A stretch of DNA of 64,000 nucleotides from Prevotellaceae bacterium (GTDB lineage: Bacteria; Bacteroidota; Bacteroidia; Bacteroidales; Muribaculaceae), in assembly GCA_021772015.1 (NCBI GenBank), contig JAETNS010000002.1:62001-126000 (forward strand), read 5' to 3'. Positions 1 through 64,000 of this stretch are shown here, one piece after another. The notes beneath the pieces are model-generated. The model had not been told where the DNA came from, did not search any database, and saw only the letters and a program-made list of their open reading frames with translations. The position numbers and the translations under genes were made by a program. Every line of letters begins with the position of its first letter. The stretch's first letter is position 1.

Positions 1-1059
1 TATCACCCTTTGGAGCGCGTTCCATTCGGTGGTGAACCGATGAAGGGAATCGTCATACATCCTGGATGAGTCGGAACCGAAGGACAAGTAAAAGTCGCGT
101 AATGCTCCGGCGCGGATCAGGCGGTTGTATGTCTCCGATTCCGCAGGAGATGCCGCGAGGGTGATCTCTTTCCACCTCCCGACCGAATCGGATGGGCCGA
201 AAGTCAGAAAATGAGTCAGGAACAGCGGAGCGAGATCCGATTCCCATCCCAGGACACGGGCGCTTTCGAGGGCGCGCCGGAGATGGGCGATGTCGTGGCG
301 GTCATAATACAGGGTTCGCTCGGTGGAATAGACGATCTTGTCGGAAACGTCATACAGCTCCATTGCCGCCACTTTCCGGGCGATCTCGATGGCCCCGATA
401 GTGTCGCCCATCTTGCGGTGCATGATAGCCCGGTGGTTCCAGGCGCGGAGATATTTGCCCGAATCAAGTGGTTGTGATTTTTCCAGCAGGTCTATCGACT
501 TCTCATAGCAGATGTCGGCGGAGGCGTAATCGCCGAAATGCTGGTATATGTATGCCAGATTATGCATCGATCCCGCCGCCGAGTGATAATCACCTTTGTC
601 GGCGAATGCCTCATAGCAACCCAGATAGGCTCTTATTGCCTTTTCGGGCGGTAGTGCGTTGGCTTGCAGGCTCATTATTCGCGCCATGTCGTATGGCGAG
701 GATGCCGAGTCGATGTTCTCCCTTGCGGAATCGAGCAATGGGAGGAATCCCTCATGACCTACGGAATCAGGCCGCATGTATCTCTCGGTCATGTAGGCGC
801 GCCAGTATTGCGATCTCGCCTTGGCGGTACGGCTGCCATCCGGACGCGAGGCGGCTGCCTCCAGGGTGGTGACCGCTGACGAGAATTCCTCTTCCGGGGC
901 TTCGGTCTGTCTCAATGAATCAAGCAGGAGGGTCAGCGAGTCAACGTCGTCGCTGACGGGAGTCCATAACGATTTCCGGTCTTCCCTCCCGCAGGAGAGG
1001 ACCGGCAGAAACATCAGCAGGCAAAGAGGTATGCAGGCAAACAGACTTTTCATATTCAT
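1..1059 (-). CDS. TPR-type lipoprotein, C-terminus cut by window edge
   Basis: The minus-strand frame is open from position 1059 to the window edge, giving at least 353 residues. It begins with a lipoprotein signal peptide (MNMKSLFACIPLCLLMFLPVLSCG), with a lipobox of type VLSC at residues 20-23. The body is helical with TPR-like units such as GDYHSAAGSMHNLAYIYQ, followed at a regular interval by GDYASADICYEKSIDLLE and GDTIGAIEIARKVAAM. Such proteins in Bacteroidales often end in a membrane segment plus a DNA-binding or DUF6377-like domain, but that part lies outside the window. ATGs at 1059 and 1053 are both possible starts. A TATTTTTG box (minus, 1062-1069) lies only 3 nt from the first ATG, so the second start or a nearly leaderless mRNA is possible. 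The role is unknown; it is likely anchored to the envelope. Confidence 0.75.
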   Translation of the reverse strand, partial: MNMKSLFACIPLCLLMFLPVLSCGREDRKSLWTPVSDDVDSLTLLLDSLRQTEAPEEEFSSAVTTLEAAASRPDGSRTAKARSQYWRAYMTERYMRPDSVGHEGFLPLLDSARENIDSASSPYDMARIMSLQANALPPEKAIRAYLGCYEAFADKGDYHSAAGSMHNLAYIYQHFGDYASADICYEKSIDLLEKSQPLDSGKYLRAWNHRAIMHRKMGDTIGAIEIARKVAAMELYDVSDKIVYSTERTLYYDRHDIAHLRRALESARVLGWESDLAPLFLTHFLTFGPSDSVGRWKEITLAASPAESETYNRLIRAGALRDFYLSFGSDSSRMYDDSLHRFTTEWNALQRVI

Positions 1060-1180
1060 TGCAAAAATACTGAATTTTTCGGTTTGCCACACATGGCTTA
1101 TCCATTGAATAAAAGGCGCTCAGTAGTCTTGTCTATATATTGTATATATTGGATATTAGTATCTTACGATTGTTAACCGT

Positions 1181-1188
1181 TAATTTTG
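1181..1188 (+). promoter_or_regulatory. Candidate -7 element (TAATTTTG)
   Basis: TAATTTTG matches the Bacteroidetes -7 consensus TAnnTTTG and lies 42 bp before the ATG of the LRR protein at 1231. No good TTTG -33 box is visible at the usual 19-21 bp spacing, so the call is moderate. Confidence 0.45.
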
Positions 1189-1230
1189 CACCGATTTTCA
1201 AAATGGCGAAAAAACTGAATAAAAACAGAA

Positions 1231-2580
1231 ATGAGAAAAATCGAGACCTCCGGCCTTAAAAGGTCAATGATCCCCCTGGTTGCGGCTCTGTCAATACCGG
1301 CAACCGTGAGCGCATATACGGAGTTCAGATCAGACGGGGTGAGCTATGAGATCACAGACCCCGTAAACTGTATTGTACGCACCTCTCCCGGTATACTTTA
1401 TGAAAGTAAATACTTGCCCGGTTCGTATATCGCCAACGAGCTTCGTCTTTCAGGAATAGTGGGATATGAAGGGAAGTTCTACACTCTCACGGATATCGCC
1501 CACAACAGCTTCTGCAACAACCCGGCCATGACGGGCGTGGTTATCCGGGCCGAGCGGCTGAAAGAGATAGGCATCGGTGCCTTTGAGGATTGCCCGGTGC
1601 TGCGGAAGGTGGCGATAGAGACCTCCACCGATTACACCCTCGGAATACAGGCGTTCCGCAATTGCCCCAATCTGCGCAATGCCGATCTTGGACTGAATGT
1701 CACCTCCATAGGTACGAGTGCTTTCTGGAATTGCCAGAAACTTGAGGAGTTTCATGTGCCGTCAAAAGTCACCTTCATCGGGGATTACGCCTTCCAATAT
1801 TGCTATGGGCTGAAAAATCTGTTTTTTTCCACTACCGTACTTCCAGAGATAGGCGTTAAGTCATTCGCGTATTGCGAGAGCCTTGTCTCCCTGAAACTTC
1901 CGTCGACAGGGTTGACCAGGATCGGAGATTCCGCCTTCTGCGGGTGCAATAGTCTTGAAAGTCTGGAGATTCCCAATTCGGTCACAAAGATAGAAGGCCA
2001 TGCGTTTTCGGGATGCCACGCCCTGACGACTCTTTCTCTGGGCACGGGGGTCGAGACGATCGGAGAGGGCGCGTTTGGAGAGTGCTTCTCCTTGGAAAAG
2101 CTTGAATTCGGGCCTGACCTCCGCGTTATCGGGGATCACGCCTTCAGATACTGCTACAAGGTGAAAGAGGTGGATCTGCCGGCTTCTGTGGTACAGGTAG
2201 GAGAATTCTCACTATATGGAGATATCGGTGTGGCTATGGACCGGGTGATATGTCGTGCCACTGTTCCGCCTGCAGCCGGCCAGTGGATATTCAATCCGGC
2301 CACCTATGAGAAAGCCGTACTTTACGTTCCGGCAGCCTCTGTCAACTCCTATGCCGCCCATCCCGAATGGGGCAAATTCAACAAGATCCGCGACATAAAC
2401 AGCATGAACGCCGGGATAGAGACCGTGACCGATGACAACGATACCGACAAAGGATCAGGCAAACAAGAGGAGATCTACACCCTCGACGGGCGGCGGTCGC
2501 TCATCCCAATAGAGGACCTCCTTCCGGGCATCTACATACTCCGCTCCGGCTCCAATGCCCGCAAAATACTTGTCAATTAA
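1231..2580 (+). CDS. BspA-like leucine-rich repeat (LRR_5) secreted protein
   Basis: The 449-residue product starts with a signal peptide of about 28 residues (charged MRKIETSGLKR, then a hydrophobic stretch ending SA-YTE). Residues ~60-340 are tandem BspA/TpLRR repeats of about 23 residues with recurring forms such as IGDYAFQYC, IGDSAFCGC, IEGHAFSGC and IGEGAFGEC. The last ~35 residues (YTLDGRR...LPGIYILRSG) resemble the short C-terminal tails that attach or sort surface proteins in Bacteroidales, possibly through a type IX-like route. BspA family members bind host proteins or other cells, but the ligand here is unknown. Its 3' end runs directly into the AATTCATA repeat shared with the convergent metK. 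A second LRR_5 protein lies at 4450-5949. Confidence 0.85.
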   Translation: MRKIETSGLKRSMIPLVAALSIPATVSAYTEFRSDGVSYEITDPVNCIVRTSPGILYESKYLPGSYIANELRLSGIVGYEGKFYTLTDIAHNSFCNNPAMTGVVIRAERLKEIGIGAFEDCPVLRKVAIETSTDYTLGIQAFRNCPNLRNADLGLNVTSIGTSAFWNCQKLEEFHVPSKVTFIGDYAFQYCYGLKNLFFSTTVLPEIGVKSFAYCESLVSLKLPSTGLTRIGDSAFCGCNSLESLEIPNSVTKIEGHAFSGCHALTTLSLGTGVETIGEGAFGECFSLEKLEFGPDLRVIGDHAFRYCYKVKEVDLPASVVQVGEFSLYGDIGVAMDRVICRATVPPAAGQWIFNPATYEKAVLYVPAASVNSYAAHPEWGKFNKIRDINSMNAGIETVTDDNDTDKGSGKQEEIYTLDGRRSLIPIEDLLPGIYILRSGSNARKILVN

Positions 2581-2581
2581 A

Positions 2582-2679
2582 AATTCATAATTCATAATTC
2601 ATAATTCATAATTGGCCATCCGGCAGGCACCAAATTACAAGTGTTCCCGGATGGCCAATTATGAATTGTGAATTATGAA

Positions 2680-2693
<14 letters not shown>
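2582..2693. repeat. AATTCATA repeat element, family A copy 1
   Basis: Tandem AATTCATA-type units run inward from both ends around a core with GGCCATCCGG on the left and CCGGATGGCC on the right, forming a large imperfect hairpin. It fills the space between the convergent LRR gene and metK. The right arm supplies the last two codons and the stop of metK (AAT TCA TAA). Related copies lie at 11844, 31962 and 60732. Confidence 0.8.
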
Positions 2694-3999
<1,306 letters not shown>

Positions 4000-4052
4000 G
4001 GAGTTTTTTAGCATTTTTTTTAGTGGTTGCAAGCAATCAAATTTTTCCACAT
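4000..4052 (-). promoter_or_regulatory. Possible SAM-II-like riboswitch in metK leader
   Basis: Directly upstream of the metK ATG the minus strand reads TGTGG, a loop with ATTT then TTGCA, then CCAC, an A-rich stretch, and TGCTAAAAAA. This order resembles the SAM-II aptamer as I remember it: a P1 stem, a loop with AUUU and UUGCA, then a 3' tail with GCUAAAAA that folds back as a pseudoknot next to the start codon. The P1 stem is only 4-5 bp and the tail is shorter than in the well-known example. The gene downstream makes the expected ligand. This is inference from pattern and context, with no covariance score. Confidence 0.4.
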
Positions 4053-4141
4053 TCGGGGCGCGGGAAGATCGTTTCGTATGTCCGCGCCGGGCAAGATGTA
4101 AAGGAACGGCTCTCCGGGATTGCTATTTACCGGGAAGCCTG

Positions 4142-4173
4142 CAAAATTACGCATTTCCCACGACATCGCCAAA
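4142..4173 (-). promoter_or_regulatory. metK promoter
   Basis: On the minus strand TTTG (4170-4173) and TAATTTTG (4142-4149) are separated by 20 bp, a close match to the Bacteroidetes -33/-7 consensus. Transcription would start near 4135, giving a 5' leader of about 136 nt. Confidence 0.75.
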
Positions 4174-4225
4174 ACAAATTTCACACGGATTTAGTAAAGA
4201 ACGTGTGAGCCTTTTTCAGGAAAAG

Positions 4226-4417
4226 CTCTCGCAGATTACGCAGATTACGCAGATTAACATAACCTCTCGCATATCATATTGATTAAAAGGCCCCTCCTTA
4301 AAAGGTCTCTCACAGATTACACGGATTACACAGATAGCCATCCGGCTGGAATCTGTGTAATCCGTGTAATCTGTGAGAGGTTATTTTAATCTGCGTAATC
4401 CGCGTAATCTGCGAGAG
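4226..4417. repeat. Nested long hairpin repeat, family B copy 1
   Basis: The outer arms are CTCTCGCAGATTACGCAG-type (4226-4256) and the matching TAATCTGCGTAATCCGCG-type (to 4417). The inner hairpin at 4307-4379 has perfect 29-bp arms beginning CTCTCACAGATTACACGG around a loop containing AGCCATCCGGCTGG. It lies 32 nt past the 3' end of the LRR gene at 4450 and upstream of the metK promoter. It may act as a terminator or insulator. Confidence 0.8.
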
Positions 4418-4449
4418 ATTATGCTTTATTTGTGGAATCCCGATGGGGA

Positions 4450-5949
4450 TCAGCGGAGGAGTTTGAGGACGGGGGTGGTGCCGTCGGTCAGGAGGAGGCG
4501 CAGTATGAAGACGCGCGCGTCGAATGGAGCGGTGTCTACCGTCAGGCGGTTGCCCTGATAGTTGTTGGCGATTGTGAAGCAGCGGCCTGTGATGTCGTAG
4601 AGTTGGGCGGCGCGGATGTCACAGTCGGCTTCGATCATCAGCAACATGCCGTCGAAGTAGGCGCGGAGATTGGCTGGAGTTTCCTCCGGGTTGATATCGA
4701 CGATTGACGATGTTTCGGATCTCACATCGAATTCCTGCCATTGCGGGGTGTCCTTGTATGCCTGGAGAAGGTCGTTGGGGACATACAGTATGGTGGTCTC
4801 CTGCGGGGTGTCTTCCCATACGCTCTGTCCCAGCACGGGGATGTCGCTGACAGATTTGGCATCGATCTCGGAAAGGTTCTCCCAACGCTCCATTGCGTTG
4901 TCACCCAACGAGGCGATAGTGGCGGGAAGAGTGACCTTGGTGTCTCTCATTCCTGACAGGGCATGGTTGCCGACAGAGGCTACCGCCGTGTTCTCAAATC
5001 CTTCGGCAGTCGCCGATGTCGCTCCGTATAGGAAGTAATCTGGTATGTCGGTCATGGATGACGCGATGTCGCCGAGGCTGACATTCAGAGCCGGGTCGTT
5101 ATAGAAAGCCCCCGCGCCGAATACCACAGGCTGTCCGCTGACTGTCACATTTGTGAGCGACGGACATCCGGCAAACGCCCAGTCTCCCACGCTTTTAAGC
5201 GAGCTGCCTGAGAGATCGGCCGATGCCAGGCCGGAGGCGGCAAACGCCATGTTTCCTATAGAGATCAGGGAAGTGGGAAGAGAGATGGAGGTCAATCCCT
5301 TGCATCCGGCGAACGCCGCGTCTCCGATCGCGGTCATGGATGACGGCAAAGTAATGGATGAGAGTTTCGGGCAGTTGCGGAAAGTGGAAGCCGGCAATTC
5401 GGCTACGGGAGCCTGTATCACCACCTTTTCAAGCTGCGGGCAGTCTTTGAACACCATTTCGCCCATTGATTTCACCGATGAGGGGATAGTCACCTGTTTG
5501 AGGTTCTTCATTCCGGCGAACGCTCCGGTAGATATTTTTGTCACCGATGAGGGGATTGCCAGGCTTTCGGCATTGGAGCCTCCCAACGCGCCGACAGAAA
5601 TCTCTGTCAGCCCTGACGGAAGAGACAGGGAAGTGAAGTTGCCCGACATGAGCGCGCAGTCAGGGAGCGTGTTGGCTTTCGCCTCGGTCAGGCCGGTCTC
5701 TGTCTTGGTCCCGGAATATGAGGCGACAGTCACCCCTGACAGATTGAGGGAGCGCAGCGCGGTCATTTCGCGCAGGAAGTCGAAATCGGCGGCATTTATC
5801 GAGCCGGTGACGGTGAGGTCGGTTTCTGTCTTCGGATCGGAGGAGGCGGTCACAGCCTGACGCAGCCCTCCGGGAACTACATTGACAGTCAAAGCGGATG
5901 CTGTGGCAACCGAGAGAAGCGATATGCCAAATATGAAGAAACGGTTCAT
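4450..5949 (-). CDS. BspA-like leucine-rich repeat (LRR_5) secreted protein
   Basis: The 499-residue product has a signal peptide (MNRFFIFGISLLSVATASA). Residues ~50-350 hold LRR_5 repeats, for example LPSSMTAIGDAAFAGC, LPTSLISIGNMAFAAS and IPSSVTKISTGAFAG, each predicting a surface loop. The C-terminal ~80 residues have a beta-rich tail (AAQLYDITGRCFTI...RVFILRLLL) resembling the sorting tails of Bacteroidales surface proteins. It is divergent from the DUF5715 gene at 6075. The function is unknown; adhesion is the usual suggestion for this family. Its 3' end is followed by the family B hairpin. Confidence 0.85.
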   Translation of the reverse strand: MNRFFIFGISLLSVATASALTVNVVPGGLRQAVTASSDPKTETDLTVTGSINAADFDFLREMTALRSLNLSGVTVASYSGTKTETGLTEAKANTLPDCALMSGNFTSLSLPSGLTEISVGALGGSNAESLAIPSSVTKISTGAFAGMKNLKQVTIPSSVKSMGEMVFKDCPQLEKVVIQAPVAELPASTFRNCPKLSSITLPSSMTAIGDAAFAGCKGLTSISLPTSLISIGNMAFAASGLASADLSGSSLKSVGDWAFAGCPSLTNVTVSGQPVVFGAGAFYNDPALNVSLGDIASSMTDIPDYFLYGATSATAEGFENTAVASVGNHALSGMRDTKVTLPATIASLGDNAMERWENLSEIDAKSVSDIPVLGQSVWEDTPQETTILYVPNDLLQAYKDTPQWQEFDVRSETSSIVDINPEETPANLRAYFDGMLLMIEADCDIRAAQLYDITGRCFTIANNYQGNRLTVDTAPFDARVFILRLLLTDGTTPVLKLLR

Positions 5950-6056
5950 TCTATAATCAGATATGGTCAGTTTTATCCAATTATTACAACTGAAAAAAAC
6001 GGTGGTTTATTGTCCTGAAAAATCTGTTTTTGGAAGATGTTTTCATTGAAATTGGT

Positions 6057-6064
6057 TAACTTTG
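6057..6064 (+). promoter_or_regulatory. Candidate -7 element (TAACTTTG)
   Basis: TAACTTTG ends 10 bp before the ATG at 6075. A TTTG at 6029-6032 lies 24 bp upstream, slightly farther than usual. The leader would be very short. Confidence 0.55.
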
Positions 6065-6074
6065 CGGAACAAAA

Positions 6075-6974
6075 ATGAGAAAACATCAGTTAGGAATATT
6101 ATATGGCGTTGCTGTCGCCATCGTCATGTCATGCACGTTTCACTCCTGCAGTACCGATCAGGGGGTGAAGATCATTCATGGAGCCGCCCTCGAGGCTGTC
6201 GGTCCGCAAGGGAGGCAGGCGGCGTTCGATGCGGCCGGAAACCTTTGTGTGACGGGCTTTTCCGACGCGGACGCTCCGCTGCCGCAGGAGGATGGCTTCG
6301 GCGACCGTGACCTGATCAGGCACAACCGCCTTATGGCTCTGCTGATGCCTTATGACACCGTAAGGAGCCATAACCCCTATGAGGCCCACTATGATTCGAT
6401 GCCTCCCGGAGGCATAAAGATGAAGATCAACGGTCTGGGCGGACCGTTGGGGCGAGTCTTCAACGACAGCAACAAATTCCATATCGCCGTGGCGGAGGCC
6501 AACGGAATACAACCCCTCCACAACCTGAGGCAGGTCTGGGAGGAGGGTGGCAGACTCGAACACCTCCAGACCTGCGAGGCTTATTATCTCGATGAACTGA
6601 CACATTCCCTTCCATACCTCGTCCCGAAAGCCCACACGCTGCTGAAAGACATTGGGATGGCGTTCCGTGACTCGATGCGCTCTCGCGGAGGAGGATACTA
6701 CCGTGTGAAGGTGACGAGCGTATTGCGCACCCCCTCCTTGGTCAAGCGGCTGCGCCGGCGCAACCGCAACGCCGTCGACACGTCGGCTCATCTCTACGCC
6801 ACTACTTTCGACATATCATATCTTAAATTCATATGCGACACCCCCTCCATCCCCCGCACCCAGGAGGATATGAAAAACCTCCTCGGCGAGGTTGTCGAGG
6901 ATATGCGCCGTCACGGACGGTGCTACGTCAAGTATGAGCGAAAACAATCCTGCTATCACATAACCGTCCGCTGA
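6075..6974 (+). CDS. DUF5715-type lipoprotein, M15-peptidase-like
   Basis: The 299-residue protein has an N-terminal membrane/lipoprotein signal (VMSC at 17-20 is a plausible lipobox). The C-terminal half resembles the Bacteroidetes DUF5715 family. Within it, SAHLYATTFDIS (residues 237-248) fits the S-x-H-x6-D metal-binding pattern of M15/VanY D,D-carboxypeptidases, with H239 and D246 as candidate zinc ligands. The C-terminal CYHITV supplies a third His (H295), as in M15 enzymes. The glycines usual in that motif are replaced, so activity is uncertain. If active it would trim peptidoglycan peptides in the periplasm. The AsmA gene follows 70 bp later on the same strand, so co-transcription is likely. 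Confidence 0.7.
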   Translation: MRKHQLGILYGVAVAIVMSCTFHSCSTDQGVKIIHGAALEAVGPQGRQAAFDAAGNLCVTGFSDADAPLPQEDGFGDRDLIRHNRLMALLMPYDTVRSHNPYEAHYDSMPPGGIKMKINGLGGPLGRVFNDSNKFHIAVAEANGIQPLHNLRQVWEEGGRLEHLQTCEAYYLDELTHSLPYLVPKAHTLLKDIGMAFRDSMRSRGGGYYRVKVTSVLRTPSLVKRLRRRNRNAVDTSAHLYATTFDISYLKFICDTPSIPRTQEDMKNLLGEVVEDMRRHGRCYVKYERKQSCYHITVR

Positions 6975-7044
6975 TCACCGTGTTCCGGTGGCTTATTACC
7001 GCTCAAACACCTTATTGAAAAGCGTCCAATCCCATTCCGACCCT

Positions 7045-10000
7045 ATGACCGACAAGACAACAGACACCGCCACCGGCGGCAGCCCCGCCGATGACGGGAA
7101 GATGACACCTCGAGGGAATAAACCTTTATGGAAACGTCTGTTCAAATGGACCGGTGTCACATTGTGTGTGGCGGTGGGGCTGTTCCTGCTTGTGTGTTCA
7201 CTGATAATCTGGATACTCACACCCTCGCGGCTTACACCGCTGGTGGAGAAGCATGCGTCGGAGTATCTTGACGCTGATGTCAAGGCGTCGCGCATAGAGC
7301 TGACGTTCTGGAAGAGTTTTCCGAGGATGACCCTCGATGTCGATTCCCTGACGGTTGTCTCCCGATCGCTTGACAGGCTGTCGGCGGGGGAGCGCGCGTC
7401 GCTGCCCGTCGATGCCGACTCGCTCCTTGCTATACGCTCGTTCCATGGCGGCATAAACATCCTCGGGCTGTTTGCCGGGAAGATACATCTGTATGATGTC
7501 GTTTTCGACCGTCCGTCGGTCAATCTGCTGCAAGTCAATGACTCCGTGGCCAATTTCGACATAATACCCACCTCGGAGGAAGCCGATACCGCCGGGACGG
7601 CAATCCCCGATATCAGAATCAACAGTTTCCGGATCAAGGAGTCAGGTCCCCTGCGGTTCCGCTCCTTGACCGACTCGATGGATGTCGCCGCCCGTCTGGA
7701 GAATGTCATTCTTGACGGCCCGGACGCTCCGCTCTACCGGCTGTCGCTTGACGGCGATGCCGATCTCCCTTTCCTGACGGAATTCAGCCTTGCGGAGTTG
7801 ACATTTGGGCTTGACGGGACGTTGGAGTGGAATCCTGACACGCCGTTGGCGGTGACAGCCGAGGATATGGATCTGTCGCTTGACCAATACACGATGAGAT
7901 TCTCCACAGCCGTGGATTTCACAGGAAACCCCATGATGACCCGTTTCAAGGGGAGCATAGACCGGCTTCCTGTCGAGAAAGCGTTGTCACATATGCCTCC
8001 CTCGCTAAGGGAGTATGTCGAACCGTTGAGGACCGACATGCTTCTGACTGCCACTATGGAGCTTGACCGCCCCTGGATGCTGTCTGACACAATCCTGCCG
8101 TCGTTCAAGGCCACTCTGGAGATTCCGCGATGCCGGGCGACATACCAGACTCTCCGCTTTTCGGAGTTTTCCGGCTCGCTTGCCGTGGATTTCGACGGAG
8201 CGGAGATCGACAAGTCGGTGTTTGATCTTCGCGGGCTTCATCTGGTGGGAGAGGGGGTAGACCTTGACCTCGACCTGCAAGCCCGCAATGTCATGTCTGA
8301 CCCGGCTGTCAAAGGCAATTTCAACGGATCTGTGGATCTGGGCAGGATTCCTCCACGCCTGGCTGCCGAGATACCCGTCACACTGTCAGGTACCATAGAC
8401 GGCAAGACCACTTTCGATTTCGCCATGAGCGACCTGACGGAGGAGAATTTCCATCGTGTCAGAGCCGACGGATCGCTGACTTTAAGGCGGATAAACGCCA
8501 ATGCAGAGGGGATGATGACCGCATGGCTCAATGAAGGAATAGTAGAGTTCGGTACCACCGACTCTTTTGTCCGCGACGGCCATAAGGTCGACTCCCTGCT
8601 ACAGGTGTCGCTGAAGATCGACACCATGTCGGCTGTCGGGATGGGGATGAACCTCGAGATGAGAAATTTCAAGGCCGGAGCCGGGACGGTCAACCGCAGC
8701 GGATCGGCCGATACCACCGAGATCAATCCTTTCGGAGGCTCCATCTCCGTGGAGAGGCTGAAATTCGACGCTCCCGCCGACTCGATGCGCGCCCGGTTGC
8801 GCGATGCACGGATAGGGGGCGCATTGACCCGCTACAAGGGGAATGCCCGTTCGCCGCTGATGAACCTGCGTGTCTTCGCCGGAAGGATGATGTTAGGACA
8901 GGCTTTGAACCGGGTCTCCATGCGTGACACGGAGATGGCCCTGACTGTCAACATGCGCGAACGTTCGGCGCGTCGCCGCAATACTGAGGTCACAGACAGC
9001 GCGCGCGCCGCCCGTCGGGCTATGCGCCTCCATAACGACTCCCTGGCCGCCGCCCGGGCGCAGGCCAACGGCGACATAGAGATGTCGCTTGACCAAGAGG
9101 ATCGCCGCCTGTTGCGCCGCTGGGACTACAAGGGCACGCTCAGGGCGCGTCGCGGAAGCCTGACAACCCCTTGGTTTCCTTTGCGCAACCGTCTGTCTGA
9201 CATAAATCTGCGCTTCAATTCCGATTCCATCATCCTGACCGACCTCCGTTACAAGGCCGGGGAAAGCGATTTCCTGATAAACGGCACGATCTCGAATCTC
9301 CGCCGCGCGCTTACCTCGCGTCGCGACAATACCCTCGGAATATCACTTGATGTCAAATCCGACACCATAAATGTCAACCAGATAGTAAAGGCGATCTTCG
9401 CCGGGCCGGCTCTGGCGGCTCAGACCGATTCCGCCGCTGTGTGGGGCAGTGACGATGACAAGGAAGCTGACATCCTCGCCGGGCGTGCCGACACGGTCGC
9501 CACCGGTCCGGTGCTTGTGCCACACAATATAGATGCTCACTTGCGTATGCAGGCGCGCCATATCCTTTATTCCGATCTGGAGCTCCATTCTTTCAGGGGT
9601 GACCTGCTGATTTACGACGGGGCGGTAAACCTGCGTAATCTCTCCGCCTCCACCGATATAGGGTCACTCTCGCTCAACGGGCTTTACTCGTCGCTCAATC
9701 CCGATTCCCTACAGTTCGGACTGGGTATGAAGGTCGACCGCTTCCGCCTCGACAGACTGACCGAACTTGTGCCTGCCATAGACTCTCTCCTCCCTGTCAT
9801 GCAGGATTTCGCGGGAATAGTCAACGCCGACATAGCTGTGACCACCGACCTGGAGCGCAACATGGATATCAACATACCCTCGCTGCGCGCGGCCATCAAG
9901 ATCGAGGGAGACTCGCTGGTGCTGCTCGATCCGGAGACATTCAAGACCGTATCCAAGTGGCTTTTCTTCAAGGACAAGAAAAAGAACATGATAGACCATA

Positions 10001-10488
10001 TGGAGGTGGAGGTCGTCATCGAGAACTCCACTATCGAGCTATACCCCTTCATGTTTGACATAGACCGTTACCGCCTCGGAGTGATGGGCCACAATGACAT
10101 GGCGATGAACATGAACTACCATGTGTCGGTGTTGAAATCCCCGGTGCCCTTCAAGTTCGGGATCAACATAAAAGGGACACCAGAGAAGATGAAGGTAAGG
10201 CTCGGCGGCGCGAAATTCAAGGAGAAGATGATAGGGGAGCGGCAGGTGATCGCCGACAATACCCGCATAAACCTTGTCCGCCAGATCGACAATGTCTTCC
10301 GTCGGGGCGTTTCCAAGGCCCGGCTCGGTAAGCTGCGCTTCTCACGGCCTGCCGGCGACAGCCGCCCCATATCGCTCGACGCTCTCAATTCCGACCTTGA
10401 GACAGAAGACAACCTGTCTTACACCGATTCCCTGAACATGATCCGCGCAGGCCTCATCGAAAACCCCGACACCACCAGGTTTAGGTAA
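7045..10488 (+). CDS. AsmA-family envelope protein
   Basis: From the ATG at 7045 the product is 1147 residues. A cytoplasmic tail is followed by one membrane helix (about residues 36-58) and then LTPLVEKHASEYLDADVKAS, the hallmark start of an AsmA domain. The remainder is long beta-rich repeat structure, with an AsmA-like C-terminal segment (MDINIPSLRAAIKIEGDSLV...KSPVPFKFGINIKGTPEKMKVRLG). AsmA-like proteins bridge the periplasm and are linked to phospholipid transport and outer-membrane assembly. A GTG at 6988 in the same frame would add 19 residues, but no ribosome site supports it. The nearby TamB/TamL pair belongs to the same envelope theme. A Lys/Arg-rich central stretch (about residues 640-680) is odd for a periplasmic domain. 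Confidence 0.85.
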   Translation: MTDKTTDTATGGSPADDGKMTPRGNKPLWKRLFKWTGVTLCVAVGLFLLVCSLIIWILTPSRLTPLVEKHASEYLDADVKASRIELTFWKSFPRMTLDVDSLTVVSRSLDRLSAGERASLPVDADSLLAIRSFHGGINILGLFAGKIHLYDVVFDRPSVNLLQVNDSVANFDIIPTSEEADTAGTAIPDIRINSFRIKESGPLRFRSLTDSMDVAARLENVILDGPDAPLYRLSLDGDADLPFLTEFSLAELTFGLDGTLEWNPDTPLAVTAEDMDLSLDQYTMRFSTAVDFTGNPMMTRFKGSIDRLPVEKALSHMPPSLREYVEPLRTDMLLTATMELDRPWMLSDTILPSFKATLEIPRCRATYQTLRFSEFSGSLAVDFDGAEIDKSVFDLRGLHLVGEGVDLDLDLQARNVMSDPAVKGNFNGSVDLGRIPPRLAAEIPVTLSGTIDGKTTFDFAMSDLTEENFHRVRADGSLTLRRINANAEGMMTAWLNEGIVEFGTTDSFVRDGHKVDSLLQVSLKIDTMSAVGMGMNLEMRNFKAGAGTVNRSGSADTTEINPFGGSISVERLKFDAPADSMRARLRDARIGGALTRYKGNARSPLMNLRVFAGRMMLGQALNRVSMRDTEMALTVNMRERSARRRNTEVTDSARAARRAMRLHNDSLAAARAQANGDIEMSLDQEDRRLLRRWDYKGTLRARRGSLTTPWFPLRNRLSDINLRFNSDSIILTDLRYKAGESDFLINGTISNLRRALTSRRDNTLGISLDVKSDTINVNQIVKAIFAGPALAAQTDSAAVWGSDDDKEADILAGRADTVATGPVLVPHNIDAHLRMQARHILYSDLELHSFRGDLLIYDGAVNLRNLSASTDIGSLSLNGLYSSLNPDSLQFGLGMKVDRFRLDRLTELVPAIDSLLPVMQDFAGIVNADIAVTTDLERNMDINIPSLRAAIKIEGDSLVLLDPETFKTVSKWLFFKDKKKNMIDHMEVEVVIENSTIELYPFMFDIDRYRLGVMGHNDMAMNMNYHVSVLKSPVPFKFGINIKGTPEKMKVRLGGAKFKEKMIGERQVIADNTRINLVRQIDNVFRRGVSKARLGKLRFSRPAGDSRPISLDALNSDLETEDNLSYTDSLNMIRAGLIENPDTTRFR

Positions 10489-10512
10489 GCAGGCCAATAA
10501 GCTGATGGTAGT

Positions 10513-10534
10513 TATGGGAGTCATAATTCCCATA
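10513..10534. other. Short hairpin after the AsmA gene
   Basis: TATGGGA (10513-10519) pairs with TCCCATA (10528-10534). There is no T tract, so it is at best a weak transcription stop or a degenerate copy of the TGGGAGT intergenic repeat seen at 36755. Confidence 0.35.
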
Positions 10535-10585
10535 CCTTCCGGCCTCCTCTCCCAAAAATCTTTTCGGTGATTGGGAAATAATGAT

Positions 10586-10593
10586 TAACTTTG
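10586..10593 (+). promoter_or_regulatory. Candidate -7 element (TAACTTTG)
   Basis: TAACTTTG lies 24 bp before the ATG of the aminotransferase gene. Only a weak TTTT match lies at the -33 position. Confidence 0.5.
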
Positions 10594-10617
10594 CGGAAAT
10601 GATATAACCGGAATTTT

Positions 10618-11853
10618 ATGGAAAGTTCGAGAATCGCAGAGAGAATAAGGCAGTTGGCCGTGTCGGCGACTCTGGCCATGTCGCAGAAAAGCAGTGAGCT
10701 CAAGGCTGCGGGCGTGGATGTGGTGAACCTGTCGGTCGGAGAACCCGACTTCGATACCCCCGCCCATATCAAGGAGGCCGCCAAGAAGGCTATCGATGAG
10801 AATTACTCTCATTATTCTCCCGTGCCCGGTTACATGAGCCTGCGTGAGGCTGTCGCCGACAAGCTCCGGCAGGAAAACAAGACCTCTTACGAGGCTGCGC
10901 AGATTGTGGTCTCCACCGGGGCGAAGCAGGCGTTGAGCAATGTGATTCTCGCCACGGTGAATCCCGGTGACGAGGTGGTGATACCTGTTCCCGCGTGGGT
11001 CAGCTACGTGGAGATGGTGAAGCTCGCCCAGGGAAAGCCCGTGCTTGTCCCCGCCGGGATGGACCAAGGCTTCAAGGTGACCCCCGCCCAGCTTGAGGCG
11101 GCAATCACCGACAAAACCCGCATGGTCATGATTTGCTCCCCGTCCAACCCCTCCGGGGCGGTCTACGACCGTGAAGAGATTGAAGGGCTGGTCGAGGTGT
11201 TGAAGCGTCATCCCGATGTGATAGTGCTTTCCGACGAGATATACGAGCATATCAACTATACCGACGGCGGTCATGTCTCTTTCGGGGAATTCCCGGAGAT
11301 CGCCGACCGTCTGGTCATTGTCAACGGTGTCTCGAAGGCATACGCCATGACCGGCTGGCGCATCGGTTACATGGCCGGCCCGGTCGAGATCGCCAAGGCT
11401 GTCACCAAATTGCAGGGACAGACCACCTCCGGCACAAGCTCGATCGCCCAGAAAGCGGCCGAGGCCGCTTATCGTGGCTCGCAGGAATGCGTGGCCGAGA
11501 TGCGTGCCGCCTTCCGCCGCCGCCGCGACCTCATCGTAGGCCTGACCGGGGAGATTCCCGGTCTGCGGCTTGACATACCTCAGGGCGCGTTCTATATATT
11601 CCCGGAGGTAAGCCATTATCTCGGAAAAACCGTCCGTAAGGAAGCTGCCGACGGGAGCGTCACAGTCAGGGAGATCGCGACAGATTCCGATCTGGCGATG
11701 TATCTTCTCGAAGAGGCTCATGTCGCGACAGTCGCCGGCTCGGCGTTCTGCATGCCCGGCTACCTGCGCCTCAGCTACGCCGCCTCCGACGATCAGCTCC
11801 GTGAGGCAATGACGCGCATCAAAGCCGCCCTCGAGGCAATCAGCAATTCATAA
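10618..11853 (+). CDS. Class I pyridoxal-phosphate aminotransferase (aspartate type)
   Basis: The 411-residue cytosolic fold-type I aminotransferase most resembles aspartate aminotransferases of the AspB/AspC class, which interconvert aspartate plus 2-oxoglutarate and oxaloacetate plus glutamate. Visible motifs are the N-terminal LSVGEPDFDTP substrate loop, SPSNPSGAVY (cofactor-binding Asn) and VSKAYAMTGWRIGY, whose Lys at residue 240 forms the Schiff base with PLP. Arg in the C-terminal YLRLSYA segment would bind the substrate carboxylate. The last codons and stop (AAT TCA TAA) fall inside repeat family A copy 2. tyrS follows 51 bp downstream, so they may be co-transcribed. Exact substrate preference cannot be told from sequence alone. 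Confidence 0.9.
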   Translation: MESSRIAERIRQLAVSATLAMSQKSSELKAAGVDVVNLSVGEPDFDTPAHIKEAAKKAIDENYSHYSPVPGYMSLREAVADKLRQENKTSYEAAQIVVSTGAKQALSNVILATVNPGDEVVIPVPAWVSYVEMVKLAQGKPVLVPAGMDQGFKVTPAQLEAAITDKTRMVMICSPSNPSGAVYDREEIEGLVEVLKRHPDVIVLSDEIYEHINYTDGGHVSFGEFPEIADRLVIVNGVSKAYAMTGWRIGYMAGPVEIAKAVTKLQGQTTSGTSSIAQKAAEAAYRGSQECVAEMRAAFRRRRDLIVGLTGEIPGLRLDIPQGAFYIFPEVSHYLGKTVRKEAADGSVTVREIATDSDLAMYLLEEAHVATVAGSAFCMPGYLRLSYAASDDQLREAMTRIKAALEAISNS

Positions 11854-11887
11854 TTAAGAATTCATAATTCATAATTGCCATCCGGCA
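11844..11887. repeat. AATTCATA repeat element, family A copy 2 (half element)
   Basis: AATTCATA units are followed by TTGCCATCCGGC. Only the left half of the family A hairpin is present, between the aminotransferase and tyrS. It supplies the aminotransferase stop codon. Confidence 0.75.
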
Positions 11888-11904
11888 TCTATTTCCATCT
11901 AATA

Positions 11905-13203
11905 ATGAATTTCATAGAAGAACTTACCTGGCGCGGCATGGTCCACCAGTCGATGCCGGGGACCGACGAATATCTCAAGAAGGGTATGACCAGCGCATAC
12001 CTCGGAATAGACCCTACCGCCGACTCTCTCCATATCGGCCATCTTGTGGGGGTCATGATGCTCAAACATTTCCAGCGGTCGGGCCATAAGCCGATCGCCT
12101 TGGTCGGAGGCGCGACCGGCATGATCGGCGATCCCTCCATGAAGAGCCAGGAGCGCAAGCTGCTCGATGTCGAGACATTGCGCCACAACCAGGAATGTAT
12201 CAAGAAGCAACTCGCCAAGTTCCTCGATTTCGACTCCGACGCGCCCAACGCCGCCATCCTTGTCAACAACTACGACTGGATGAAAGACTTCGGTTTCCTC
12301 GACTTTATCCGCGAGATCGGCAAGTGTATCACCGTCAACTACATGATGGCCAAGGACTCCGTCAAGAAACGTCTCTCCGGGGAGTCCGGCCAGGGGATGT
12401 CGTTCACCGAGTTCTCCTACCAGCTGCTTCAGGGTTATGACTTCCTCTGGCTGTACCAGAACAAGGACTGCCACCTGCAGCTCGGCGGTTCCGACCAGTG
12501 GGGCAACATCACCACCGGAACCGAGCTTATACGCCGCATTGCCGGCGGGGATGACGCTTTCGCCCTGACCTGCCCCCTGATCACAAAGGCTGACGGCGGC
12601 AAGTTCGGAAAGACCGAAAGCGGCAATGTCTGGCTCGACCCCAAACGGACAACCCCCTACCAGTTCTACCAGTTCTGGCTCAACGTCAGCGACGAAGACG
12701 CGGAGAAATATATCAAGATCTTCACCATCCTCGACAAGGAGGAGATCGATTCCCTCATAGAGCAGCAGAAGGCCGATCCCGGGCTGCGTCCCCTGCAGAA
12801 ACGCCTCGCCAAGGAGATCACCACTATGGTCCACTCCGCCGAGGATTACGAGATGGCGGTGGAGGCCTCGCAGATCCTTTTCAGCAACAAAGCCACCGAC
12901 GCTCTCCACAAGATCGACGAGCAGACACTGCTGGCCGTCTTCGATGGTGTCCCGCAGTTTGAGATCTCCCGGCAGTTGCTTAAGGATGGTGTCAAACTCG
13001 CCGATCTGCTTGTCGACAATGCCCCAGTCTTCCCCTCCAAAGGGGAGCTGCGCAAGCTCGCCCAAGGTGGAGGCTTCGCCATCAACAAGGAGAAAGTCGC
13101 CGATCCCTATGCCCCCGCGTCGGAAGATATGTTGCTCAACGACAAGTATATCCTCGTCCAGAAGGGTAAGAAAAGCTACTATCTGCTCAAAGTAACCGAC
13201 TGA
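11905..13203 (+). CDS. tyrS: Tyrosyl-tRNA synthetase
   Basis: TyrS charges tRNA-Tyr with tyrosine. From the ATG at 11905 ([11 protein letters not shown]) the product is 432 residues, the usual size. The class I signature HIGH is at residues 43-46 and the KMSKS-equivalent loop KFGKTES at about 233-239. The tyrosine-pocket segment [12 protein letters not shown] and the SDQWGN motif lie between them. An S4-like RNA-binding domain occupies the last ~70 residues ([20 protein letters not shown] onward). An in-frame ATG at 11875 lies within the preceding repeat region and is not favoured. The gene is followed after 11 bp by the lipid kinase gene, suggesting one operon. Confidence 0.97.
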
Positions 13204-13214
13204 AACCAAGACAG

Positions 13215-14180
13215 ATGTCGAGGCTGATGCTCATCATCAACCCCATCTCCGGCACCGGCAGCAAGAAGGGGGTCGTTGAGATGGTGGAGCAGGCTATGGA
13301 AGCCTGCGGACATGATGTGGATGTGCGGCTTACCGGGGCGCGTGGCGATGCCACGCGCCTGGCCGGGGAGGCCGCCCGCAAAGGGTATTATGGCGTGCTG
13401 GCATGCGGCGGTGACGGGACGGTCAACGAGACAGCCCGCGCACTGTGTGCTACCGACACCGCCCTTGGCATACTGCCCGCCGGGTCAGGCAACGGCCTGG
13501 CCCGACATCTCCATATCCCCGTCGACATCTCCTCCGCCCTGAAGGTGATAGCCCTTGACAATGTCGTGGATTCCGATTACGGCACAGTCAACGGCCGACC
13601 TTTCTTCTGCACTTTCGGGATGGGTTTCGACGCGGCGGTCAGTCATCGTTTCGCCCGTCAGAGCCGGCGGGGAATCCTCTCCTACATCAAGAGCGCGATC
13701 TCGGAGTATGTGCAATACCGTCCGCAGACCTACACTGTCTCGGCCAATGGCAAGCTCCTGACAGAGAAAGCCTTTCTGATCGCCGTCTGCAATGCCTCCC
13801 AGTGGGGCAACAACGCCTATATCGCGCCCGAGGCGAGCATAACTGACGGTCTGCTCGACATCACGATAGTCCATAGCGGCACCGCCATCGACGCGGCTGT
13901 GATGGGAATGGATATCTTCACCGGCTATATCAACAAAAACACGATGGTCCACACTTTCCGTGCCCCGGCCTGCGTAATCTACCGCAACGGGGCCGGCGAG
14001 GCGCATCTCGACGGGGAGCCGATGATGATGGATGACATCCTCGACGTGAAATGCCATCGCGGAGACCTGAAAGTCTTCACTCCCGGCGCGACCCATCACT
14101 TCACTCCTGTCATCACCCCCCTCCAGGAGATGATCAAGGGAGCGGGTCTTTCGCTGAAACATCTTCTCGGATCAAAGTGA
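13215..14180 (+). CDS. Diacylglycerol kinase-family lipid kinase
   Basis: The 321-residue protein has a DAGK catalytic domain: INPISGTGSKKG near the N-terminus, the ATP-binding GGDGTVNE motif at about residues 64-71, then LPAGSGNGLARHL. The C-terminal half is the beta-sandwich typical of YegS/DgkB-like enzymes (LDGEPMMMDD with the usual D-G-E). It would phosphorylate diacylglycerol or a related lipid at the inner face of the membrane, recycling lipid for phospholipid synthesis. It sits 11 bp after tyrS and 62 bp before tamB on the same strand. Sphingolipid kinases share this fold, and since many Bacteroidales make sphingolipids, that substrate cannot be excluded. Confidence 0.88.
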   Translation: MSRLMLIINPISGTGSKKGVVEMVEQAMEACGHDVDVRLTGARGDATRLAGEAARKGYYGVLACGGDGTVNETARALCATDTALGILPAGSGNGLARHLHIPVDISSALKVIALDNVVDSDYGTVNGRPFFCTFGMGFDAAVSHRFARQSRRGILSYIKSAISEYVQYRPQTYTVSANGKLLTEKAFLIAVCNASQWGNNAYIAPEASITDGLLDITIVHSGTAIDAAVMGMDIFTGYINKNTMVHTFRAPACVIYRNGAGEAHLDGEPMMMDDILDVKCHRGDLKVFTPGATHHFTPVITPLQEMIKGAGLSLKHLLGSK

Positions 14181-14242
14181 AAACTTTTCGGCCTTGAAGG
14201 GCGTTGTTCCTTTGAAGTTTCAACTATTTACGAGAGAAGGCT

Positions 14243-17200
14243 GTGGAGAAAGCGTTAAAACTGTTTTTCAAGGCGTTGTCATGGACGCTGCTGGGCATCA
14301 TCGGCCTGGTGGCGCTCGTTGTCTTTCTACTATATCTCCCTCCGGTTCAGGATATCGTTGTCCCGCAGGTGCTTAAAATGGTCAACAAGCCCGGAGAGAT
14401 GGAAATTTCCCTTAAGAAATTCCGTCTGAGTTTTCCCCTTGACCTCGCTGTCGATTCCCTGGAGATGCGAACCCCCGGTATGGATGTCAGGACCGCGAGG
14501 GCTACCCTTTCCGTGGCTCTGTCGCCACTCTTGACCGGTGAGATCGTAGCCCGTGACGCTCGTCTTGACAAGACGGATTTCCGGCTGGGCACCCCCGACT
14601 CCGCTTTTTACATGAATGCCCGTGTCGAGCTTGCCTCGCTTGACGGCGCGAGGGTGCATCTCTCCTCGCAGCGTGTGAAAGTCTCCTCTCTGGCTGTCGA
14701 CAGCGGTACAGTAGAGATGGCCATACGCCCCGACACTGTCCCCAAGCCTGTTCCCAACGATTCCATCCCTGTCAACTGGCATATCATCCTCGATCATGGC
14801 AGGATGGAACGCATTGACTACAACATGACCATAGAGCCGACAATCACCGACCTGAGCTGTTACTTCCGGCAGGGGGACATACTCGGAGCCGATGTCGACA
14901 TGCGCTACAATACGGTCAAGGTAAAGGAGGTTTCCATGAGTGACGCTGACGCGCGGTATATATACCCCACTGCAGAATACCTTGCCGCCCATCCTGTCCC
15001 CCCCGTGGAGACAGACTCCCTGCCGGAGACTGTCCCCTGGACCGTGACCTGCGACAAGATATCCCTCACCGGTTCCCGCGCCTTGTACGCCATGAACGGC
15101 TACAAACCCTTGGGAGACAATTTCGACCTGAACTACATACAGGCATCGGAGATAGAGATCCGAATCGATTCTTTCCTCAACCGGGCCACGACCGTACACG
15201 CTCCCATACGGCGCATATATGCCCGCGAACGGTGTGGCATACCTCTCGAACTGAAAGGTCTGTTCGATATGGACTCTGTCGCGCTGAATGCCAATGGTAT
15301 GGTGCTCAGCACACTTACGTCGACTATAAACCTGACCGCCATGATGGGGTTGCCGCCGACGGAGACCTCTTCCCACGCCACTGACGGTAAGGAGCAGCCT
15401 GCGGCTATTCCCGCCGATCTTCCCTTCATTGTCGACCTCGACGCGCAGATCAGCAACGAGGATATCCGCCGCCTTGTCCCCGCCGCTTTCGCCACGATAG
15501 CCGCAGGGCTGCCCCGTGGTGTTCCCCTCTATCTCAAAGCCGACGCGTCGGGAACAATGGCCGACATCAACGCCAAGACTATTTCCCTCTCTCTACCGCG
15601 CCATCTTAGCCTGGAGGCTTCCGGCCATGTGAAAAACGCGATGGACCTTCAGAAAGCGGTCGGTTCGCTTGAGATCAAGGGGGCTATGCCCGACGGATCT
15701 TTCCTCAAACCGACCCTTATGGACGCGAAGATGGCCAGGGAGGTGAATCTTCCGCCGATGACATTGCGCGGAGGGGTGGACCTCAACCGTGGAGACATCG
15801 CCGGCGACCTTGTGGCTACCGCCGCTGACGGATCTATAACCCTCGATGGTGAATGGCACAACCGAGAGAAGGGCTATCTGCTGTCGCTCGACGCGAGGAA
15901 ATTCCCCTTGCAGTCCATAATGCCCGGCCTCGGGGTAAGCGACATCACCGCCAAGGTGGAACTTGACGGCGAGGGGCTCGACCCGTTCAGTCCGTCGACC
16001 GACCTGCAGGCCAAGGTAGATCTCACCCATGTGGGTTATCATGGTGTGGGTTACGAGAACATAACCGCCGATGTCGCCCTGCAGGGTGGCAACGCCTCCC
16101 TCTCCGCGACATCTGCCAACAGAGGGGCGGCATTCACGGTGAAGGCTGACGGAAACCTGACCGGCGACACTCTCCGCTGGCGTTTCGACGGTGATGTCAG
16201 GAACATCGACCTCCAGACTCTGCGGCTTTCCGACTCGATCGCGCAGGGATCGGTCGCGCTCACCGGAGAGGCGGCGTTCACTCTCCCCAAGACCCGCGTC
16301 ACGCGTGTCGGCCGCCGGAAAGTGACCACAACCACTCCTATGTCAGTTGATGCCGATATCGACATAAGCCATCTCTACTGGCGGATGCCGGGCGGGACGG
16401 TCAATGCCTCCGGCATACTGGCCAAAGTGGCGACTGACTCCTCCCGGACGATGGTCGACATAGACAACGGCGACCTCTGCCTGAAAGCGTTCTCCCCGGC
16501 GGGGATCGACACGCTGATGGCCCGTATGACAGCGACCACCGCTATCCTTGACCGCTCGATGGCCCGGCGACAGCTCGCCGTCGATTCGATTCAGCAGGCT
16601 CTTCCGCCGTTCACCTTGTCCCTGACCGCCGGGGAGAACAATGTCCTGTCAAGCTATCTGCTTGACAGCAAGATAAGTTTCGACACCATTTCTGTCTCTG
16701 CAGCCAATGACTCCCTGCTGACAGCCTCCGTCATGCTTGACGGCTTCAAGACAGGGGAGACACGCCTCGACTCAATATCATTCGACATGCGCCAGCGGGG
16801 AAGCCTGCTGCTGTACACCCTGGTTGTTGACAACAAGCCGGGGACTTTCGACCAGTTCGCCCATATAAACGCGAAAGGATTCATCGGTGTCGACAAGTTC
16901 GCCCTGCTGTTCAACCAGAAGAATATCAAGGAAGAGACCGGCTTCAGCTTCGGATCGGTCGTGACGATGCCGGCGGAAAGCACCTTCTCGCTCCGTTTCG
17001 TCCCCTACCATCCTGTAATCGGTTACAAGGACTGGGAGATCAACCGAGACAACTTCATCTCCTATAATGTCAAGACAGGACATATCGATGCCAACATCGA
17101 TCTTCACAACCCCTCCTCTTCGTTGCGGCTTTTCACCGAGCACAATGCCGCGGATTCCACCCAGGAGGCCATACGCCTGCAGGTCAAGGATCTGAAACTT

Positions 17201-19084
17201 GAAGACTGGCTGGCCATCAATCCGTTCGCTCCCCCGATCAAAGGAAATCTGTCGGCCGACATGAGTCTTACTCTCGGCCTTGCAGAAAAATCGCTTGACG
17301 GCGCGGGCACCGTCTCGCTGGCAAATCTTTTCTATGGCCGTGAGAAAGTCGGAGATTTCGACCTCGACCTTAACCTTTCGACCAATGCCGCCGGAACCAT
17401 CCGCGCGACAACCTCCCTTATGGTCGACGGGGTGAAGACGATCACCGCCTCGGGAAACCTCAATGATTCCACTGCTGTCAATCCTTTCATGCTTGACTTC
17501 AAGATGATCCACTTCCCCCTCTCGGTTGTCAATCCATTCCTCCCCAAGGGGACGGCGCGCCTGCGCGGAATGCTCAACGGGGAGATGGATATCACCGGCA
17601 AGCTCGCCGAACCGACTTTCAACGGATGGCTGCAGTTTGACTCTACGGCGGTAGACATGACCATGCTCGGATCATCTTTCGATTTCTCCGACGAGAAGAT
17701 CCCGGTAAAAGACAATCTTGTGACGTTCAATAACTTTGCCATCAAGGCGGTCAACAACAATCCGTTGACTATCTCCGGAACGGCCGATATGACATCGCTT
17801 GCCGATATCAGGCTTGACCTCGCTTTGGCTGCGTCTAACACCCAGCTTGTCGGATCTAAGCGCAAAAAGGGACAGGATGTCTACGGCAAGGCGTACATAG
17901 ATCTTGACGCGAAGGTGAAAGGCTCGTTGGCCAATTTCCTCGATGTGCAGGCCAAACTGAAGATCCTCCCCGGCACAAATGTGACATATGTCATCCCCGA
18001 CGTGCAGTCGGCGATCGCCTCCCGGAGCAATGCCGAGATGGTCAAGTTCGTCAACTTCGCCGACACGGCCGCCGTGGCCGCCGCCGACTCACTGACCCGC
18101 CAGGGGATGGCCATGAACCTCAACGCCATCCTGGAGATATCCCAGGGGTCGACGATCGCGGTGGATCTCTCGGCAGACGGCAAGAACCGCGCCCAGATCC
18201 AGGCTTCGGGCCGTGTCAACTACTCTCTTGACTACCTCGGTGACGAACGTGTCACCGGCCGTATAGACCTCAACGAGGGATTTGTCCGCTACGGTATGCC
18301 CCCTGTTCTCTCCGAGAAGCTTTTCAATATCAAGGAGGGAAGCTATGTGGTCTTCAACGGCCAGATGCTCAATCCGGTGCTTAACCTCCACGCCTATGAC
18401 GACATGAAAGCCAATGTCAACACCGACGGAAATTCCCGGATGGTGACATTCGATGTCGGCCTGAATGTCACCGGGACTCTGGAGAACATGAATGTGGCGT
18501 TCGACCTGTCGACCCCCGATGACCTGACCGTCCAGAACGAACTGCAGTCGATGAGTCCCGACCAGAGGGCAAACCAGGCCATGAACCTGCTGCTCTACGG
18601 CAGCTACACCGGCCCGGGCACCAAGGCTTCGACAATGGGCAATCCGCTCTACACTTTCCTTGAAAGCCAGCTCAACAATATCGCCTCCTCGGCCATAAAG
18701 GGGGTTGACATATCGTTCGGGATCGACCAGCTCGACCGCACCCGTGACGGGGTGAACTCCACGGCGATGTCTTACAGCTACCGCGTCAGCAAGTCGCTCT
18801 TCGACGATCGTTTCAAGATCGTTGTCGGAGGCAATTACACCACCGACGCTGACGCTGACGAGAATTTCGCCCAGAACCTTATCGCCGACATATCCTTTGA
18901 GTACCGGCTCAACAAGCAGGGTACGATGTATGTCAAGCTGTTCCGCCATACCGGCTATGAGTCGATCCTTGAGGGAGAGATCACCCAGACCGGTGTAGGT
19001 TTCGTCTACAAGAAGAAGATACGCTCGCTGTCAGACCTGTTCAACTGGCTGCCCTTCAGAAGAAAGGAGGAAGTTGTGAAATGA
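14243..19084 (+). CDS. tamB: TamB-like translocation and assembly module protein
   Basis: The product has 1613 residues, starts at a GTG (14243) and is preceded by GAGAGAAGG. One N-terminal membrane helix (about residues 8-35) anchors it in the inner membrane. The long periplasmic part is repetitive beta structure that would form a lipid-conducting groove. The C-terminal ~350 residues carry the TamB (DUF490) domain, including VSGRVNYSLDYLGD-like and LRLLLYGSYTGPG-like segments (here MNLLLYGSYTGPG near residue 1450). The gene overlaps tamL by 4 nt (ATGA), so translation is coupled. In Bacteroidetes TamB and the lipoprotein TamL work together in outer-membrane assembly. TamB is an AsmA-like protein, matching the AsmA gene at 7045. 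Confidence 0.92.
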   Translation: MEKALKLFFKALSWTLLGIIGLVALVVFLLYLPPVQDIVVPQVLKMVNKPGEMEISLKKFRLSFPLDLAVDSLEMRTPGMDVRTARATLSVALSPLLTGEIVARDARLDKTDFRLGTPDSAFYMNARVELASLDGARVHLSSQRVKVSSLAVDSGTVEMAIRPDTVPKPVPNDSIPVNWHIILDHGRMERIDYNMTIEPTITDLSCYFRQGDILGADVDMRYNTVKVKEVSMSDADARYIYPTAEYLAAHPVPPVETDSLPETVPWTVTCDKISLTGSRALYAMNGYKPLGDNFDLNYIQASEIEIRIDSFLNRATTVHAPIRRIYARERCGIPLELKGLFDMDSVALNANGMVLSTLTSTINLTAMMGLPPTETSSHATDGKEQPAAIPADLPFIVDLDAQISNEDIRRLVPAAFATIAAGLPRGVPLYLKADASGTMADINAKTISLSLPRHLSLEASGHVKNAMDLQKAVGSLEIKGAMPDGSFLKPTLMDAKMAREVNLPPMTLRGGVDLNRGDIAGDLVATAADGSITLDGEWHNREKGYLLSLDARKFPLQSIMPGLGVSDITAKVELDGEGLDPFSPSTDLQAKVDLTHVGYHGVGYENITADVALQGGNASLSATSANRGAAFTVKADGNLTGDTLRWRFDGDVRNIDLQTLRLSDSIAQGSVALTGEAAFTLPKTRVTRVGRRKVTTTTPMSVDADIDISHLYWRMPGGTVNASGILAKVATDSSRTMVDIDNGDLCLKAFSPAGIDTLMARMTATTAILDRSMARRQLAVDSIQQALPPFTLSLTAGENNVLSSYLLDSKISFDTISVSAANDSLLTASVMLDGFKTGETRLDSISFDMRQRGSLLLYTLVVDNKPGTFDQFAHINAKGFIGVDKFALLFNQKNIKEETGFSFGSVVTMPAESTFSLRFVPYHPVIGYKDWEINRDNFISYNVKTGHIDANIDLHNPSSSLRLFTEHNAADSTQEAIRLQVKDLKLEDWLAINPFAPPIKGNLSADMSLTLGLAEKSLDGAGTVSLANLFYGREKVGDFDLDLNLSTNAAGTIRATTSLMVDGVKTITASGNLNDSTAVNPFMLDFKMIHFPLSVVNPFLPKGTARLRGMLNGEMDITGKLAEPTFNGWLQFDSTAVDMTMLGSSFDFSDEKIPVKDNLVTFNNFAIKAVNNNPLTISGTADMTSLADIRLDLALAASNTQLVGSKRKKGQDVYGKAYIDLDAKVKGSLANFLDVQAKLKILPGTNVTYVIPDVQSAIASRSNAEMVKFVNFADTAAVAAADSLTRQGMAMNLNAILEISQGSTIAVDLSADGKNRAQIQASGRVNYSLDYLGDERVTGRIDLNEGFVRYGMPPVLSEKLFNIKEGSYVVFNGQMLNPVLNLHAYDDMKANVNTDGNSRMVTFDVGLNVTGTLENMNVAFDLSTPDDLTVQNELQSMSPDQRANQAMNLLLYGSYTGPGTKASTMGNPLYTFLESQLNNIASSAIKGVDISFGIDQLDRTRDGVNSTAMSYSYRVSKSLFDDRFKIVVGGNYTTDADADENFAQNLIADISFEYRLNKQGTMYVKLFRHTGYESILEGEITQTGVGFVYKKKIRSLSDLFNWLPFRRKEEVVK

Positions 19085-21369
19085 TGAAGAGATTATCCCG
19101 AATACTCCTGTTGCCGCTCGCCGGAATGCTGGCGGTATCCTGTTCGACCACCAAAAGGATTCCTGAAGGGGAGATGCTGTATACCGGCCTGAAAGGAATC
19201 GAGGTGACACCCGAAGCCGGGCAGACGGTATCGGAAGGGGTGGAGACAGAGTTGAAAGACGCGGTCGCCGTGCCTCCCAACAACGCCATCTTCGGCTCTC
19301 CGTCGCTGCGCTGGCCGTTTCCGGTCGGCTTGTGGGTGTGGAACAACTGGAATGACCCCGGCAAGGGGCTGAAACACTGGCTGTATGACCGGCTGGTGAC
19401 CGAGCCGGTGCTGGTCAGCGATGTCCGTCCGGAGGCGAGAGTGAAGATGCTCGACGAAATTCTTGACAACAACGGCTACTTCCGTGGAGGGGCCTCATAT
19501 GAGCTTGTCCAGGGCAAAGATCCCAAAAAGGCTAAATTGCGCTACAATGTGGCGACCGGGCCGGCTTACACGTTGAGTGACATCGAGACCCTTCCCGACA
19601 CATGTGTGCTGAATCATCTTATCGACTCCATCGCCGCGACCGACAGTTATCTGAAGACCGGCTCGCGCTACAGTGTCGATTCCCTCGCGGTCTCGCGCAC
19701 ACGTATCGCCAATGTGCTGCGCAACAGAGGCTACTATTATTTCCGGCCGGATTTCATCGAATACCTTGCCGACTCGATACAGGAGCCGATGAAGATCGCC
19801 CTTAGGATGATGCTGGCCTCGAATATCCCTTCCGACATGGTGAAGCGATACAAGACCGGCAAGGTGACGATGTATGTGTTCCGCAATCAGGGTGGTGGCG
19901 AGCCTGACACCATCGAGACTTCGCGCGGGACCCTGATCCAGATGAAACCCTCGCGGTTCCGCCAGGCTTTGATGCCTGAATGCGTCACCATGCGCAAAGG
20001 ACGTTATTTCACTGTCCGCCAGATGAACTCGACCCAGACACGGTTGTCGCGGCTGGGGATCTTCAACGCCATCAATATCGAGGTGCTCCCCGACACGGCG
20101 GCTAAGGAGCCGACCCTTAATGTCGAGATAGGCTGTACATTCGACACTCCGCTGGAATTTTCCGTGGAGCTTAACGCCAGTTCCAAGTCAAACAGCTACA
20201 TAGGTCCGGGGATCCTCCTGGGAGTTACCAACCGCAACCTTTTCGGGGGAGGGGAGCAGCTCGGAGTGACCCTCACGGGCAACTATGAATGGCAGACCGG
20301 CAAGGGGGCTTCGTCGCTCTTCAACTCATATGAGGTCGGGGTGACGACCACGCTCTCCATACCGAGGATGCTGGCTCCGGGCTTCATCAAACGGCGTAAC
20401 CGAAACCTCAACTGGACCCGTTTCTCGCTGAATGTCGACCTGTTGAACAGGCCGCATTATTTCAAGATGGCGCAGTTCAACTTGTCGTTCAGCTATGACT
20501 GGCAGTCATCACGCTATTCCTCCCACACCCTGACCCCTTTCAAGCTGACTTATACCAAGCTTATGAAGACCACCGCCGAGTTCGATTCCATTATAGCCCA
20601 GAATCCGGCCATCGCTCTCAGCTTCATGAGCCAGTACATACCTCAGCTTTCCTACACTTACACCTATGACCGCAATTTCGGACCGGACAATACCTTCAAC
20701 TGGTCATTCACGGCCCAGGAGGCCGGAAACCTCTTCTGGTCTGTCTATGAGCTTTGCGGTTCGAAAGGTGAGAAGAAGCTCTTCGGGACACCCTTCTCGC
20801 AGTTCATAAAAGGGACCACGCAGGTTGTGTATGGCCGCCGTCTGTGGGGTGACAACTGGCTTGTAAGCCGTGTCGCGCTCGGCGCGGCGTATGCCTACGG
20901 CAACTCCTCGCAGGTGCCATATTCAGAGCAATTCTATGTAGGAGGAGCGAACTCGATCAGGGCGTGGACCGTCCGCAAGCTTGGCCCCGGGTCATACCGC
21001 GCGCCGGCCGACCAGCGCAACGGTTATTTCGACCAGACAGGTACATTCAAATTCGAGTTGAACACCGAATACCGCTTTCCGATCGTCGGCCCGCTCCACG
21101 GGGCTGTATTTATCGACGCGGGAAATGTCTGGCTGCTGAAGAAAGACCCGTTGCGCCCCGGAGGAGAGCTGAAAGCCTCAACTTTCCTGAAGGATATAGC
21201 CCTGGGCACCGGTGTCGGCCTGCGCTTCGACATATCGATGCTCATCCTCCGGGCCGACCTCGGTATAGGCATCCACGCCCCTTACGATACCGGCAAGAAG
21301 GGCTATTACAACATGACCTCTTTCAAGAATTCCCTCGCTTTCCACCTCGCCATCGGCTATCCATTCTGA
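19081..21369 (+). CDS. tamL: TamL, BamA/TamA-family outer-membrane lipoprotein
   Basis: The 762-residue product begins with a lipoprotein signal (MMKRLSRILLLPLAGMLAVSC) cleaved before the Cys, followed by STTKRIPEGE. POTRA-like domains cover about residues 30-330 and the C-terminal half is an Omp85 beta barrel, including GGANSIRAWTVRKLGPGS (the VRGF-like lid-lock motif is degenerate) and a terminal aromatic residue (AIGYPF). Lipidated TamA homologues next to tamB are known in Bacteroidetes as TamL. A start one codon later is equally possible. The gene ends 26 bp before a long perfect hairpin that may terminate both this operon and the convergent gene. Confidence 0.9.
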   Translation: MMKRLSRILLLPLAGMLAVSCSTTKRIPEGEMLYTGLKGIEVTPEAGQTVSEGVETELKDAVAVPPNNAIFGSPSLRWPFPVGLWVWNNWNDPGKGLKHWLYDRLVTEPVLVSDVRPEARVKMLDEILDNNGYFRGGASYELVQGKDPKKAKLRYNVATGPAYTLSDIETLPDTCVLNHLIDSIAATDSYLKTGSRYSVDSLAVSRTRIANVLRNRGYYYFRPDFIEYLADSIQEPMKIALRMMLASNIPSDMVKRYKTGKVTMYVFRNQGGGEPDTIETSRGTLIQMKPSRFRQALMPECVTMRKGRYFTVRQMNSTQTRLSRLGIFNAINIEVLPDTAAKEPTLNVEIGCTFDTPLEFSVELNASSKSNSYIGPGILLGVTNRNLFGGGEQLGVTLTGNYEWQTGKGASSLFNSYEVGVTTTLSIPRMLAPGFIKRRNRNLNWTRFSLNVDLLNRPHYFKMAQFNLSFSYDWQSSRYSSHTLTPFKLTYTKLMKTTAEFDSIIAQNPAIALSFMSQYIPQLSYTYTYDRNFGPDNTFNWSFTAQEAGNLFWSVYELCGSKGEKKLFGTPFSQFIKGTTQVVYGRRLWGDNWLVSRVALGAAYAYGNSSQVPYSEQFYVGGANSIRAWTVRKLGPGSYRAPADQRNGYFDQTGTFKFELNTEYRFPIVGPLHGAVFIDAGNVWLLKKDPLRPGGELKASTFLKDIALGTGVGLRFDISMLILRADLGIGIHAPYDTGKKGYYNMTSFKNSLAFHLAIGYPF

Positions 21370-21394
21370 ATCGCAGACTTGGGTGGATTGGAAA

Positions 21395-21466
21395 GGCTCT
21401 CACAGATAAACGGATTACACAGAAGACCTGATGGTTGCCTGTGTAATCCGTTTATCTGTGAGAGCC
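21395..21466. repeat. Long perfect hairpin, family B copy 2 (bidirectional terminator?)
   Basis: The arms of 28 bp (GGCTCTCACAGATAAACGG... and its exact complement) are separated by 16 nt, and the right arm is followed by TTTAT. It lies midway between the convergent tamL and the secreted-protein gene at 21494. Its loop has diverged from the GCCATCCGG core found in other copies. Confidence 0.8.
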
Positions 21467-21493
21467 TTTATCGGGAATGGGTTCCGGAAGGGG

Positions 21494-24441
21494 TCAGAGG
21501 GCGAGTTTCAGCGAAGCGGCGGTCCCGTCTGACAACTCGATCCGCAGTATGGATATTCCTGCGCCGGGATTCAGAGAGACAGCCTGCGAGCCGTTGCCTT
21601 CTGTGATGCATCTGAGTCCTCCTCGGAGATCATAGGCCATGACGTATTCGATCCCCTTGCCGGAAGTGACTGTCACTGTCTGACCGCACACTTCTACTGT
21701 GAGGGGATTGGTAGTGGCTTTGGCGGCATCTATTCCGGAGATCGTGGGGTAAGTGTACTGGGGGTCCATACAGTCGGGTATTCCGTCGCCGTCAGAGTCT
21801 CCACGGGTGCAAATACCGTAATATTTCTGTGTGTCTGTCACACCGGCGATTCCGCCTATTTCCATGTATACCTCGTCAAAAGGCTTGGTGGGAGTGACAT
21901 ATAACACATTACGGTCTCCGTAACCGGCCACATTTGCGTCGGCCACGCTCCAGTTGGTGAACTCGTCGCCTGTATCTACGCCGGGAGCTTTCGCCGCAAA
22001 GGTAGCGTCAGATGACTGGGAAGTGCGGAGCTTTATCTTTAGCCATGATCCGGCCTTCACTCCGGCGAGATAAGTTTTGTTGTCGACGATTATGCCGACC
22101 TGATGGGAAGGATGGATGGTCTTTCCGAGCTTTACAGAAATGAGCACTGCGTCGCCGACCTGGATGGTGTTTCCCACCGACATGTAGCTGTCAAGGTCAT
22201 TGTCGACGAAGTTGCTTATGTTGTCGACATACTGCCCGACAGACACACCGCCTCCCTGGACAGGTTCTATGGCAGCATGGACGGTGGCGATTTCTCCGTC
22301 ACATCCCAGCAGGGAGCTGCATGAAGAGTCCGCGTCCTCCATGAATGGGTAATATATCTTCAGGTTGCTGAGCGACAGGTCGAGCACGCCGCTTTTCCAG
22401 AGCTGGAATTCATCGAAAGCGATCCCCTCTGGAACGGCGATGGTGTAACGTACCTTCGTGGTCTTGCCGGTTCCGATGACATCGGCAGCTATGACATTTG
22501 ACTCGTCGATGACATGGGAGTATACCGCATTGTCTCCTTTCTGCGCTTTGTTATAGCAACGTATCTGCATGAACTCAAGTATCTTGGCATTGAGTCCATT
22601 GATATGTTCCTCGACCACGAATCCAATGCGTTGGGGCTTGGAGCCGTCTGATATGGGCTGCCCGTCGGCGCGTTTCACTCCGGTGATCCGCACATCGTTG
22701 GCAATGCCGAGGCCGCCGGTGTATTCGGCGTAATTGTCATAGTCGGGGTCAGTGATGTTTTCAAGGTTCGATTTGTCTGAAATCGAAAGCAACGCCCCGC
22801 TTGTCTCGTATACCTCCGATGAGGGCACGTAAGTGGTTCCGGCCACCTCGTTGACGAGAGGAGTGGCGCAGCCTCCGGCCACTGTGCCTCCGACATGGTC
22901 GAACTGGTCATTTTTCACCGTAACGTACTGGAAACAATTCTCGTGTCCTTCCCCTTTGACCTGAGCTTTTACGCGATATTCTCCCTTGACATCGATTCCT
23001 GAGATTTTTCCGTCAGCGCTGATGGTGGCGTTGGAGCCTTCGGGAACGCTTTCAAGGATGAATTCCACCTCATGTCCGAGATTTCGGTTCCACGCCAATG
23101 TGTGTTCCGTGGCCTCCGGGGCGAGGTAGACGTTTGACGACAGGTTGATGGGGCAGTCATGTCTCTGGAAAGGAGGTTCCTGGACATACGCGTAATAGGC
23201 CATAGTGCCTCCCAGATCAAGTCCGACTCCTTTGCCCAGATACAGCTTCGCGCCGGAAAATGCGACAGGTGCGGTCGTCGAGAACAACTGCTCGTTGCCG
23301 AAATCCCCTACTCCGAGCGAGAGGACCCCCGCGTTGATCGTGATATCCTGCAGGTCGTTCCCTGCAGCGTCGTAAAGGGTGATCTTCGAGCCGCTGCCTA
23401 CTGTCAGGTTCAACAGTGACGAAGAGCCTATTTTGAATCCAACCTGGGTTCCGGCGGGGAATACCTCTTCTCCCGGGTGGTCCTTGTCTTCCATGAGAAA
23501 TTCCGCCGACATCCCTCCGATGGAAAGGACAGCGCCTATGAGCGCGCCTTCTTCCGGATCCTCGACGAATTTGTAATAACCGGCTACATTGTCAACCTTG
23601 CTCCCGTTGACGCGGGCTTCCTTCAAGGCGATATTGCGATTGTGGTCTCTGTTGAATTTTGTGATGCCCCCTTCCTTTGTGGTCTGATTGGGCCATGTTC
23701 CTACTTTGTAGTCGCGGTTGATCGTGTATTCCTTCGCGTCACCTATCCAGGCATACTTTATCCGCAGCCCTCCTACTACACTCAGGTCTATGCCGCCCGT
23801 ATCATTCAGTGATATCTCGTCGAAGACTCCGGGAGCTTCAGCGGTGATCATCATGGTGGCATCGCTGCTGCCGGCGATCTGCACCAGCGAGAGGGTCAGC
23901 CCGGAAGCGTTCAGTCCTTCTGATGCCTCGACGATCTTGACCAGTTCACCATCGCGGTAGAAACCGATACCCATCATCTTTATCACGTCGAGCGACAGGA
24001 CGGAAGAGCCGTTGGCGGCCACGATGCAAAAGCCGACTTTGGTCCCTTTGGCATAATAGCTGTTCACATCACGGACAGACACATAAGGTCCTACGCCCAC
24101 ATCGGCCTTGACCCCGTGCTCGAAGAAACCGACATTCTCAAGGTTGTCATCAGTAAGATTCGCAACGTCGGTGGCGGCGTTGGCGACCCCGACAACACTG
24201 ATGAGTTTGTTGACATGGAAACCATTGCCGGTCATCGCACGACGTGTCGGCAGATACCTGACGTTGATCCCGTCGGGGGTGGTTTCGTTGTCGACATTTG
24301 GGTCGGATTGCTGATAGATTGGTTTGCTAATATCGAACCGGTCACCTAATTCTTCACCTTGAAAGATGAGTCCGGCTCCAGAAATTACCCCCCCATTGAT
24401 AAAACGGAAGTTATTCCTGTTAAAAACCTTTTAAAAATCAT
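21494..24441 (-). pseudogene. Large modular secreted protein with frameshift after the signal peptide
   Basis: The main frame encodes 913 residues from an ATG at 24235 but stays open to 24433 without any start. In another frame an ATG at 24441 gives MIFKRFLTGITSVLSMGG and then a stop. Adding one G to the seven-G run (24388-24394) joins the two into a 982-residue protein with a proper signal peptide. The body has repeated beta-rich modules of ~150-200 residues that open with sequences like VANLTDDNLENVGFF, LENITDPDYDNYAEY and ISNFVDNDLDSYMSV. Near the C-terminus is a calcium-binding thrombospondin-3-like DSDGDGIPDCMD, then a sorting-like tail. I do not recognise a named family. It may be a phase-variable surface protein, a recent mutation or a sequencing error. 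Confidence 0.75.
24388..24394 (-). other. Seven-G homopolymer at the frameshift point
   Basis: Seven consecutive C on the plus strand read as seven G in the mRNA. They start at the G of an in-frame ATG in the signal peptide. Eight G would restore the 982-residue frame; seven gives a stop immediately after. The tract is positioned as in slipped-strand phase-variable genes. Confidence 0.8.
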
Positions 24442-24754
24442 TTTAAAACAGTGATAGTTGATAGAATGTAATAAAGACTTATTGAAACGATTAGTTGTAA
24501 AAGGAAGATGCAAAATTACAAAACACAATCCGCGTAGCCGCATGGAGCGTGTTAAATAATATTAACACAAGCCTCTCGACTTGTAGATTGAAGCGTATGG
24601 AAAATCCTTGTAAATGGATCGATTTACGGTTAAACATAGTTAAATATGCAAATAATATGATATTTGTCATATATCGAGGGGTGGAAATTGAGTAATTTTG
24701 CAGTCGGAAAAATAGGTATAGTTTGATAATAATCAGAACATCATAGATTTAACG
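24442..24754. other. Divergent intergenic region with two candidate promoters
   Basis: This AT-rich 313-bp spacer holds a minus-strand -7 box TAATTTTG (24511-24518) about 70 bp before the ATG at 24441, and a plus-strand TAATTTTG (24693-24700) 54 bp before the RND adaptor gene. No clear -33 partner lies at the standard spacing for either. I see no ORF or repeat in it. Confidence 0.5.
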
Positions 24755-25960
24755 ATGAGAAAAATGACCAGCACATTATGCCGTGTCCTGTCTTTGACCG
24801 GCTTTACGGCGGCCATCGTGGCTCTATCCTCCTGCTCCGGCAAGGGGGACCAGGCAGCGCAGATGGCAGCCATGCAGAACCAGACTCCGGAACTCGGGGT
24901 GGTCACAGTCCAGCCCGGCACTTCCGATCTCTCCCATTCCTACGCCGCTACAATAAAAGGTAAGGTCGATGTCGATGTCCGTCCGCTTGTTTCAGGATTC
25001 GTGACGAAAGTCAATGTCGACGAAGGACAGTTTGTCAAGAAAGGGCAACCCCTCTTCACCCTTGACCAGGTGACTTTTCAGGCAGCTGTGGAGCAGGCGC
25101 AGGCCGCCGTCAACTCCGCCCAGACAGCCGTCAACTCCGCCCAGCTGACAGCCGACAACAAGAAACTGCTTTACGACAAGAATATCATCAGCGAGTATGA
25201 GTACCAGCTGGCGATGAACCAGCTCGCCACCGCAAAGAGCCAGCTGGCCACCGCGCAGGCCGCGTTGACCTCGGCCCGCAAGAACCTCAGCTACACGGTG
25301 GTGACCGCTCCAGTCTCAGGCTATGTCGGCTCCATACCTGCCCGTGAGGGCACGCTGGCCTCCCCCTCGATGGTACAGCCGCTGACCACTGTCAGCGACA
25401 ACTCCGAGGTCTATGCCTATTTCTCACTGACAGAGAAGGATATCCTTGAGATGACCCAGGGTGACCGTTCGCTCAACTCGGCCGTCAGCTCTATGCCTGC
25501 CGTGCAGCTCCGCCTCGCCGACGGCACGATCTATCCTCTCGAAGGGAAGGTGGCCACCGTCTCCGGAGTCATCGATTCTTCGACAGGCGCATCAAGCGTC
25601 CGCGCCCGTTTCGCCAATCCCGACGGTGTGCTACGCTCCGGGTCAACCGGCCAGATCCTTATCCCGAATCATGCAGACAATGTGATCCTTATCCCGCAGA
25701 AGGCCACATTCGAGGTCCAGGACCGCCGTTTCGTCTACGTGCTCAACGACTCCAACAAGACTGTCTCCACCCCGATCACCGTCTCCCCGCTTGATGACGG
25801 CCAGAACTTCGTGGTGACTTCGGGTCTCGAGCCCGGACAGCGCGTGGTTGTCGAGGGTGTCGGCACCAAGGTGCGCCCCGACATGGAGATCAAGCCTGTC
25901 GACGCTGCCCAGCAGGCCGCAGCCATGGCTGCTCAGCAGCAAGCCGCCCAGCAGAAATAA
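24755..25960 (+). CDS. RND efflux periplasmic adaptor (membrane fusion protein)
   Basis: The 401-residue lipoprotein has a signal peptide ending LSSC (Cys about residue 28). The order is typical of AcrA/MexA: a split lipoyl domain (VDVDVRPLVSGFVTKVNVDEGQFVKKGQPLF about residues 69-98 and VVTAPVSGYVGSIPAREGTLASP about 182-204) flanking an alpha-hairpin rich in Ala/Gln, then a beta-barrel and a membrane-proximal domain. The C-terminus is a low-complexity Ala/Gln tail (AAQQAAAMAAQQQAAQQK). It would link the inner-membrane pump at 25986 to the outer-membrane channel at 29398. The gap to the pump gene is 25 bp, so the three form an operon. Confidence 0.95.
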   Translation: MRKMTSTLCRVLSLTGFTAAIVALSSCSGKGDQAAQMAAMQNQTPELGVVTVQPGTSDLSHSYAATIKGKVDVDVRPLVSGFVTKVNVDEGQFVKKGQPLFTLDQVTFQAAVEQAQAAVNSAQTAVNSAQLTADNKKLLYDKNIISEYEYQLAMNQLATAKSQLATAQAALTSARKNLSYTVVTAPVSGYVGSIPAREGTLASPSMVQPLTTVSDNSEVYAYFSLTEKDILEMTQGDRSLNSAVSSMPAVQLRLADGTIYPLEGKVATVSGVIDSSTGASSVRARFANPDGVLRSGSTGQILIPNHADNVILIPQKATFEVQDRRFVYVLNDSNKTVSTPITVSPLDDGQNFVVTSGLEPGQRVVVEGVGTKVRPDMEIKPVDAAQQAAAMAAQQQAAQQK

Positions 25961-25985
25961 TTAAAGAATCACCAATCATCAGAAA

Positions 25986-28900
25986 ATGAAGCTTGACACC
26001 TTTATAAACCGGCCGGTGCTGTCGACGGTGATATCCATCTTCATCGTCCTGCTCGGTTTGATCGGCTTGTCGTCGCTGCCTATCACGCAGTATCCCGACA
26101 TCGCTCCGCCGACCATCTCGGTTTCGACAACTTACAGCGGCGCGAATGCCCAGGCCGTGCTAAACTCTGTGATCGCCCCTCTCGAGGAGTCGATCAACGG
26201 AGCCGAGGGCATGACATACATTGAATCAACCGCCACCAACACAGGTTCGGCGACTATCAACGTCCATTTCGAGCAGGGTTTCGATCCTGACATGGCCGCT
26301 GTCGATGTGCAGAACCGTGTGGCCAAGGCCCAGAACCTCCTCCCCGCCGAAGTTACCCAGGTCGGCGTGCTGACCCAGAAACGCCAGTCGTCGATGCTTG
26401 TCGGCGTCGCCTTGTATTCGACAAGCGACGCGTATGACGGCGAGTTTCTCGACAACTATATGAAGATCAACGTCATCCCGGTATTGCAGCGCGTCAAGGG
26501 TGTCGGCGACGTGATGTCGTTCGGCGGTGACTACTCGATGCGTATCTGGATCAAGCCGGAGGTGATGGCCCAGTATGGCCTTACCCCCAATGACGTTGCG
26601 GCCGCCCTGAAAGACCAGAATGTCGAGGCTGCCCCCGGCTCGTTCGGCGCGCAGGGCAACCAGTCGTTCCAGTACACGCTGAAATACCGAGGACGTTACG
26701 AGACCCCGGAGGAATTCGACAATATCGTGATCCGTGCAAACCAGGACGGTACGATCCTGCGCCTGAAGGATGTGGCCGACGTGGAGCTTGGCAAGGTGAC
26801 CTATGACTACTCCTCGTCGCTCAACGGATATCCCGGCACAATGGCGATCGTCTTCCAGACCGCCGGTTCCAACGCCACGGAGATCATCAACGACTGTCTG
26901 GCGCAGGTTGACAACCTGACCAAGGATCTCCCCGACGGGTTGCACTTCGCTATCCCGATGAACAACAACGACTTCCTTTACGCTTCGATCTCGAAGGTCA
27001 TCCATACCCTCATAGAGGCGTTCATCCTTGTGTTCTTCGTGGTGTATGTATTCCTGGGCGACATCCGTTCGACACTTATCCCCGCCATCGCCATACCTGT
27101 GGCCTTGGTCGGAACCTTCTTCGTCTTGAAGCTCATCGGCTTCTCGCTCAACCTTATCACCCTTTCGGCTCTCGTGCTTGCGATCGCGATTGTGGTCGAC
27201 GACGCGATAGTGGTGGTCGAGGCGGTCCATGCCAAGCTTGACGCGGGCTATCAGAGCGCGCGCAAGGCTTCGATCGACGCGATGAGCGAGATCGGCACCG
27301 CCATCATCTCTATCACGCTGGTCATGATGCTTGTGTTCATCCCCGTGTCGTTCATGCCCGGTACCGCCGGTATCTTCTATCAGCAGTTCGGTCTGACGAT
27401 GGCCATCGCCATCGGTTTCTCGGCCTTGAACGCATTGACCCTCTCACCGGCCCTCTGCGCCGTGTTCCTCAAGCCCCACAAGGCTGACGGAAGCCACGCT
27501 CCGTTGAAAGAGCGTCTTGCCGATGCTTACTCCGCTGCCGGAGAGGCTGTCGCCGCCAAGGTGAAGGGCAACTGGGAGACTGTCTGGCTGCCTCTTGTGA
27601 CACTCGCCCTCCTTGTCGCCACGATCACATTCATGGTGCTCGGATGGTTTGACTTCGAGAACATCTTCAAGAGCATCATCGCCGTCATCTGCGCCGTCCT
27701 GACTGTCTGGGGGCTCTTCACCCAGTCGTTCAAGAACGCGTTCGAGGCGCTTTACGAGAAGACTCTCAGCGGTTACCGCAAGGTCGTCAAGTTCTTTGTC
27801 GGCCACAAGGTGACATCTTTCATCACTGTCGGTGTGGCAGTCGTCGTGCTTGTGCTGCTGATGCGTTCGACCCCCTCCGCACTTGTGCCCAACGAGGACA
27901 CCGGTACATTCTTCGTGATGGTCGACATGCCCCCGGGTACATCACAGGAGCGCACCCAGGAGGTGCTGCAGAAGGTCGACATGGCCTTGTCGCAGATTCC
28001 CGCTGTCGAATACCGCCAGATGATCGACGGTTACTCCTTCATCGCCGGCGCAGGCCCGACTTACGGTACATTCATCGTCAAGCTCAAGGACTGGTCGCTG
28101 CGTGACAAGAAGACAGAGAATGTAGACGCGATCATAGGCATGGTCTACGGCATGACCGGCAAGCTTGTCAAGGATGGCCGTGTGATCGCCTTCGCGCCTC
28201 CTATGATCACGGGTTACTCCGTGACCAACGGTTTCGAGCTGAAGATGCAGGACAAGACCGGCGGCGACATCAACGACTTCTTCGCCATCGTGCAGGGATT
28301 CCTCGCCCAGCTCAACGCCCAGCCGGAGATCCAGATGGCATACACCACCTTCAACCCGACTTTCCCCCAGTATAAGATCGACATCGACGCGGCCAAGGCC
28401 CAGCAGGCCGGATTGTCGACCTCCGCGATACTTTCGACCTTGCAGGGGTATTTCGGATCGATGTATGTCTCCAACTTCAACCGTTTCGGAAAGATCTACC
28501 GTGTGATGATGCAGGCCCCGCCTGAGTCACGTGTCTCGATGGAGTCGCTGAAGAACATCAAGGTCAAGTCTGCCTCCGGCAAGATGGCCTCTCTGGAGAA
28601 CTTCGTGACATTGCAGAAGGTCTACGGCCCTGACCTGCTCAACCGATTCAACCTCTTCCAGTCTATCTCCGTGACAGGTAACCCCGCAGAGGGATATTCA
28701 TCCGGCCAGGCCCTGGCGGCGATCGAGCGCGTGGCAGCCGAGACTCTTCCCGCAGGTTACGGTTACGAGTATTCGGGTATGACCCGTGAGGAAGGCACCG
28801 GATCGTCCAACACGACCGCGATCATCTTCGCCCTCTGTCTGCTGTTCGTCTATCTGCTGCTGTCGGCCCAGTACGAGAGCTACATCATCCCCTGGGCGGT

Positions 28901-29372
28901 TATCCTCTCGATTCCGTTCGGTCTGATGGGTTCGTTCATCTTCGCCAAGATCTTCGACATCACCAACAATATCTACCTGCAGATCTCGCTGATCATGCTT
29001 ATCGGTCTGTTGGCCAAGAACGCCATCCTTATCGTCGAGTTCGCCCTTGAGCGCCGCCGTACGGGTATGTCGGTCATCAACGCCGCTGTCGCCGGAGCCG
29101 CCGCCCGTCTGCGCCCGATCCTGATGACCTCGCTGGCCCTGATCATCGGTCTTCTGCCGATGATGTTCGCCTCGGGAGTCGGTGCCAATGGTAACCGCGC
29201 CCTCGGTGTGGGTTCGATCGGAGGTATGCTCATCGGTATGATCCTGCAGATCTTCTTCGTCCCGGCCCTGTTCGTGATCTTCCAGCTGATCCAGGAGAAG
29301 ATAACCCCGATCAAGTGGAAAGACACCAACAACGAGGGTGTCGAGAGCGAGATCGAGCAGTATGCCCGCTGA
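25986..29372 (+). CDS. RND-family multidrug efflux pump (HAE1/AcrB type)
   Basis: The inner-membrane proton-driven exporter is the central part of the tripartite pump. It begins MKLDTFINRPVLSTVISI, the standard start, and contains LVLAIAIVVDDAIVVVEAV in TM4 with the paired Asp of the proton relay. The TM10 Lys-type segment is GLLAKNAILIVEFALE. At 1128 residues it is about 80 longer than AcrB. The excess falls at about residues 500-575, between LKPHK at the end of TM6 and the amphipathic helix. It contains two extra hydrophobic helices (WLPLVTLALLVATITFMVLGW and SIIAVICAVLTVWGLF). Substrates cannot be inferred, but antibiotics or bile acids are plausible for a gut organism. Confidence 0.95.
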   Translation: MKLDTFINRPVLSTVISIFIVLLGLIGLSSLPITQYPDIAPPTISVSTTYSGANAQAVLNSVIAPLEESINGAEGMTYIESTATNTGSATINVHFEQGFDPDMAAVDVQNRVAKAQNLLPAEVTQVGVLTQKRQSSMLVGVALYSTSDAYDGEFLDNYMKINVIPVLQRVKGVGDVMSFGGDYSMRIWIKPEVMAQYGLTPNDVAAALKDQNVEAAPGSFGAQGNQSFQYTLKYRGRYETPEEFDNIVIRANQDGTILRLKDVADVELGKVTYDYSSSLNGYPGTMAIVFQTAGSNATEIINDCLAQVDNLTKDLPDGLHFAIPMNNNDFLYASISKVIHTLIEAFILVFFVVYVFLGDIRSTLIPAIAIPVALVGTFFVLKLIGFSLNLITLSALVLAIAIVVDDAIVVVEAVHAKLDAGYQSARKASIDAMSEIGTAIISITLVMMLVFIPVSFMPGTAGIFYQQFGLTMAIAIGFSALNALTLSPALCAVFLKPHKADGSHAPLKERLADAYSAAGEAVAAKVKGNWETVWLPLVTLALLVATITFMVLGWFDFENIFKSIIAVICAVLTVWGLFTQSFKNAFEALYEKTLSGYRKVVKFFVGHKVTSFITVGVAVVVLVLLMRSTPSALVPNEDTGTFFVMVDMPPGTSQERTQEVLQKVDMALSQIPAVEYRQMIDGYSFIAGAGPTYGTFIVKLKDWSLRDKKTENVDAIIGMVYGMTGKLVKDGRVIAFAPPMITGYSVTNGFELKMQDKTGGDINDFFAIVQGFLAQLNAQPEIQMAYTTFNPTFPQYKIDIDAAKAQQAGLSTSAILSTLQGYFGSMYVSNFNRFGKIYRVMMQAPPESRVSMESLKNIKVKSASGKMASLENFVTLQKVYGPDLLNRFNLFQSISVTGNPAEGYSSGQALAAIERVAAETLPAGYGYEYSGMTREEGTGSSNTTAIIFALCLLFVYLLLSAQYESYIIPWAVILSIPFGLMGSFIFAKIFDITNNIYLQISLIMLIGLLAKNAILIVEFALERRRTGMSVINAAVAGAAARLRPILMTSLALIIGLLPMMFASGVGANGNRALGVGSIGGMLIGMILQIFFVPALFVIFQLIQEKITPIKWKDTNNEGVESEIEQYAR

Positions 29373-29397
29373 TTTTATAAACATAACATCAAGAAGA

Positions 29398-30786
29398 ATG
29401 AAATTCAGACATATAATATTGACGGCAGCTGTCGGTGTGGCTGTGGCCGGACTTACCTCCTGCCATATCTACAAGAAGTTCGAGATGCCCCAGGATGATC
29501 CCGTGACGAAGGAGTACTCCGAGGTTGTCAAGACCGAGGCCGACTCGGCCGCTTTCGGAAACCTCTCATGGCAGCAGGTCTTCACCGATCCCGTTCTCGC
29601 CGACCTGATTCAGCGCGCCCTTGACAACAATGTCAACCTTGAGAACGCCCGGCTGAATGTCGAGGTGGCCAAGGCCAATGTGCTTGGCGCGCGTCTAAGC
29701 TATCTTCCCGCTGTCGCTCTCAATTTCAACGGCGCAGGCTCCAAGTACAAGGTGCCTGGTTCGGAGATGACCTGGACTTATCAGCTTCCGATGGCTATCA
29801 GCTGGGAGGTCGATGTCTTCGGAAAGACCCTCAACCGCAAGCGCGGCGCGGAAGCTGCCTTGGCTCTCCAGAAGGATTACGAGCAGGCTGTCCGTTCCCA
29901 GATCATAGGGGGAGTTGCCTCTTGTTATTACACCATCGCTGTGGTGCAGGCCCAGCTCAACCTCTCGCGCCAGACCGCCGAGCTGTGGAAACAGAGCGTG
30001 CAGACCATGCGCGATTTCAAGGAGGCAGGGCGTGTGACCCAGGCTGCTGTCGTGCAGAGCGAGGCCCAGTATTATCAGATCCTGGCTTCCATCACCGACC
30101 TTGAGACAGCTCTCGACAAGGCCAACAACTCCATGTCGCTGTTGCTCAACGTGCAGCCACAGACATGGACCGTTTCTCCCGATGCCCGCCTGGGCAACCC
30201 GCAGGTGCTGCGCGACGGTATCCCGATGCGCGAACTGGCCATGCGTCCCGATGTCCGCATAGCCGAGCAGCAACTTGCCGCCGCCTACTACTCGACCAAC
30301 TCCGCGCGTGCCGCTTTCTATCCCTCGCTGACGATCTCCTCCAACGGAGGCTTCACCAACCTTGTCGGCTCTCTGATCACCAACCCCGGGAAATGGTTTA
30401 TCCAGCTCGCCGGCCAACTGACAGCCCCCCTCTTCTCGCGGGGAGCCAACATCGCCGCCCTCAAAGGGGCGAAGGCCCAGCAGGAGCAGGCGTTGAACAA
30501 CTTCAAGTACGCCCTTCTCAACGCTACCGCCGAGGTCAACGACTACCTTGTGGCCTATGACAACCTCAACCGTAAGGCGGAGTTGCTGACCCTGCAGACC
30601 GGGAGCCTCACCCAGGCTGTCGAGATGACCAATCTGCTGCTGGCTTATGACGGCAAGACCACATACCTTGAGGTCCTCAACGCCCAATCATCGCTTCTGT
30701 CAGCCCAGATGAGCGCTCTTTCGACCGAACTGGAGCGCGACCAGACCATCATCAGCCTCTATCAGGCTCTTGGCGGAGGCCGCTGA
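29398..30786 (+). CDS. TolC/OprM-like outer-membrane efflux channel lipoprotein
   Basis: From the ATG at 29398 (MKFRHIILTAAVGV) the product is 462 residues, the usual size for NodT-type outer-membrane factors. The lipobox LTSC is near residue 22. Two OEP repeats follow: NNVNLENARLNVEVAKANVLGARLSYLPAV in the first half and MRPDVRIAEQQLAAAYYSTNSARAAFYPSLTIS in the second, a pair of homologous coiled-coil/strand units. It would trimerise to form the exit duct for the RND pump. The gene starts 25 bp after the pump stop codon. An ATG at 29338 inside the pump gene would give no proper signal peptide and is rejected. A strong terminator follows. Confidence 0.95.
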   Translation: MKFRHIILTAAVGVAVAGLTSCHIYKKFEMPQDDPVTKEYSEVVKTEADSAAFGNLSWQQVFTDPVLADLIQRALDNNVNLENARLNVEVAKANVLGARLSYLPAVALNFNGAGSKYKVPGSEMTWTYQLPMAISWEVDVFGKTLNRKRGAEAALALQKDYEQAVRSQIIGGVASCYYTIAVVQAQLNLSRQTAELWKQSVQTMRDFKEAGRVTQAAVVQSEAQYYQILASITDLETALDKANNSMSLLLNVQPQTWTVSPDARLGNPQVLRDGIPMRELAMRPDVRIAEQQLAAAYYSTNSARAAFYPSLTISSNGGFTNLVGSLITNPGKWFIQLAGQLTAPLFSRGANIAALKGAKAQQEQALNNFKYALLNATAEVNDYLVAYDNLNRKAELLTLQTGSLTQAVEMTNLLLAYDGKTTYLEVLNAQSSLLSAQMSALSTELERDQTIISLYQALGGGR

Positions 30787-30836
30787 GCATGACTTTGCCG
30801 TAATACCGCGACCCTAAAAATTGTTCTTTGTAATAA

Positions 30837-30890
30837 AGCCGTCCGGCTGATCTTCTCCAATTGTGGAGAGTCCTCCGGACGGCTCTTTTT
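30837..30890 (+). terminator. Rho-independent terminator of the efflux operon
   Basis: AGCCGTCCGG (30837-30846) pairs with CCGGACGGCT (30875-30884), with an inner TCTCC/GGAGA stem, followed by CTTTTT. It lies 50 bp after the channel gene. The stem GCCGTCCGGCTG resembles the GCCATCCGG core of the intergenic repeats. Confidence 0.85.
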
Positions 30891-30919
30891 AAACATTGTT
30901 GTAAAATATGTGCTTATAG

Positions 30920-30950
30920 TTTGGAAAAATAAAAATTATTGGTACATTTG
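30920..30950 (+). promoter_or_regulatory. Promoter for the LpxA-type gene
   Basis: TTTG (30920-30923) and TACATTTG (30943-30950) are 19 bp apart, an excellent consensus match. The predicted start near 30957 gives a leader of about 210 nt before the ATG at 31171, long for this window. Confidence 0.75.
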
Positions 30951-31170
30951 TCAGCAACAACAATCTATTGAGATAGAGAAGTCATTTAAACTTTTTCTTA
31001 AACTTATTCTTCTTTGCGCTGTTTGCCTCTTTTTAGCCATTTTTACCCTCATTTTCGGTCGCGATGCCCGAATCGCTCTCCTCAAATTCGGATAAAACTG
31101 ACTAAAAACAGTCTAAAAATCGCTGTGAAGAAAAAGTCTAAATGACTTCAGAACTAAAAAATCTTACACC
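30951..31170 (+). other. Long AT-rich leader before the LpxA-type gene
   Basis: The leader has an open stretch that would encode a hydrophobic peptide (FLKLILLCAVCLFLAIFTLIF) ending at 31095. The only ATG of that frame (30910) lies upstream of the promoter, so translation would need a non-standard start. No clear riboswitch is recognised. A small membrane peptide, an upstream regulatory ORF or plain leader are all possible. Confidence 0.35.
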
Positions 31171-31959
31171 ATGATATCCCCCTTAGCCCATGTAGATCCG
31201 GCCGCCAAGATCGGCCAGAACGTCAAAATCTATCCCTTCGCTTTCATCGACAAGGATGTCGAGATCGGTGACAATTGCGAGATATATCCTTACGCGTCGC
31301 TGATGCCCGGAACACGTATGGGAAACAACTGCCGTGTATTCCAGGGGTCGATCATTTCCGCCGAGCCGCAAGACTTCCGTTTCAAGGGTGACGCGTCGCT
31401 TTGTGTCATCGGCGACAATGTGACCATCCGCGAGCATGTTATCATCAACCGCAGTATCCATCCCGCAGGAGAGACCCGCATCGGAAGCGAGTCATTTGTC
31501 ATGGCCGAGAGCCATATCGGCCATGATTCGGTTATCGAGGGGAAAGCCGTGCTCGGCAACGGAGTGATGATCGCCGGAGACTGCAAGGTTGGCAGCTGTG
31601 TGATACTTTCCTCCAACGCCATGCTCCATGAGGGATCCAAGGTCGGCGACTGGGTGATGATCAAAGGAGGTTGCCGTATTTCCGGGAATGTTCCTCCCTA
31701 CATCATCGTGGCCCATAACCCGGTGGCTTATTTCGGTGTCAACGCTTATGTCATGCGCAAGCATGGCTACACCGAAGAGCAGATCGACGATATCGCCAAG
31801 GCCTACCGTAACATCTACCAGAGCGGTATCTCCGTGTTCAACGCCATGCGCCGCATAGAGGCTGACCTCGAACCCTCCGAGATCCGCGACAACATCCTGA
31901 CCTTCATCCGCTCCAACAACTCGAAGATCGTCGCAATCCCGATCGACACCGAGGGCTGA
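31171..31959 (+). CDS. lpxA: LpxA-type acyl-ACP--UDP-N-acetylglucosamine O-acyltransferase
   Basis: The 262-residue protein is a left-handed beta-helix of hexapeptide repeats (ISPLAHVDPAAKIGQNVKIYPFAFI onward). The catalytic-His region reads AESHIGHDSVI, matching AHIAHDC in E. coli LpxA. The C-terminal helical domain includes NVPPYIIVAHNPVAYFGVNAYVMRKHGYTEEQI, as in the family. LpxA adds the first acyl chain to UDP-GlcNAc in lipid A synthesis. It stands alone here rather than with lpxC/fabZ or lpxD, so it may be a second copy with altered substrate or chain length. The gene ends 2 bp before a family A repeat, and no lipid A genes lie nearby. Confidence 0.85.
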   Translation: MISPLAHVDPAAKIGQNVKIYPFAFIDKDVEIGDNCEIYPYASLMPGTRMGNNCRVFQGSIISAEPQDFRFKGDASLCVIGDNVTIREHVIINRSIHPAGETRIGSESFVMAESHIGHDSVIEGKAVLGNGVMIAGDCKVGSCVILSSNAMLHEGSKVGDWVMIKGGCRISGNVPPYIIVAHNPVAYFGVNAYVMRKHGYTEEQIDDIAKAYRNIYQSGISVFNAMRRIEADLEPSEIRDNILTFIRSNNSKIVAIPIDTEG

Positions 31960-31961
31960 GT

Positions 31962-32135
31962 CAATTCATAATTCTTAATTCATAATTCATAATTGGCCAT
32001 CCGGCAGGCACCATTAGATGAGGTGTCTCCGGATGGCCAATTATGGATTATTGCCGTATGGCCAATTATGAATTAAGAATTAAGAATTGTCTCCGGATGG
32101 CCAATTATGAATTATGAATTAAGAATTATGAATTG
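31962..32135. repeat. AATTCATA repeat element, family A copy 3 (compound)
   Basis: The largest copy has a left arm of AATTCATAATTC units, GGCCATCCGGC, and at least three right-hand blocks each with CCGGATGGCCAATTAT or a variant (GCCGTATGGCC), separated by AATTAAGAATT units. It fills the whole space between the convergent LpxA-type gene and the first cassette gene and touches both stop codons. Confidence 0.8.
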
Positions 32136-32621
32136 TCAGATGTAGCTTGGGCGGAGGAGCGCGGGGGAGTTGGCGGGATCGAGCGTGCGGATGACAGCCG
32201 GGATCAAGGCGGAGGCTTGCGCCGCCTGTTCGGCTGCGATCGCCGCATCTACAGGCAGGTAGGCTTTCTCAAGCACAGTCAGGGCAAGCAGATGCTCCAG
32301 ATAGCGTTTGAGAACCATCATGGAGCCGTTTGTCATGGAGGCTGTGTGGTCGCCGAAATCAATCATGAGTGTCATCTCCTGCCGTGGATCATAAGGAGAG
32401 GCGGCGACACTGCCGTCATCTATCGACGAGTCCTCGACGTAGGGAGTAAGGTGTGTGACCAATATAGCGAACGCGGCCCTCACGGCCACGCGCAATGCCG
32501 GAAGGTTGTCGCGTGACAGTACCGGTGGGAAATTGTCAGGCCCGGAGCCTATGACAGCCGCGCGCAAAGCGGTAAGGGCGAAAATCTCGTCAGTGACGGA
32601 TCTGAAATTAAGGGAAATCAT
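32136..32621 (-). CDS. Unknown protein, last gene of phage-like cassette
   Basis: This 161-residue protein has no recognised family. It is Ala/Leu-rich and helical at both ends (PALRVAVRAAFAILVTHLTPYV; IAAEQAAQASALIPAVIRTL) with a polar middle, no signal peptide and no clear membrane segment. Its start overlaps the preceding gene by 4 nt (ATGA), indicating coupled translation. Small helical proteins at the end of head gene clusters are often head-completion or connector proteins, but that is only a guess from position. The stop codon abuts the family A repeat. Confidence 0.65.
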   Translation of the reverse strand: MISLNFRSVTDEIFALTALRAAVIGSGPDNFPPVLSRDNLPALRVAVRAAFAILVTHLTPYVEDSSIDDGSVAASPYDPRQEMTLMIDFGDHTASMTNGSMMVLKRYLEHLLALTVLEKAYLPVDAAIAAEQAAQASALIPAVIRTLDPANSPALLRPSYI

Positions 32622-33058
32622 TGTCTGGAGTGGCTTTTTCGGTTGAAACTTCTGGAGGATGGCGGTAAAACAGATCGTGCAGTCTTTCTTTTACGGGAAA
32701 AACGCCGGTAGAACAGCTTTTCGGCATATACCGGGGTCAGGAAATACCGCGACGGGGCGTCATTGTCGAGGATGTGGTCTATGGCAGTGAAGTCATCCTC
32801 TCCGGGATGCTCCGCCATCCGGCGGTCGGCCTTCGCTACAAGTTCCTCCCACATAGCGTCGGTCTCGCTCACGGGGCGGCCGGCGGGGTGTCGTTTGGCC
32901 GCGCGGTAGCGGCGGATGGCATACTCGGTAGAGAGACCGTAGCGCAGGGGCCGGGTGGCGAGCGCCAGCCCTACGGCCTCTTTTACCGAGAGGCATTTCG
33001 CGCCGTCGGGAGGATTGGCTATCAGCGACGCGATTACATGTGTGATTTCAGGGAGCAT
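32618..33058 (-). CDS. Unknown basic protein of phage-like cassette
   Basis: From the ATG at 33058 (MLPEITHVIASLIANPP) the product is 146 residues. A TTG at 33076 could add six. I do not recognise a family. The N-terminal half is helical; the middle carries an acidic patch (EHPGEDDFTAIDHILDNDAP); the last ~30 residues are strongly basic and Ser-rich (RRFSRKRKTARSVLPPSSRS), which could bind nucleic acid. It overlaps the next gene by 4 nt. A candidate -7 box (minus TAAATTTG, 33206-33213) lies about 150 bp upstream, so these last two genes may have their own promoter. Confidence 0.6.
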   Translation of the reverse strand: MLPEITHVIASLIANPPDGAKCLSVKEAVGLALATRPLRYGLSTEYAIRRYRAAKRHPAGRPVSETDAMWEELVAKADRRMAEHPGEDDFTAIDHILDNDAPSRYFLTPVYAEKLFYRRFSRKRKTARSVLPPSSRSFNRKSHSRQ

Positions 33059-33205
33059 ACAGATAACTGTTGACAATTAGTTGAAACTGTGGATGATTAG
33101 ATTAAGAGACTATGTTGCAAGTTCTTGACAAATGGTTGGAAACCAGTGAAAAGCGGTTGGCGGGAGAAGGTCGTCACCAAGCCCGGAGGGCGAAATTTCC
33201 AATGG

Positions 33206-33213
33206 CAAATTTA
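33206..33213 (-). promoter_or_regulatory. Candidate -7 element (TAAATTTG)
   Basis: The box lies in the 210-bp spacer between the portal gene and the two small downstream genes, reading toward the latter. No convincing -33 box. The spacer otherwise shows no ORF. Confidence 0.35.
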
Positions 33214-33268
33214 CGTCGGCGGTTGAGCTGAAACGCTGCTCTTCTATGTGAATGAATGTTAATTGTAT

Positions 33269-34681
33269 TCAGGCAAGCGACATAAGTCGGTTGCGCCATT
33301 CGGTGAAGTCGGCGAATGTCTTCATGAGGTCGAGGATCGAGACGGCTGAGTTGCGCATCTCGCTCTCATATCTCTCGGCACCGACGGCTCCGCTGACGCT
33401 CTTTCCCATCAAGGCGGAGTTTACCCCGGAAATATCCTCAAACAGCTGTATCTGGGTCTGGAGCATCTCTCTGGCTCCTATGTCGGCGGCGGGTGAGCTG
33501 ACCTGATGTGGTTCCGCGCCGTCAAAGGGATGGTATGGGATCACGGATCCAGGAGTGGCCCAGAGGTTGATGTATTTGTTCCACGGCTCTTTCTCTTCCT
33601 TGCATTCCACAGGGAAGAGCAGCGCCCCCTTGGCCGATACCCCCATGATATGGTCCATAAGCGTTATAAGGCGGTTGACATATTTCTGCTGTCCTATGAC
33701 ATCCTCCACCAGGGAGTGGATCTCCCCGCCGACGAGGGGATACATTTTTATGGCGTAGGGCAACGATCCGTCGGCCAACGGAGAGTCGAAACTGTCGAGG
33801 ACAGTGCCGTCCGGGGCGAAGAAGCGCCCGCGCCATACGGGGGCTATCTCCCAACGACTCCGGATCAATGGCAGTCTGGCCTTTCGCCGGGCGTTATTGC
33901 GTTTTTTCAGGCGACCGGCCTCCTCGGCCGGAAGGATACCGAAAGTGGCTGTCATCGGGTCATGGCAACGCAACCGCTCGCGGCATTCGAGGGTCCAGAC
34001 CTCTATCACCCTGCAACGTCCGTCGGGAGCGTGGAAGAACGAGCCTTCCTCCAAACCCGTGGAGGGGAGGAAAAGCCCCGGATCGGAAGCGGCCGAGGCA
34101 TAGAGCTTCCTCAATGCGGCAGCCCGCGAGGGGGAATCCCCGGCGAAACGCATCAACAGTTCGGCAATAGACATGTCGTGGAGAGAGCCGGCCAGTTCGA
34201 TGTCGCAACCCCTGCCGTCAGTGAATGCGTTGACAAAAAAACGGTCAGGAGGGATGTTGTCAGCCCAGATCCCGGCCCCGGCCGGACGATGCTCGCGGCG
34301 GATGCGGTGGATCGCCATGCCGGATATCAGGAATTCCTCAAGGGTTCTCGCGTCAAGTTCGTCGAGACGGTTAATGCCGCCGGGATCGACGCGTCGGGTC
34401 GGCTCCGGATTTTCGAGGCGTTCCATCCGGAAACGTCCGACGACGGCCTTTACCATCCGGCGAATGAGGTTGTTTGTCAGAGGCTTGCACCCCGCGCGGA
34501 TAGCCTCTTCCTCTTCGGTGATGAGGTTCTTGTCGCGGTCAAGAACGGTGTCGCTCCATTGGTCGCCATATGTGAAGCGGCAATATCGGCGACGACGAGA
34601 ACGCAAGGGAGCCATACGCTCCCAGGCGGTATGTGCCACTTCGAGGATCATTCTCGCGCGGGCGGTTTCGGTGTCAGTCAT
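33269..34681 (-). CDS. Phage portal-like protein
   Basis: From the ATG at 34681 (MTDTETARARMILEVAHTAWERM) the product is 470 residues. It resembles phage portal proteins: an N-terminal helix leading to FTYGDQWSD, then KPLTNNLIRRMVKAVVGRF, a central alpha/beta wing, and a C-terminal stem region with LVEDVIGQQKYVNRLITLMDHIM and QIQLFEDISGVNSALMGKS. The phrase DISGVN-x-ALMG is common in portals of tailed phages. Portals form the dodecameric ring through which terminase pumps DNA. The frame is intact over its whole length. Unusually, it lies downstream of the capsid gene and not beside terL. The start at 34717 is less likely because it overlaps the previous gene's stop. Confidence 0.75.
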   Translation of the reverse strand: MTDTETARARMILEVAHTAWERMAPLRSRRRRYCRFTYGDQWSDTVLDRDKNLITEEEEAIRAGCKPLTNNLIRRMVKAVVGRFRMERLENPEPTRRVDPGGINRLDELDARTLEEFLISGMAIHRIRREHRPAGAGIWADNIPPDRFFVNAFTDGRGCDIELAGSLHDMSIAELLMRFAGDSPSRAAALRKLYASAASDPGLFLPSTGLEEGSFFHAPDGRCRVIEVWTLECRERLRCHDPMTATFGILPAEEAGRLKKRNNARRKARLPLIRSRWEIAPVWRGRFFAPDGTVLDSFDSPLADGSLPYAIKMYPLVGGEIHSLVEDVIGQQKYVNRLITLMDHIMGVSAKGALLFPVECKEEKEPWNKYINLWATPGSVIPYHPFDGAEPHQVSSPAADIGAREMLQTQIQLFEDISGVNSALMGKSVSGAVGAERYESEMRNSAVSILDLMKTFADFTEWRNRLMSLA

Positions 34682-34713
34682 AGCAGGTAAGTAATTTAAG
34701 GTCAATAAGCCAA

Positions 34714-35253
34714 TCAAAGGGTTGCCAGGGCGCGGGGCTGGAATTCATAGAGGGGATTACCCTCCTCGTCGGTGACGCGCATGGCGCATAGGAGGTAGTC
34801 GAGACTGTCGGTCTCGTCATACGCCGGGCTTAACAGCTCCAGACGGTTGCCGGGGTGGATGACCGCCACCGGGGCGGCTACTCCCCCTGCGCAATATGGC
34901 GCGTATTGCCTGCGGGCGAGTGGGGAATCAGGCTTGACGATCCGGGCGGGAGAGAGCCAGCTGCGGAGCTTGACTGCGACCGGTCTTACGCAATCATCCG
35001 GCAGTTGGGTTATCATGGACGGTACGAGGGTCATGGTGAACTTTACCGATGTCTCCTTTGCCAGATCATGCAGCACAAGCAATCCGGGATCCCCCTCGGT
35101 CAGAAGCTGCTCCATCCATAGACGGCATTCCGTACGGGCTATGGATTCCAGGTCAGTGCCGTCGCTGCGCGAGATGCGGCAATCACTCCGCAAAGGCTCG
35201 TAGCCCTTGCGGAGGAGCCACAGACGCGTCATTTCCTGTTCGGTGAGAATCAT
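34714..35253 (-). CDS. Unknown protein between capsid and portal genes
   Basis: The 179-residue protein has no recognised family. It starts MILTEQEMTRLWLLRKGYEPL and has a mixed alpha/beta composition without a signal peptide. It lies 22 bp after the capsid gene and 32 bp before the portal gene on the same strand. Proteins in this position in phages are often head-tail adaptor or neck proteins; this is inference from position only. Confidence 0.65.
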   Translation of the reverse strand: MILTEQEMTRLWLLRKGYEPLRSDCRISRSDGTDLESIARTECRLWMEQLLTEGDPGLLVLHDLAKETSVKFTMTLVPSMITQLPDDCVRPVAVKLRSWLSPARIVKPDSPLARRQYAPYCAGGVAAPVAVIHPGNRLELLSPAYDETDSLDYLLCAMRVTDEEGNPLYEFQPRALATL

Positions 35254-35275
35254 GAGGTCAGCGTCTTGGTGAGGT

Positions 35276-36736
35276 TCATGACTTGTGGACTATTCTCATA
35301 TGGCTTCCGGGATAACGTAGCACCAGACAGGAGGCTTCGGTGATGACGATGGCGTCGGTGTTGCGGACACCTGCCGAACGCAGGTTGAGGCGTTCCGTGC
35401 GGAAGGGCACATGGCTGTACTTGGTGATGTACTCCGGGTCGATCACCATTCCGCCGTCCGGCATACCGCATTGGTCGAAGACCTCCGAGAGCAAGACATA
35501 GAGGGTTCCGAATTTGGAGTGGATCTCCGTGAAGTCGAGGCCCCACTTGGTGGTGGTCTGGTCGGCCGACAGGAAGCGGGAATGCTCGATCTTGTGTAAC
35601 TGCTCGATAAGCCCTGTGCCACCGATCAGCACTTTCCGGGAGGATCCGGCGTTGTTGGTGAATGCTCTCTTGCACAGCTCGATAAGCGATGCCTCGGAGT
35701 TGAGCTGGTCATACTCGAAAGTGTTGTCGGTCTGGTTCCAGATACCACCGGTCAGAAGGATCTCCTGGTTCTTGCCCGGATCGGTGATTGTTGTCTTGTG
35801 GCCGAATAGGAAGTTTTTCTCCATCCCCATGCGCATGTCTATTATCGCCGCCTCCTCCTGATCGGAGAATGTCCAGCCAACCTCCTTGTTGGCGATCTTC
35901 ATGAAAGTCGACTGCTCGACCTGAGCCTTGAAGATCTGGCAGAAATTGGTCTCCTTTTTGGGAAGAGCCTCGAACTGCGCGGTCATCACGTCAAGTTCGG
36001 CTGCCGCGCGGCCCATCCTGACAAGTTTTGTCGCGGCGGGGAGAGCCGGGACTACCGTGTCATCCGATCCGTCGGCGAAGTTGTTGACAGCCATGACTTT
36101 GATGGAGTCTGTCTCGCGGCTGACCACATACAGCACCAGTGATCCTCCTTTGGAGGCTTTTACAGAGGGGACGAGCAGGGTTGTCGACGGCTCGAAGACA
36201 GCAGGGGTCTTGACTTTCAATTCGATCACACCTGTAACCGGGGTGCGGCCCGGATCATATGCCTCTTTTACCTCATCCTCTCCCGGACGGGTGTCGACCG
36301 AATAGTAGTCGACCTTCATTGATCCGCACAGGCGTGCTCCGCCGTAGCGTGAGATCTGGTCGAGAGGGGTCGACATGGGGCGGATCTTGACGATGCGGTC
36401 GTCAATCTCGTTTCGCAGCAGACCGGGAGAGACAGTCTCAGCGAGTTTCGTTGTCAAGGGAGCGTCGACCACATGTTCCCCTTTGCCGGTTACTCCGGCC
36501 ACGGTCGCGAACGCCATCGCCACGCCGTCTGACGCTCCGTCGAGCAACATCCCGACAGCTATGCCAGTAGTCACAAGCAATAGCATGGTGAGCGGTTTTT
36601 TGTTTTTGGAGAGTATTTTCTTTACGCTTTTGATCACGGCCTTGACGGCCTTTGCCACAGCTTTGGAGGCGACAGTTACTGCGTCGCTGATACGGGTGGC
36701 TTTCTGGAGGATGTTGAAAATTTTGTTGGTGTTCAT
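35276..36736 (-). CDS. Phage major capsid-like protein with N-terminal hydrophobic helix
   Basis: In this 486-residue protein residues ~85-486 resemble HK97-fold major capsid proteins of the SU10-like group: LISRYGGA-type start (here DQISRYGGARLCGS), the central MKIANKEVGWTFSDQEEAAIIDMRMGMEKNFLFG, and the C-terminal KVLIGGTGLIEQLHKI and LYVLLSEVFDQCGMPDGGMVIDPEY. The first 84 residues are unusual. They form a Lys/Ala-rich amphipathic stretch (ATRISDAVTVASKAVAKAVK) followed by KKPLTMLLLVTTGIAVGMLL, a likely membrane segment at about 47-67. This could be a cleaved delta-domain/scaffold-like extension or a membrane-anchoring adaptation. The gene is intact and directly follows the acidic 131-residue protein. 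Confidence 0.75.
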   Translation of the reverse strand: MNTNKIFNILQKATRISDAVTVASKAVAKAVKAVIKSVKKILSKNKKPLTMLLLVTTGIAVGMLLDGASDGVAMAFATVAGVTGKGEHVVDAPLTTKLAETVSPGLLRNEIDDRIVKIRPMSTPLDQISRYGGARLCGSMKVDYYSVDTRPGEDEVKEAYDPGRTPVTGVIELKVKTPAVFEPSTTLLVPSVKASKGGSLVLYVVSRETDSIKVMAVNNFADGSDDTVVPALPAATKLVRMGRAAAELDVMTAQFEALPKKETNFCQIFKAQVEQSTFMKIANKEVGWTFSDQEEAAIIDMRMGMEKNFLFGHKTTITDPGKNQEILLTGGIWNQTDNTFEYDQLNSEASLIELCKRAFTNNAGSSRKVLIGGTGLIEQLHKIEHSRFLSADQTTTKWGLDFTEIHSKFGTLYVLLSEVFDQCGMPDGGMVIDPEYITKYSHVPFRTERLNLRSAGVRNTDAIVITEASCLVLRYPGSHMRIVHKS

Positions 36737-36748
36737 GGTGTTTTGGGA

Positions 36749-36792
36749 TTAAATAATGGGAGTAATGGGAGTTGCGGGAGTGATGGGAAGAC
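36749..36792. repeat. Short tandem TGGGAGT-type repeats before the capsid gene
   Basis: Four imperfect copies of a 9-mer (ATGGGAGTA, ATGGGAGTT, GCGGGAGTG, ATGGGAAGA) lie between the capsid gene and the 131-residue gene upstream. A degenerate relative occurs at 10513. They fill the capsid gene's immediate leader. Confidence 0.6.
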
Positions 36793-36799
36793 TGCAAAG

Positions 36800-37195
36800 T
36801 CAGCGGTCCCAGATCGAGACGCGGGGGTTGTTGAGGATCATCGGGTGGGAGTTTCCCTGCCAGTCTGATTGGGATGGAAGGTTATCCGGAGCCGCTGTTG
36901 TCCCGACAGGTGATGTCTGTCGCTCGTATACGGCAGGCTCTCTCATTAGTTCCGCGATCCGTTCGTTGCGTCCGCGTAGATATCCCCGCCTTTCGGCTTC
37001 GGCGGTTAGAGCCTCTATCGCCGCCGGGTCAGGCTGTACCTCTTGTGATGCGGCTACAGCTTCAGGTGCGGGTTCAGGTTCAGGTGATGGCTCGGGTGCG
37101 GGTTGATTTTCCTCGGCCGGCTCTTGTCGGGTCACTTCTTGTGGGGCCGTTTCCTCCGGGGCTGTGTCTTGTGGTGACGGTGTGTTTTTGTTCAT
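36800..37195 (-). CDS. Acidic Pro/Glu-rich protein upstream of capsid gene (scaffold-like?)
   Basis: The 131-residue protein has its first 60 residues low in complexity, acidic and Pro/Glu/Ala-rich (EETAPQEVTRQEPAEENQ, then PSPEPEPAPEA). A short helix follows (IEALTAEAERRGYLRGRNERIAELM) and then a polar tail. Acidic helical proteins just upstream of a capsid gene are often scaffolding proteins, which suits the position, but I see no family signature. A -7 box (minus TAACTTTG, 37259-37266) lies 64 bp upstream, so this gene probably leads a 131-aa / capsid / 179-aa / portal transcript. Confidence 0.65.
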   Translation of the reverse strand: MNKNTPSPQDTAPEETAPQEVTRQEPAEENQPAPEPSPEPEPAPEAVAASQEVQPDPAAIEALTAEAERRGYLRGRNERIAELMREPAVYERQTSPVGTTAAPDNLPSQSDWQGNSHPMILNNPRVSIWDR

Positions 37196-37258
37196 AAAAA
37201 ATTATACATATAAGAGGTTTTATAAAAAAGAAAGGAAAGTTGTTTGTCATTGACATCG

Positions 37259-37266
37259 CAAAGTTA
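37259..37266 (-). promoter_or_regulatory. Candidate -7 element for the head gene operon (TAACTTTG)
   Basis: It matches TAnnTTTG on the minus strand, 64 bp before the start of the 131-residue gene. The -33 region lacks a clear TTG. Confidence 0.5.
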
Positions 37267-37407
37267 CAATGGTTTTAACGCGGGGTGTAGGAGAAATTGT
37301 TACTATGCTTGTTGTTGGATCGCAATGCGCTGAAAATCAGTTTGTGGAAAAAATGGCTACGTCATGTCAGGAACCTGTTACTTTTTCAATTATTTTTGGT
37401 TGCGAAA

Positions 37408-37439
37408 TTTGGATTTAGACAAATTAGTTTGTATCTTTG
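37408..37439 (+). promoter_or_regulatory. Strong plus-strand promoter inside the phage-like cassette
   Basis: TTTG (37408-37411) and TATCTTTG (37432-37439) are 20 bp apart, a near-perfect Bacteroidetes promoter. It points away from the head genes and into the region with no convincing ORF. Confidence 0.8.
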
Positions 37440-37445
37440 CAGACA

Positions 37446-37860
37446 GAAGGACATTGAATTTGCAATCCGAAGCCAGCTCCTTTTCCACTGTCTGGAAATC
37501 CGCCAATCTTTTTCCCCCATCCAAGGATAAGAGAGTTTCGCAACCGTTCAAGAATTATAATGTTCTGCCTATTGGGCGCGGGAGAAACATGTGGATTTCA
37601 ATCTTTGGATCGGGCGCTTGGCGGTGCCTCAGACAGGATTGCGATCCGGTTTCCCCGCGCCTTTCGCGTAAGGCTCATGGTTGCGGATGTCCATCTTCAA
37701 GTTTGGATGTAATTTGTGACATAGCATTGCATTTGCGAATGATTGAACATTGCGAAGTAATATTAGCATATCCATTGCTTATTTACACATATAATTGACT
37801 GGTAATATTACTACGTATGCTGGGCAAGGAAAGTCGAGAGATTTCCCTTGCCTCTTTTTT
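37446..37860 (+). ncRNA. Candidate structured non-coding RNA (about 410 nt)
   Basis: The unit is bounded by the promoter at 37408-37439 and a terminator at 37822-37860. Nested pairings are visible: GGCGCGGG (37575-37582) with CCCCGCGCC (37653-37661), enclosing GGATCG (37607-37612) with CGATCC (37642-37647). No convincing ORF is present; the best is a 50-codon frame at 37560-37712 without an obvious family. I looked for landmarks of RNase P RNA and tmRNA (such as the tRNA-like end) and did not find them. It is antisense in orientation to the surrounding phage-like genes but overlaps none. It could regulate the cassette, act as a packaging or structural RNA, or be host-derived. Start and end are predicted, not measured. 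Confidence 0.55.
37822..37860 (+). terminator. Rho-independent terminator of the candidate ncRNA
   Basis: GGCAAGG(AAA) at 37823-37832 pairs with (TTTC)CCTTGCC at 37842-37852, with a short loop, followed by TCTTTTTT. Confidence 0.85.
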
Positions 37861-37888
37861 ATCCCCCCAACGCTCTTATTCCGTAAAA

Positions 37889-38031
37889 CTCTCGCAGATT
37901 ACGCAGTGAAGATAAAAAACTCTCGCAGATTACACGGATTACACAGATAGCCATCCGGCTGGAATCTGTGTAATCCGTGTAATCTGTGAGAGATTATTTT
38001 TAATCTGCGTAATCCGCGTAATCTGCGAGAG
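37889..38031. repeat. Nested long hairpin repeat, family B copy 3
   Basis: The architecture is the same as at 4226-4417: an inner hairpin (37920-37992) with loop AGCCATCCGGCTGG, flanked by CTCTCGCAGATTACGCAG on the left and TAATCTGCGTAATCCGCG on the right. It lies 39 bp beyond the 3' end of the terminase gene and just after the ncRNA terminator. The cassette therefore carries the same intergenic repeats as host genes. Confidence 0.8.
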
Positions 38032-38070
38032 TTCTTGCCCTGTGATCCGCGTAATCTCGTGGGGATCAGA

Positions 38071-39963
38071 TCATCCCCAGGAGGCGAGGTATTCGGTGAG
38101 CTGTGCGGAGGCATCGTCGTCGACAGTCTCCTCGCGACAGACATGCAGGGCGATGGCGCGGGTCATCAGCATGTCGTCATGACGGCCCGGGCGCGCCCCG
38201 TATGATCCGTTCGGGCGGCGTTCATAGAAGTCGAGTTCGTCGCAGGCTTCCCGGCAACGCTCAATATATCGTCCGTCGCGGACCGCGCCCACAAGCCCGG
38301 AGATGATCATCTGTTTGGTCTGGCGGTTGGTGTGGAAACCCGGGATGCGGCAGTTGCGGCTCTGGCCCGGGGCGCGACGGCGGTAAAGGTTGCGGTAATG
38401 GCGGTAAAGCTCATGGAGGATCAAAGCCCCCTGGCGGTATGAGGCTTCCCCGCCCCCGCTGTCATGGCTTTCAAGGGTGTTGCTCTCGAAGACAAGTCGC
38501 GCCTTGTTGTAGTATGTGGCGATCATCGCCCCTTTCCATGCCAGCAGGTCATGATCGATATGGCCTCGCCACTGGGCGACTACCTCCGGCGTTGAACCTT
38601 TACTCATGACGGCGATGACGCTCCAGTCGGCTTTGTCGCTAAGACCGCCGACATCTACTGCCACCACGTATGACGCTCCCTCCACGGGGAGCTGCCAGAT
38701 ATGGAGTCCTCCGGCTGGATCCGCCTCGAACCTGACACCGCCAAGACATGCCGGACCTGAAATCTGTCCCTTTGGGTCGCAGACCTCACCGATAAGAAGC
38801 GGCTCGGCGCATCCTCGCCGCAATATCTCGGTCTTTTCAGGATTGAACACATTGCTTGAGGTCGAGGTGAAAGCCTCCAGAGCGGTTGATGGGAACTCGC
38901 TTTTCATCTTGGAGTGGTCTTTCATCTCGCGACGACGACGGTTGTACCAATGGATCTGTTCGAGGGTCAGCTTCTCCTCCTCCCACAATGCCCGTTCGTA
39001 GGGATCCATCCTCTCCCAAAGCTCACGCGCCTCCCCGACAGTGGGGAAGCCAAGCGAGTAAGCCTTTATCTCATGCCAGGCCACGAAGACAGCCCTTTTC
39101 CCGCTTTCCCCGCTCTCGGCCCGGAGCCATTCCTCATGGAAGAATGAGCCGACCCCGTCGGCGGTCGACTCCATGACGATCATTGTCATCGGGGCCATAG
39201 CCACGGAGCAGTATATCGCCCGCACCGCATCCCAGGGGTCTTTCCCTGGAGTGGCTTTCCAATAAGCCGCCTCGGTAAGATGGACCAGGGCCGCGTCAAC
39301 CCCGCGCACCGCGTTTGGATTGGTCGATGCTGCCAGATAGACACGGTTGTCGCGCCCTTCGAGCTGTAGTATTCCGCGCGAGGTCTTAAGCCGGGGAGGG
39401 TTTTCCCCTTCCCACAGCTCTTCGGGATAATGGGTCAGCATGTCGGCATAAAGGTTCAGCACCACCTGTGTGCCGGTTTTCTCCGCTCCGCAGACTATTG
39501 CGTGGCAACATGTGGCGAGCACCGCCTGGATCCAGGCCATATACATCTCCACGACCGTAGATCCGCCCCATTGCCGCGCTTTCAGGATCACCATCCTCAT
39601 CGGCCTTCCAGCCCGGCGGTCAGCTTCCAGAAGTTTGACAACCCGTCTCTGAGGGCGGTTGAGGATGAAAGGGACAATGCGCCGACTGTTCTTGTCCTTG
39701 ATGCGGCAGCATTTGGCCGCCCAGTACTCGAAGTCGTGTCGGCAACGCAGGCGCGCCCAGCTGAGCGGATCGCGCGCCGAGGGGTATTTGGGGTCGTCAA
39801 GCATCTCGCGTGGGACAAGCTCGCGTCCTTCGGTCCAAGGCTCGGGGCCGACCTCCACGCGGTCGCCGGAACAACCCTTCCCGCTGACCGGGTCGAAATG
39901 TTCCAGGCGGTCGCGCAGGATGTTGCGACGGCGGTTCTCTTCCCATATTTCGTCGAATGTCAT
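38071..39963 (-). CDS. terL: Phage terminase large subunit
   Basis: From the ATG at 39963 (MTFDEIWEENRRR) the product is 630 residues. The ATPase half has a Walker A-like KARQWGGST (residues 128-136, the arginine-type P-loop of terminases), a Walker B-like AALVHLTEA (224-232) and a coupling motif MESTADG (264-270). The nuclease half has three acidic positions in the expected order: D437 in YVVAVDVGG, E493 in LVFESNTLES and D596/D597 in RHDDMLMTRAIALH. All parts needed for an ATP-driven DNA-packaging motor appear intact. No small subunit is recognised nearby. The long upstream frame to 40056 overlaps the previous gene and lacks support. Confidence 0.92.
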   Translation of the reverse strand: MTFDEIWEENRRRNILRDRLEHFDPVSGKGCSGDRVEVGPEPWTEGRELVPREMLDDPKYPSARDPLSWARLRCRHDFEYWAAKCCRIKDKNSRRIVPFILNRPQRRVVKLLEADRRAGRPMRMVILKARQWGGSTVVEMYMAWIQAVLATCCHAIVCGAEKTGTQVVLNLYADMLTHYPEELWEGENPPRLKTSRGILQLEGRDNRVYLAASTNPNAVRGVDAALVHLTEAAYWKATPGKDPWDAVRAIYCSVAMAPMTMIVMESTADGVGSFFHEEWLRAESGESGKRAVFVAWHEIKAYSLGFPTVGEARELWERMDPYERALWEEEKLTLEQIHWYNRRRREMKDHSKMKSEFPSTALEAFTSTSSNVFNPEKTEILRRGCAEPLLIGEVCDPKGQISGPACLGGVRFEADPAGGLHIWQLPVEGASYVVAVDVGGLSDKADWSVIAVMSKGSTPEVVAQWRGHIDHDLLAWKGAMIATYYNKARLVFESNTLESHDSGGGEASYRQGALILHELYRHYRNLYRRRAPGQSRNCRIPGFHTNRQTKQMIISGLVGAVRDGRYIERCREACDELDFYERRPNGSYGARPGRHDDMLMTRAIALHVCREETVDDDASAQLTEYLASWG

Positions 39964-40006
39964 GTGCTTTTCTGTAAGAATAAGGATATAAAATGTTGAA
40001 TTCCTT

Positions 40007-42589
40007 TTATCGGAGGAAAGTCTCGTCATGAATGGCAAGGTCTGGGGAGGCCGCAAGCTTCACGGATGCTTCGAGCCAGGGACGGCGTGGGGAGGCGAGC
40101 CTGACGGTGACGGGCGCGTTGACCGGCCCGTCGAAATGCAACCGCAGGAGCGGTTCGGCGATTTCCGTCCCCCGGTCTCCCGAAAGGGTGAAAGTGCCGC
40201 TTAGCGAGGAGGCGAAGATATTGACTTTCAGCCAATGGGGATCTTTGGCGGTAGACATGCGTCTGGTCATCTCCACCTCCATCTTTCCGGGTTTTGTCTC
40301 GTCGGAAAGGTCAAAGGTGGCGTTGTCAGTTGCCATCAGAAGACAACCTCTGTCTGCGGCGAACCTGAAAGTGGGAAAGGATCTGGCATTGCTGTTGTCT
40401 GCGCCTCCCGATTGATTGATATTGATTGAGGGAAGCCGGGCTTCGATGATTTCTCCCTTTTCGGTGACTCGCAGGAGCCGCCCGGAGTCATCATCCATAG
40501 CCATCCATACCTCACGGAATCCTCCCTCCCATCCGATGGTGGGAGAGCCGGAGCAAGGGGCGGCTTTATATCCGGCATTGCCGCCCGGCCGTGAGGCCAG
40601 AAGCCGGGGGATGGAGGCCGCCACGGTTGTGACCTTCTGGCCCGAGATACGGATCAGGTCATCCCCGGCGTAAGCGAGAAGGGAGGCTCCCGAAGGTCCC
40701 GATTCATCGCATACGGCCCCGGCAGACATCACCGGGCGGGTGTCTACAGGCGCGACAGATCCGAAACGGCCGCTCTCGCCGACAGTGGCGAGGATTGTGC
40801 CCGCCTCTCCGAAAAATAGAAGTTTCATACGCGCGAAATCCCAGCCTGAGCCGGAACGGGGAAGCATTCTGACCGCGTGTATATGGTCAGGAGATATGCG
40901 TCGGCTGTCGATGACGCGCCCCAGATCGGAGCTGTGGCAGATCTCCGCAATTCCCGCCTCCATGCGCTGCGGCGGTTCCTCTCCCGATGGGAGATATGCT
41001 TCTGCCGTCTGTGTCAACTTTATGCGTTCCAGACCGTAGGAGACATGACAGGCGATTCCTGATCCGGGGAGGGCAGTGAGCGGAAAACTCTCCTCATAGA
41101 CTATGCCTGTCGGTGAGAGGTATGTGACAGTCATTTCGGTCGCCTCTTCAGAGGGGTATGACAAAACCGGCGACAGGGAGGATGGAGCGTTGCCCAGTCC
41201 GCCGGTCTCCCTTTTCAGCCTGACCTCCCCGGCCGCAGTCGAGAGCCTGACACTTGTGGCGAGTCGCCAGACGGTGCCGTCCCCATCGTCGTGCGAGGCC
41301 ACGAAACAGTCGGGAGACCAACCGCCGACACTCTTGCGGAGGGGATTGCAGAGGATTGTGACATCTCCGGCCTCCAAGGCCGCCGACCAGCAGTGTCTCT
41401 CCGTGCCGGGAATATTCTGTTGGCCGGCAACAATGGGAGAAGTAGGGTCAGGCGCATTGAAAGTTACCATTGCCCCGGCTGCGCCGATCCCTCCTCCGAA
41501 AGGATTGCAGAACTCAGCGGCGATCCGCATCGGGGATTTTATCCCCTCGAATCCCAGACTGCGGAGACGCGCCTTGTCGGTCACCGTGCCGTTTGCGAAT
41601 CCGGGGATTTTCGAGGTGACTGATACCATCCCCGACTGTGAGTTACGCTGAATGCCGTGAGGAGTGGCCGTGTCCTTAATGAGCGGGTCGATCTCGGCCG
41701 TCATTTCGATGACAAGCCTGCTGACAATCCTGTCCCAGGGGGAGGGAAGTGGAGGCGGGGCGATCACCCCCGGACGATATACCCCCATATCCATCCTCCC
41801 CTCAGAGAGTGTCTGCATCGAATCGGTGGAAGTCTGGACGATGCTACCGGTCGCCGAGAACCCGTCGACGGTCGACAGTGCGACAGTGGGGCCGACTGCA
41901 AGGGTGTTTCCCGCCGCGTCAAGCAGCCTGTATCGTGCCATCGCGGGCTGCACGCAATAGCGCGACCCGGCTGCCCGCCGGCGCAGGGACTCATATGTCG
42001 CCACAATGGCGTTGCCAAGCTTTTGGTTGTCAGCCGCGCATAGCTGCGAGCCGGAACTGCCCGTGCTTCCTCCGGTGAGTTTTATCGCAGGGACCTGTCC
42101 GTAGAGGGTGTTGTACTGGGTGGCCGCAAGTTGTATGGGAGGCAACTGGGGCATAGGTCCAAGAAAAACCACGTTCAGATCCTTGTCGTAAGTCAGGTAC
42201 CGGTCAGGCTTGTGGGAGATCAGCAGCCTGATCACCCCCCGCGCCGCTGTCACGGCCAATATCGGCCTCCCCGGCAATACCGCCAGCTCGACCGGGTTGT
42301 CATTCGCCATTGAATCCCCCTCAATATTGGTTGAGTCCTCCTCGATATTGTAATACAGCTTGTTTCCCGAGTCAACCGACAGGCATATCTCGCGCCCATC
42401 GCCAAACGGGGAGAACCGCGCGAAAGGGAGCACCCCGACATCGTTGACTTTCCGGGGCATTCCCGCCCTGCGCCAGATCCCCTTGTCAGCCACATCCCGC
42501 CGCAGATTGACCACACTACGGGCTATCTCATCAGTCTTCACCCTCTCCGGCATCGCCCCCTTTCCACTTGTTTTCTGTGTGTTTCTCAT
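40007..42589 (-). CDS. Large unknown protein, first gene of phage-like cassette
   Basis: The product is 860 residues from the ATG at 42589 (MRNTQKTSGKG). Alternatives are 42553 (MPERVKTDE), which has a purine-rich GGAAAGGGGG before it, and 42643. The protein lacks a signal peptide and looks like a long beta-rich, possibly propeller-like chain with recurring pieces such as LAVLPGRPILAVTAARGVIRLLIS, FREVWMAMDDDSGRLLRVTEKGE and SFPTFRFAADRGCLLMATDNATF. Such composition occurs in tail-hub or DNA-stabilising proteins of short-tailed phages, so a virion role is plausible but unproven. It lies 43 bp before terL, so the two are probably co-transcribed. hipT is 67 bp upstream on the same strand. Confidence 0.65.
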   Translation of the reverse strand: MRNTQKTSGKGAMPERVKTDEIARSVVNLRRDVADKGIWRRAGMPRKVNDVGVLPFARFSPFGDGREICLSVDSGNKLYYNIEEDSTNIEGDSMANDNPVELAVLPGRPILAVTAARGVIRLLISHKPDRYLTYDKDLNVVFLGPMPQLPPIQLAATQYNTLYGQVPAIKLTGGSTGSSGSQLCAADNQKLGNAIVATYESLRRRAAGSRYCVQPAMARYRLLDAAGNTLAVGPTVALSTVDGFSATGSIVQTSTDSMQTLSEGRMDMGVYRPGVIAPPPLPSPWDRIVSRLVIEMTAEIDPLIKDTATPHGIQRNSQSGMVSVTSKIPGFANGTVTDKARLRSLGFEGIKSPMRIAAEFCNPFGGGIGAAGAMVTFNAPDPTSPIVAGQQNIPGTERHCWSAALEAGDVTILCNPLRKSVGGWSPDCFVASHDDGDGTVWRLATSVRLSTAAGEVRLKRETGGLGNAPSSLSPVLSYPSEEATEMTVTYLSPTGIVYEESFPLTALPGSGIACHVSYGLERIKLTQTAEAYLPSGEEPPQRMEAGIAEICHSSDLGRVIDSRRISPDHIHAVRMLPRSGSGWDFARMKLLFFGEAGTILATVGESGRFGSVAPVDTRPVMSAGAVCDESGPSGASLLAYAGDDLIRISGQKVTTVAASIPRLLASRPGGNAGYKAAPCSGSPTIGWEGGFREVWMAMDDDSGRLLRVTEKGEIIEARLPSININQSGGADNSNARSFPTFRFAADRGCLLMATDNATFDLSDETKPGKMEVEMTRRMSTAKDPHWLKVNIFASSLSGTFTLSGDRGTEIAEPLLRLHFDGPVNAPVTVRLASPRRPWLEASVKLAASPDLAIHDETFLR

Positions 42590-42656
42590 GACAATTGTTT
42601 TTGCCACGAAATTACAACTGAAATCAGTCCTCAAGTAGGACAATTTGTTATTTTGG

Positions 42657-43652
42657 CTATGGACGTAACATTGACTGGCGGTATCTCATCGAGGATAGAT
42701 AACGTTCTTTAAGGGGTGTGGAAAGGAAAGAACGGGCGATTAAGTTTGCCGCTGCCGGATTGTCAGTTGAGAAACGGGTGATTTCTGCTTCCACCAGTCG
42801 TTTAGGTAATCCTATCCGCTTCCCGAATTCAATGAAATCCGATCCATTTGGCTGTCTGACATCGGAAAGATCCATCCCTTCGCGGAAAAGACCTTTGTCA
42901 AGGGCGAAGATCCGAGGTTCGGCAAGGTGTAGGGTTGTGTTCATAAGGTCATAGGCCGGAGACAACCGATATTCCCCGCCTTGGTTGATCAACGAGAAGT
43001 TCTTGAGGTGGGCATCATCGTTAAGAGTTATGAAGTTGAATACCACTACCTGAAAGAATCTCAGCAAATCGATCATGGCTGCCTTGACATGTTGTTTTAT
43101 AACATCGCCGCACTCTTCATAACTTCCGTTTACATACTTGAAGTCGCTCCCTCCATTTGCTTTTGACAAGCCCATCAGGGCCGCGAAGTCTTCTTGCTGA
43201 TATTTGCCCTGTGGATGTACGTCGAATCGGCGGGTTATATACGCCGCTTCGCCATCATTGAAGAAACAGAGGCCGTTAGGGGCTGTCTCTATACGGTAGA
43301 TCTGCGTGGCAAGCTGCATTGTAAGGTTTTCATTCGCCGCACAAAATTCAGGATTAAGTATGTGGAGGGCAACAGGACGAGGCTTAAGTATGTGGGTGCT
43401 TTGCTCTCCTTTTTTTGAATAACGCAACGAGTCGTCTTCCGTTACCATGCCGAATTTCGGTTGCGCGCCTGAAAGGGAGAGGCGACCTGAATTTTTCAGG
43501 GCCTCTTTGGCTTCCAGAGAGTTGGTCGAGGGGGAGGGTATCGCCAGTTCATGTCTTATGGTAGCCCCGTTGAACAGGACTTTACGGGCATCGGGTGAAT
43601 AAGTCGAGTGACCCGGCGCGAGGGTGGAGGGGCATACGGACAGTTCCATCAT
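42657..43652 (-). CDS. HipT/HipA-like serine/threonine kinase toxin
   Basis: The 331-residue protein corresponds to the catalytic part of HipA, without the N-terminal subdomain, which is encoded by the separate gene upstream. Visible motifs are the Gly-rich SLSGAQPKFGM loop (residues 59-69, with serines that are autophosphorylated in relatives), a catalytic loop NDDAHLKN (211-218; D213 the likely base and N218 a metal ligand) and SPAYDL (231-236; D235 the DFG-like Asp). HipA phosphorylates glutamyl-tRNA synthetase and HipT tryptophanyl-tRNA synthetase, arresting growth; the target here is unknown. The start overlaps the previous gene by 4 nt. It is the last gene of the hip operon, and the cassette follows on the same strand. 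Confidence 0.9.
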   Translation of the reverse strand: MMELSVCPSTLAPGHSTYSPDARKVLFNGATIRHELAIPSPSTNSLEAKEALKNSGRLSLSGAQPKFGMVTEDDSLRYSKKGEQSTHILKPRPVALHILNPEFCAANENLTMQLATQIYRIETAPNGLCFFNDGEAAYITRRFDVHPQGKYQQEDFAALMGLSKANGGSDFKYVNGSYEECGDVIKQHVKAAMIDLLRFFQVVVFNFITLNDDAHLKNFSLINQGGEYRLSPAYDLMNTTLHLAEPRIFALDKGLFREGMDLSDVRQPNGSDFIEFGKRIGLPKRLVEAEITRFSTDNPAAANLIARSFLSTPLKERYLSSMRYRQSMLRP

Positions 43653-43981
43653 CGGATTTCTTTTATTGGTCTGACGGTTACGGCTCCTATGGTGTCGAAC
43701 CGGGCTGTGGCCAGCAGGATCCCGAAGTCGTCATCGGGATCGATACGCAGTATCGCGGCCTGTAATTTACGGTTGTCACCTTCCGACAGCAGATTAGCGA
43801 AAAACGGAAACAGATATCCCGAGATATAAGGTTGAGGCTGAAGGGGCATTGTCAGGCTGATGGGTTCATTGCCCGGTGAATCAAGATAGCACGTATCATA
43901 TGTGAACTCATAAGATCCGTCGTTGTTCTCGCGAAGGATTCCAGCTTTCACACCATGTAGCATTACTTCACACTGTCTCAT
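43649..43981 (-). CDS. HipS-like protein (separate HipA N-terminal domain)
   Basis: The 110-residue protein matches the N-terminal subdomain of HipA (MRQCEVMLHGVKAGILREN...YEFTYDTCYL, then SLTMPLQPQPY and FPFFANLLSEGDNR). In E. coli O127 HipBST the equivalent small protein HipS is the antitoxin that neutralises HipT. The arrangement of HTH gene, this gene and kinase, with overlaps or gaps of a few bases, is the same. The family assignment is good; the antitoxin role is inferred from that system. Confidence 0.85.
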   Translation of the reverse strand: MRQCEVMLHGVKAGILRENNDGSYEFTYDTCYLDSPGNEPISLTMPLQPQPYISGYLFPFFANLLSEGDNRKLQAAILRIDPDDDFGILLATARFDTIGAVTVRPIKEIR

Positions 43982-43986
43982 GGCTT

Positions 43987-44190
43987 TCAGTCTTTGAGGG
44001 TTATGATGAATTGCAGACCGATCGAATCGAGTACCGACATTACGCTGTCAAGGCGTGGGTTGCCTTCGCCTCGCTCGATGGAAACCAATGTGTTCACACT
44101 TATCCCCGAGAGGGCGGCCAGTGTCGGTTGTGACACATTGAGGGATTTACGCCGTTGTCTTATCTGTTGTCCGATCTGTTTTGTATCCAT
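43987..44190 (-). CDS. HipB-like HTH (XRE) antitoxin/repressor
   Basis: From the ATG at 44190 (MDTKQIGQQIRQRRKSLNVSQ) the product is 67 residues. It is essentially one Cro/C1-type helix-turn-helix (QPTLAALSGISVNTLVSIERG for the HTH core, then DSVMSVLDSIGLQFIITL). A longer frame to 44325 runs through the operator region and is rejected. HipB proteins bind palindromes in their own promoter and the HipA kinase. Three matching palindromes lie directly upstream. The gene leads the hip operon and is followed after 5 bp by the HipS-like gene. Confidence 0.88.
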   Translation of the reverse strand: MDTKQIGQQIRQRRKSLNVSQPTLAALSGISVNTLVSIERGEGNPRLDSVMSVLDSIGLQFIITLKD

Positions 44191-44195
44191 GTTAG

Positions 44196-44215
44196 AATCG
44201 CAATATATTGTGATT
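44196..44215. promoter_or_regulatory. hip operator 1
   Basis: AATCGCAATATATTGTGATT, an imperfect 20-bp palindrome, 5 bp from the hipB start codon and just downstream of the -7 box, so a bound repressor would block transcription. Confidence 0.85.
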
Positions 44216-44220
44216 TTGGC

Positions 44221-44228
44221 CAAAGTTA
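44221..44228 (-). promoter_or_regulatory. hip operon -7 element
   Basis: TAACTTTG on the minus strand, lying between operators 1 and 2. TTTG (44254-44257) lies 25 bp upstream, somewhat far, and overlaps the edge of operator 2. Confidence 0.6.
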
Positions 44229-44256
44229 CGAAAAAATCCGCATAATAAGCATGCAA

Positions 44257-44276
44257 AATCGCAATATGTTGCGATT
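44257..44276. promoter_or_regulatory. hip operator 2
   Basis: AATCGCAATATGTTGCGATT, the most symmetrical copy, starting exactly 61 bp after operator 1 and overlapping the presumed -33 region. Confidence 0.85.
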
Positions 44277-44304
44277 TTCGGGTTGCAGATGGGTTAAAAC
44301 GGGA

Positions 44305-44350
44305 TTGCCGGCGGCAAAATCGCAATATATTGTGATTTCGCCGACGGCAA
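44305..44350. promoter_or_regulatory. hip operator 3 inside a 46-bp imperfect palindrome
   Basis: AATCGCAATATATTGTGATT (44318-44337) starts exactly 61 bp after operator 2. Outer arms TTGCCGGCGGC and GCCGACGGCAA extend the symmetry to 46 bp with about three mismatches. The element lies 57 bp past the 3' end of sulP and could also act as that gene's terminator. Confidence 0.75.
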
Positions 44351-44407
44351 TCAGCTGTATGGGGGATCGGGAATGGATGAGCCGTGAATGGGCGGAGGAG
44401 GAGCGGG

Positions 44408-46138
44408 TCAGTCGAGGATGACCGAATCCTTGGGGGCAGCGGTGGAGGCGGAGGCGATGCGGTTGGCCATCACTACGGCCTGGGATATGTGGGAGCAGAC
44501 ATGATCCTCCCCGACGAGGCGGTCGATGCCGGCCTTGACAAGGGTCTGGCGGACGGTGTCGCGGACCCCGGAGAGGACAACATGGATGTTCTCGGCCTGT
44601 GATGACTTGATGAGGATCTCAAGGTTGTGGAGGGCGGTGGAGTCGATGAACGGCACTTTTCGCATACGCAGGATGCGGACCACCGGTTTCTCGCCGAGGG
44701 TCGAGCGCATCAGTTCGTCAAACTTTGTGGCGATGCCGAAGAAGAACGGGCCGTCGATCTCGTAGACCTCAACTCCGGGGAGAACATCGAGCACTTCATG
44801 ATGGGCCGCGTCGAGGTCGGTGCCTTCGGCAACGTCAAGCTGCTCGGAGTAGACCTTGATCTGGGTGTTCTCCATCACGCGGCGCAGGAAGAGGACTACC
44901 GCCAGAAGCAATCCGATCTCGATGGCGATGGTCAGGTCGAGTATCACCGTCAGCAGGAAAGTCACGATCAGTACCGACAGGTCGCTCTTGGGAGCCTTGA
45001 ACAATCCGACGATCGTGCGCCATCCGCTCATGTTGTATGCCACGACCATCAGTACCGCCGCCAGACATGCCATCGGGACGAGGCAGATCAGCGGCATAAG
45101 GAAGATGAATATCAGCAGCAGGACGACGGCATGGATGATTCCGGCAACCGGGGTGCGTCCGCCGTTGGTGATGTTGGTCATGGTGCGGGCGATAGCTCCG
45201 GTCACGGGGATGCCGCCGATGAAAGGCACAGCTATGTTGGCCAGTCCCTGGCCGATAAGCTCGGTGTTGGTGTTTGTCCGGGATCCGGTCACACCGTCAG
45301 CCACGGTGGCCGACAGCAGCGACTCGATCGCGCCGAGCATCGCGATTGTGAATGCCGACGGCAGTAGCATGTTGACAGTCTCCATGTCGAGCGAGAAGGT
45401 CTGCACGCGCGGCAACTCCGCTTTCAGTTCTCCGAAACGCGAGCCGATTGTGGCGATGTCCGCGCCGATCCCGTTCAGACCGAGGATATAGACCGCAGCG
45501 GTCATTATTATTATGGCAACCAGCGCGCCCGGCAACCGCTTGGAGATCCTGGGGGTCAGGATGATGATGGAGAGCGTTGCCAGGCCGACAGCCAGCGTCA
45601 ACCAGTCGGTCCGGCCTAAGTTGGTAAGGTAGACCCCCCATTTGGATGTGAATTCCGACGGTACATCTGTAAGCCCCAGTCCGAGGAAATCATTTACCTG
45701 GGTGGAGAAGATCGTCACCGCGATACCTGCCGTGAAACCTATGACTATGGGGTAGGGGATGAACTTTATGACCGTCCCGAGCTTGAACAACCCCATCAGC
45801 ACAAGGATCAGGCCGGCCATCAGAGTGGCCAATGCCAGCCCTTCAAGGCCGAAACGGGCGATTATGCCGTAGACGATCACGATGAAAGCCCCTGTCGGGC
45901 CGCCGATCTGGACCGAATTGCCGCCGAAAGCCGAGACCATGAATCCCCCCAGGATGGCGGTCATCAGTCCGACCGTCGGGCTTATCCCGCTTGCGATAGC
46001 GAAAGCGATGGCCAGGGGGAGGGCCACGATGCCGACCACCACGCCGGCGGTCAGGTCGGCCTGGAGCTTGGCGGAGTTGTAATGTTTCATCGCCGACCAG
46101 AGCTTTGGCCGGAACTCGAGTTTGCTTGTAATGGACAT
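44408..46138 (-). CDS. SulP-family inorganic anion transporter with STAS domain
   Basis: The 576-residue inner-membrane transporter begins with a short cytoplasmic part, then DLTAGVVVGIVALPLAIAFAIASG, the SulP signature in TM1-TM2, and about 12-14 membrane segments to residue ~420. A C-terminal STAS domain covers about 450-560 (FFGIATKFDELMR...RMRKVPFIDSTALHNLEILI, with the conserved DSTA-type loop). SulP proteins carry sulfate, bicarbonate or other anions; the substrate is not decided here, and I see no carbonic anhydrase or sulfur gene beside it. A -7 box TAATTTTG (minus, 46220-46227) lies about 80 bp upstream, in a spacer shared with the divergent regulator gene. Confidence 0.93.
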   Translation of the reverse strand: MSITSKLEFRPKLWSAMKHYNSAKLQADLTAGVVVGIVALPLAIAFAIASGISPTVGLMTAILGGFMVSAFGGNSVQIGGPTGAFIVIVYGIIARFGLEGLALATLMAGLILVLMGLFKLGTVIKFIPYPIVIGFTAGIAVTIFSTQVNDFLGLGLTDVPSEFTSKWGVYLTNLGRTDWLTLAVGLATLSIIILTPRISKRLPGALVAIIIMTAAVYILGLNGIGADIATIGSRFGELKAELPRVQTFSLDMETVNMLLPSAFTIAMLGAIESLLSATVADGVTGSRTNTNTELIGQGLANIAVPFIGGIPVTGAIARTMTNITNGGRTPVAGIIHAVVLLLIFIFLMPLICLVPMACLAAVLMVVAYNMSGWRTIVGLFKAPKSDLSVLIVTFLLTVILDLTIAIEIGLLLAVVLFLRRVMENTQIKVYSEQLDVAEGTDLDAAHHEVLDVLPGVEVYEIDGPFFFGIATKFDELMRSTLGEKPVVRILRMRKVPFIDSTALHNLEILIKSSQAENIHVVLSGVRDTVRQTLVKAGIDRLVGEDHVCSHISQAVVMANRIASASTAAPKDSVILD

Positions 46139-46246
46139 TCCTTGGAAATTGTTACCTATTGTGTAAGTTACCTATTCTATTTTAGTATGGCAAGATGTCT
46201 GTCCTCACGGATCAGGCCGCAAAATTACAAAAAAAGCATGTAAAAA

Positions 46247-46278
46247 TTGGAAAGAATGCTAAAAAATATGTACTTTTG
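46247..46278 (+). promoter_or_regulatory. Promoter of the DUF6377 regulator gene
   Basis: TTG (46247-46249) and TACTTTTG (46271-46278) are 21 bp apart. The start near 46285 gives a leader of about 175 nt to the ATG at 46461. The leader contains ATGs at 46384 and 46404; the latter is in frame with the gene. Confidence 0.7.
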
Positions 46279-46460
46279 CATTTAGAGAGGCCGGTATGGT
46301 CTCTTCGAGAAGTTGGCCCATGCTTCTGAAAAAATGCCATCCCGGAGATTTTCCTCCTCATGTGACCATGTCAGAGGAAGCTTCCCTCTGACTTCTTTGC
46401 CATATGCCTTCTATACCCGAAAAACCTTGCCGTCGACATTACCCCTGTGGCTTCCTTGAC

Positions 46461-48203
46461 ATGTCGTCACGGTTTATATCAGAGAATGTGATAAGACTGA
46501 TCGCCCTGATGTTTTCATTATGGGCGACATGGGGCGTGTCGGCCCTGGCCGGCGACATCGCCCGGTTGCCGGTGGAAGACCTGCTTGTCAGGCTCGACTC
46601 GGCGTTGGCCACGCAGGGGAAATACGAGGCCGCCAAGCTGGCCCGGATCGACCGCCTGAAAGGAAATCTGTCAGGGGCCTCCGATCCCGAGCAACGTTAT
46701 TGGATCGCCTCTGACCTTTACGAGGAATACAGCACTTTCGATTCCGATTCCGCGCTGATGTACGCTTCTATGGGAGAGTCACTCGCCATGAAGGCCGCCA
46801 AGCCGTCATGGGTCACGGACATGCGTCTGAACAAGGCTTATCTTTACGCCGCCACCGGAATCCTCGACCGCGCCGACCGCTGCATAGCCGATATCGACAC
46901 CGCCCGGCTGACTCCGCGCCAACGCCTCCGGTATGACGAGCAGACCCTTTATCTGATGACACACCGCGACCAGTACCTCGGAGCCAACTCCGTGGATTAC
47001 CCTTACGGGGAGATGGCTGATTCACTCCTTGAGACAGTCTGCCGCAACATATCCCCTGATGATCCGATGTATTGCTGGTTTGTCGGCTGGAAAGGACTGC
47101 GCGGATCGAAAGAGGCCCTGCAGTCTCTGCCGATGATACGCGACAAGATGAAGGATTCCGATTATGAGACGCGCCATGACGCGATGAACGCATGGGTGTT
47201 GAGCCGCCTGTATGAGAAAGTCGGGGATAAAGACAACATGCTCCGTTACCTGATCCTCTCCTCCCTGGCTGATGTCAGGGCGTGTAACAAGGAGATCGCA
47301 TCTTTGGAAGAGGTCGCCAATCTGTTGTCTGCCGATCGTGACAATCTCAAGCGGGCCAATGATTACATCAGTCATTGCATCCGCTGCGCCAATGAGTACA
47401 AGAGCCGTGTCAGGGTAGGGCGACTGGCCGACCTCCAGCACAAGATCACCCGTGATTACCAGACCGAGCTGGAGCGTCAGGAACACCGCGTGAGCCTCTA
47501 CCTCAAACTTTTGGGAGCCATCTTCCTCGGCCTGGTGGTAGCTATGGTCTTTATCATCGTGCAGATGAAGAAACTGCGCCAGAGCCGCACGATGCTAAAC
47601 GATGCGAACCGTGCCTTGAACGGAAAAGTCAGCGAGCTTGAAGAGGTGAAGGAGCAGCTTGAAAGGGCCAACGAGACATTGGAGGGGCTTTATTCAAATG
47701 CCCGCGAAGGAGCCAATGAGCTGTCACGCACAAACCTGGCGAAGGAGAAATACATCGCCGACATCTTCTCTGTCTGCTCAAACTACATCAGCAAGCTTGA
47801 CGATTTCCGCAAGAACATCTACCGGCTGCTGCTTGCGGGGAAATATGAAGACCTGCGCCATCTGACAAAGACTCCGGAGCTGTCGCAGGCAGAGATAAAG
47901 GAGCTTCACCGTACGTTCGACAAGATATTCCTCGGGATATATCCCAACTTTGTCAGGGATTTCAACACCTTGCTGCGTCCCGACGAACAAATCGAGCTGA
48001 AAAAAGAGGATCTGCTCAACACGGAGCTGCGCATCTACGCCCTTGTCCGCCTCGGTCTGACCGACTCTACGGCGATAGCCAAATTCCTTCATTGTTCAGT
48101 CCAGACCGTCTACAATACCCGCCAGCGGACCCGCGCGAAAGCAAATGTGCCCCGCGAGGAGTTTGCCGAAAGAGTCCGCTCGTTAGGCAAGACTATATTT
48201 TAA
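46461..48203 (+). CDS. DUF6377-family membrane regulator of the glycan locus
   Basis: From the ATG at 46461 (MSSRFISENVIRL) the 580-residue product has a signal peptide ending near SALAGD. A periplasmic helical TPR-like region (about 30-335) follows, then one membrane helix (about 345-369, LLGAIFLGLVVAMVFIIVQ), a coiled coil (about 375-425) and a cytoplasmic C-terminal domain. That domain reads FDKIFLGIYPNFVRDFNTLL...ELLNTELRIYALVRLGLTDSTAIAKFLHCSVQTVYNTR, the DUF6377 signature ending in an HTH-like helix pair. Such proteins sit beside SusC/SusD genes and are thought to sense the glycan in the periplasm and act on transcription. It is 206 bp upstream of susC. The ATG at 46404 would place 19 polar residues before the signal and is less likely. 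Confidence 0.85.
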   Translation: MSSRFISENVIRLIALMFSLWATWGVSALAGDIARLPVEDLLVRLDSALATQGKYEAAKLARIDRLKGNLSGASDPEQRYWIASDLYEEYSTFDSDSALMYASMGESLAMKAAKPSWVTDMRLNKAYLYAATGILDRADRCIADIDTARLTPRQRLRYDEQTLYLMTHRDQYLGANSVDYPYGEMADSLLETVCRNISPDDPMYCWFVGWKGLRGSKEALQSLPMIRDKMKDSDYETRHDAMNAWVLSRLYEKVGDKDNMLRYLILSSLADVRACNKEIASLEEVANLLSADRDNLKRANDYISHCIRCANEYKSRVRVGRLADLQHKITRDYQTELERQEHRVSLYLKLLGAIFLGLVVAMVFIIVQMKKLRQSRTMLNDANRALNGKVSELEEVKEQLERANETLEGLYSNAREGANELSRTNLAKEKYIADIFSVCSNYISKLDDFRKNIYRLLLAGKYEDLRHLTKTPELSQAEIKELHRTFDKIFLGIYPNFVRDFNTLLRPDEQIELKKEDLLNTELRIYALVRLGLTDSTAIAKFLHCSVQTVYNTRQRTRAKANVPREEFAERVRSLGKTIF

Positions 48204-48305
48204 CAGTCTTAAACCTTACCAAAATCAGTCAAATTCAAGAATATATAATTTTGATTGTCAGAGAGTTGTAGTTTATTAACACTTACCACTGCAAATTACC
48301 TGCAA

Positions 48306-48336
48306 TTTAAACACATGGTATTTCGTAATAACTTTG
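48306..48336 (+). promoter_or_regulatory. Promoter of the susC-led glycan operon
   Basis: TTTA (48306-48309) and TAACTTTG (48329-48336) are 19 bp apart. The predicted start near 48343 gives a leader of about 67 nt before the susC ATG. Confidence 0.6.
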
Positions 48337-48409
48337 CATCCGGGTAAACCAACCGGGGCCACACACCCCTGCCTAACCAGACACGAATAATCTTACCATA
48401 AATTCTACC

Positions 48410-51373
48410 ATGCAAAAAGTAATTTTGAATCCGGCACGACTGCTGGGCTTCCTTATGGTCTTCCTCGCGGGGACATTCGGCGCCCTGGCGCAGTCTACTG
48501 TCAGCGGAGTCGTCAAGGACGCTTCCGACGAGCCTCTGATCGGTGCGACAGTGCTTGTCAAAGGCACACAGACCGCAACCTCCACAAACATTGACGGGGA
48601 GTTCACCCTCCAGGCCAATCCCGGAGCCACCATCGTCGTCAGCTACATCGGCTACAAGACGGTCGAGGCTCCCGCCAAGAACGGTATGGAAATCACCCTC
48701 GAGGAGGACAACAATATCCTCGACGAAGTCGTGGTCATCGGCTACGGCTCGGTGAAACGCAAGGATGTGACCACCGCCATCTCCACCGTGTCATCGAAAG
48801 ACCTCGAGAACCGACCCATCGTATCGGCCGCCCAGGCCATACAGGGGAAGGCCGCAGGTGTGTCTGTGACATCTCCTAACGGCGCGCCCGGCGGAGAGAT
48901 GACAATCCGTGTACGCGGTACCACCTCTTTCAACGGCTCGAATGATCCCCTTTATGTTGTCGACGGTGTCCCTGTAGACAATATCAACTTCCTGTCGCCT
49001 AACGATATCGCCGACATCCAGATCCTCAAGGACGCATCTTCGGCAGCTATCTATGGTTCGCGCGCCGCAAACGGTGTGATCCTGATCTCCACCAAGTCGG
49101 CATCGACCGAACGTCCCTCCGTGACGCTCAACGCCCAGTACGGATGGTCTAAGGTCCGCAAGTCGATGGATGTCCTCAACGCCGCCCAGTACAAGGAGCT
49201 TCAGGATGAGATCGGCATGATCTCCCTGCCTGACAACCTGCGCGACCGTACCGACTGGTTCGACGAGACCTACCGCACAGGCTCCAACCAGAACTATCAG
49301 GTGTCGATCTCCCAGAACACCGGCAAGACCAAATACCTGATGAACCTCGGTTACCTGCGTGAGGATGGTGTGATCAAGCCCTCGTTCTACAACCGTTACA
49401 ACTTCCGCGTAAACGTTGAGTCGGAAGTGGCCTCCTGGCTGACCGCCACCGCCAACGTGATGTATTCCGATTACAACTCAAACGGCATCAACACCGGTAA
49501 CGGCGCCAACCGTGGCGGCGTTGTCCTCTCGGTGATCAACACCCCGACTTATGCCCCGGTCTGGAACCCCGACAAGCCCGACCAGTACTACAACAACTTC
49601 TACGGTCTCAATATCACCTCCCCCTCGGAGAACCTCGGACGCGGCGCTAACGCCCGCAACCATGAGAACCGTCTGATCGCGTCGGGCAACCTGCTCTTCA
49701 AGATCATCCCCGGCCTGACTTTCAACTCCAAGTTCACTCTCGACCGCCGCAACACCCACAAGACCGACTTCGTCGATCCTATCGCCGGTTCCTATGGCCG
49801 CGAGAACTACGGTATCGGAGAGGACACCCGCGCCAACAATACCTTGCTTGTATGGGACAACGTGGCCAACTATGTCCATCAGTTCGGCCAGCACCGCCTC
49901 GACGTGATGGCCGGTTCATCCTGGACCGACTCCAAGTGGAACCAGAGCTACATCCGTGGAACCCATTTCCGCAACGGCGACATCCATACCCTCAACGCCG
50001 CCAACAAGATCGACTGGAGCAGCACCGGCACCAACGCTTCGAGCTGGGGCATCCTCTCATGGTTCGGGCGCGTGGCCTACAACTTCGACGACCGTTACCT
50101 GCTGACCGCCAATGTCCGCGCCGACGGCTCCTCGAAGCTCCATCCCGACCACCGCTGGGGAGTCTTCCCCTCATTCTCCGCCGCGTGGCGTGTGTCGCAG
50201 GAGAGATTCATGAAGGATATCCAGTGGATCGACGACCTGAAGATCCGTGGAGGCTGGGGCCAGACAGGTAACCAGTCGGGTATCGGCGACTATGCCTATC
50301 TGCAGCGTTACAATATCCACCGTATCGAGTGGTTCGTTGAAGGACAAGGCAACGCCCTGCCTACCATCTCGCAGGCCAACCTCCGCACCACCGACCTGAC
50401 CTGGGAGACCACAACCCAGACCAACATCGGTATCGACTTCTCCGTGCTCCGCTCACGGTTGAACTTCACCGCCGACATCTATTGGAAGAAGACCACCGAC
50501 ATGCTCATGAATGTCTCCCTCCCCTCAGGAGCTGCCGCCGCCAGCACCATCGCCCGTAACGAGGGTGAGATGACCAACCGGGGTTTCGAGTTCGGCATCA
50601 CCTCACACAACTTCACCGGCGCTTTCCAGTGGGACACCAACTTCAACATGTCGTTCAACAAGAACAAGCTGACCAAGCTCTCCCTCCAGAAGATCTACAG
50701 TGACGGTAAGACCTCAGACTATGTCAACGAGCAGGTCGTACGCAATGAGCCGGGCCGTGCCTTGGGAGGTTTCTACGGTTACTTCGCAGATGGCGTGAAC
50801 CCCGAGACCGGCGAGCTTAACTACCGCGACCTCAACGGCGACGGCAAGATCACTTCCTCTGACCGAGGATATATCGGCGACCCCAACCCCGACTTCACAT
50901 TCGGTATGACCAATACCTTCTCATACAAGGGCTTCCACCTGAGCATCTTCATCCAGGGCTCTTACGGAAACGATATCTACAACGCCTCGAAGATGGAGAT
51001 GATGGGCATGTATGACGGAAAGAACCAGATCACCGACGTGTTGCGCCGCTGGAAAATTCCCGGACAGATCACCGATGTCCCCAAGGCAGGTTTCGACATG
51101 AAGAACTCCACCTATTTCATCGAGGACGGCTCCTATCTGCGCGTCAAGGACATAACCCTGAGCTATGATTTCTCCGGCAAGTGGATGCGCAAGCTCCATC
51201 TGGCCAAGCTCCAGCCCTATTTCACAGTGACTAACCTTCTGACCTGGACGAAATACTCCGGCATGGACCCCGAGGTCAACCAGTGGGGCAACAGCGGAGC
51301 CGTGCAGGGCATCGACTGGGGCACATATCCCCAGACCAAGACTTTCACCCTCGGCGTGAATGTAGTATTCTGA
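48410..51373 (+). CDS. SusC-like TonB-dependent glycan importer
   Basis: The 987-residue outer-membrane protein has a signal peptide, then a carboxypeptidase-D-like beta domain (STVSGVVKDASDEPLIGATVLVKG, residues ~27-100), a TonB-box-like LDEVVVIGYGS (~104-114) and a plug with PLYVVDGVPVDNINFLSPNDIADIQILKDASSAAIYGSRAANGVILI. The remainder is a 22-strand barrel ending in Phe (TLGVNVVF). It would import oligosaccharides captured by SusD, using TonB energy. It lies 33 bp upstream of susD. The following genes suggest that the substrate is 1,6-beta-glucan (see the GH30 and GH3 entries). Confidence 0.95.
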   Translation: MQKVILNPARLLGFLMVFLAGTFGALAQSTVSGVVKDASDEPLIGATVLVKGTQTATSTNIDGEFTLQANPGATIVVSYIGYKTVEAPAKNGMEITLEEDNNILDEVVVIGYGSVKRKDVTTAISTVSSKDLENRPIVSAAQAIQGKAAGVSVTSPNGAPGGEMTIRVRGTTSFNGSNDPLYVVDGVPVDNINFLSPNDIADIQILKDASSAAIYGSRAANGVILISTKSASTERPSVTLNAQYGWSKVRKSMDVLNAAQYKELQDEIGMISLPDNLRDRTDWFDETYRTGSNQNYQVSISQNTGKTKYLMNLGYLREDGVIKPSFYNRYNFRVNVESEVASWLTATANVMYSDYNSNGINTGNGANRGGVVLSVINTPTYAPVWNPDKPDQYYNNFYGLNITSPSENLGRGANARNHENRLIASGNLLFKIIPGLTFNSKFTLDRRNTHKTDFVDPIAGSYGRENYGIGEDTRANNTLLVWDNVANYVHQFGQHRLDVMAGSSWTDSKWNQSYIRGTHFRNGDIHTLNAANKIDWSSTGTNASSWGILSWFGRVAYNFDDRYLLTANVRADGSSKLHPDHRWGVFPSFSAAWRVSQERFMKDIQWIDDLKIRGGWGQTGNQSGIGDYAYLQRYNIHRIEWFVEGQGNALPTISQANLRTTDLTWETTTQTNIGIDFSVLRSRLNFTADIYWKKTTDMLMNVSLPSGAAAASTIARNEGEMTNRGFEFGITSHNFTGAFQWDTNFNMSFNKNKLTKLSLQKIYSDGKTSDYVNEQVVRNEPGRALGGFYGYFADGVNPETGELNYRDLNGDGKITSSDRGYIGDPNPDFTFGMTNTFSYKGFHLSIFIQGSYGNDIYNASKMEMMGMYDGKNQITDVLRRWKIPGQITDVPKAGFDMKNSTYFIEDGSYLRVKDITLSYDFSGKWMRKLHLAKLQPYFTVTNLLTWTKYSGMDPEVNQWGNSGAVQGIDWGTYPQTKTFTLGVNVVF

Positions 51374-51406
51374 CCTTAAGTCTGAACTGAAAAACAATAT
51401 CCTGAA

Positions 51407-52921
51407 ATGAAAATCAAGAAACTGATATATCCCGCAGCGGCGGTCTTCGGCCTGTCTCTGCTGACAACCGCATGCGACCTACAGCATGATCCGGAAGACA
51501 CCTACTCCGATGTGACCGAGGGTGTGACCGAGGATGAAGAGGAGGTGGTCTTCAAAGACAAGGCCGCTGTGGAGAGCTACATGACCTCCATCTACAAGAA
51601 GATAACCGACCAGCAGGAACACTGGTATGTCGACCAGCTGCTGATCGCCGACTGCCACTCCGACAACGCCTACGCCGGTACCACCGGAGCCGAGGTCGTG
51701 CCTTACGAGGACAACTCGATTGAAGGCTCGAACTCTGTGATCGCCCGCGACTGGAGCCGCTATCTGGCCGACGCGGCGATGGCCACAAAGATGATCCAGA
51801 ACCTCGACAAGGTGCAGGACGGCTCCCTCTCGCAGGCCGAGCAGAACCGTTATTCTGCCCAGGCACGTATCTTCCGCGCCATGATATGGTTTGACATGGT
51901 GCGCCTCTGGGGGTCGATCCCTGTCATCACTGTCTCCGCCGGAAACATCACCGCCGAGAATGTCGATGAGATGTACGGCGCGTATTTCCCCCAGCAGAAC
52001 ACCATCGAGGAGGCTTACGCCGCCATAGAAGCGGATCTTCTGTTCGCCGAGCAGTGGGCTCCCGAGGTGACTTCCGACAAGACCCTGTTCTCAAAAGGTG
52101 TGGCCCACGCATATCTGGCCAAGATCTACGCCGAGAAGACCCTCCGCAACTATGACAAGGTGATAGAGTATGCCAACAAATGCGCTGCCGACGGCTATGA
52201 CCTGGTCGATGACTTCGCCACTCTCTGGGATGCTCCGGCCCCCGGTTTCGAGCCTGTCCGCGACACAAAGGAGTCGATCCTCGAAGGTCATTTCTTCACA
52301 GGCGCAGGAAACTGGTGCACATGGATGTTCGGCGCGCCCGTCGACAATCCTTCCAACAACTTCTCATGGGCAAAATGGGTGACACCCTCGCGTGACCTGG
52401 TCCGCCTGTATGAGCAGAACGGCGACACGAAACGATACAATCAGACTGTCGCATGGTATGAATGCACCTGGAGCAACTATTATCCCGCCGACAACTACGC
52501 GTTCATGAACAAATGCCGCTCTTCGTTCAGCAGCATCATCAAATGCCGCTACGCCGACATCCTTCTTCTCAAGGCCGAGGCCCTGCTGATGAAGGGTGAT
52601 CTTCCCGGAGCCGCCGACATCATCGACCGCATCCGCCAGCGTGCCGGCCTGTCGAAGCTCTCCTCCGACAAGAAGTCAAGCCAGGCAGCCCTGCTGAACG
52701 CCTACCTCGACGAACGTCGCATGGAGTTGGCCCTTGAGGGACAGCGCTGGTATGACCTATGTCGTCTCGACAAGGTCGAGGAGGTGATGAACGCTGTCTT
52801 CGCCAAGGATTCCGGCCGTCACGCCCAGCGTTCCCCCTTCAACCAGTTCTCTTACCTTCTGCCGATTCCCCAGGGAGCGATCGACCAGAACGCCAACCTT
52901 GTCCAGAACCCCGGCTATTGA
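51407..52921 (+). CDS. SusD-like surface glycan-binding lipoprotein
   Basis: The 504-residue lipoprotein is cleaved before Cys23 (LLTTAC-DLQHD). SusD family features are an N-terminal ...QARIFRAMIWFDMVRLWGSIPVIT segment with TPR-like helices and the C-terminal LDERRMELALEGQRWYDLCRLDKVEEVMN signature. It forms the lid of the SusC importer and binds glycan at the cell surface. A hairpin follows in the gap to the GH30 gene. Confidence 0.95.
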   Translation: MKIKKLIYPAAAVFGLSLLTTACDLQHDPEDTYSDVTEGVTEDEEEVVFKDKAAVESYMTSIYKKITDQQEHWYVDQLLIADCHSDNAYAGTTGAEVVPYEDNSIEGSNSVIARDWSRYLADAAMATKMIQNLDKVQDGSLSQAEQNRYSAQARIFRAMIWFDMVRLWGSIPVITVSAGNITAENVDEMYGAYFPQQNTIEEAYAAIEADLLFAEQWAPEVTSDKTLFSKGVAHAYLAKIYAEKTLRNYDKVIEYANKCAADGYDLVDDFATLWDAPAPGFEPVRDTKESILEGHFFTGAGNWCTWMFGAPVDNPSNNFSWAKWVTPSRDLVRLYEQNGDTKRYNQTVAWYECTWSNYYPADNYAFMNKCRSSFSSIIKCRYADILLLKAEALLMKGDLPGAADIIDRIRQRAGLSKLSSDKKSSQAALLNAYLDERRMELALEGQRWYDLCRLDKVEEVMNAVFAKDSGRHAQRSPFNQFSYLLPIPQGAIDQNANLVQNPGY

Positions 52922-52942
52922 TCGTTAAAAGTTTAAAGTCAG

Positions 52943-52974
52943 AGGCTTCCGTCCTCCTTTGGGACGGAAAGCCT
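52943..52974 (+). other. Intercistronic hairpin between susD and GH30 genes
   Basis: AGGCTTCCGTCC (52943-52954) pairs with GGACGGAAAGCCT (52962-52974) around a 7-nt loop. No T tract follows, so it is more likely an mRNA stabilising or partial termination element that lowers expression of the enzyme genes relative to susC/susD. Confidence 0.7.
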
Positions 52975-52993
52975 TGAAAAAGAAGATATAACC

Positions 52994-54496
52994 ATGTTTG
53001 ACAAATATAAAACCAGCAATATGTTACTCGGCACCCTGCTCTGCTCCCTGGCGCTCTGCTCTACCGCCTGCGACGACAACGACAAGTTCCCCGAAGAGGA
53101 AACCACCCCCCAGCCCGTATGGGTTGACGGCGATGTCAGAGTGCTGACAACCACCAATAACCGCGCCAAGGATCTCACCCCTTCGGCCATATCTTTCTCC
53201 ACCAAAGACAACATGTCTCCCCGGTCGATCTATCTCGATCCCTCGACCACCTACCAGGAAATCGACGGTTTCGGCGCGGCCATCACCGGCTCTACCGCCT
53301 ACAATCTGATGAAGATGACTCCCGAAGACCGCGCGAAGTTCCTCAAGGAGACCTTCTCGACAACCGAAGGCTACGGTATGAGCTATGTCCGCGTCAGCAT
53401 CGGTTGCTCTGACTTTTCCCTCAGCGAGTTCACATGCTGCGACACTCCGGGGATCGAGAATTTCGCCCTGACCTCGGAGGACACCCAGTATGTGATCCCC
53501 ATTCTCAAAGAGATCCTCGCCATCAATCCCGACGTGAAAGTATTCGGTTCCCCCTGGACCGCTCCCCGCTGGATGAAGGTCAACAACCTCACCGAGCTTA
53601 AGCCCACTACTTCCTGGACCGGCGGCCAGCTGAATCCGGCTTATTATCAGGACTATGCCGAGTATTTCGTGAAATGGATCCAGGCTTTCAAGCAGAACGG
53701 CGTTGACATCTATGCCGTGACCCTCCAGAACGAGCCTCTCAACCGTGGCAACTCCGCCTCGATGTTCATGGGCTGGGAAGAGCAGCGCGACTTCGTGAAA
53801 CAGGCTGTAGGCCCGAAGTTTGCCGCCGCCGGGATCAAGACCAAGATCTATGCTTTCGACCATAACTACAATTATGACAACATGGCTGACCAGAAAGGGT
53901 ATCCGACAAAGATCTACGCCGATCCGGAGGCTGCCCGTTACTTGGCCGGAGCCGCTTACCACAACTATGGCGGCAACCGCGACGAGCTGAACAAGGTCCA
54001 CGCCGCTTATCCCGACAAAGAACTGGTGTTCACCGAGTCGACTGCGGGCGACTGGAATGACGGAGCCAACCTCTCGACCCACCTTGTCTCCGATATGGAG
54101 GAGATCTGCCTCGGGACTGTCAACAATTGGGCGCGTGGCGCGATCATCTGGAACCTGATGCTCGATGCCAACCGTGGTCCCAACCGCCCCGGCGGATGTA
54201 TCAATGGTTTCGGCGCGGTCGACATTGACGCATCTTACAAAAACATACAGCGCAACTCGTTCTACTACAACATGTGCCACATGTCGGCTGTCGTGAAGCC
54301 CGGCGCGCGTCGTATCGCCACTACCGGCTACACAGCCAACGGACTGACCTACTCGGCGTTCCGCAACCCCGACGGCTCATATGCTTTCGTCGCCTCCAAC
54401 AATGGTTCGGAAGCGCAGAACATCACCCTTGATGACGGCAACCGCCATTTCTCGGCTACCGTCCCCGCCAAAGGTATCGCGTCATTCATCTGGTAA
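52994..54496 (+). CDS. GH30 glycoside hydrolase, likely surface endo-1,6-beta-glucanase
   Basis: The 500-residue lipoprotein (STAC-DDND; the acidic residues after Cys fit the export signal for surface lipoproteins in Bacteroidetes). The GH30 (beta/alpha)8 barrel includes IDGFGAAITGS, YVRVSIGCSDFSLSEFTCCD, VFGSPWTAPRWMK and YAVTLQNEPLN, with E247 the likely acid/base. VFTESTAGDW gives E348 as the likely nucleophile. A beta-sandwich closes the C-terminus (YAFVASNNGSEAQNITL). GH30 enzymes with this SusCD/GH3 context, including the B. thetaiotaomicron enzyme, cut 1,6-beta-glucan; glucosylceramidase is the other common annotation. The gene context favours glucanase. Confidence 0.88.
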   Translation: MFDKYKTSNMLLGTLLCSLALCSTACDDNDKFPEEETTPQPVWVDGDVRVLTTTNNRAKDLTPSAISFSTKDNMSPRSIYLDPSTTYQEIDGFGAAITGSTAYNLMKMTPEDRAKFLKETFSTTEGYGMSYVRVSIGCSDFSLSEFTCCDTPGIENFALTSEDTQYVIPILKEILAINPDVKVFGSPWTAPRWMKVNNLTELKPTTSWTGGQLNPAYYQDYAEYFVKWIQAFKQNGVDIYAVTLQNEPLNRGNSASMFMGWEEQRDFVKQAVGPKFAAAGIKTKIYAFDHNYNYDNMADQKGYPTKIYADPEAARYLAGAAYHNYGGNRDELNKVHAAYPDKELVFTESTAGDWNDGANLSTHLVSDMEEICLGTVNNWARGAIIWNLMLDANRGPNRPGGCINGFGAVDIDASYKNIQRNSFYYNMCHMSAVVKPGARRIATTGYTANGLTYSAFRNPDGSYAFVASNNGSEAQNITLDDGNRHFSATVPAKGIASFIW

Positions 54497-54556
54497 TCAA
54501 CTTGAAGGAGCGATTTAACAGCGACAAAAACAACATCAGAAAAAGATTCGACAACC

Positions 54557-56590
54557 ATGAAACTGAAATATATTCTTCCCGTCGCGCTGGCCATGCCGGC
54601 CCTGCTCTGGTCCTGCAAGGATGACGACGAGCCGTTCGGGAATCCTGTGATCGACTATCGCGACGCGACGGAGACTGCCCATTTCGGCGACTCACTGGCG
54701 TTCACGGTCAATGCCGCCGATGCGGAGGTCGCTCTGTCGACCCTCAAGGCCCAGCTCTATTACGGTGACGAGATGGTCGAGGAGACCGTCATCCGCACCA
54801 AAGAGAGCGGCAAGGATTACTCCGGCAAGATCTATCTCCCTTATTTCGCCAATGTGCCTGACGGTACGGCTACCCTTAAACTTGTCCTCCAGAACATCAA
54901 TTTCACTATCTCCGAAAAGGAGTACCCGGTGAAGGTCACCCATCCCGATTTCCCCTATCTGACCCTTCGCACGGAGGATGGGACGGAATACCGTATGAAC
55001 AAGACCGGTCTCGACACCTACGCTGTCTCTGATCGCTTCCCCCAGAAGCTCAAAGCGTTTGTCATAGCTCCCAAGGTGGGTGAGAACGGCAATGAGCTGG
55101 TGTTCGGCTATGAGAATTCGCAGGTGAAGATCGGAGCCGAAAGCGCGATTCCTTTCTCCAGCTCCCGTGGCGGCAAGTTTGCCATCGAGCTTAACACCCG
55201 CACTTTTGCTGCCTCTCCTTTCTCTGTGCTGAAACTCAACGGCCAGGAACTGGAGTCGATCGACGACAACACCGCCCGCGTCGACTTGGCCCTCTCCAAC
55301 GGTCAGGCGATCACTCCTGAAGGATTCTCGAATTTCGGAGACTGGTGGATAGATCCCGACTGGTTCTCGCGCAACGATGACGGTTCGCTGACGTTCAAGG
55401 CTATGGGTGGCAATTACCGCCTGATCGCCGACCAGAAGCTCCAGTACTTCCGCGTCGAGACACTTCTCAACGGCACACCGGCTTCTCTGCAGGCTGACGG
55501 TACAGGGGCCCTCTGGGTCATCGGCGCAGACTTCGGAAAGCCCGGCGTTGGCGCTAACGAGACCGGCTGGACCACCGAAAAGGCTGTCTGCATGGCTCCT
55601 GTGGCTGACAAGATATATCAGATGACCCTGGTGGGGGGCAAGACCGTGAAGACCGGCTCGACCAACTTCAAGTTTTACGGCGATGCCATGAGCTGGGGCA
55701 ACGAGTTCAAGCATGACCGCCTGACTTCCAATTCCGATCTGATCGGTGTGGGTGACGGCGACAGCCATGATGACGGAAACCTCTACCTGCTCGACGGAGT
55801 GACATTGAAAGATAATGTCATTTATGTCTTCCGCGTGGATTTCACCGCCGGTGTCGACAAGGGTGTCCTGACGGTGACCGAAGAGGGTGAGCAGCCTTTC
55901 GAGGAGAAGCCGATCTATCTCAACGGGGTCAAGATGACCACCGGCGACAACGCCATCTACACCATCGTCACTGACCTCGCGCAAGGTTCGGCTATCGATT
56001 TCAACTCGGTCGACGGTCTGGCTGATTTCTACTTCGATCCTGACTTCCTCTCCTATGACGCTGACAATGACGTGATCACATTCCTTCCGATGGACGGCAC
56101 ATATCAGATAGTACTCGACAAACTCGGCGCTACTGTCACCGCGCAGCGTTTCGACGGCAATTCCCCGGCGGCTCTTGGGGCTGACGGCCACGGAGCCATC
56201 TATATGATGGGCTGGGGCGCAGGTTCTCCGAGTCTTGACTCGCAGTTCGGATGGGAAACCAACCAGGCTTACGGCCTGGCGGAGATCTCTCCGAAGGTCT
56301 ACCGCTTCACCGCCGTTGCCGGCCCGGAGAAAGGATCGGAAATCGGCCAGCGTATCCGCGCCGACTATATCAGCGTCAAGTTCTTCTGGCAGAAGGGCTG
56401 GGGCGGTGAGTTCAGTGGCGACAACGCCCTGACGCTCGCTCCCGGCAGCGACAAGCTGCTCAAGGTCAATGCTGACGGCAACATAGAGTTGGCCGCCGGT
56501 GTCACACTTGAGGCAGGAGCGACATACGAGATGACCGTAGATCTGACCGCAGGCAACTCCGCCGGCGTGATCTCGATGGTCAAGAAATGA
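54557..56590 (+). CDS. Surface glycan-binding lipoprotein (SusE/F-position, DUF5125/DUF5121-like)
   Basis: The 677-residue lipoprotein is cleaved before Cys in LLWSC-KDDDE, a good match to the surface-export signal. The N-terminal ~120 residues are an Ig-like domain (SLAFTVNAADAEVALSTLKAQLYYGDE). Then come two or three repeated beta-sandwich modules that share phrases such as FDPDFLSYDADNDVITFLPMDGTYQI and WIDPDWFSRNDDGSLTFKAMGGNYRL, each followed by GADGHGAIYMMGWG or TGALWVIGADFG. This duplication suggests two glycan-binding modules. The position between GH30 and GH3 matches the surface glycan-binding protein of the 1,6-beta-glucan locus. It has no catalytic signature. Confidence 0.85.
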   Translation: MKLKYILPVALAMPALLWSCKDDDEPFGNPVIDYRDATETAHFGDSLAFTVNAADAEVALSTLKAQLYYGDEMVEETVIRTKESGKDYSGKIYLPYFANVPDGTATLKLVLQNINFTISEKEYPVKVTHPDFPYLTLRTEDGTEYRMNKTGLDTYAVSDRFPQKLKAFVIAPKVGENGNELVFGYENSQVKIGAESAIPFSSSRGGKFAIELNTRTFAASPFSVLKLNGQELESIDDNTARVDLALSNGQAITPEGFSNFGDWWIDPDWFSRNDDGSLTFKAMGGNYRLIADQKLQYFRVETLLNGTPASLQADGTGALWVIGADFGKPGVGANETGWTTEKAVCMAPVADKIYQMTLVGGKTVKTGSTNFKFYGDAMSWGNEFKHDRLTSNSDLIGVGDGDSHDDGNLYLLDGVTLKDNVIYVFRVDFTAGVDKGVLTVTEEGEQPFEEKPIYLNGVKMTTGDNAIYTIVTDLAQGSAIDFNSVDGLADFYFDPDFLSYDADNDVITFLPMDGTYQIVLDKLGATVTAQRFDGNSPAALGADGHGAIYMMGWGAGSPSLDSQFGWETNQAYGLAEISPKVYRFTAVAGPEKGSEIGQRIRADYISVKFFWQKGWGGEFSGDNALTLAPGSDKLLKVNADGNIELAAGVTLEAGATYEMTVDLTAGNSAGVISMVKK

Positions 56591-56629
56591 TCGTGATGTT
56601 AAACAGTACATACCATTGAATCACCCTCA

Positions 56630-56665
56630 CAGGCACTCCGCTTCATGTGAAGAGCGGGGTGCCTG
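56630..56665 (+). other. Intercistronic hairpin before the GH3 gene
   Basis: CAGGCACTCCGCTTC (56630-56644) pairs with GAAGAGCGGGGTGCCTG (56649-56665) with a four-base loop and minor mismatches. It ends 18 bp before the GH3 start codon and has no T tract. Confidence 0.7.
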
Positions 56666-56683
56666 CCAAAGAATATATCTTAA

Positions 56684-58912
56684 ATGATCAAACAAATCCT
56701 TATATTGTTAGCTGCCGGGATGGCGACGGTTCCTGTCGTCGCCGACACCCCGGTCTATCTCGACAGCTCCCGCGATATCGAGGAGCGGGTCGAGGATGCG
56801 CTCTCGCGGATGACCACTGCCGAGAAGGTGGCGATCCTCCATGCGCAGTCAAAATTCTCGTCACCAGGAGTCGCCCGGCTCGGAATCCGTGGTCTGTGGA
56901 CCACCGACGGTCCTCACGGCATTCGCCCTGAGGTGCTTTGGGACGAGTGGGACCAGGCCGGATGGACCAATGACTCATGTGTGGCTTTCCCTGCCCTTAC
57001 CTGTCTTGCCGCCACATGGAATCCCGAGATGTCGGCCCTTTACGGCCGTTCGCTCGGAGAGGAAGCCCTCTACCGAGGCAAGGATGTCGTGCTGGGGCCC
57101 GGTGTCAACATCTACCGCACCCCTCTGAACGGACGTAACTTCGAGTATATGGGGGAAGATCCCTATCTTGCCTCGAAGATGGTTGTGCCTTATGTAAAGG
57201 GTATGCAGGATCTCGGCGTGGCCGCCTGCGTGAAGCACTATGCGCTCAACAACCAGGAGAAGAACCGCCACACGACCAATGTCATTGTCGACGACCGTAC
57301 CCTTTATGAGATTTATCTGCCTGCTTTCAAGGCGGCTGTACAGGAGGGTGGCGCATGGTCGATAATGGGAGCCTACAACTACTATCAGGACCAGCATCTC
57401 TGTCACAATGACCGTATGCTCAACGGTATCCTTAAAGGTGAATGGGGCTTTGACGGCGCGGTCATCAGCGACTGGGGCGGTACCCACGACACGGCCCAGG
57501 CTATCACCAATGGCCTTGACCTGGAGTTCGGCAGCTGGACCAACGGTCTCAGCAACGGCACCAGCAATGCCTATGACAATTATTACCTCGCCAATCCCTA
57601 TCTGGAGATGCTCGCCAAGGGTGAGGCTGACCCCAAGACCCTTGACGACAAGGCCCGCAGGGTTTTGCGTCTGATTTTCCGCACATCCATGAACAATTGC
57701 AAGCCTGTCGGGTCAATGTGCAGCGAGGCTCATTACGCCGCTGCCCGACGGATCGGAGGGGAAGGGATCGTCCTTTTGAAGAATGACAGGAATATCCTCC
57801 CTCTGCCGCTCGACAAGCCTGTCAGACTGCTGGTTGTCGGTGAGAATGCCTTGAAGATGATGACAGTCGGGGGTGGATCCTCCTCGCTGAAGGTTCAGCG
57901 CGAGATTTCGCCGCTTGACGGCCTGAAATCCGCAGCTCCCGCCGGGACTGTCGTTGATTTCGCCCGAGGATATGTCGGAGACGTGACCGGGGAATACAAC
58001 GGTGTTACTTCCGGCCAGGATCTTTCCGAGTCGCGTTCGGCGCAGGAGCTGATCGCCGACGCTGTCGCCAAAGCGGCTGATGCCGATTACGTTATCTTTG
58101 TCGGCGGTCTGAACAAGAGCTCCGGGCAGGATTGCGAGGACTCCGACCGCGGATCCCTCTCTCTGCCTTATGGTCAGGATGAGGTTATCACCGCTCTGGC
58201 CAAGGCCAACCCCAACCTGATAGTGGTCAATGTCAGCGGAAACGCTGTCGCAATGCCTTGGGTGAAGCAGGTTCCCGCCATCCTTCAGGCTTGGTTCCTG
58301 GGCTCGGAGGCCGGCAACTCCATCGCCGACGTGCTGTTCGGCAAGGTCAATCCTTCCGGCAAGCTTCCGATGACATTCCCGGTAAAACTGGAGGATGTCG
58401 CCGCCCATGCCGTGGGTGAGTATCCCGGCGTGAAACGCGCCGATGCCGACATCTGGGATGAGAAATACAATGAAGGTGTCCTGGTCGGCTACCGCTGGCA
58501 TGACACGAAGAAGATCAAGCCCCTCTTCCCCTTCGGCCACGGTCTAAGCTACACGACCTTCGCTTATGGAAAACCGACCGTAGACCGCAAGGAGATGGCT
58601 GCCGGGGAGACCATGACGGTGACTGTCCCGGTGACAAATACAGGCAATCGCGAAGGGGCGGAGATCGTGCAGCTCTATGTCACCGATGTCAAGGCGCCCG
58701 TCGAACGTCCCGCCAAGGAGCTGAAAGGGTTCCGGAAAATCACATTGGCTCCCGGCGAGACCAAGGAGATAACCTTCACGGTGTCTCCCGATGATCTGGC
58801 TTATTTCGATGCCGATGCCCACAAATGGGCGACTCATCCGGGCAAATACCGGGTTCATGTCGCCTCCTCGTCGGCTGACATCGCCTCCACGATACCGTTC
58901 ACGCTGAAATAA
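56684..58912 (+). CDS. GH3 beta-glucosidase, likely periplasmic
   Basis: The 742-residue protein has a Sec signal peptide (MIKQILILLAAGMATVPVVA) and no lipobox Cys, so it is likely periplasmic. Domain order is the GH3 N-terminal barrel (GIRGLWTTDGPHGIRPE; KHYALNNQEKNR), nucleophile D263 in GAVISDWGGTHD, then the alpha/beta sandwich with the probable acid/base E485 in QDCEDSDRGSLSLPYGQ, and a fibronectin-III-like C-terminal domain (VTVPVTNTGNREGAEIVQLYV). It would release glucose from imported beta-gluco-oligosaccharides. Its location after GH30 and the binding protein fits the last step of 1,6-beta-glucan breakdown. Confidence 0.93.
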   Translation: MIKQILILLAAGMATVPVVADTPVYLDSSRDIEERVEDALSRMTTAEKVAILHAQSKFSSPGVARLGIRGLWTTDGPHGIRPEVLWDEWDQAGWTNDSCVAFPALTCLAATWNPEMSALYGRSLGEEALYRGKDVVLGPGVNIYRTPLNGRNFEYMGEDPYLASKMVVPYVKGMQDLGVAACVKHYALNNQEKNRHTTNVIVDDRTLYEIYLPAFKAAVQEGGAWSIMGAYNYYQDQHLCHNDRMLNGILKGEWGFDGAVISDWGGTHDTAQAITNGLDLEFGSWTNGLSNGTSNAYDNYYLANPYLEMLAKGEADPKTLDDKARRVLRLIFRTSMNNCKPVGSMCSEAHYAAARRIGGEGIVLLKNDRNILPLPLDKPVRLLVVGENALKMMTVGGGSSSLKVQREISPLDGLKSAAPAGTVVDFARGYVGDVTGEYNGVTSGQDLSESRSAQELIADAVAKAADADYVIFVGGLNKSSGQDCEDSDRGSLSLPYGQDEVITALAKANPNLIVVNVSGNAVAMPWVKQVPAILQAWFLGSEAGNSIADVLFGKVNPSGKLPMTFPVKLEDVAAHAVGEYPGVKRADADIWDEKYNEGVLVGYRWHDTKKIKPLFPFGHGLSYTTFAYGKPTVDRKEMAAGETMTVTVPVTNTGNREGAEIVQLYVTDVKAPVERPAKELKGFRKITLAPGETKEITFTVSPDDLAYFDADAHKWATHPGKYRVHVASSSADIASTIPFTLK

Positions 58913-58918
58913 ATGTTA

Positions 58919-58964
58919 CGATCGACCTCCGTCGGGGCTGAAAAACCCCGTCGGAGGCTGATCG
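58919..58964 (+). terminator. Hairpin after the GH3 gene, probable terminator
   Basis: CCTCCGTCGGGG (58926-58937) pairs with CCCCGTCGGAGG (58946-58957), extended by GATC/GATC arms, 13 bp after the stop codon. The T tract is weak (CGTTTATG), so termination may be incomplete. Confidence 0.6.
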
Positions 58965-59065
58965 TTTATGCTCTATCATCCTCACTGTTACGTTTTGTCA
59001 TCCACAAAATGCTCGTTTATAGGAAAATAATTTGGAAAACATGTCTGAAATTGAAATAAAATTTG

Positions 59066-59073
59066 TAATTTTG
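59066..59073 (+). promoter_or_regulatory. Candidate -7 element (TAATTTTG)
   Basis: The box is 64 bp before the ATG at 59138. A TCTG at 59044-59047 lies 18 bp upstream as a weak -33 match. Confidence 0.5.
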
Positions 59074-59137
59074 GGCCATCTTTTCTGACATTCATACTTT
59101 TCAATATTACCCCAACATTTTAACCTAAATCAACCAC

Positions 59138-60019
59138 ATGAAGAAAATTTCTACTCTTCTTGCTGCAGTGGCTGTCGCAGCCGCTGCCAACACTGTCTCT
59201 GCCGAGACCGTTTATTGTATGCCGGGCGCTTACCAAGGCAACTGGTCACTTGAGAACAATATCCTCACAGACAATGGCGACGGTACATACAGCCAGCATC
59301 TTGACCAGCTCGAAGGTGACTTCAAGATCGTACGTTATGAGGTCGGCGCACCCAGCTGGGACAACCAGTGGGGGTCGAACGGTTCCGGAATCAAGGCAGG
59401 CGAGCCTTATATCCCCGCTTTCAAAAACGGAGGTGCCGATCCCCAGAATATCGTCCTGGCCGGTAAGAGTACTGTCATGAAAGATGTGACCGTGACCGTG
59501 ACTCCCGGTGCTGACAATGCCATCACCATCCTCCTGACCGCAGGTGAAGTTATCGAGCAGGGTGACCTCTGGTATCTCGTCGGCGATGCCACCGGCTGGA
59601 ACTTCCCCGCCAAGAACCAGTTCACCAAGGATGAGGGCAACACCTATACTTTCTCTTATGAAGGAGCTTTCACCGGAGGATTCAAGCCCGTCAAGAACGG
59701 CTCATGGTCACAGGCTTATGTTATCGATACCCCCATGGTGATCGGTGAGGAATACACTCTCAACGGCCCGGCTGACACCCAGACAAACTGCACACTCGCA
59801 GACGCTTCTGTGGAGAATCCCGTCTTCACTCTCGTTGACAACGGTACTTCCGTTACTCTCAAAGTCACCACCGGCGGTTCCGGCGTTGAGGCAATCGAGG
59901 CAGAAACTGTAGCCGGCGAGGCTGTTTACTTCAACCTCCAGGGCCAGCGCGTGGCTAATCCTGAGAACGGTCTTTACATCCGTCTCCAGGGAGGCAAAGC
60001 CACCAAGGTAGCTCTCTGA
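59138..60019 (+). CDS. Secreted SusE/F-like glycan-binding protein with sorting-like tail
   Basis: The 293-residue protein has a cleavable signal peptide (MKKISTLLAAVAVAAAANTVSA). Two beta-sandwich modules of ~110 residues follow. The second opens DLWYLVGDATGWNFPAKNQF, the phrase typical of SusE/SusF starch-binding modules; the first has a matching YCMPGAYQGNWSLENN start. The C-terminal ~40 residues (EAVYFNLQGQRVANPENGLYIRLQGGKATKVAL) are a sorting-like tail as in many Bacteroidales surface proteins. No catalytic residues are apparent. It has its own promoter and lies after the locus terminator, so it may be an accessory surface binder for the same or another glycan. Confidence 0.8.
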   Translation: MKKISTLLAAVAVAAAANTVSAETVYCMPGAYQGNWSLENNILTDNGDGTYSQHLDQLEGDFKIVRYEVGAPSWDNQWGSNGSGIKAGEPYIPAFKNGGADPQNIVLAGKSTVMKDVTVTVTPGADNAITILLTAGEVIEQGDLWYLVGDATGWNFPAKNQFTKDEGNTYTFSYEGAFTGGFKPVKNGSWSQAYVIDTPMVIGEEYTLNGPADTQTNCTLADASVENPVFTLVDNGTSVTLKVTTGGSGVEAIEAETVAGEAVYFNLQGQRVANPENGLYIRLQGGKATKVAL

Positions 60020-60040
60020 TCCTTGGCGACAGTAATAAGC

Positions 60041-60174
60041 TCTCAGAGAATATTCTCTCTTGGATAATATTCTCTCACGATTACGCGTAGATAATATTCT
60101 CTCACAGATTACACGGATTACACAGAAAGCCATCCGGATGGCTTTCTGTGTAATCCGTGTAATCTGTGAGAGCT
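60041..60174. repeat. Family B hairpin copy 4 with a perfect 74-bp palindrome
   Basis: Short CTCTC units with GATAATATTCTCTC (60041-60098) lead into 60099-60172. This is a loopless perfect palindrome of two 37-bp arms, beginning CTCTCACAGATTACACGG and centred on GCCATCCGGATGGC. It lies between the SusE/F-like gene and the tRNA terminator. Confidence 0.85.
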
Positions 60175-60219
60175 TTCGGCTTGTGCCGAGCTTTCCTGTT
60201 TTTGCAGGTAGGCGACATG

Positions 60220-60259
60220 GAAAAAGAACAGGGAGTCTTGCGATTCGCAAGACTCCCTG
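60220..60259 (-). terminator. Rho-independent terminator of the tRNA-Asn unit
   Basis: Reading on the minus strand, CAGGGAGTCTTGCGA pairs with TCGCAAGACTCCCTG (60229-60243 and 60245-60259) and is followed by TTCTTTTT. It lies 5 bp after the second tRNA. Confidence 0.88.
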
Positions 60260-60264
60260 TCGGG

Positions 60265-60338
60265 CGCTTCAGGATGGGCTTGAACCAACGACCCCCTGAT
60301 TAACAGTCAGGTGCTCTAACCAACTGAGCTACTGAAGC
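60265..60338 (-). tRNA. tRNA-Asn (anticodon GTT), distal copy
   Basis: A 74-nt cloverleaf reading GCTTCAGTAGCTCAGTTGG at the 5' end, anticodon loop CTGTTAA, T-loop GTTCAAGCC and acceptor CTGAAGC with discriminator G. CCA is not encoded. It is identical in sequence to the copy 26 nt upstream. Confidence 0.96.
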
Positions 60339-60364
60339 AGGTATGGAGTAAAATTGTCTTATTG

Positions 60365-60438
60365 CGCTTCAGGATGGGCTTGAACCAACGACCCCCTGAT
60401 TAACAGTCAGGTGCTCTAACCAACTGAGCTACTGAAGC
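60365..60438 (-). tRNA. tRNA-Asn (anticodon GTT), proximal copy
   Basis: Identical to the copy at 60265-60338 and transcribed with it from the promoter at 60512-60542. Such a tandem pair usually reflects local duplication. Confidence 0.96.
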
Positions 60439-60511
60439 TTTACCTGCAGTGGCGGCTTGAAAAGCGCGCCTGTTGCGGTTGCAATGGCCGCCCCTATGGG
60501 CTTTTGCGTTG

Positions 60512-60542
60512 CAAAATTACGCTATTTTTTTCAATCTCACAA
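60512..60542 (-). promoter_or_regulatory. Promoter of the tRNA-Asn pair
   Basis: On the minus strand TTG (60540-60542) and TAATTTTG (60512-60519) are 20 bp apart, about 75 bp before the first tRNA. Confidence 0.7.
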
Positions 60543-60731
60543 CTTTTTTTGAAATTATTTTTCCGGCGGAAGCCGGATGGGCGACGGATGGAGGCCGCTG
60601 GAGGGGGCAGGGGGATAATTCCCCTCGCTTTGCTCGGGCACAGAACTTGGAGGGGAGAAAGAAGCGTGGAGCTACGAGGGGAGAGATAAGAGCAGAAAGA
60701 GCAGAGAGCTAAGAGATAAAGTTGAGGTTAT
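60543..60731. other. Intergenic stretch without recognised genes
   Basis: T-rich then G/A-rich sequence holding a small hairpin CCGGCGGAAGCCGG (60563-60576) and purine-rich AGAGCAGAAAGAGCAGAGAG-type sequence. I see no ORF or RNA gene in it. Confidence 0.5.
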
Positions 60732-60765
60732 AAATTCAATTGTGAATTATGAATTATGAATTGAA
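60732..60765. repeat. AATTCATA repeat element, family A copy 4 (short)
   Basis: Reading on the minus strand, TTCAATTCATAATTCATAATTCACAATTG-type units begin immediately after the stop codon of the glycosidase gene. The GGCCATCCGG core is missing. Confidence 0.7.
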
Positions 60766-63165
60766 TCAGGGGGCGACACGGCGGAGGATGAGGCGGTCGA
60801 TCAGGGCGTGGTTGGTCGAGAAGTTCATGTTCTCGTTCTCCGGGAAGTAGGTCAGGGTGATGACGTGGCGACCCGTGGTGAGATGGAGCCGGAGGGTGTT
60901 GGAAAGGCCCCAGTCGCTCCAGTTGCCTACTCCTCGCTGGGGGAAGACTACGGTCCCGAGCCGGTGGTTGTCGACAAGGACGGTGCGGATGGCGCATTTG
61001 TTTTCGGTGTTGACGGGGCCGTTGCCGTTGGCGTAGCGGAAGGAGAGGGTGTAGGTGCCTCCTTCCTTGATATCAACGCCAATGTGGATTGGGCGCGTCT
61101 GGTGGTCTATTTCCGCGAATCCTGTTCCGCGATAACCATGCAGGGGGGTGCGAGGGACGTTGCATGCTTCCGAGGAGGTTATCTTGTTTGTCTCGACGGG
61201 CATCTCGGCAGTGATCTCATAGCTGTTCGACCGAGGTTCGGAGGCGAATGACTGTACGCCGTCGGCGTTCACTCCTATCACCTGGTATTCTCCCGGTTCG
61301 GATGCGTTCCATGTGGTCTCGCGAGTCATGGCCACCTGTTTGCCGTCACGGAGTATTATGTAGTAGTCGATATACTCTATGGATTGCCATTGCAGGAGGT
61401 TGAGCTTGGGAGCGTTCTCGCGGCTGTTGGGAATGGAGGGATCATAGGTGAGCCATGCGATCGGGGTGAGAGGCGCTTTTACGTTGGCTGTCTCGTTTAC
61501 CTTCATGGGCTGCGGGATATTGTTGTCCATGACGATCTTTATCTCCTGTACCCCTTTGAGGTCGGCGGGTATGAATGGCGCGCGGGCTTTCCCGTTGAGG
61601 TAGAATTTGGATATGCGGTTGCCGTACCCCTCGATGGAGATGTCGAGGGTCATGTCGCGGTAGCGCAGGCCCGTCAGGGTACGTCGGTCGCTGAGCTCTT
61701 TGGGTATGAACGGCTTGAAGGCGATGCCGTCAGGTTCGGGGGTTATTCCGAACAGCATCTTCAGGGTGATGGCGATATTGCCCGACAGACACCAGAGCAT
61801 GTTCGAGGAGTTGAGCTCGGTCGTTATGTCGCCGTTGTCGAGGTTGAAATTCTCCTTGTTCGTGCAGAACAGGGCGGCGGGGCGGAAAACCGATCCGACA
61901 CCGAGCATCACGCCTCGCGAATTGGCGGCCTTGGCGTTGGCCAGTGTCCAATAGGCTCCCACCCAAGGCCACAGGGCGTTGTTGTGGTATGGCGGCATGT
62001 CGGCGATCTGCGGGAAGAAGATAGCCGGGCCGAAAGGGGTCACGGGGTTTTTCTCGGTGATTAGTTTGGCGCGCTGGGGATCGGCAACGTCGTAAAGTAT
62101 CGCCAGTGACTCGCCGAGAGTCTCGGCGCGGGGATTCATTATCAGGTTGTCGCGGCCGTAGAGATACATTCCGTAATACCCCTTGTCGCTGAGCCACAAT
62201 TGGTCGTTGATGGCTTCTGCCATTTTGGCGGATCTGTCGGCATAGATGCGCGCGTCACCTTCGAGGCCGAGAATGGAGGCCATCTCGGAGAGTGTCTTCC
62301 AGGCCTGGGCGTGGACGATAGATGTGCCCAACGCCTCGCTCCGGTATATGTCGGCGGTCTGCATCCAACGGGGGTAGCTTTGCTCGCGCCAGTCGATGAA
62401 GGAGGTCTCACCACGTACCAGGCCGGTCTCCCGGTCGTATATGGTCGCGTAGTCATCTTCGAGTGATTTCTTCACGATCGGGTAGATGCGGCGGAGCCAT
62501 GTCTGGTCTCCGGTGGCCTTGTAAACCTCGAAGGCCGCTATCCCCCATATCTGGCGGTCGGAGCTGACAGGCCACGCGCCGCCGGAACCGGTGTCCTGAA
62601 TGATCGTCCCGTTGGGGGAAATCTTGTGTTCGAGCGATATGCGCGACACTTCAGGCTGCAGCATTGCCATCGACAGGATGATCGAGTAGCTTACATCGCG
62701 GGTCCATACTCCGGGCCATTCCTTGCCGGTGCGGAGGGTTGAGTCAGGCTCGATGGCATTGACCATCTCGTCGAGGCCCATGTTGAATATGGCGTTGTGG
62801 AGGGTGTTGGATGATGTCAGGCGCGGATAAGCCGAGATGTCATTTTTCAGATGCCATTCCTTGTCGATCGGCATGGGATATCCCGGAGCCGAGGCGTAGT
62901 CTGATATTATTGTCGTGTCGTCGGGGGCGTATGCTTTGAATGGTCCCTGGAAAATAGTGTCTGCCACCCAGCGGTATGCCGGAGTCTCAAGTATCAGGCC
63001 ATTCATGGTGAAGTCGGCCTGCTCCTCGACGGGGACGGCTTTCTCTTTTTTCTTGGCCGCAGTATGTGCGGGGCAAGAGATCACCAGGGCGGCAACCATG
63101 ACAAGCACGGAGAATGAAGACAGATGGAGAGGAAAGCGGGTAGGTGTTCCTGATTTGTGCAGCAT
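60766..63165 (-). CDS. Six-hairpin (alpha/alpha)6 glycosidase with C-terminal carbohydrate-binding domain
   Basis: The 799-residue protein has a signal/lipoprotein segment (ALVISC near residue 31). Residues ~95-480 form an (alpha/alpha)6 barrel as in amylo-1,6-glucosidase, GH63 and rhamnosidase-like families: EWPGVWTRDVSYSIILSMAM, SDRQIWGIAAFEVYKATGDQTWL, FFPQIADMPPYHNNALWPWVGAYW and ELNSSNMLWCLSGN. Acidic residues in WTRD and in the SFIDWREQSYPRWM segment are catalytic candidates. A beta domain and a Fn3-like part follow, then a CBM6/35-like module (HGYRGTGFAEIDHQTRPIHIGVDIKEGGTYTLSFRYANG). The exact GH family and substrate are not recognised. The stop codon abuts repeat family A. Confidence 0.8.
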   Translation of the reverse strand: MLHKSGTPTRFPLHLSSFSVLVMVAALVISCPAHTAAKKKEKAVPVEEQADFTMNGLILETPAYRWVADTIFQGPFKAYAPDDTTIISDYASAPGYPMPIDKEWHLKNDISAYPRLTSSNTLHNAIFNMGLDEMVNAIEPDSTLRTGKEWPGVWTRDVSYSIILSMAMLQPEVSRISLEHKISPNGTIIQDTGSGGAWPVSSDRQIWGIAAFEVYKATGDQTWLRRIYPIVKKSLEDDYATIYDRETGLVRGETSFIDWREQSYPRWMQTADIYRSEALGTSIVHAQAWKTLSEMASILGLEGDARIYADRSAKMAEAINDQLWLSDKGYYGMYLYGRDNLIMNPRAETLGESLAILYDVADPQRAKLITEKNPVTPFGPAIFFPQIADMPPYHNNALWPWVGAYWTLANAKAANSRGVMLGVGSVFRPAALFCTNKENFNLDNGDITTELNSSNMLWCLSGNIAITLKMLFGITPEPDGIAFKPFIPKELSDRRTLTGLRYRDMTLDISIEGYGNRISKFYLNGKARAPFIPADLKGVQEIKIVMDNNIPQPMKVNETANVKAPLTPIAWLTYDPSIPNSRENAPKLNLLQWQSIEYIDYYIILRDGKQVAMTRETTWNASEPGEYQVIGVNADGVQSFASEPRSNSYEITAEMPVETNKITSSEACNVPRTPLHGYRGTGFAEIDHQTRPIHIGVDIKEGGTYTLSFRYANGNGPVNTENKCAIRTVLVDNHRLGTVVFPQRGVGNWSDWGLSNTLRLHLTTGRHVITLTYFPENENMNFSTNHALIDRLILRRVAP

Positions 63166-63250
63166 ATGTGAGGTGTGGGGGGAATCAGCTCAAGTAAGTT
63201 AATAGAAATAACCGGCCATTCGCCTGGCCGTGCGTAAAATGTTTAGATTA

Positions 63251-63304
63251 AGGCTGAAACATGCTACCCACCGGAGAAGGTCGCGGTTTCAGCCTACAAA
63301 TATA
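63251..63304 (-). promoter_or_regulatory. Promoter and 5' hairpin of the glycosidase gene
   Basis: On the minus strand TATATTTG (63297-63304) has a TTG 22 bp upstream (63327-63329). Immediately after it AGGCTGAAAC (63286-63295) pairs with GTTTCAGCCT (63251-63260), so the mRNA would begin almost exactly at a hairpin. This could stabilise the message or be an operator. Confidence 0.5.
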
Positions 63305-63345
63305 ACGCCTTTTTTACAAATTGTTTCAATTCTTCAGGATATTTT

Positions 63346-63378
63346 TTTGGAAGCTCCCCGTGATTTTTCGTAATTTTG
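63346..63378 (+). promoter_or_regulatory. Promoter of the C69 dipeptidase gene
   Basis: TTTG (63346-63349) and TAATTTTG (63371-63378) are 21 bp apart, with a predicted leader of about 45 nt. Confidence 0.8.
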
Positions 63379-63431
63379 CAGAAAGGCCGTCAGGCCACCT
63401 GTGTTTGTAAACGATAAAGACCATCATAAGT

Positions 63432-64000
63432 ATGAACATTTCTGCAAGACTGATTCTGGGGGGCGCGATAGCTGCCGCCGTTGCCACGGGGTCTCTGATG
63501 ACCGCCGAGGCGTGTACCAGCCTTGTCGCCGCCAAAGGGGCGACAACCGACGGGTCTGTCCTGGTGACTTACGCCGCCGACTCCCACAACCTTTACGGGG
63601 AGCTCTACCGCCAGCCGGCCGCCGACCATCCCAAGGGGACGATGCGCCCCGTGATAGAATGGGATACCAACAAGCGGCTGGGGGAGATCCCGGAGGTGGA
63701 ACACACCTATTCCACAGTGGGAAACATGAACGAGCATGGTCTTGTGATCGCCGAAAGCACCTGGGGTGGCCGCGAGGAGCTGGCCGGGACAGGACTGATC
63801 GACTACGGGTCGCTGATATACATAACATTGCAGCGGGCAAAGACCGCCCGCGAGGCGATAAAGGTGATGACCCGGCTTGTCAAGGACTACGGCTACGCGT
63901 CGGAGGGTGAATCCTTCTCGATAGCCGATCCCGACGAGGTGTGGATCATGGACCTTATCGGCAAAGGGAAAGCGGGAAAAGACGCAGTCTGGGTTGCCCG
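63432..64000 (+). CDS. C69-family dipeptidase, C-terminus cut by window edge
   Basis: The first 189 residues are visible. A signal peptide (MNISARLILGGAIAAAVATGSLMTAEA) is followed directly by CTSLVAAKGATTDGSVLVTYAAD, the start of C69 Ntn-hydrolases, in which the exposed Cys (here C28) is the nucleophile. NMNEHGLVIAESTWGG and the catalytic-domain segment SFSIADPDEVWIMDLIGKG follow in the expected order. C69 enzymes release dipeptides from peptides and are usually exported in Bacteroidales. The frame remains open to the last base. Confidence 0.93.
   Translation, partial: MNISARLILGGAIAAAVATGSLMTAEACTSLVAAKGATTDGSVLVTYAADSHNLYGELYRQPAADHPKGTMRPVIEWDTNKRLGEIPEVEHTYSTVGNMNEHGLVIAESTWGGREELAGTGLIDYGSLIYITLQRAKTAREAIKVMTRLVKDYGYASEGESFSIADPDEVWIMDLIGKGKAGKDAVWVA

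Follow-up and report, generated by a model that had tools for sequence, protein, structure and literature searches.

RcGTA, the gene transfer agent of Alphaproteobacteria, has the long tail of a siphovirus-like particle and is encoded by a mostly intact cluster of about 15 kb. Its domesticated head, packaging and tail genes are vertically inherited across a large clade, with some parts lying outside the main cluster. FpGTA I of Faecalibacterium, as described in PMC12946183, is a 10.5-kb set of genes for small terminase (TerS), large terminase (TerL), portal, scaffold and major capsid protein (MCP), which yields DNA-containing particles; these are described as carrying about 9 kb of DNA, and the system as present in 12/12 Faecalibacterium genomes studied by its authors (PMC12946183). 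Among viruses, the temperate Bacteroides phages BS-TP4, BKO1-TP3 and BF1-TP2 have genomes of 64-68 kb, compared with about 10 kb for the cassette considered here.

The window, by which we mean the whole 64,000-nucleotide stretch analysed, comes from a member of the Muribaculaceae. It holds a cassette of eight open frames (32136-42589), all on the minus strand, which comprises head, packaging and neck genes of short-tailed phage type and one protein without an assigned role. At a probability of roughly two in three, we read the cassette as a gene transfer agent of Bacteroidota, short-tailed and dispersed, that was domesticated independently; its packaging and transfer of DNA are what we infer from the genes. 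The features are as follows.

31962..32135, no strand: host-type hairpin repeat bordering the cassette, with 43-nt perfect arms
32136..32621, minus strand: H161, 161 aa, no assigned role; weakly related to BS-TP4 gp24 (E 7e-5)
32618..33076, minus strand: G152, putative small terminase, 152 aa; homologue of BS-TP4 gp9 (E 4e-11)
33269..34717, minus strand: portal, 482 aa; PF16510 P22_portal (E 2e-12), phrog_156
34714..35253, minus strand: E179, predicted head-tail adaptor, 179 aa; BS-TP4 gp13 (E 9e-14), Foldseek
35276..36736, minus strand: MCP, 486 aa; hydrophobic segment at the N-terminus; PF17236 SU10_MCP (E 7e-47)
36800..37195, minus strand: C131, likely scaffold, 131 aa; by position and weak homology to BS-TP4 gp10
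37441..37866, plus strand: candidate structured noncoding RNA, about 430 nt long, on the strand opposite the cassette genes
37889..38036, no strand: host-type hairpin repeat interior to the cassette, flanked by terL and the scaffold-like gene
38071..39963, minus strand: terL, large terminase (packaging ATPase and nuclease), 630 aa; phrog_38407, phrog_2, T4 gp17
40007..42589, minus strand: A860, predicted tail nozzle (hub), 860 aa; Foldseek, BS-TP4 gp26 (E 1e-26)

The open reading frames and profile matches bear out the initial annotation in placing an intact terminase, portal and capsid gene, with open frames, in a one-strand block of about 10 kb. Its list of missing genes stands in part: families of integrase, repressor, replication, lysis and phage protease gave no match for 8/8 proteins (Pfam, PHROGs and NCBIfam, at E up to 1), but neck and tail genes, which it had also counted as missing, are present in the predicted adaptor and nozzle. 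The cassette lacks genes for tail fibres, ejection or lysis, and prophage-type integrase, repressor, replication or lysis genes were found neither in it nor among those adjacent genes examined, whereas a prophage carries such genes beside its structural ones. The two repeats at which the cassette had been said to end are both real and of host type; the first does border it, but the second sits inside. Related copies occur elsewhere in the window (4234-4409, 60107-60173 and 2602-2668). One flank carries lpxA and TolC, beside which stands what we take, by sight, to be AcrB; the other carries a HipA operon and a SulP transporter.

All eight proteins (8/8) have counterparts in BS-TP4, with E-values taken from a search of 19 proteins; two of these matches, for C131 and H161, are weak. 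In BKO1-TP3 and BF1-TP2, the MCP and TerL were matched. The catalytic residues of both the ATPase (motor) and the nuclease are retained in 110/110 aligned TerL rows. In phage loci, homologues of G152 lie 5' of TerL and on its strand, a position from which G152 is likely to be the small terminase; it was found in 32/37 family genomes, the copy in genome G004 being only a fragment on a phage-type contig. Muribaculaceae portals are, by length comparison, about 125 C-terminal residues shorter than those of phages (482 aa in the cassette against 657 aa in BS-TP4). The portal profile matched solved structures only weakly (8jov, E 0.026). A portal of the PF04860 (Phage_portal) type was considered and set aside, there being no match to it in the window's own genome; the cassette portal is of P22 type.

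The MCP, whose counterpart in BS-TP4 is gp11, matches the solved VP1 capsid 9in6 (E 8.5e-11), and its N-terminus resembles a membrane anchor in roughly half of the genomes sampled. C131 directly precedes the capsid gene wherever it is found, it has matches in 42/80 viral loci, and it aligns with BS-TP4 gp10 (263 aa) at E 1e-4 in the 19-protein search; its position and this weak homology make it a likely scaffold.

Structural models point to A860 and E179 as the nozzle and adaptor, respectively, of a short-tailed-phage type of neck, the matches for the neck being partial (TM 0.2-0.5). The AlphaFold model of A860 (pLDDT 86.7) gave as its top Foldseek matches tail chains of SU10, Pa223, Kp7, P22 (gp10), Carin 1 and LME-1 (E 4e-11 to 1e-7, TM 0.18-0.43); unrelated beta-propellers such as DDB1 also match, next at E 2e-7. 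The A860 of the window had no PHROG or Pfam match, and its profile found no convincing match among solved sequences. When 50 A860 members were compared with PHROGs, phrog_32516, an unnamed family, was matched by 15; phrog_511 (internal virion protein), phrog_8094 and phrog_10775 were each weakly matched by a single member. For E179 (predicted model, pLDDT 81.6), the best match was the phicrAss001 tail-barrel chain 7qoj_D (E 1.7e-4), followed by weaker ones, above E 0.05, to SU10 and LME-1. H161 matches a protein of phage contig L191 (E 3e-9), where it lies directly 3' of the capsid gene; its BS-TP4 relative gp24 sits two genes from the nozzle gene gp26, and the order G152-H161-A860-TerL recurs in loci L106 and L113.

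The candidate RNA is confined to loci of the window's genus by blastn, alignment, motif scan and model search. Its fold has a z-score of -4.3, with 0/100 shuffles equally good, and its 3' hairpin covaries; no match was found in Rfam. It neighbours the scaffold and capsid genes.

Distribution was assessed by hand tally in 59 Muribaculaceae genomes (G000-G058). The MCP was present in 52, TerL in 54, the portal in 53 and A860 in 54, counts which include a few phage-type copies (G004, G040, G042). All four occurred together in 47, while 12/59 lacked at least one, some of the assemblies being incomplete. More broadly, a strong MCP match was found in 174/225 family genomes, or 164/177 (hand count) when genus g30, where the gene is mostly absent (10/48), is excluded. 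Terminase, capsid and longer portal genes are also present in 18 genomes of five further Bacteroidales families. Heminiphilus faecis AM35 and Muribaculaceae Isolate-002 and Isolate-013, isolates to judge by their names, carry terL, and the stretch around it in AM35 also holds A860, G152 and H161. The MCP, TerL, portal and A860 genes are mostly single-copy and intact in the family, with stops in the frames of TerL in G022 and G031 and of the portal in G035 and G053.

In many genomes the particle genes are dispersed among host genes. Clustering the neighbours of TerL, and reading them by sight, placed terL directly after ftsZ in two loci (L086 and L089). In G020 and G446 the genes lie hundreds of kb apart; where this is so, a single packaged fragment could not carry the full set. 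Such scattering bears on the third of the options offered by the initial annotation, namely a domesticated particle, a gene transfer agent or a satellite. A satellite or mobile element that spreads its own genes, in a capsid either borrowed or its own, might account for the compactness of the cassette in the window's genus (10 kb) and for its inversion between the same flanking genes in G007. However, it fits badly, because the cassette has no integrase, excision or replication genes and its genes, mostly present once per genome and at scattered positions, are inherited with the host; we consider it highly improbable. A gene transfer agent fits best among these options.

Inheritance was examined by comparing quick LG+G4 gene trees with that of rpoB. 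Distances correlate only modestly with those of rpoB (r 0.29-0.58), so shared splits were used as the measure of congruence. These number 20/42 for the MCP, 16/23 for TerL and 16/28 for the portal, against maxima of 3, 2 and 2, respectively, in 500 label shuffles; well-supported splits in conflict with rpoB number 7/27, 4/18 and 3/19. The initial annotation had called for dN/dS estimates, and among close relatives these are about 0.09-0.13 for the MCP, portal and TerL, a level of about 0.1 that denotes purifying selection on the core genes. Values rise to 0.27 in more distant pairs and are undefined, through saturation, in several; rpoB is far more constrained (0.008-0.075). The particle genes are thus inherited vertically and held by selection in the host lineage.

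These results weigh on two further explanations. In the first, a prophage is decaying and its frames are open by chance, a reading which draws on the replication, integration and lysis genes missing from the cassette and on the broken or missing genes of some relatives. The dN/dS of close relatives, the presence across the family and five others, and the congruence with rpoB make it very improbable; the initial annotation had proposed that homologues found only in complete prophages, or frames broken in close relatives, would indicate decay, and the outcome went against decay. In the second, related phages would have infected these hosts repeatedly and independently. Temperate phages like BS-TP4 do infect Bacteroides, and phage-type copies occur in some family genomes. 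In an MCP tree built without phage-type copies from family genomes, however, the 25 sampled phage MCPs form a single clade (100/100), separate from the 25 host-type rows and locus L164, and it is the host-type MCPs that share splits with rpoB; we give repeated infection hardly any credence. That the cassette encodes a domesticated particle is, in contrast, strongly supported by its family-wide presence, rpoB congruence, purifying selection and retained TerL residues.

Taken as sequences, the genes suggest that phage genes have been retained and passed down across the family for a very long time, and that the bacteria make particles carrying their own DNA. The cassette would be the unbroken version of a phage-derived particle system whose domestication took place in an ancestor shared by the Muribaculaceae and several related families. 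Capsid protein and scaffold would assemble a head around the portal, and into this head the terminase, its phage genome gone, would load host DNA. A short tail formed by the adaptor and nozzle would seal it, and particles, once released, would inject their DNA into kin. Particle formation, host-DNA cargo, release from cells and transfer to kin are each steps that we infer. We consider it slightly better than an even bet that this system arose by a single domestication of a BS-TP4-like phage before at least six Bacteroidales families split, that its dispersed genes move host DNA among gut Muribaculaceae, and that it carries a structured RNA of its own in the window's genus and retains an anchor-like capsid N-terminus in about half of the sampled genomes.

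Domesticated genes may also be kept for another use, such as interference with related phages through mixed capsids, or particles for killing or storage. Phage-type copies in G008, G015, G040, G042, G346 and G412 are evidence that related phages enter the group, and the genes are dispersed rather than held in one operon, with lysis genes missing from the cassette. Yet no PADLOC defence family matched any of the eight cassette proteins (8/8, E up to 0.01), and a dominant-negative role would need neither the ATPase and nuclease residues retained throughout TerL nor conserved adaptor and nozzle genes. We regard such a use as unlikely, but far from negligible.

Our literature search found no earlier report of such a Bacteroidota system. 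If the gene transfer agent reading is true, this would be the first so far as that search shows, and an independent origin of such agents. A DNA-packaging particle found throughout the family would open a route of gene exchange that prophage surveys can overlook, because its genes are often unclustered. It would also offer a rare gene-by-gene domestication series, from free phage through the longer-portal form of five families to the shortened portal of Muribaculaceae.

The features that mark a gene transfer agent are found here as head, tail and packaging genes of phage derivation (BS-TP4 matches, structures), vertical inheritance under selection (tree congruence, dN/dS, family-wide presence), and, in the cassette, particle genes with no replication or integration genes of their own beside them. 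BS-TP4 additionally has an integrase, a repressor, replication genes, an endolysin and the very large gp3 and gp14; it also carries a rhomboid gene, gp8-like copies of which were not found in the family loci searched, and its MCP lies in the clade separate from host-type MCPs. Phage satellites (PICI, PLE and kin) are mobile units with integrase or excision genes, unlike the cassette. The cassette resembles RcGTA, by general description, in its vertical inheritance, clade-wide conservation and parts away from a main cluster, but is SU10/P22-like, short-tailed and often split into single genes. FpGTA I/II, compared by its description in PMC12946183, belongs to another phylum and in some strains has a second operon for baseplate, fibre, receptor-binding protein (RBP) and lysis, whereas the Muribaculaceae set is often dispersed and is family-wide. 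The likeness nevertheless extends, on the same description, to an operon of about 10 kb with TerS, TerL, portal, scaffold and MCP, a short tail and a gut host (PMC12946183).

The eight minus-strand frames that the initial annotation had described at 32136-42589 (in G000:C13:62001-126000, from a 2.86 Mb genome in 48 contigs) were confirmed at the coordinates it assigned. From 5' to 3' they encode A860 (tail nozzle-type), the large terminase (TerL), the scaffold-like C131, the major capsid protein (MCP), E179 (head-tail adaptor), the portal, G152 (putative small terminase) and H161. The cassette's neighbours are lpxA, TolC and AcrB at one end; at the other end lie a HipA operon and a SulP transporter. 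Two hairpin repeats had been proposed as its ends; their host-type character was upheld by relatives elsewhere in the window, but the second sits within the cassette and is not a border.

31962-32135: hairpin repeat, with relatives elsewhere in the window
37889-38036: hairpin repeat inside the cassette, with relatives elsewhere in the window
37441-37866, plus strand: candidate structured noncoding RNA, roughly 430 nt long, in the interval separating terL from the scaffold-like gene, antisense to the cassette

The adjoining HipA operon (42657-44325, minus strand) comprises an HTH gene and a kinase divided between two frames (HipA_C and Couple_hipA). Its genes are absent at the corresponding place in genome G007 (locus L011, compared with window 31171-46138), where the entire cassette is contiguous yet in inverted orientation, with lpxA and SulP again as its host flanks. 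G012 and G013 show the same arrangement as far as their contigs extend.

Profiles of family members, searched against 19 proteins of the temperate Bacteroides phage BS-TP4, recovered a counterpart for all eight.

Counterparts of the cassette proteins in BS-TP4 (E-values refer to the 19-protein set)
A860: gp26, E 1e-26
TerL: gp7
C131: gp10, E 1e-4, weak
MCP: gp11
E179: gp13, E 9e-14
Portal: gp4
G152: gp9, E 4e-11
H161: gp24, E 7e-5, weak

The C131 and H161 matches count as weak because their E-values refer to so small a set; H161 additionally matches a phage contig (L191, E 3e-9). MCP matches SU10_MCP (E 7e-47), the portal is of the P22_portal type by profile, and TerL matches PHROG terminases as well as the ATPase and nuclease parts of T4 gp17. 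The AlphaFold model of A860 (pLDDT 86.7) is nearest to tail chains of SU10, Pa223, Kp7, P22 gp10 and LME-1, which we take to be nozzle proteins, with unrelated beta-propellers such as DDB1 ranking after them. That of E179 is nearest to a tail-barrel chain of phicrAss001 (E 1.7e-4), followed by weaker matches to SU10 and LME-1. As TM-scores for both models were 0.2-0.5, these are fold-class assignments, backed by homology to phage structural genes. G152 is termed a putative small terminase because in phage loci its homologue precedes TerL in the same orientation; in BS-TP4 a rhomboid gene separates the two.

Homologues of this rhomboid occur in 71 of 80 viral loci (for example L240:8427-8945) and, by a position rule, lie between TerL and the small-terminase homologue in 42 of those 71. 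A hydrophobic N-terminal segment is present in 71/76 phage capsid proteins (L164-L239), and these proteins may be membrane-anchored and then released by the phage rhomboid. Among host-type capsid proteins the segment persists in 25 of 49 (29/45 in a partly duplicated set; window 35276-36736, L026, L029, L031, L034), ten of the 25 bearing a lipobox-like motif such as LSGC, which is odd for a capsid.

Selection was gauged by comparing the window with G007, G012 and G013. The dN/dS was lowest for MCP (0.095-0.129), portal (0.089-0.111) and TerL (0.087-0.101), followed by E179 (0.18-0.28), G152 (0.21-0.27) and H161 (0.24-0.27), with single pairs giving 0.33 for C131 and 0.34 for A860. Between G007 and G012 (dS 0.67-0.75) the three core genes gave 0.09-0.13; farther pairs reached 0.27, several being saturated, and rpoB ranged from 0.008 to 0.075. 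The checked ATPase and nuclease residues of TerL were retained in 110/110 rows, two with a conservative S/T change (30 coded and 80 named loci, at least five genomes being common to both sets). Portal length in the family is 425-532 aa (32 rows), most of these proteins ending near residue 531 of 657, versus 624-678 aa in phages (41 rows); in 18 genomes of five further families the frame spans 620-732 aa.

The gene trees point to inheritance with the host. Splits shared with rpoB numbered 20/42 for MCP (45 taxa), 16/23 for TerL (26 taxa) and 16/28 for the portal (31 taxa), after leaving out rows lacking rpoB (4/49, 4/30 and 3/34, respectively), while 500 shuffles averaged 0.2-0.3 and never exceeded 3, 2 and 2. 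Well-supported rpoB splits were contradicted in 7/27, 4/18 and 3/19 cases. In the MCP tree 25 phage rows form one clade (100/100), with 25 host-type rows and L164 on the opposite side. Four short IMG/VR 'viral' contigs (L160-L163; MCP identity 70-73%) resemble a host cassette misfiled as virus.

Across 99 genomes, counting the window's own, a threshold of E 1e-3 yielded MCP in 55, TerL in 57, portal in 56 and A860 in 57. Hand counts for the 59 genomes of family f1, placed as Muribaculaceae by record titles, gave 52, 54, 53 and 54; 47 genomes had the complete four, and a few copies are phage-type (the portal of G004, both TerL and portal of G040, and G042). G152 was present in 32 of the 37 searched. 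In a set of 225 Muribaculaceae genomes, all at least 90% complete, MCP matched in 207, of which 33 by hand count were weak (E above 1e-90), leaving 174/225 strong; four of these (G208, G213, G215, G246) reach just 1e-95 to 1e-119, the phage-type range. Strong matches occur in 10/48 genomes of one genus (g30) and 164/177 of the remainder; g30 may have lost the gene or diverged quickly. TerL relatives (80 kept of 246) are labelled in their record titles as Muribaculaceae, Heminiphilus, Muribaculum, Paramuribaculum and others, with some labels of other kinds. Across the order, TerL was found at E 1e-60 in 32/393 genomes: nine Muribaculaceae, 18 in families f22, f28, f54, f61 and f94 (with two to six positives per family, as numbers of genomes and not shares of those families), and one in each of five others, some phage-type in look. 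MCP and portal were found in 21/21 genomes searched (the 18, two Muribaculaceae and G508, whose genes are clustered and phage-like), and A860 matched weakly in the two of the 18 checked (G079, G085).

The genes are often dispersed. At 12 MCP loci retrieved from other genera (L019, L023, L026, L029-L034, L037, L040, L049) no portal was found close by, though one is present in the same genome; in further genera the two genes are kept together. On single contigs, G020 places MCP at 603,617, portal at 605,439, A860 at 830,754 and TerL at 1,559,763, and G446 has portal at 1,148,873, MCP at 1,395,210 and TerL at 1,427,567. Spacing in the 18 genomes of further families runs from about 5 kb (G294, portal to TerL) to hundreds of kb or separate contigs. 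Of the cassette genes, those that recur near TerL in the 80 named loci are A860 (54 loci), G152 (seven) and H161, with capsid genes in four; other recurrent neighbours, annotated in part, are host-like by sight. At two loci terL immediately follows ftsZ in a cell-wall and division cluster, after a murD-ftsW-murG-murC-ftsA-ftsZ run in L086; in L089 ftsZ was the sole run gene tested.

In the window's genus the candidate RNA precedes the scaffold-capsid genes; its DNA is about 80% identical in G012 and G007. Its fold scores z -4.3 (0/100 shuffles as good), and its terminator-like 3' hairpin has seven pairs with both sides changed (0/500 shuffles), the structure having been predicted from the same alignment. 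A model of the 3' part matches the window and nine of the ten other MCP loci of the genus (L010, L011, L013-L018, L024), all nine in its training set; L012 gave no match, MCP loci of other genera none below E 0.03, and a search of Rfam no match. It may act in packaging or in regulation.

The set combines shell, motor, nuclease, adaptor and nozzle, has no genome of its own, is inherited with the host and is under selection; from its genes it is predicted to work like a gene transfer agent (GTA). The open-access literature searched, preprints excluded, yielded no account of such an agent for Bacteroidota. The main text of PMC12946183, where the term "Muribacul" is absent, reports GTA-like packaging chiefly from Ruminococcaceae and Oscillospiraceae; for Bacteroides it describes lateral transduction. 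The closest described case is the FpGTA system of Faecalibacterium (PMC12946183, section 9).
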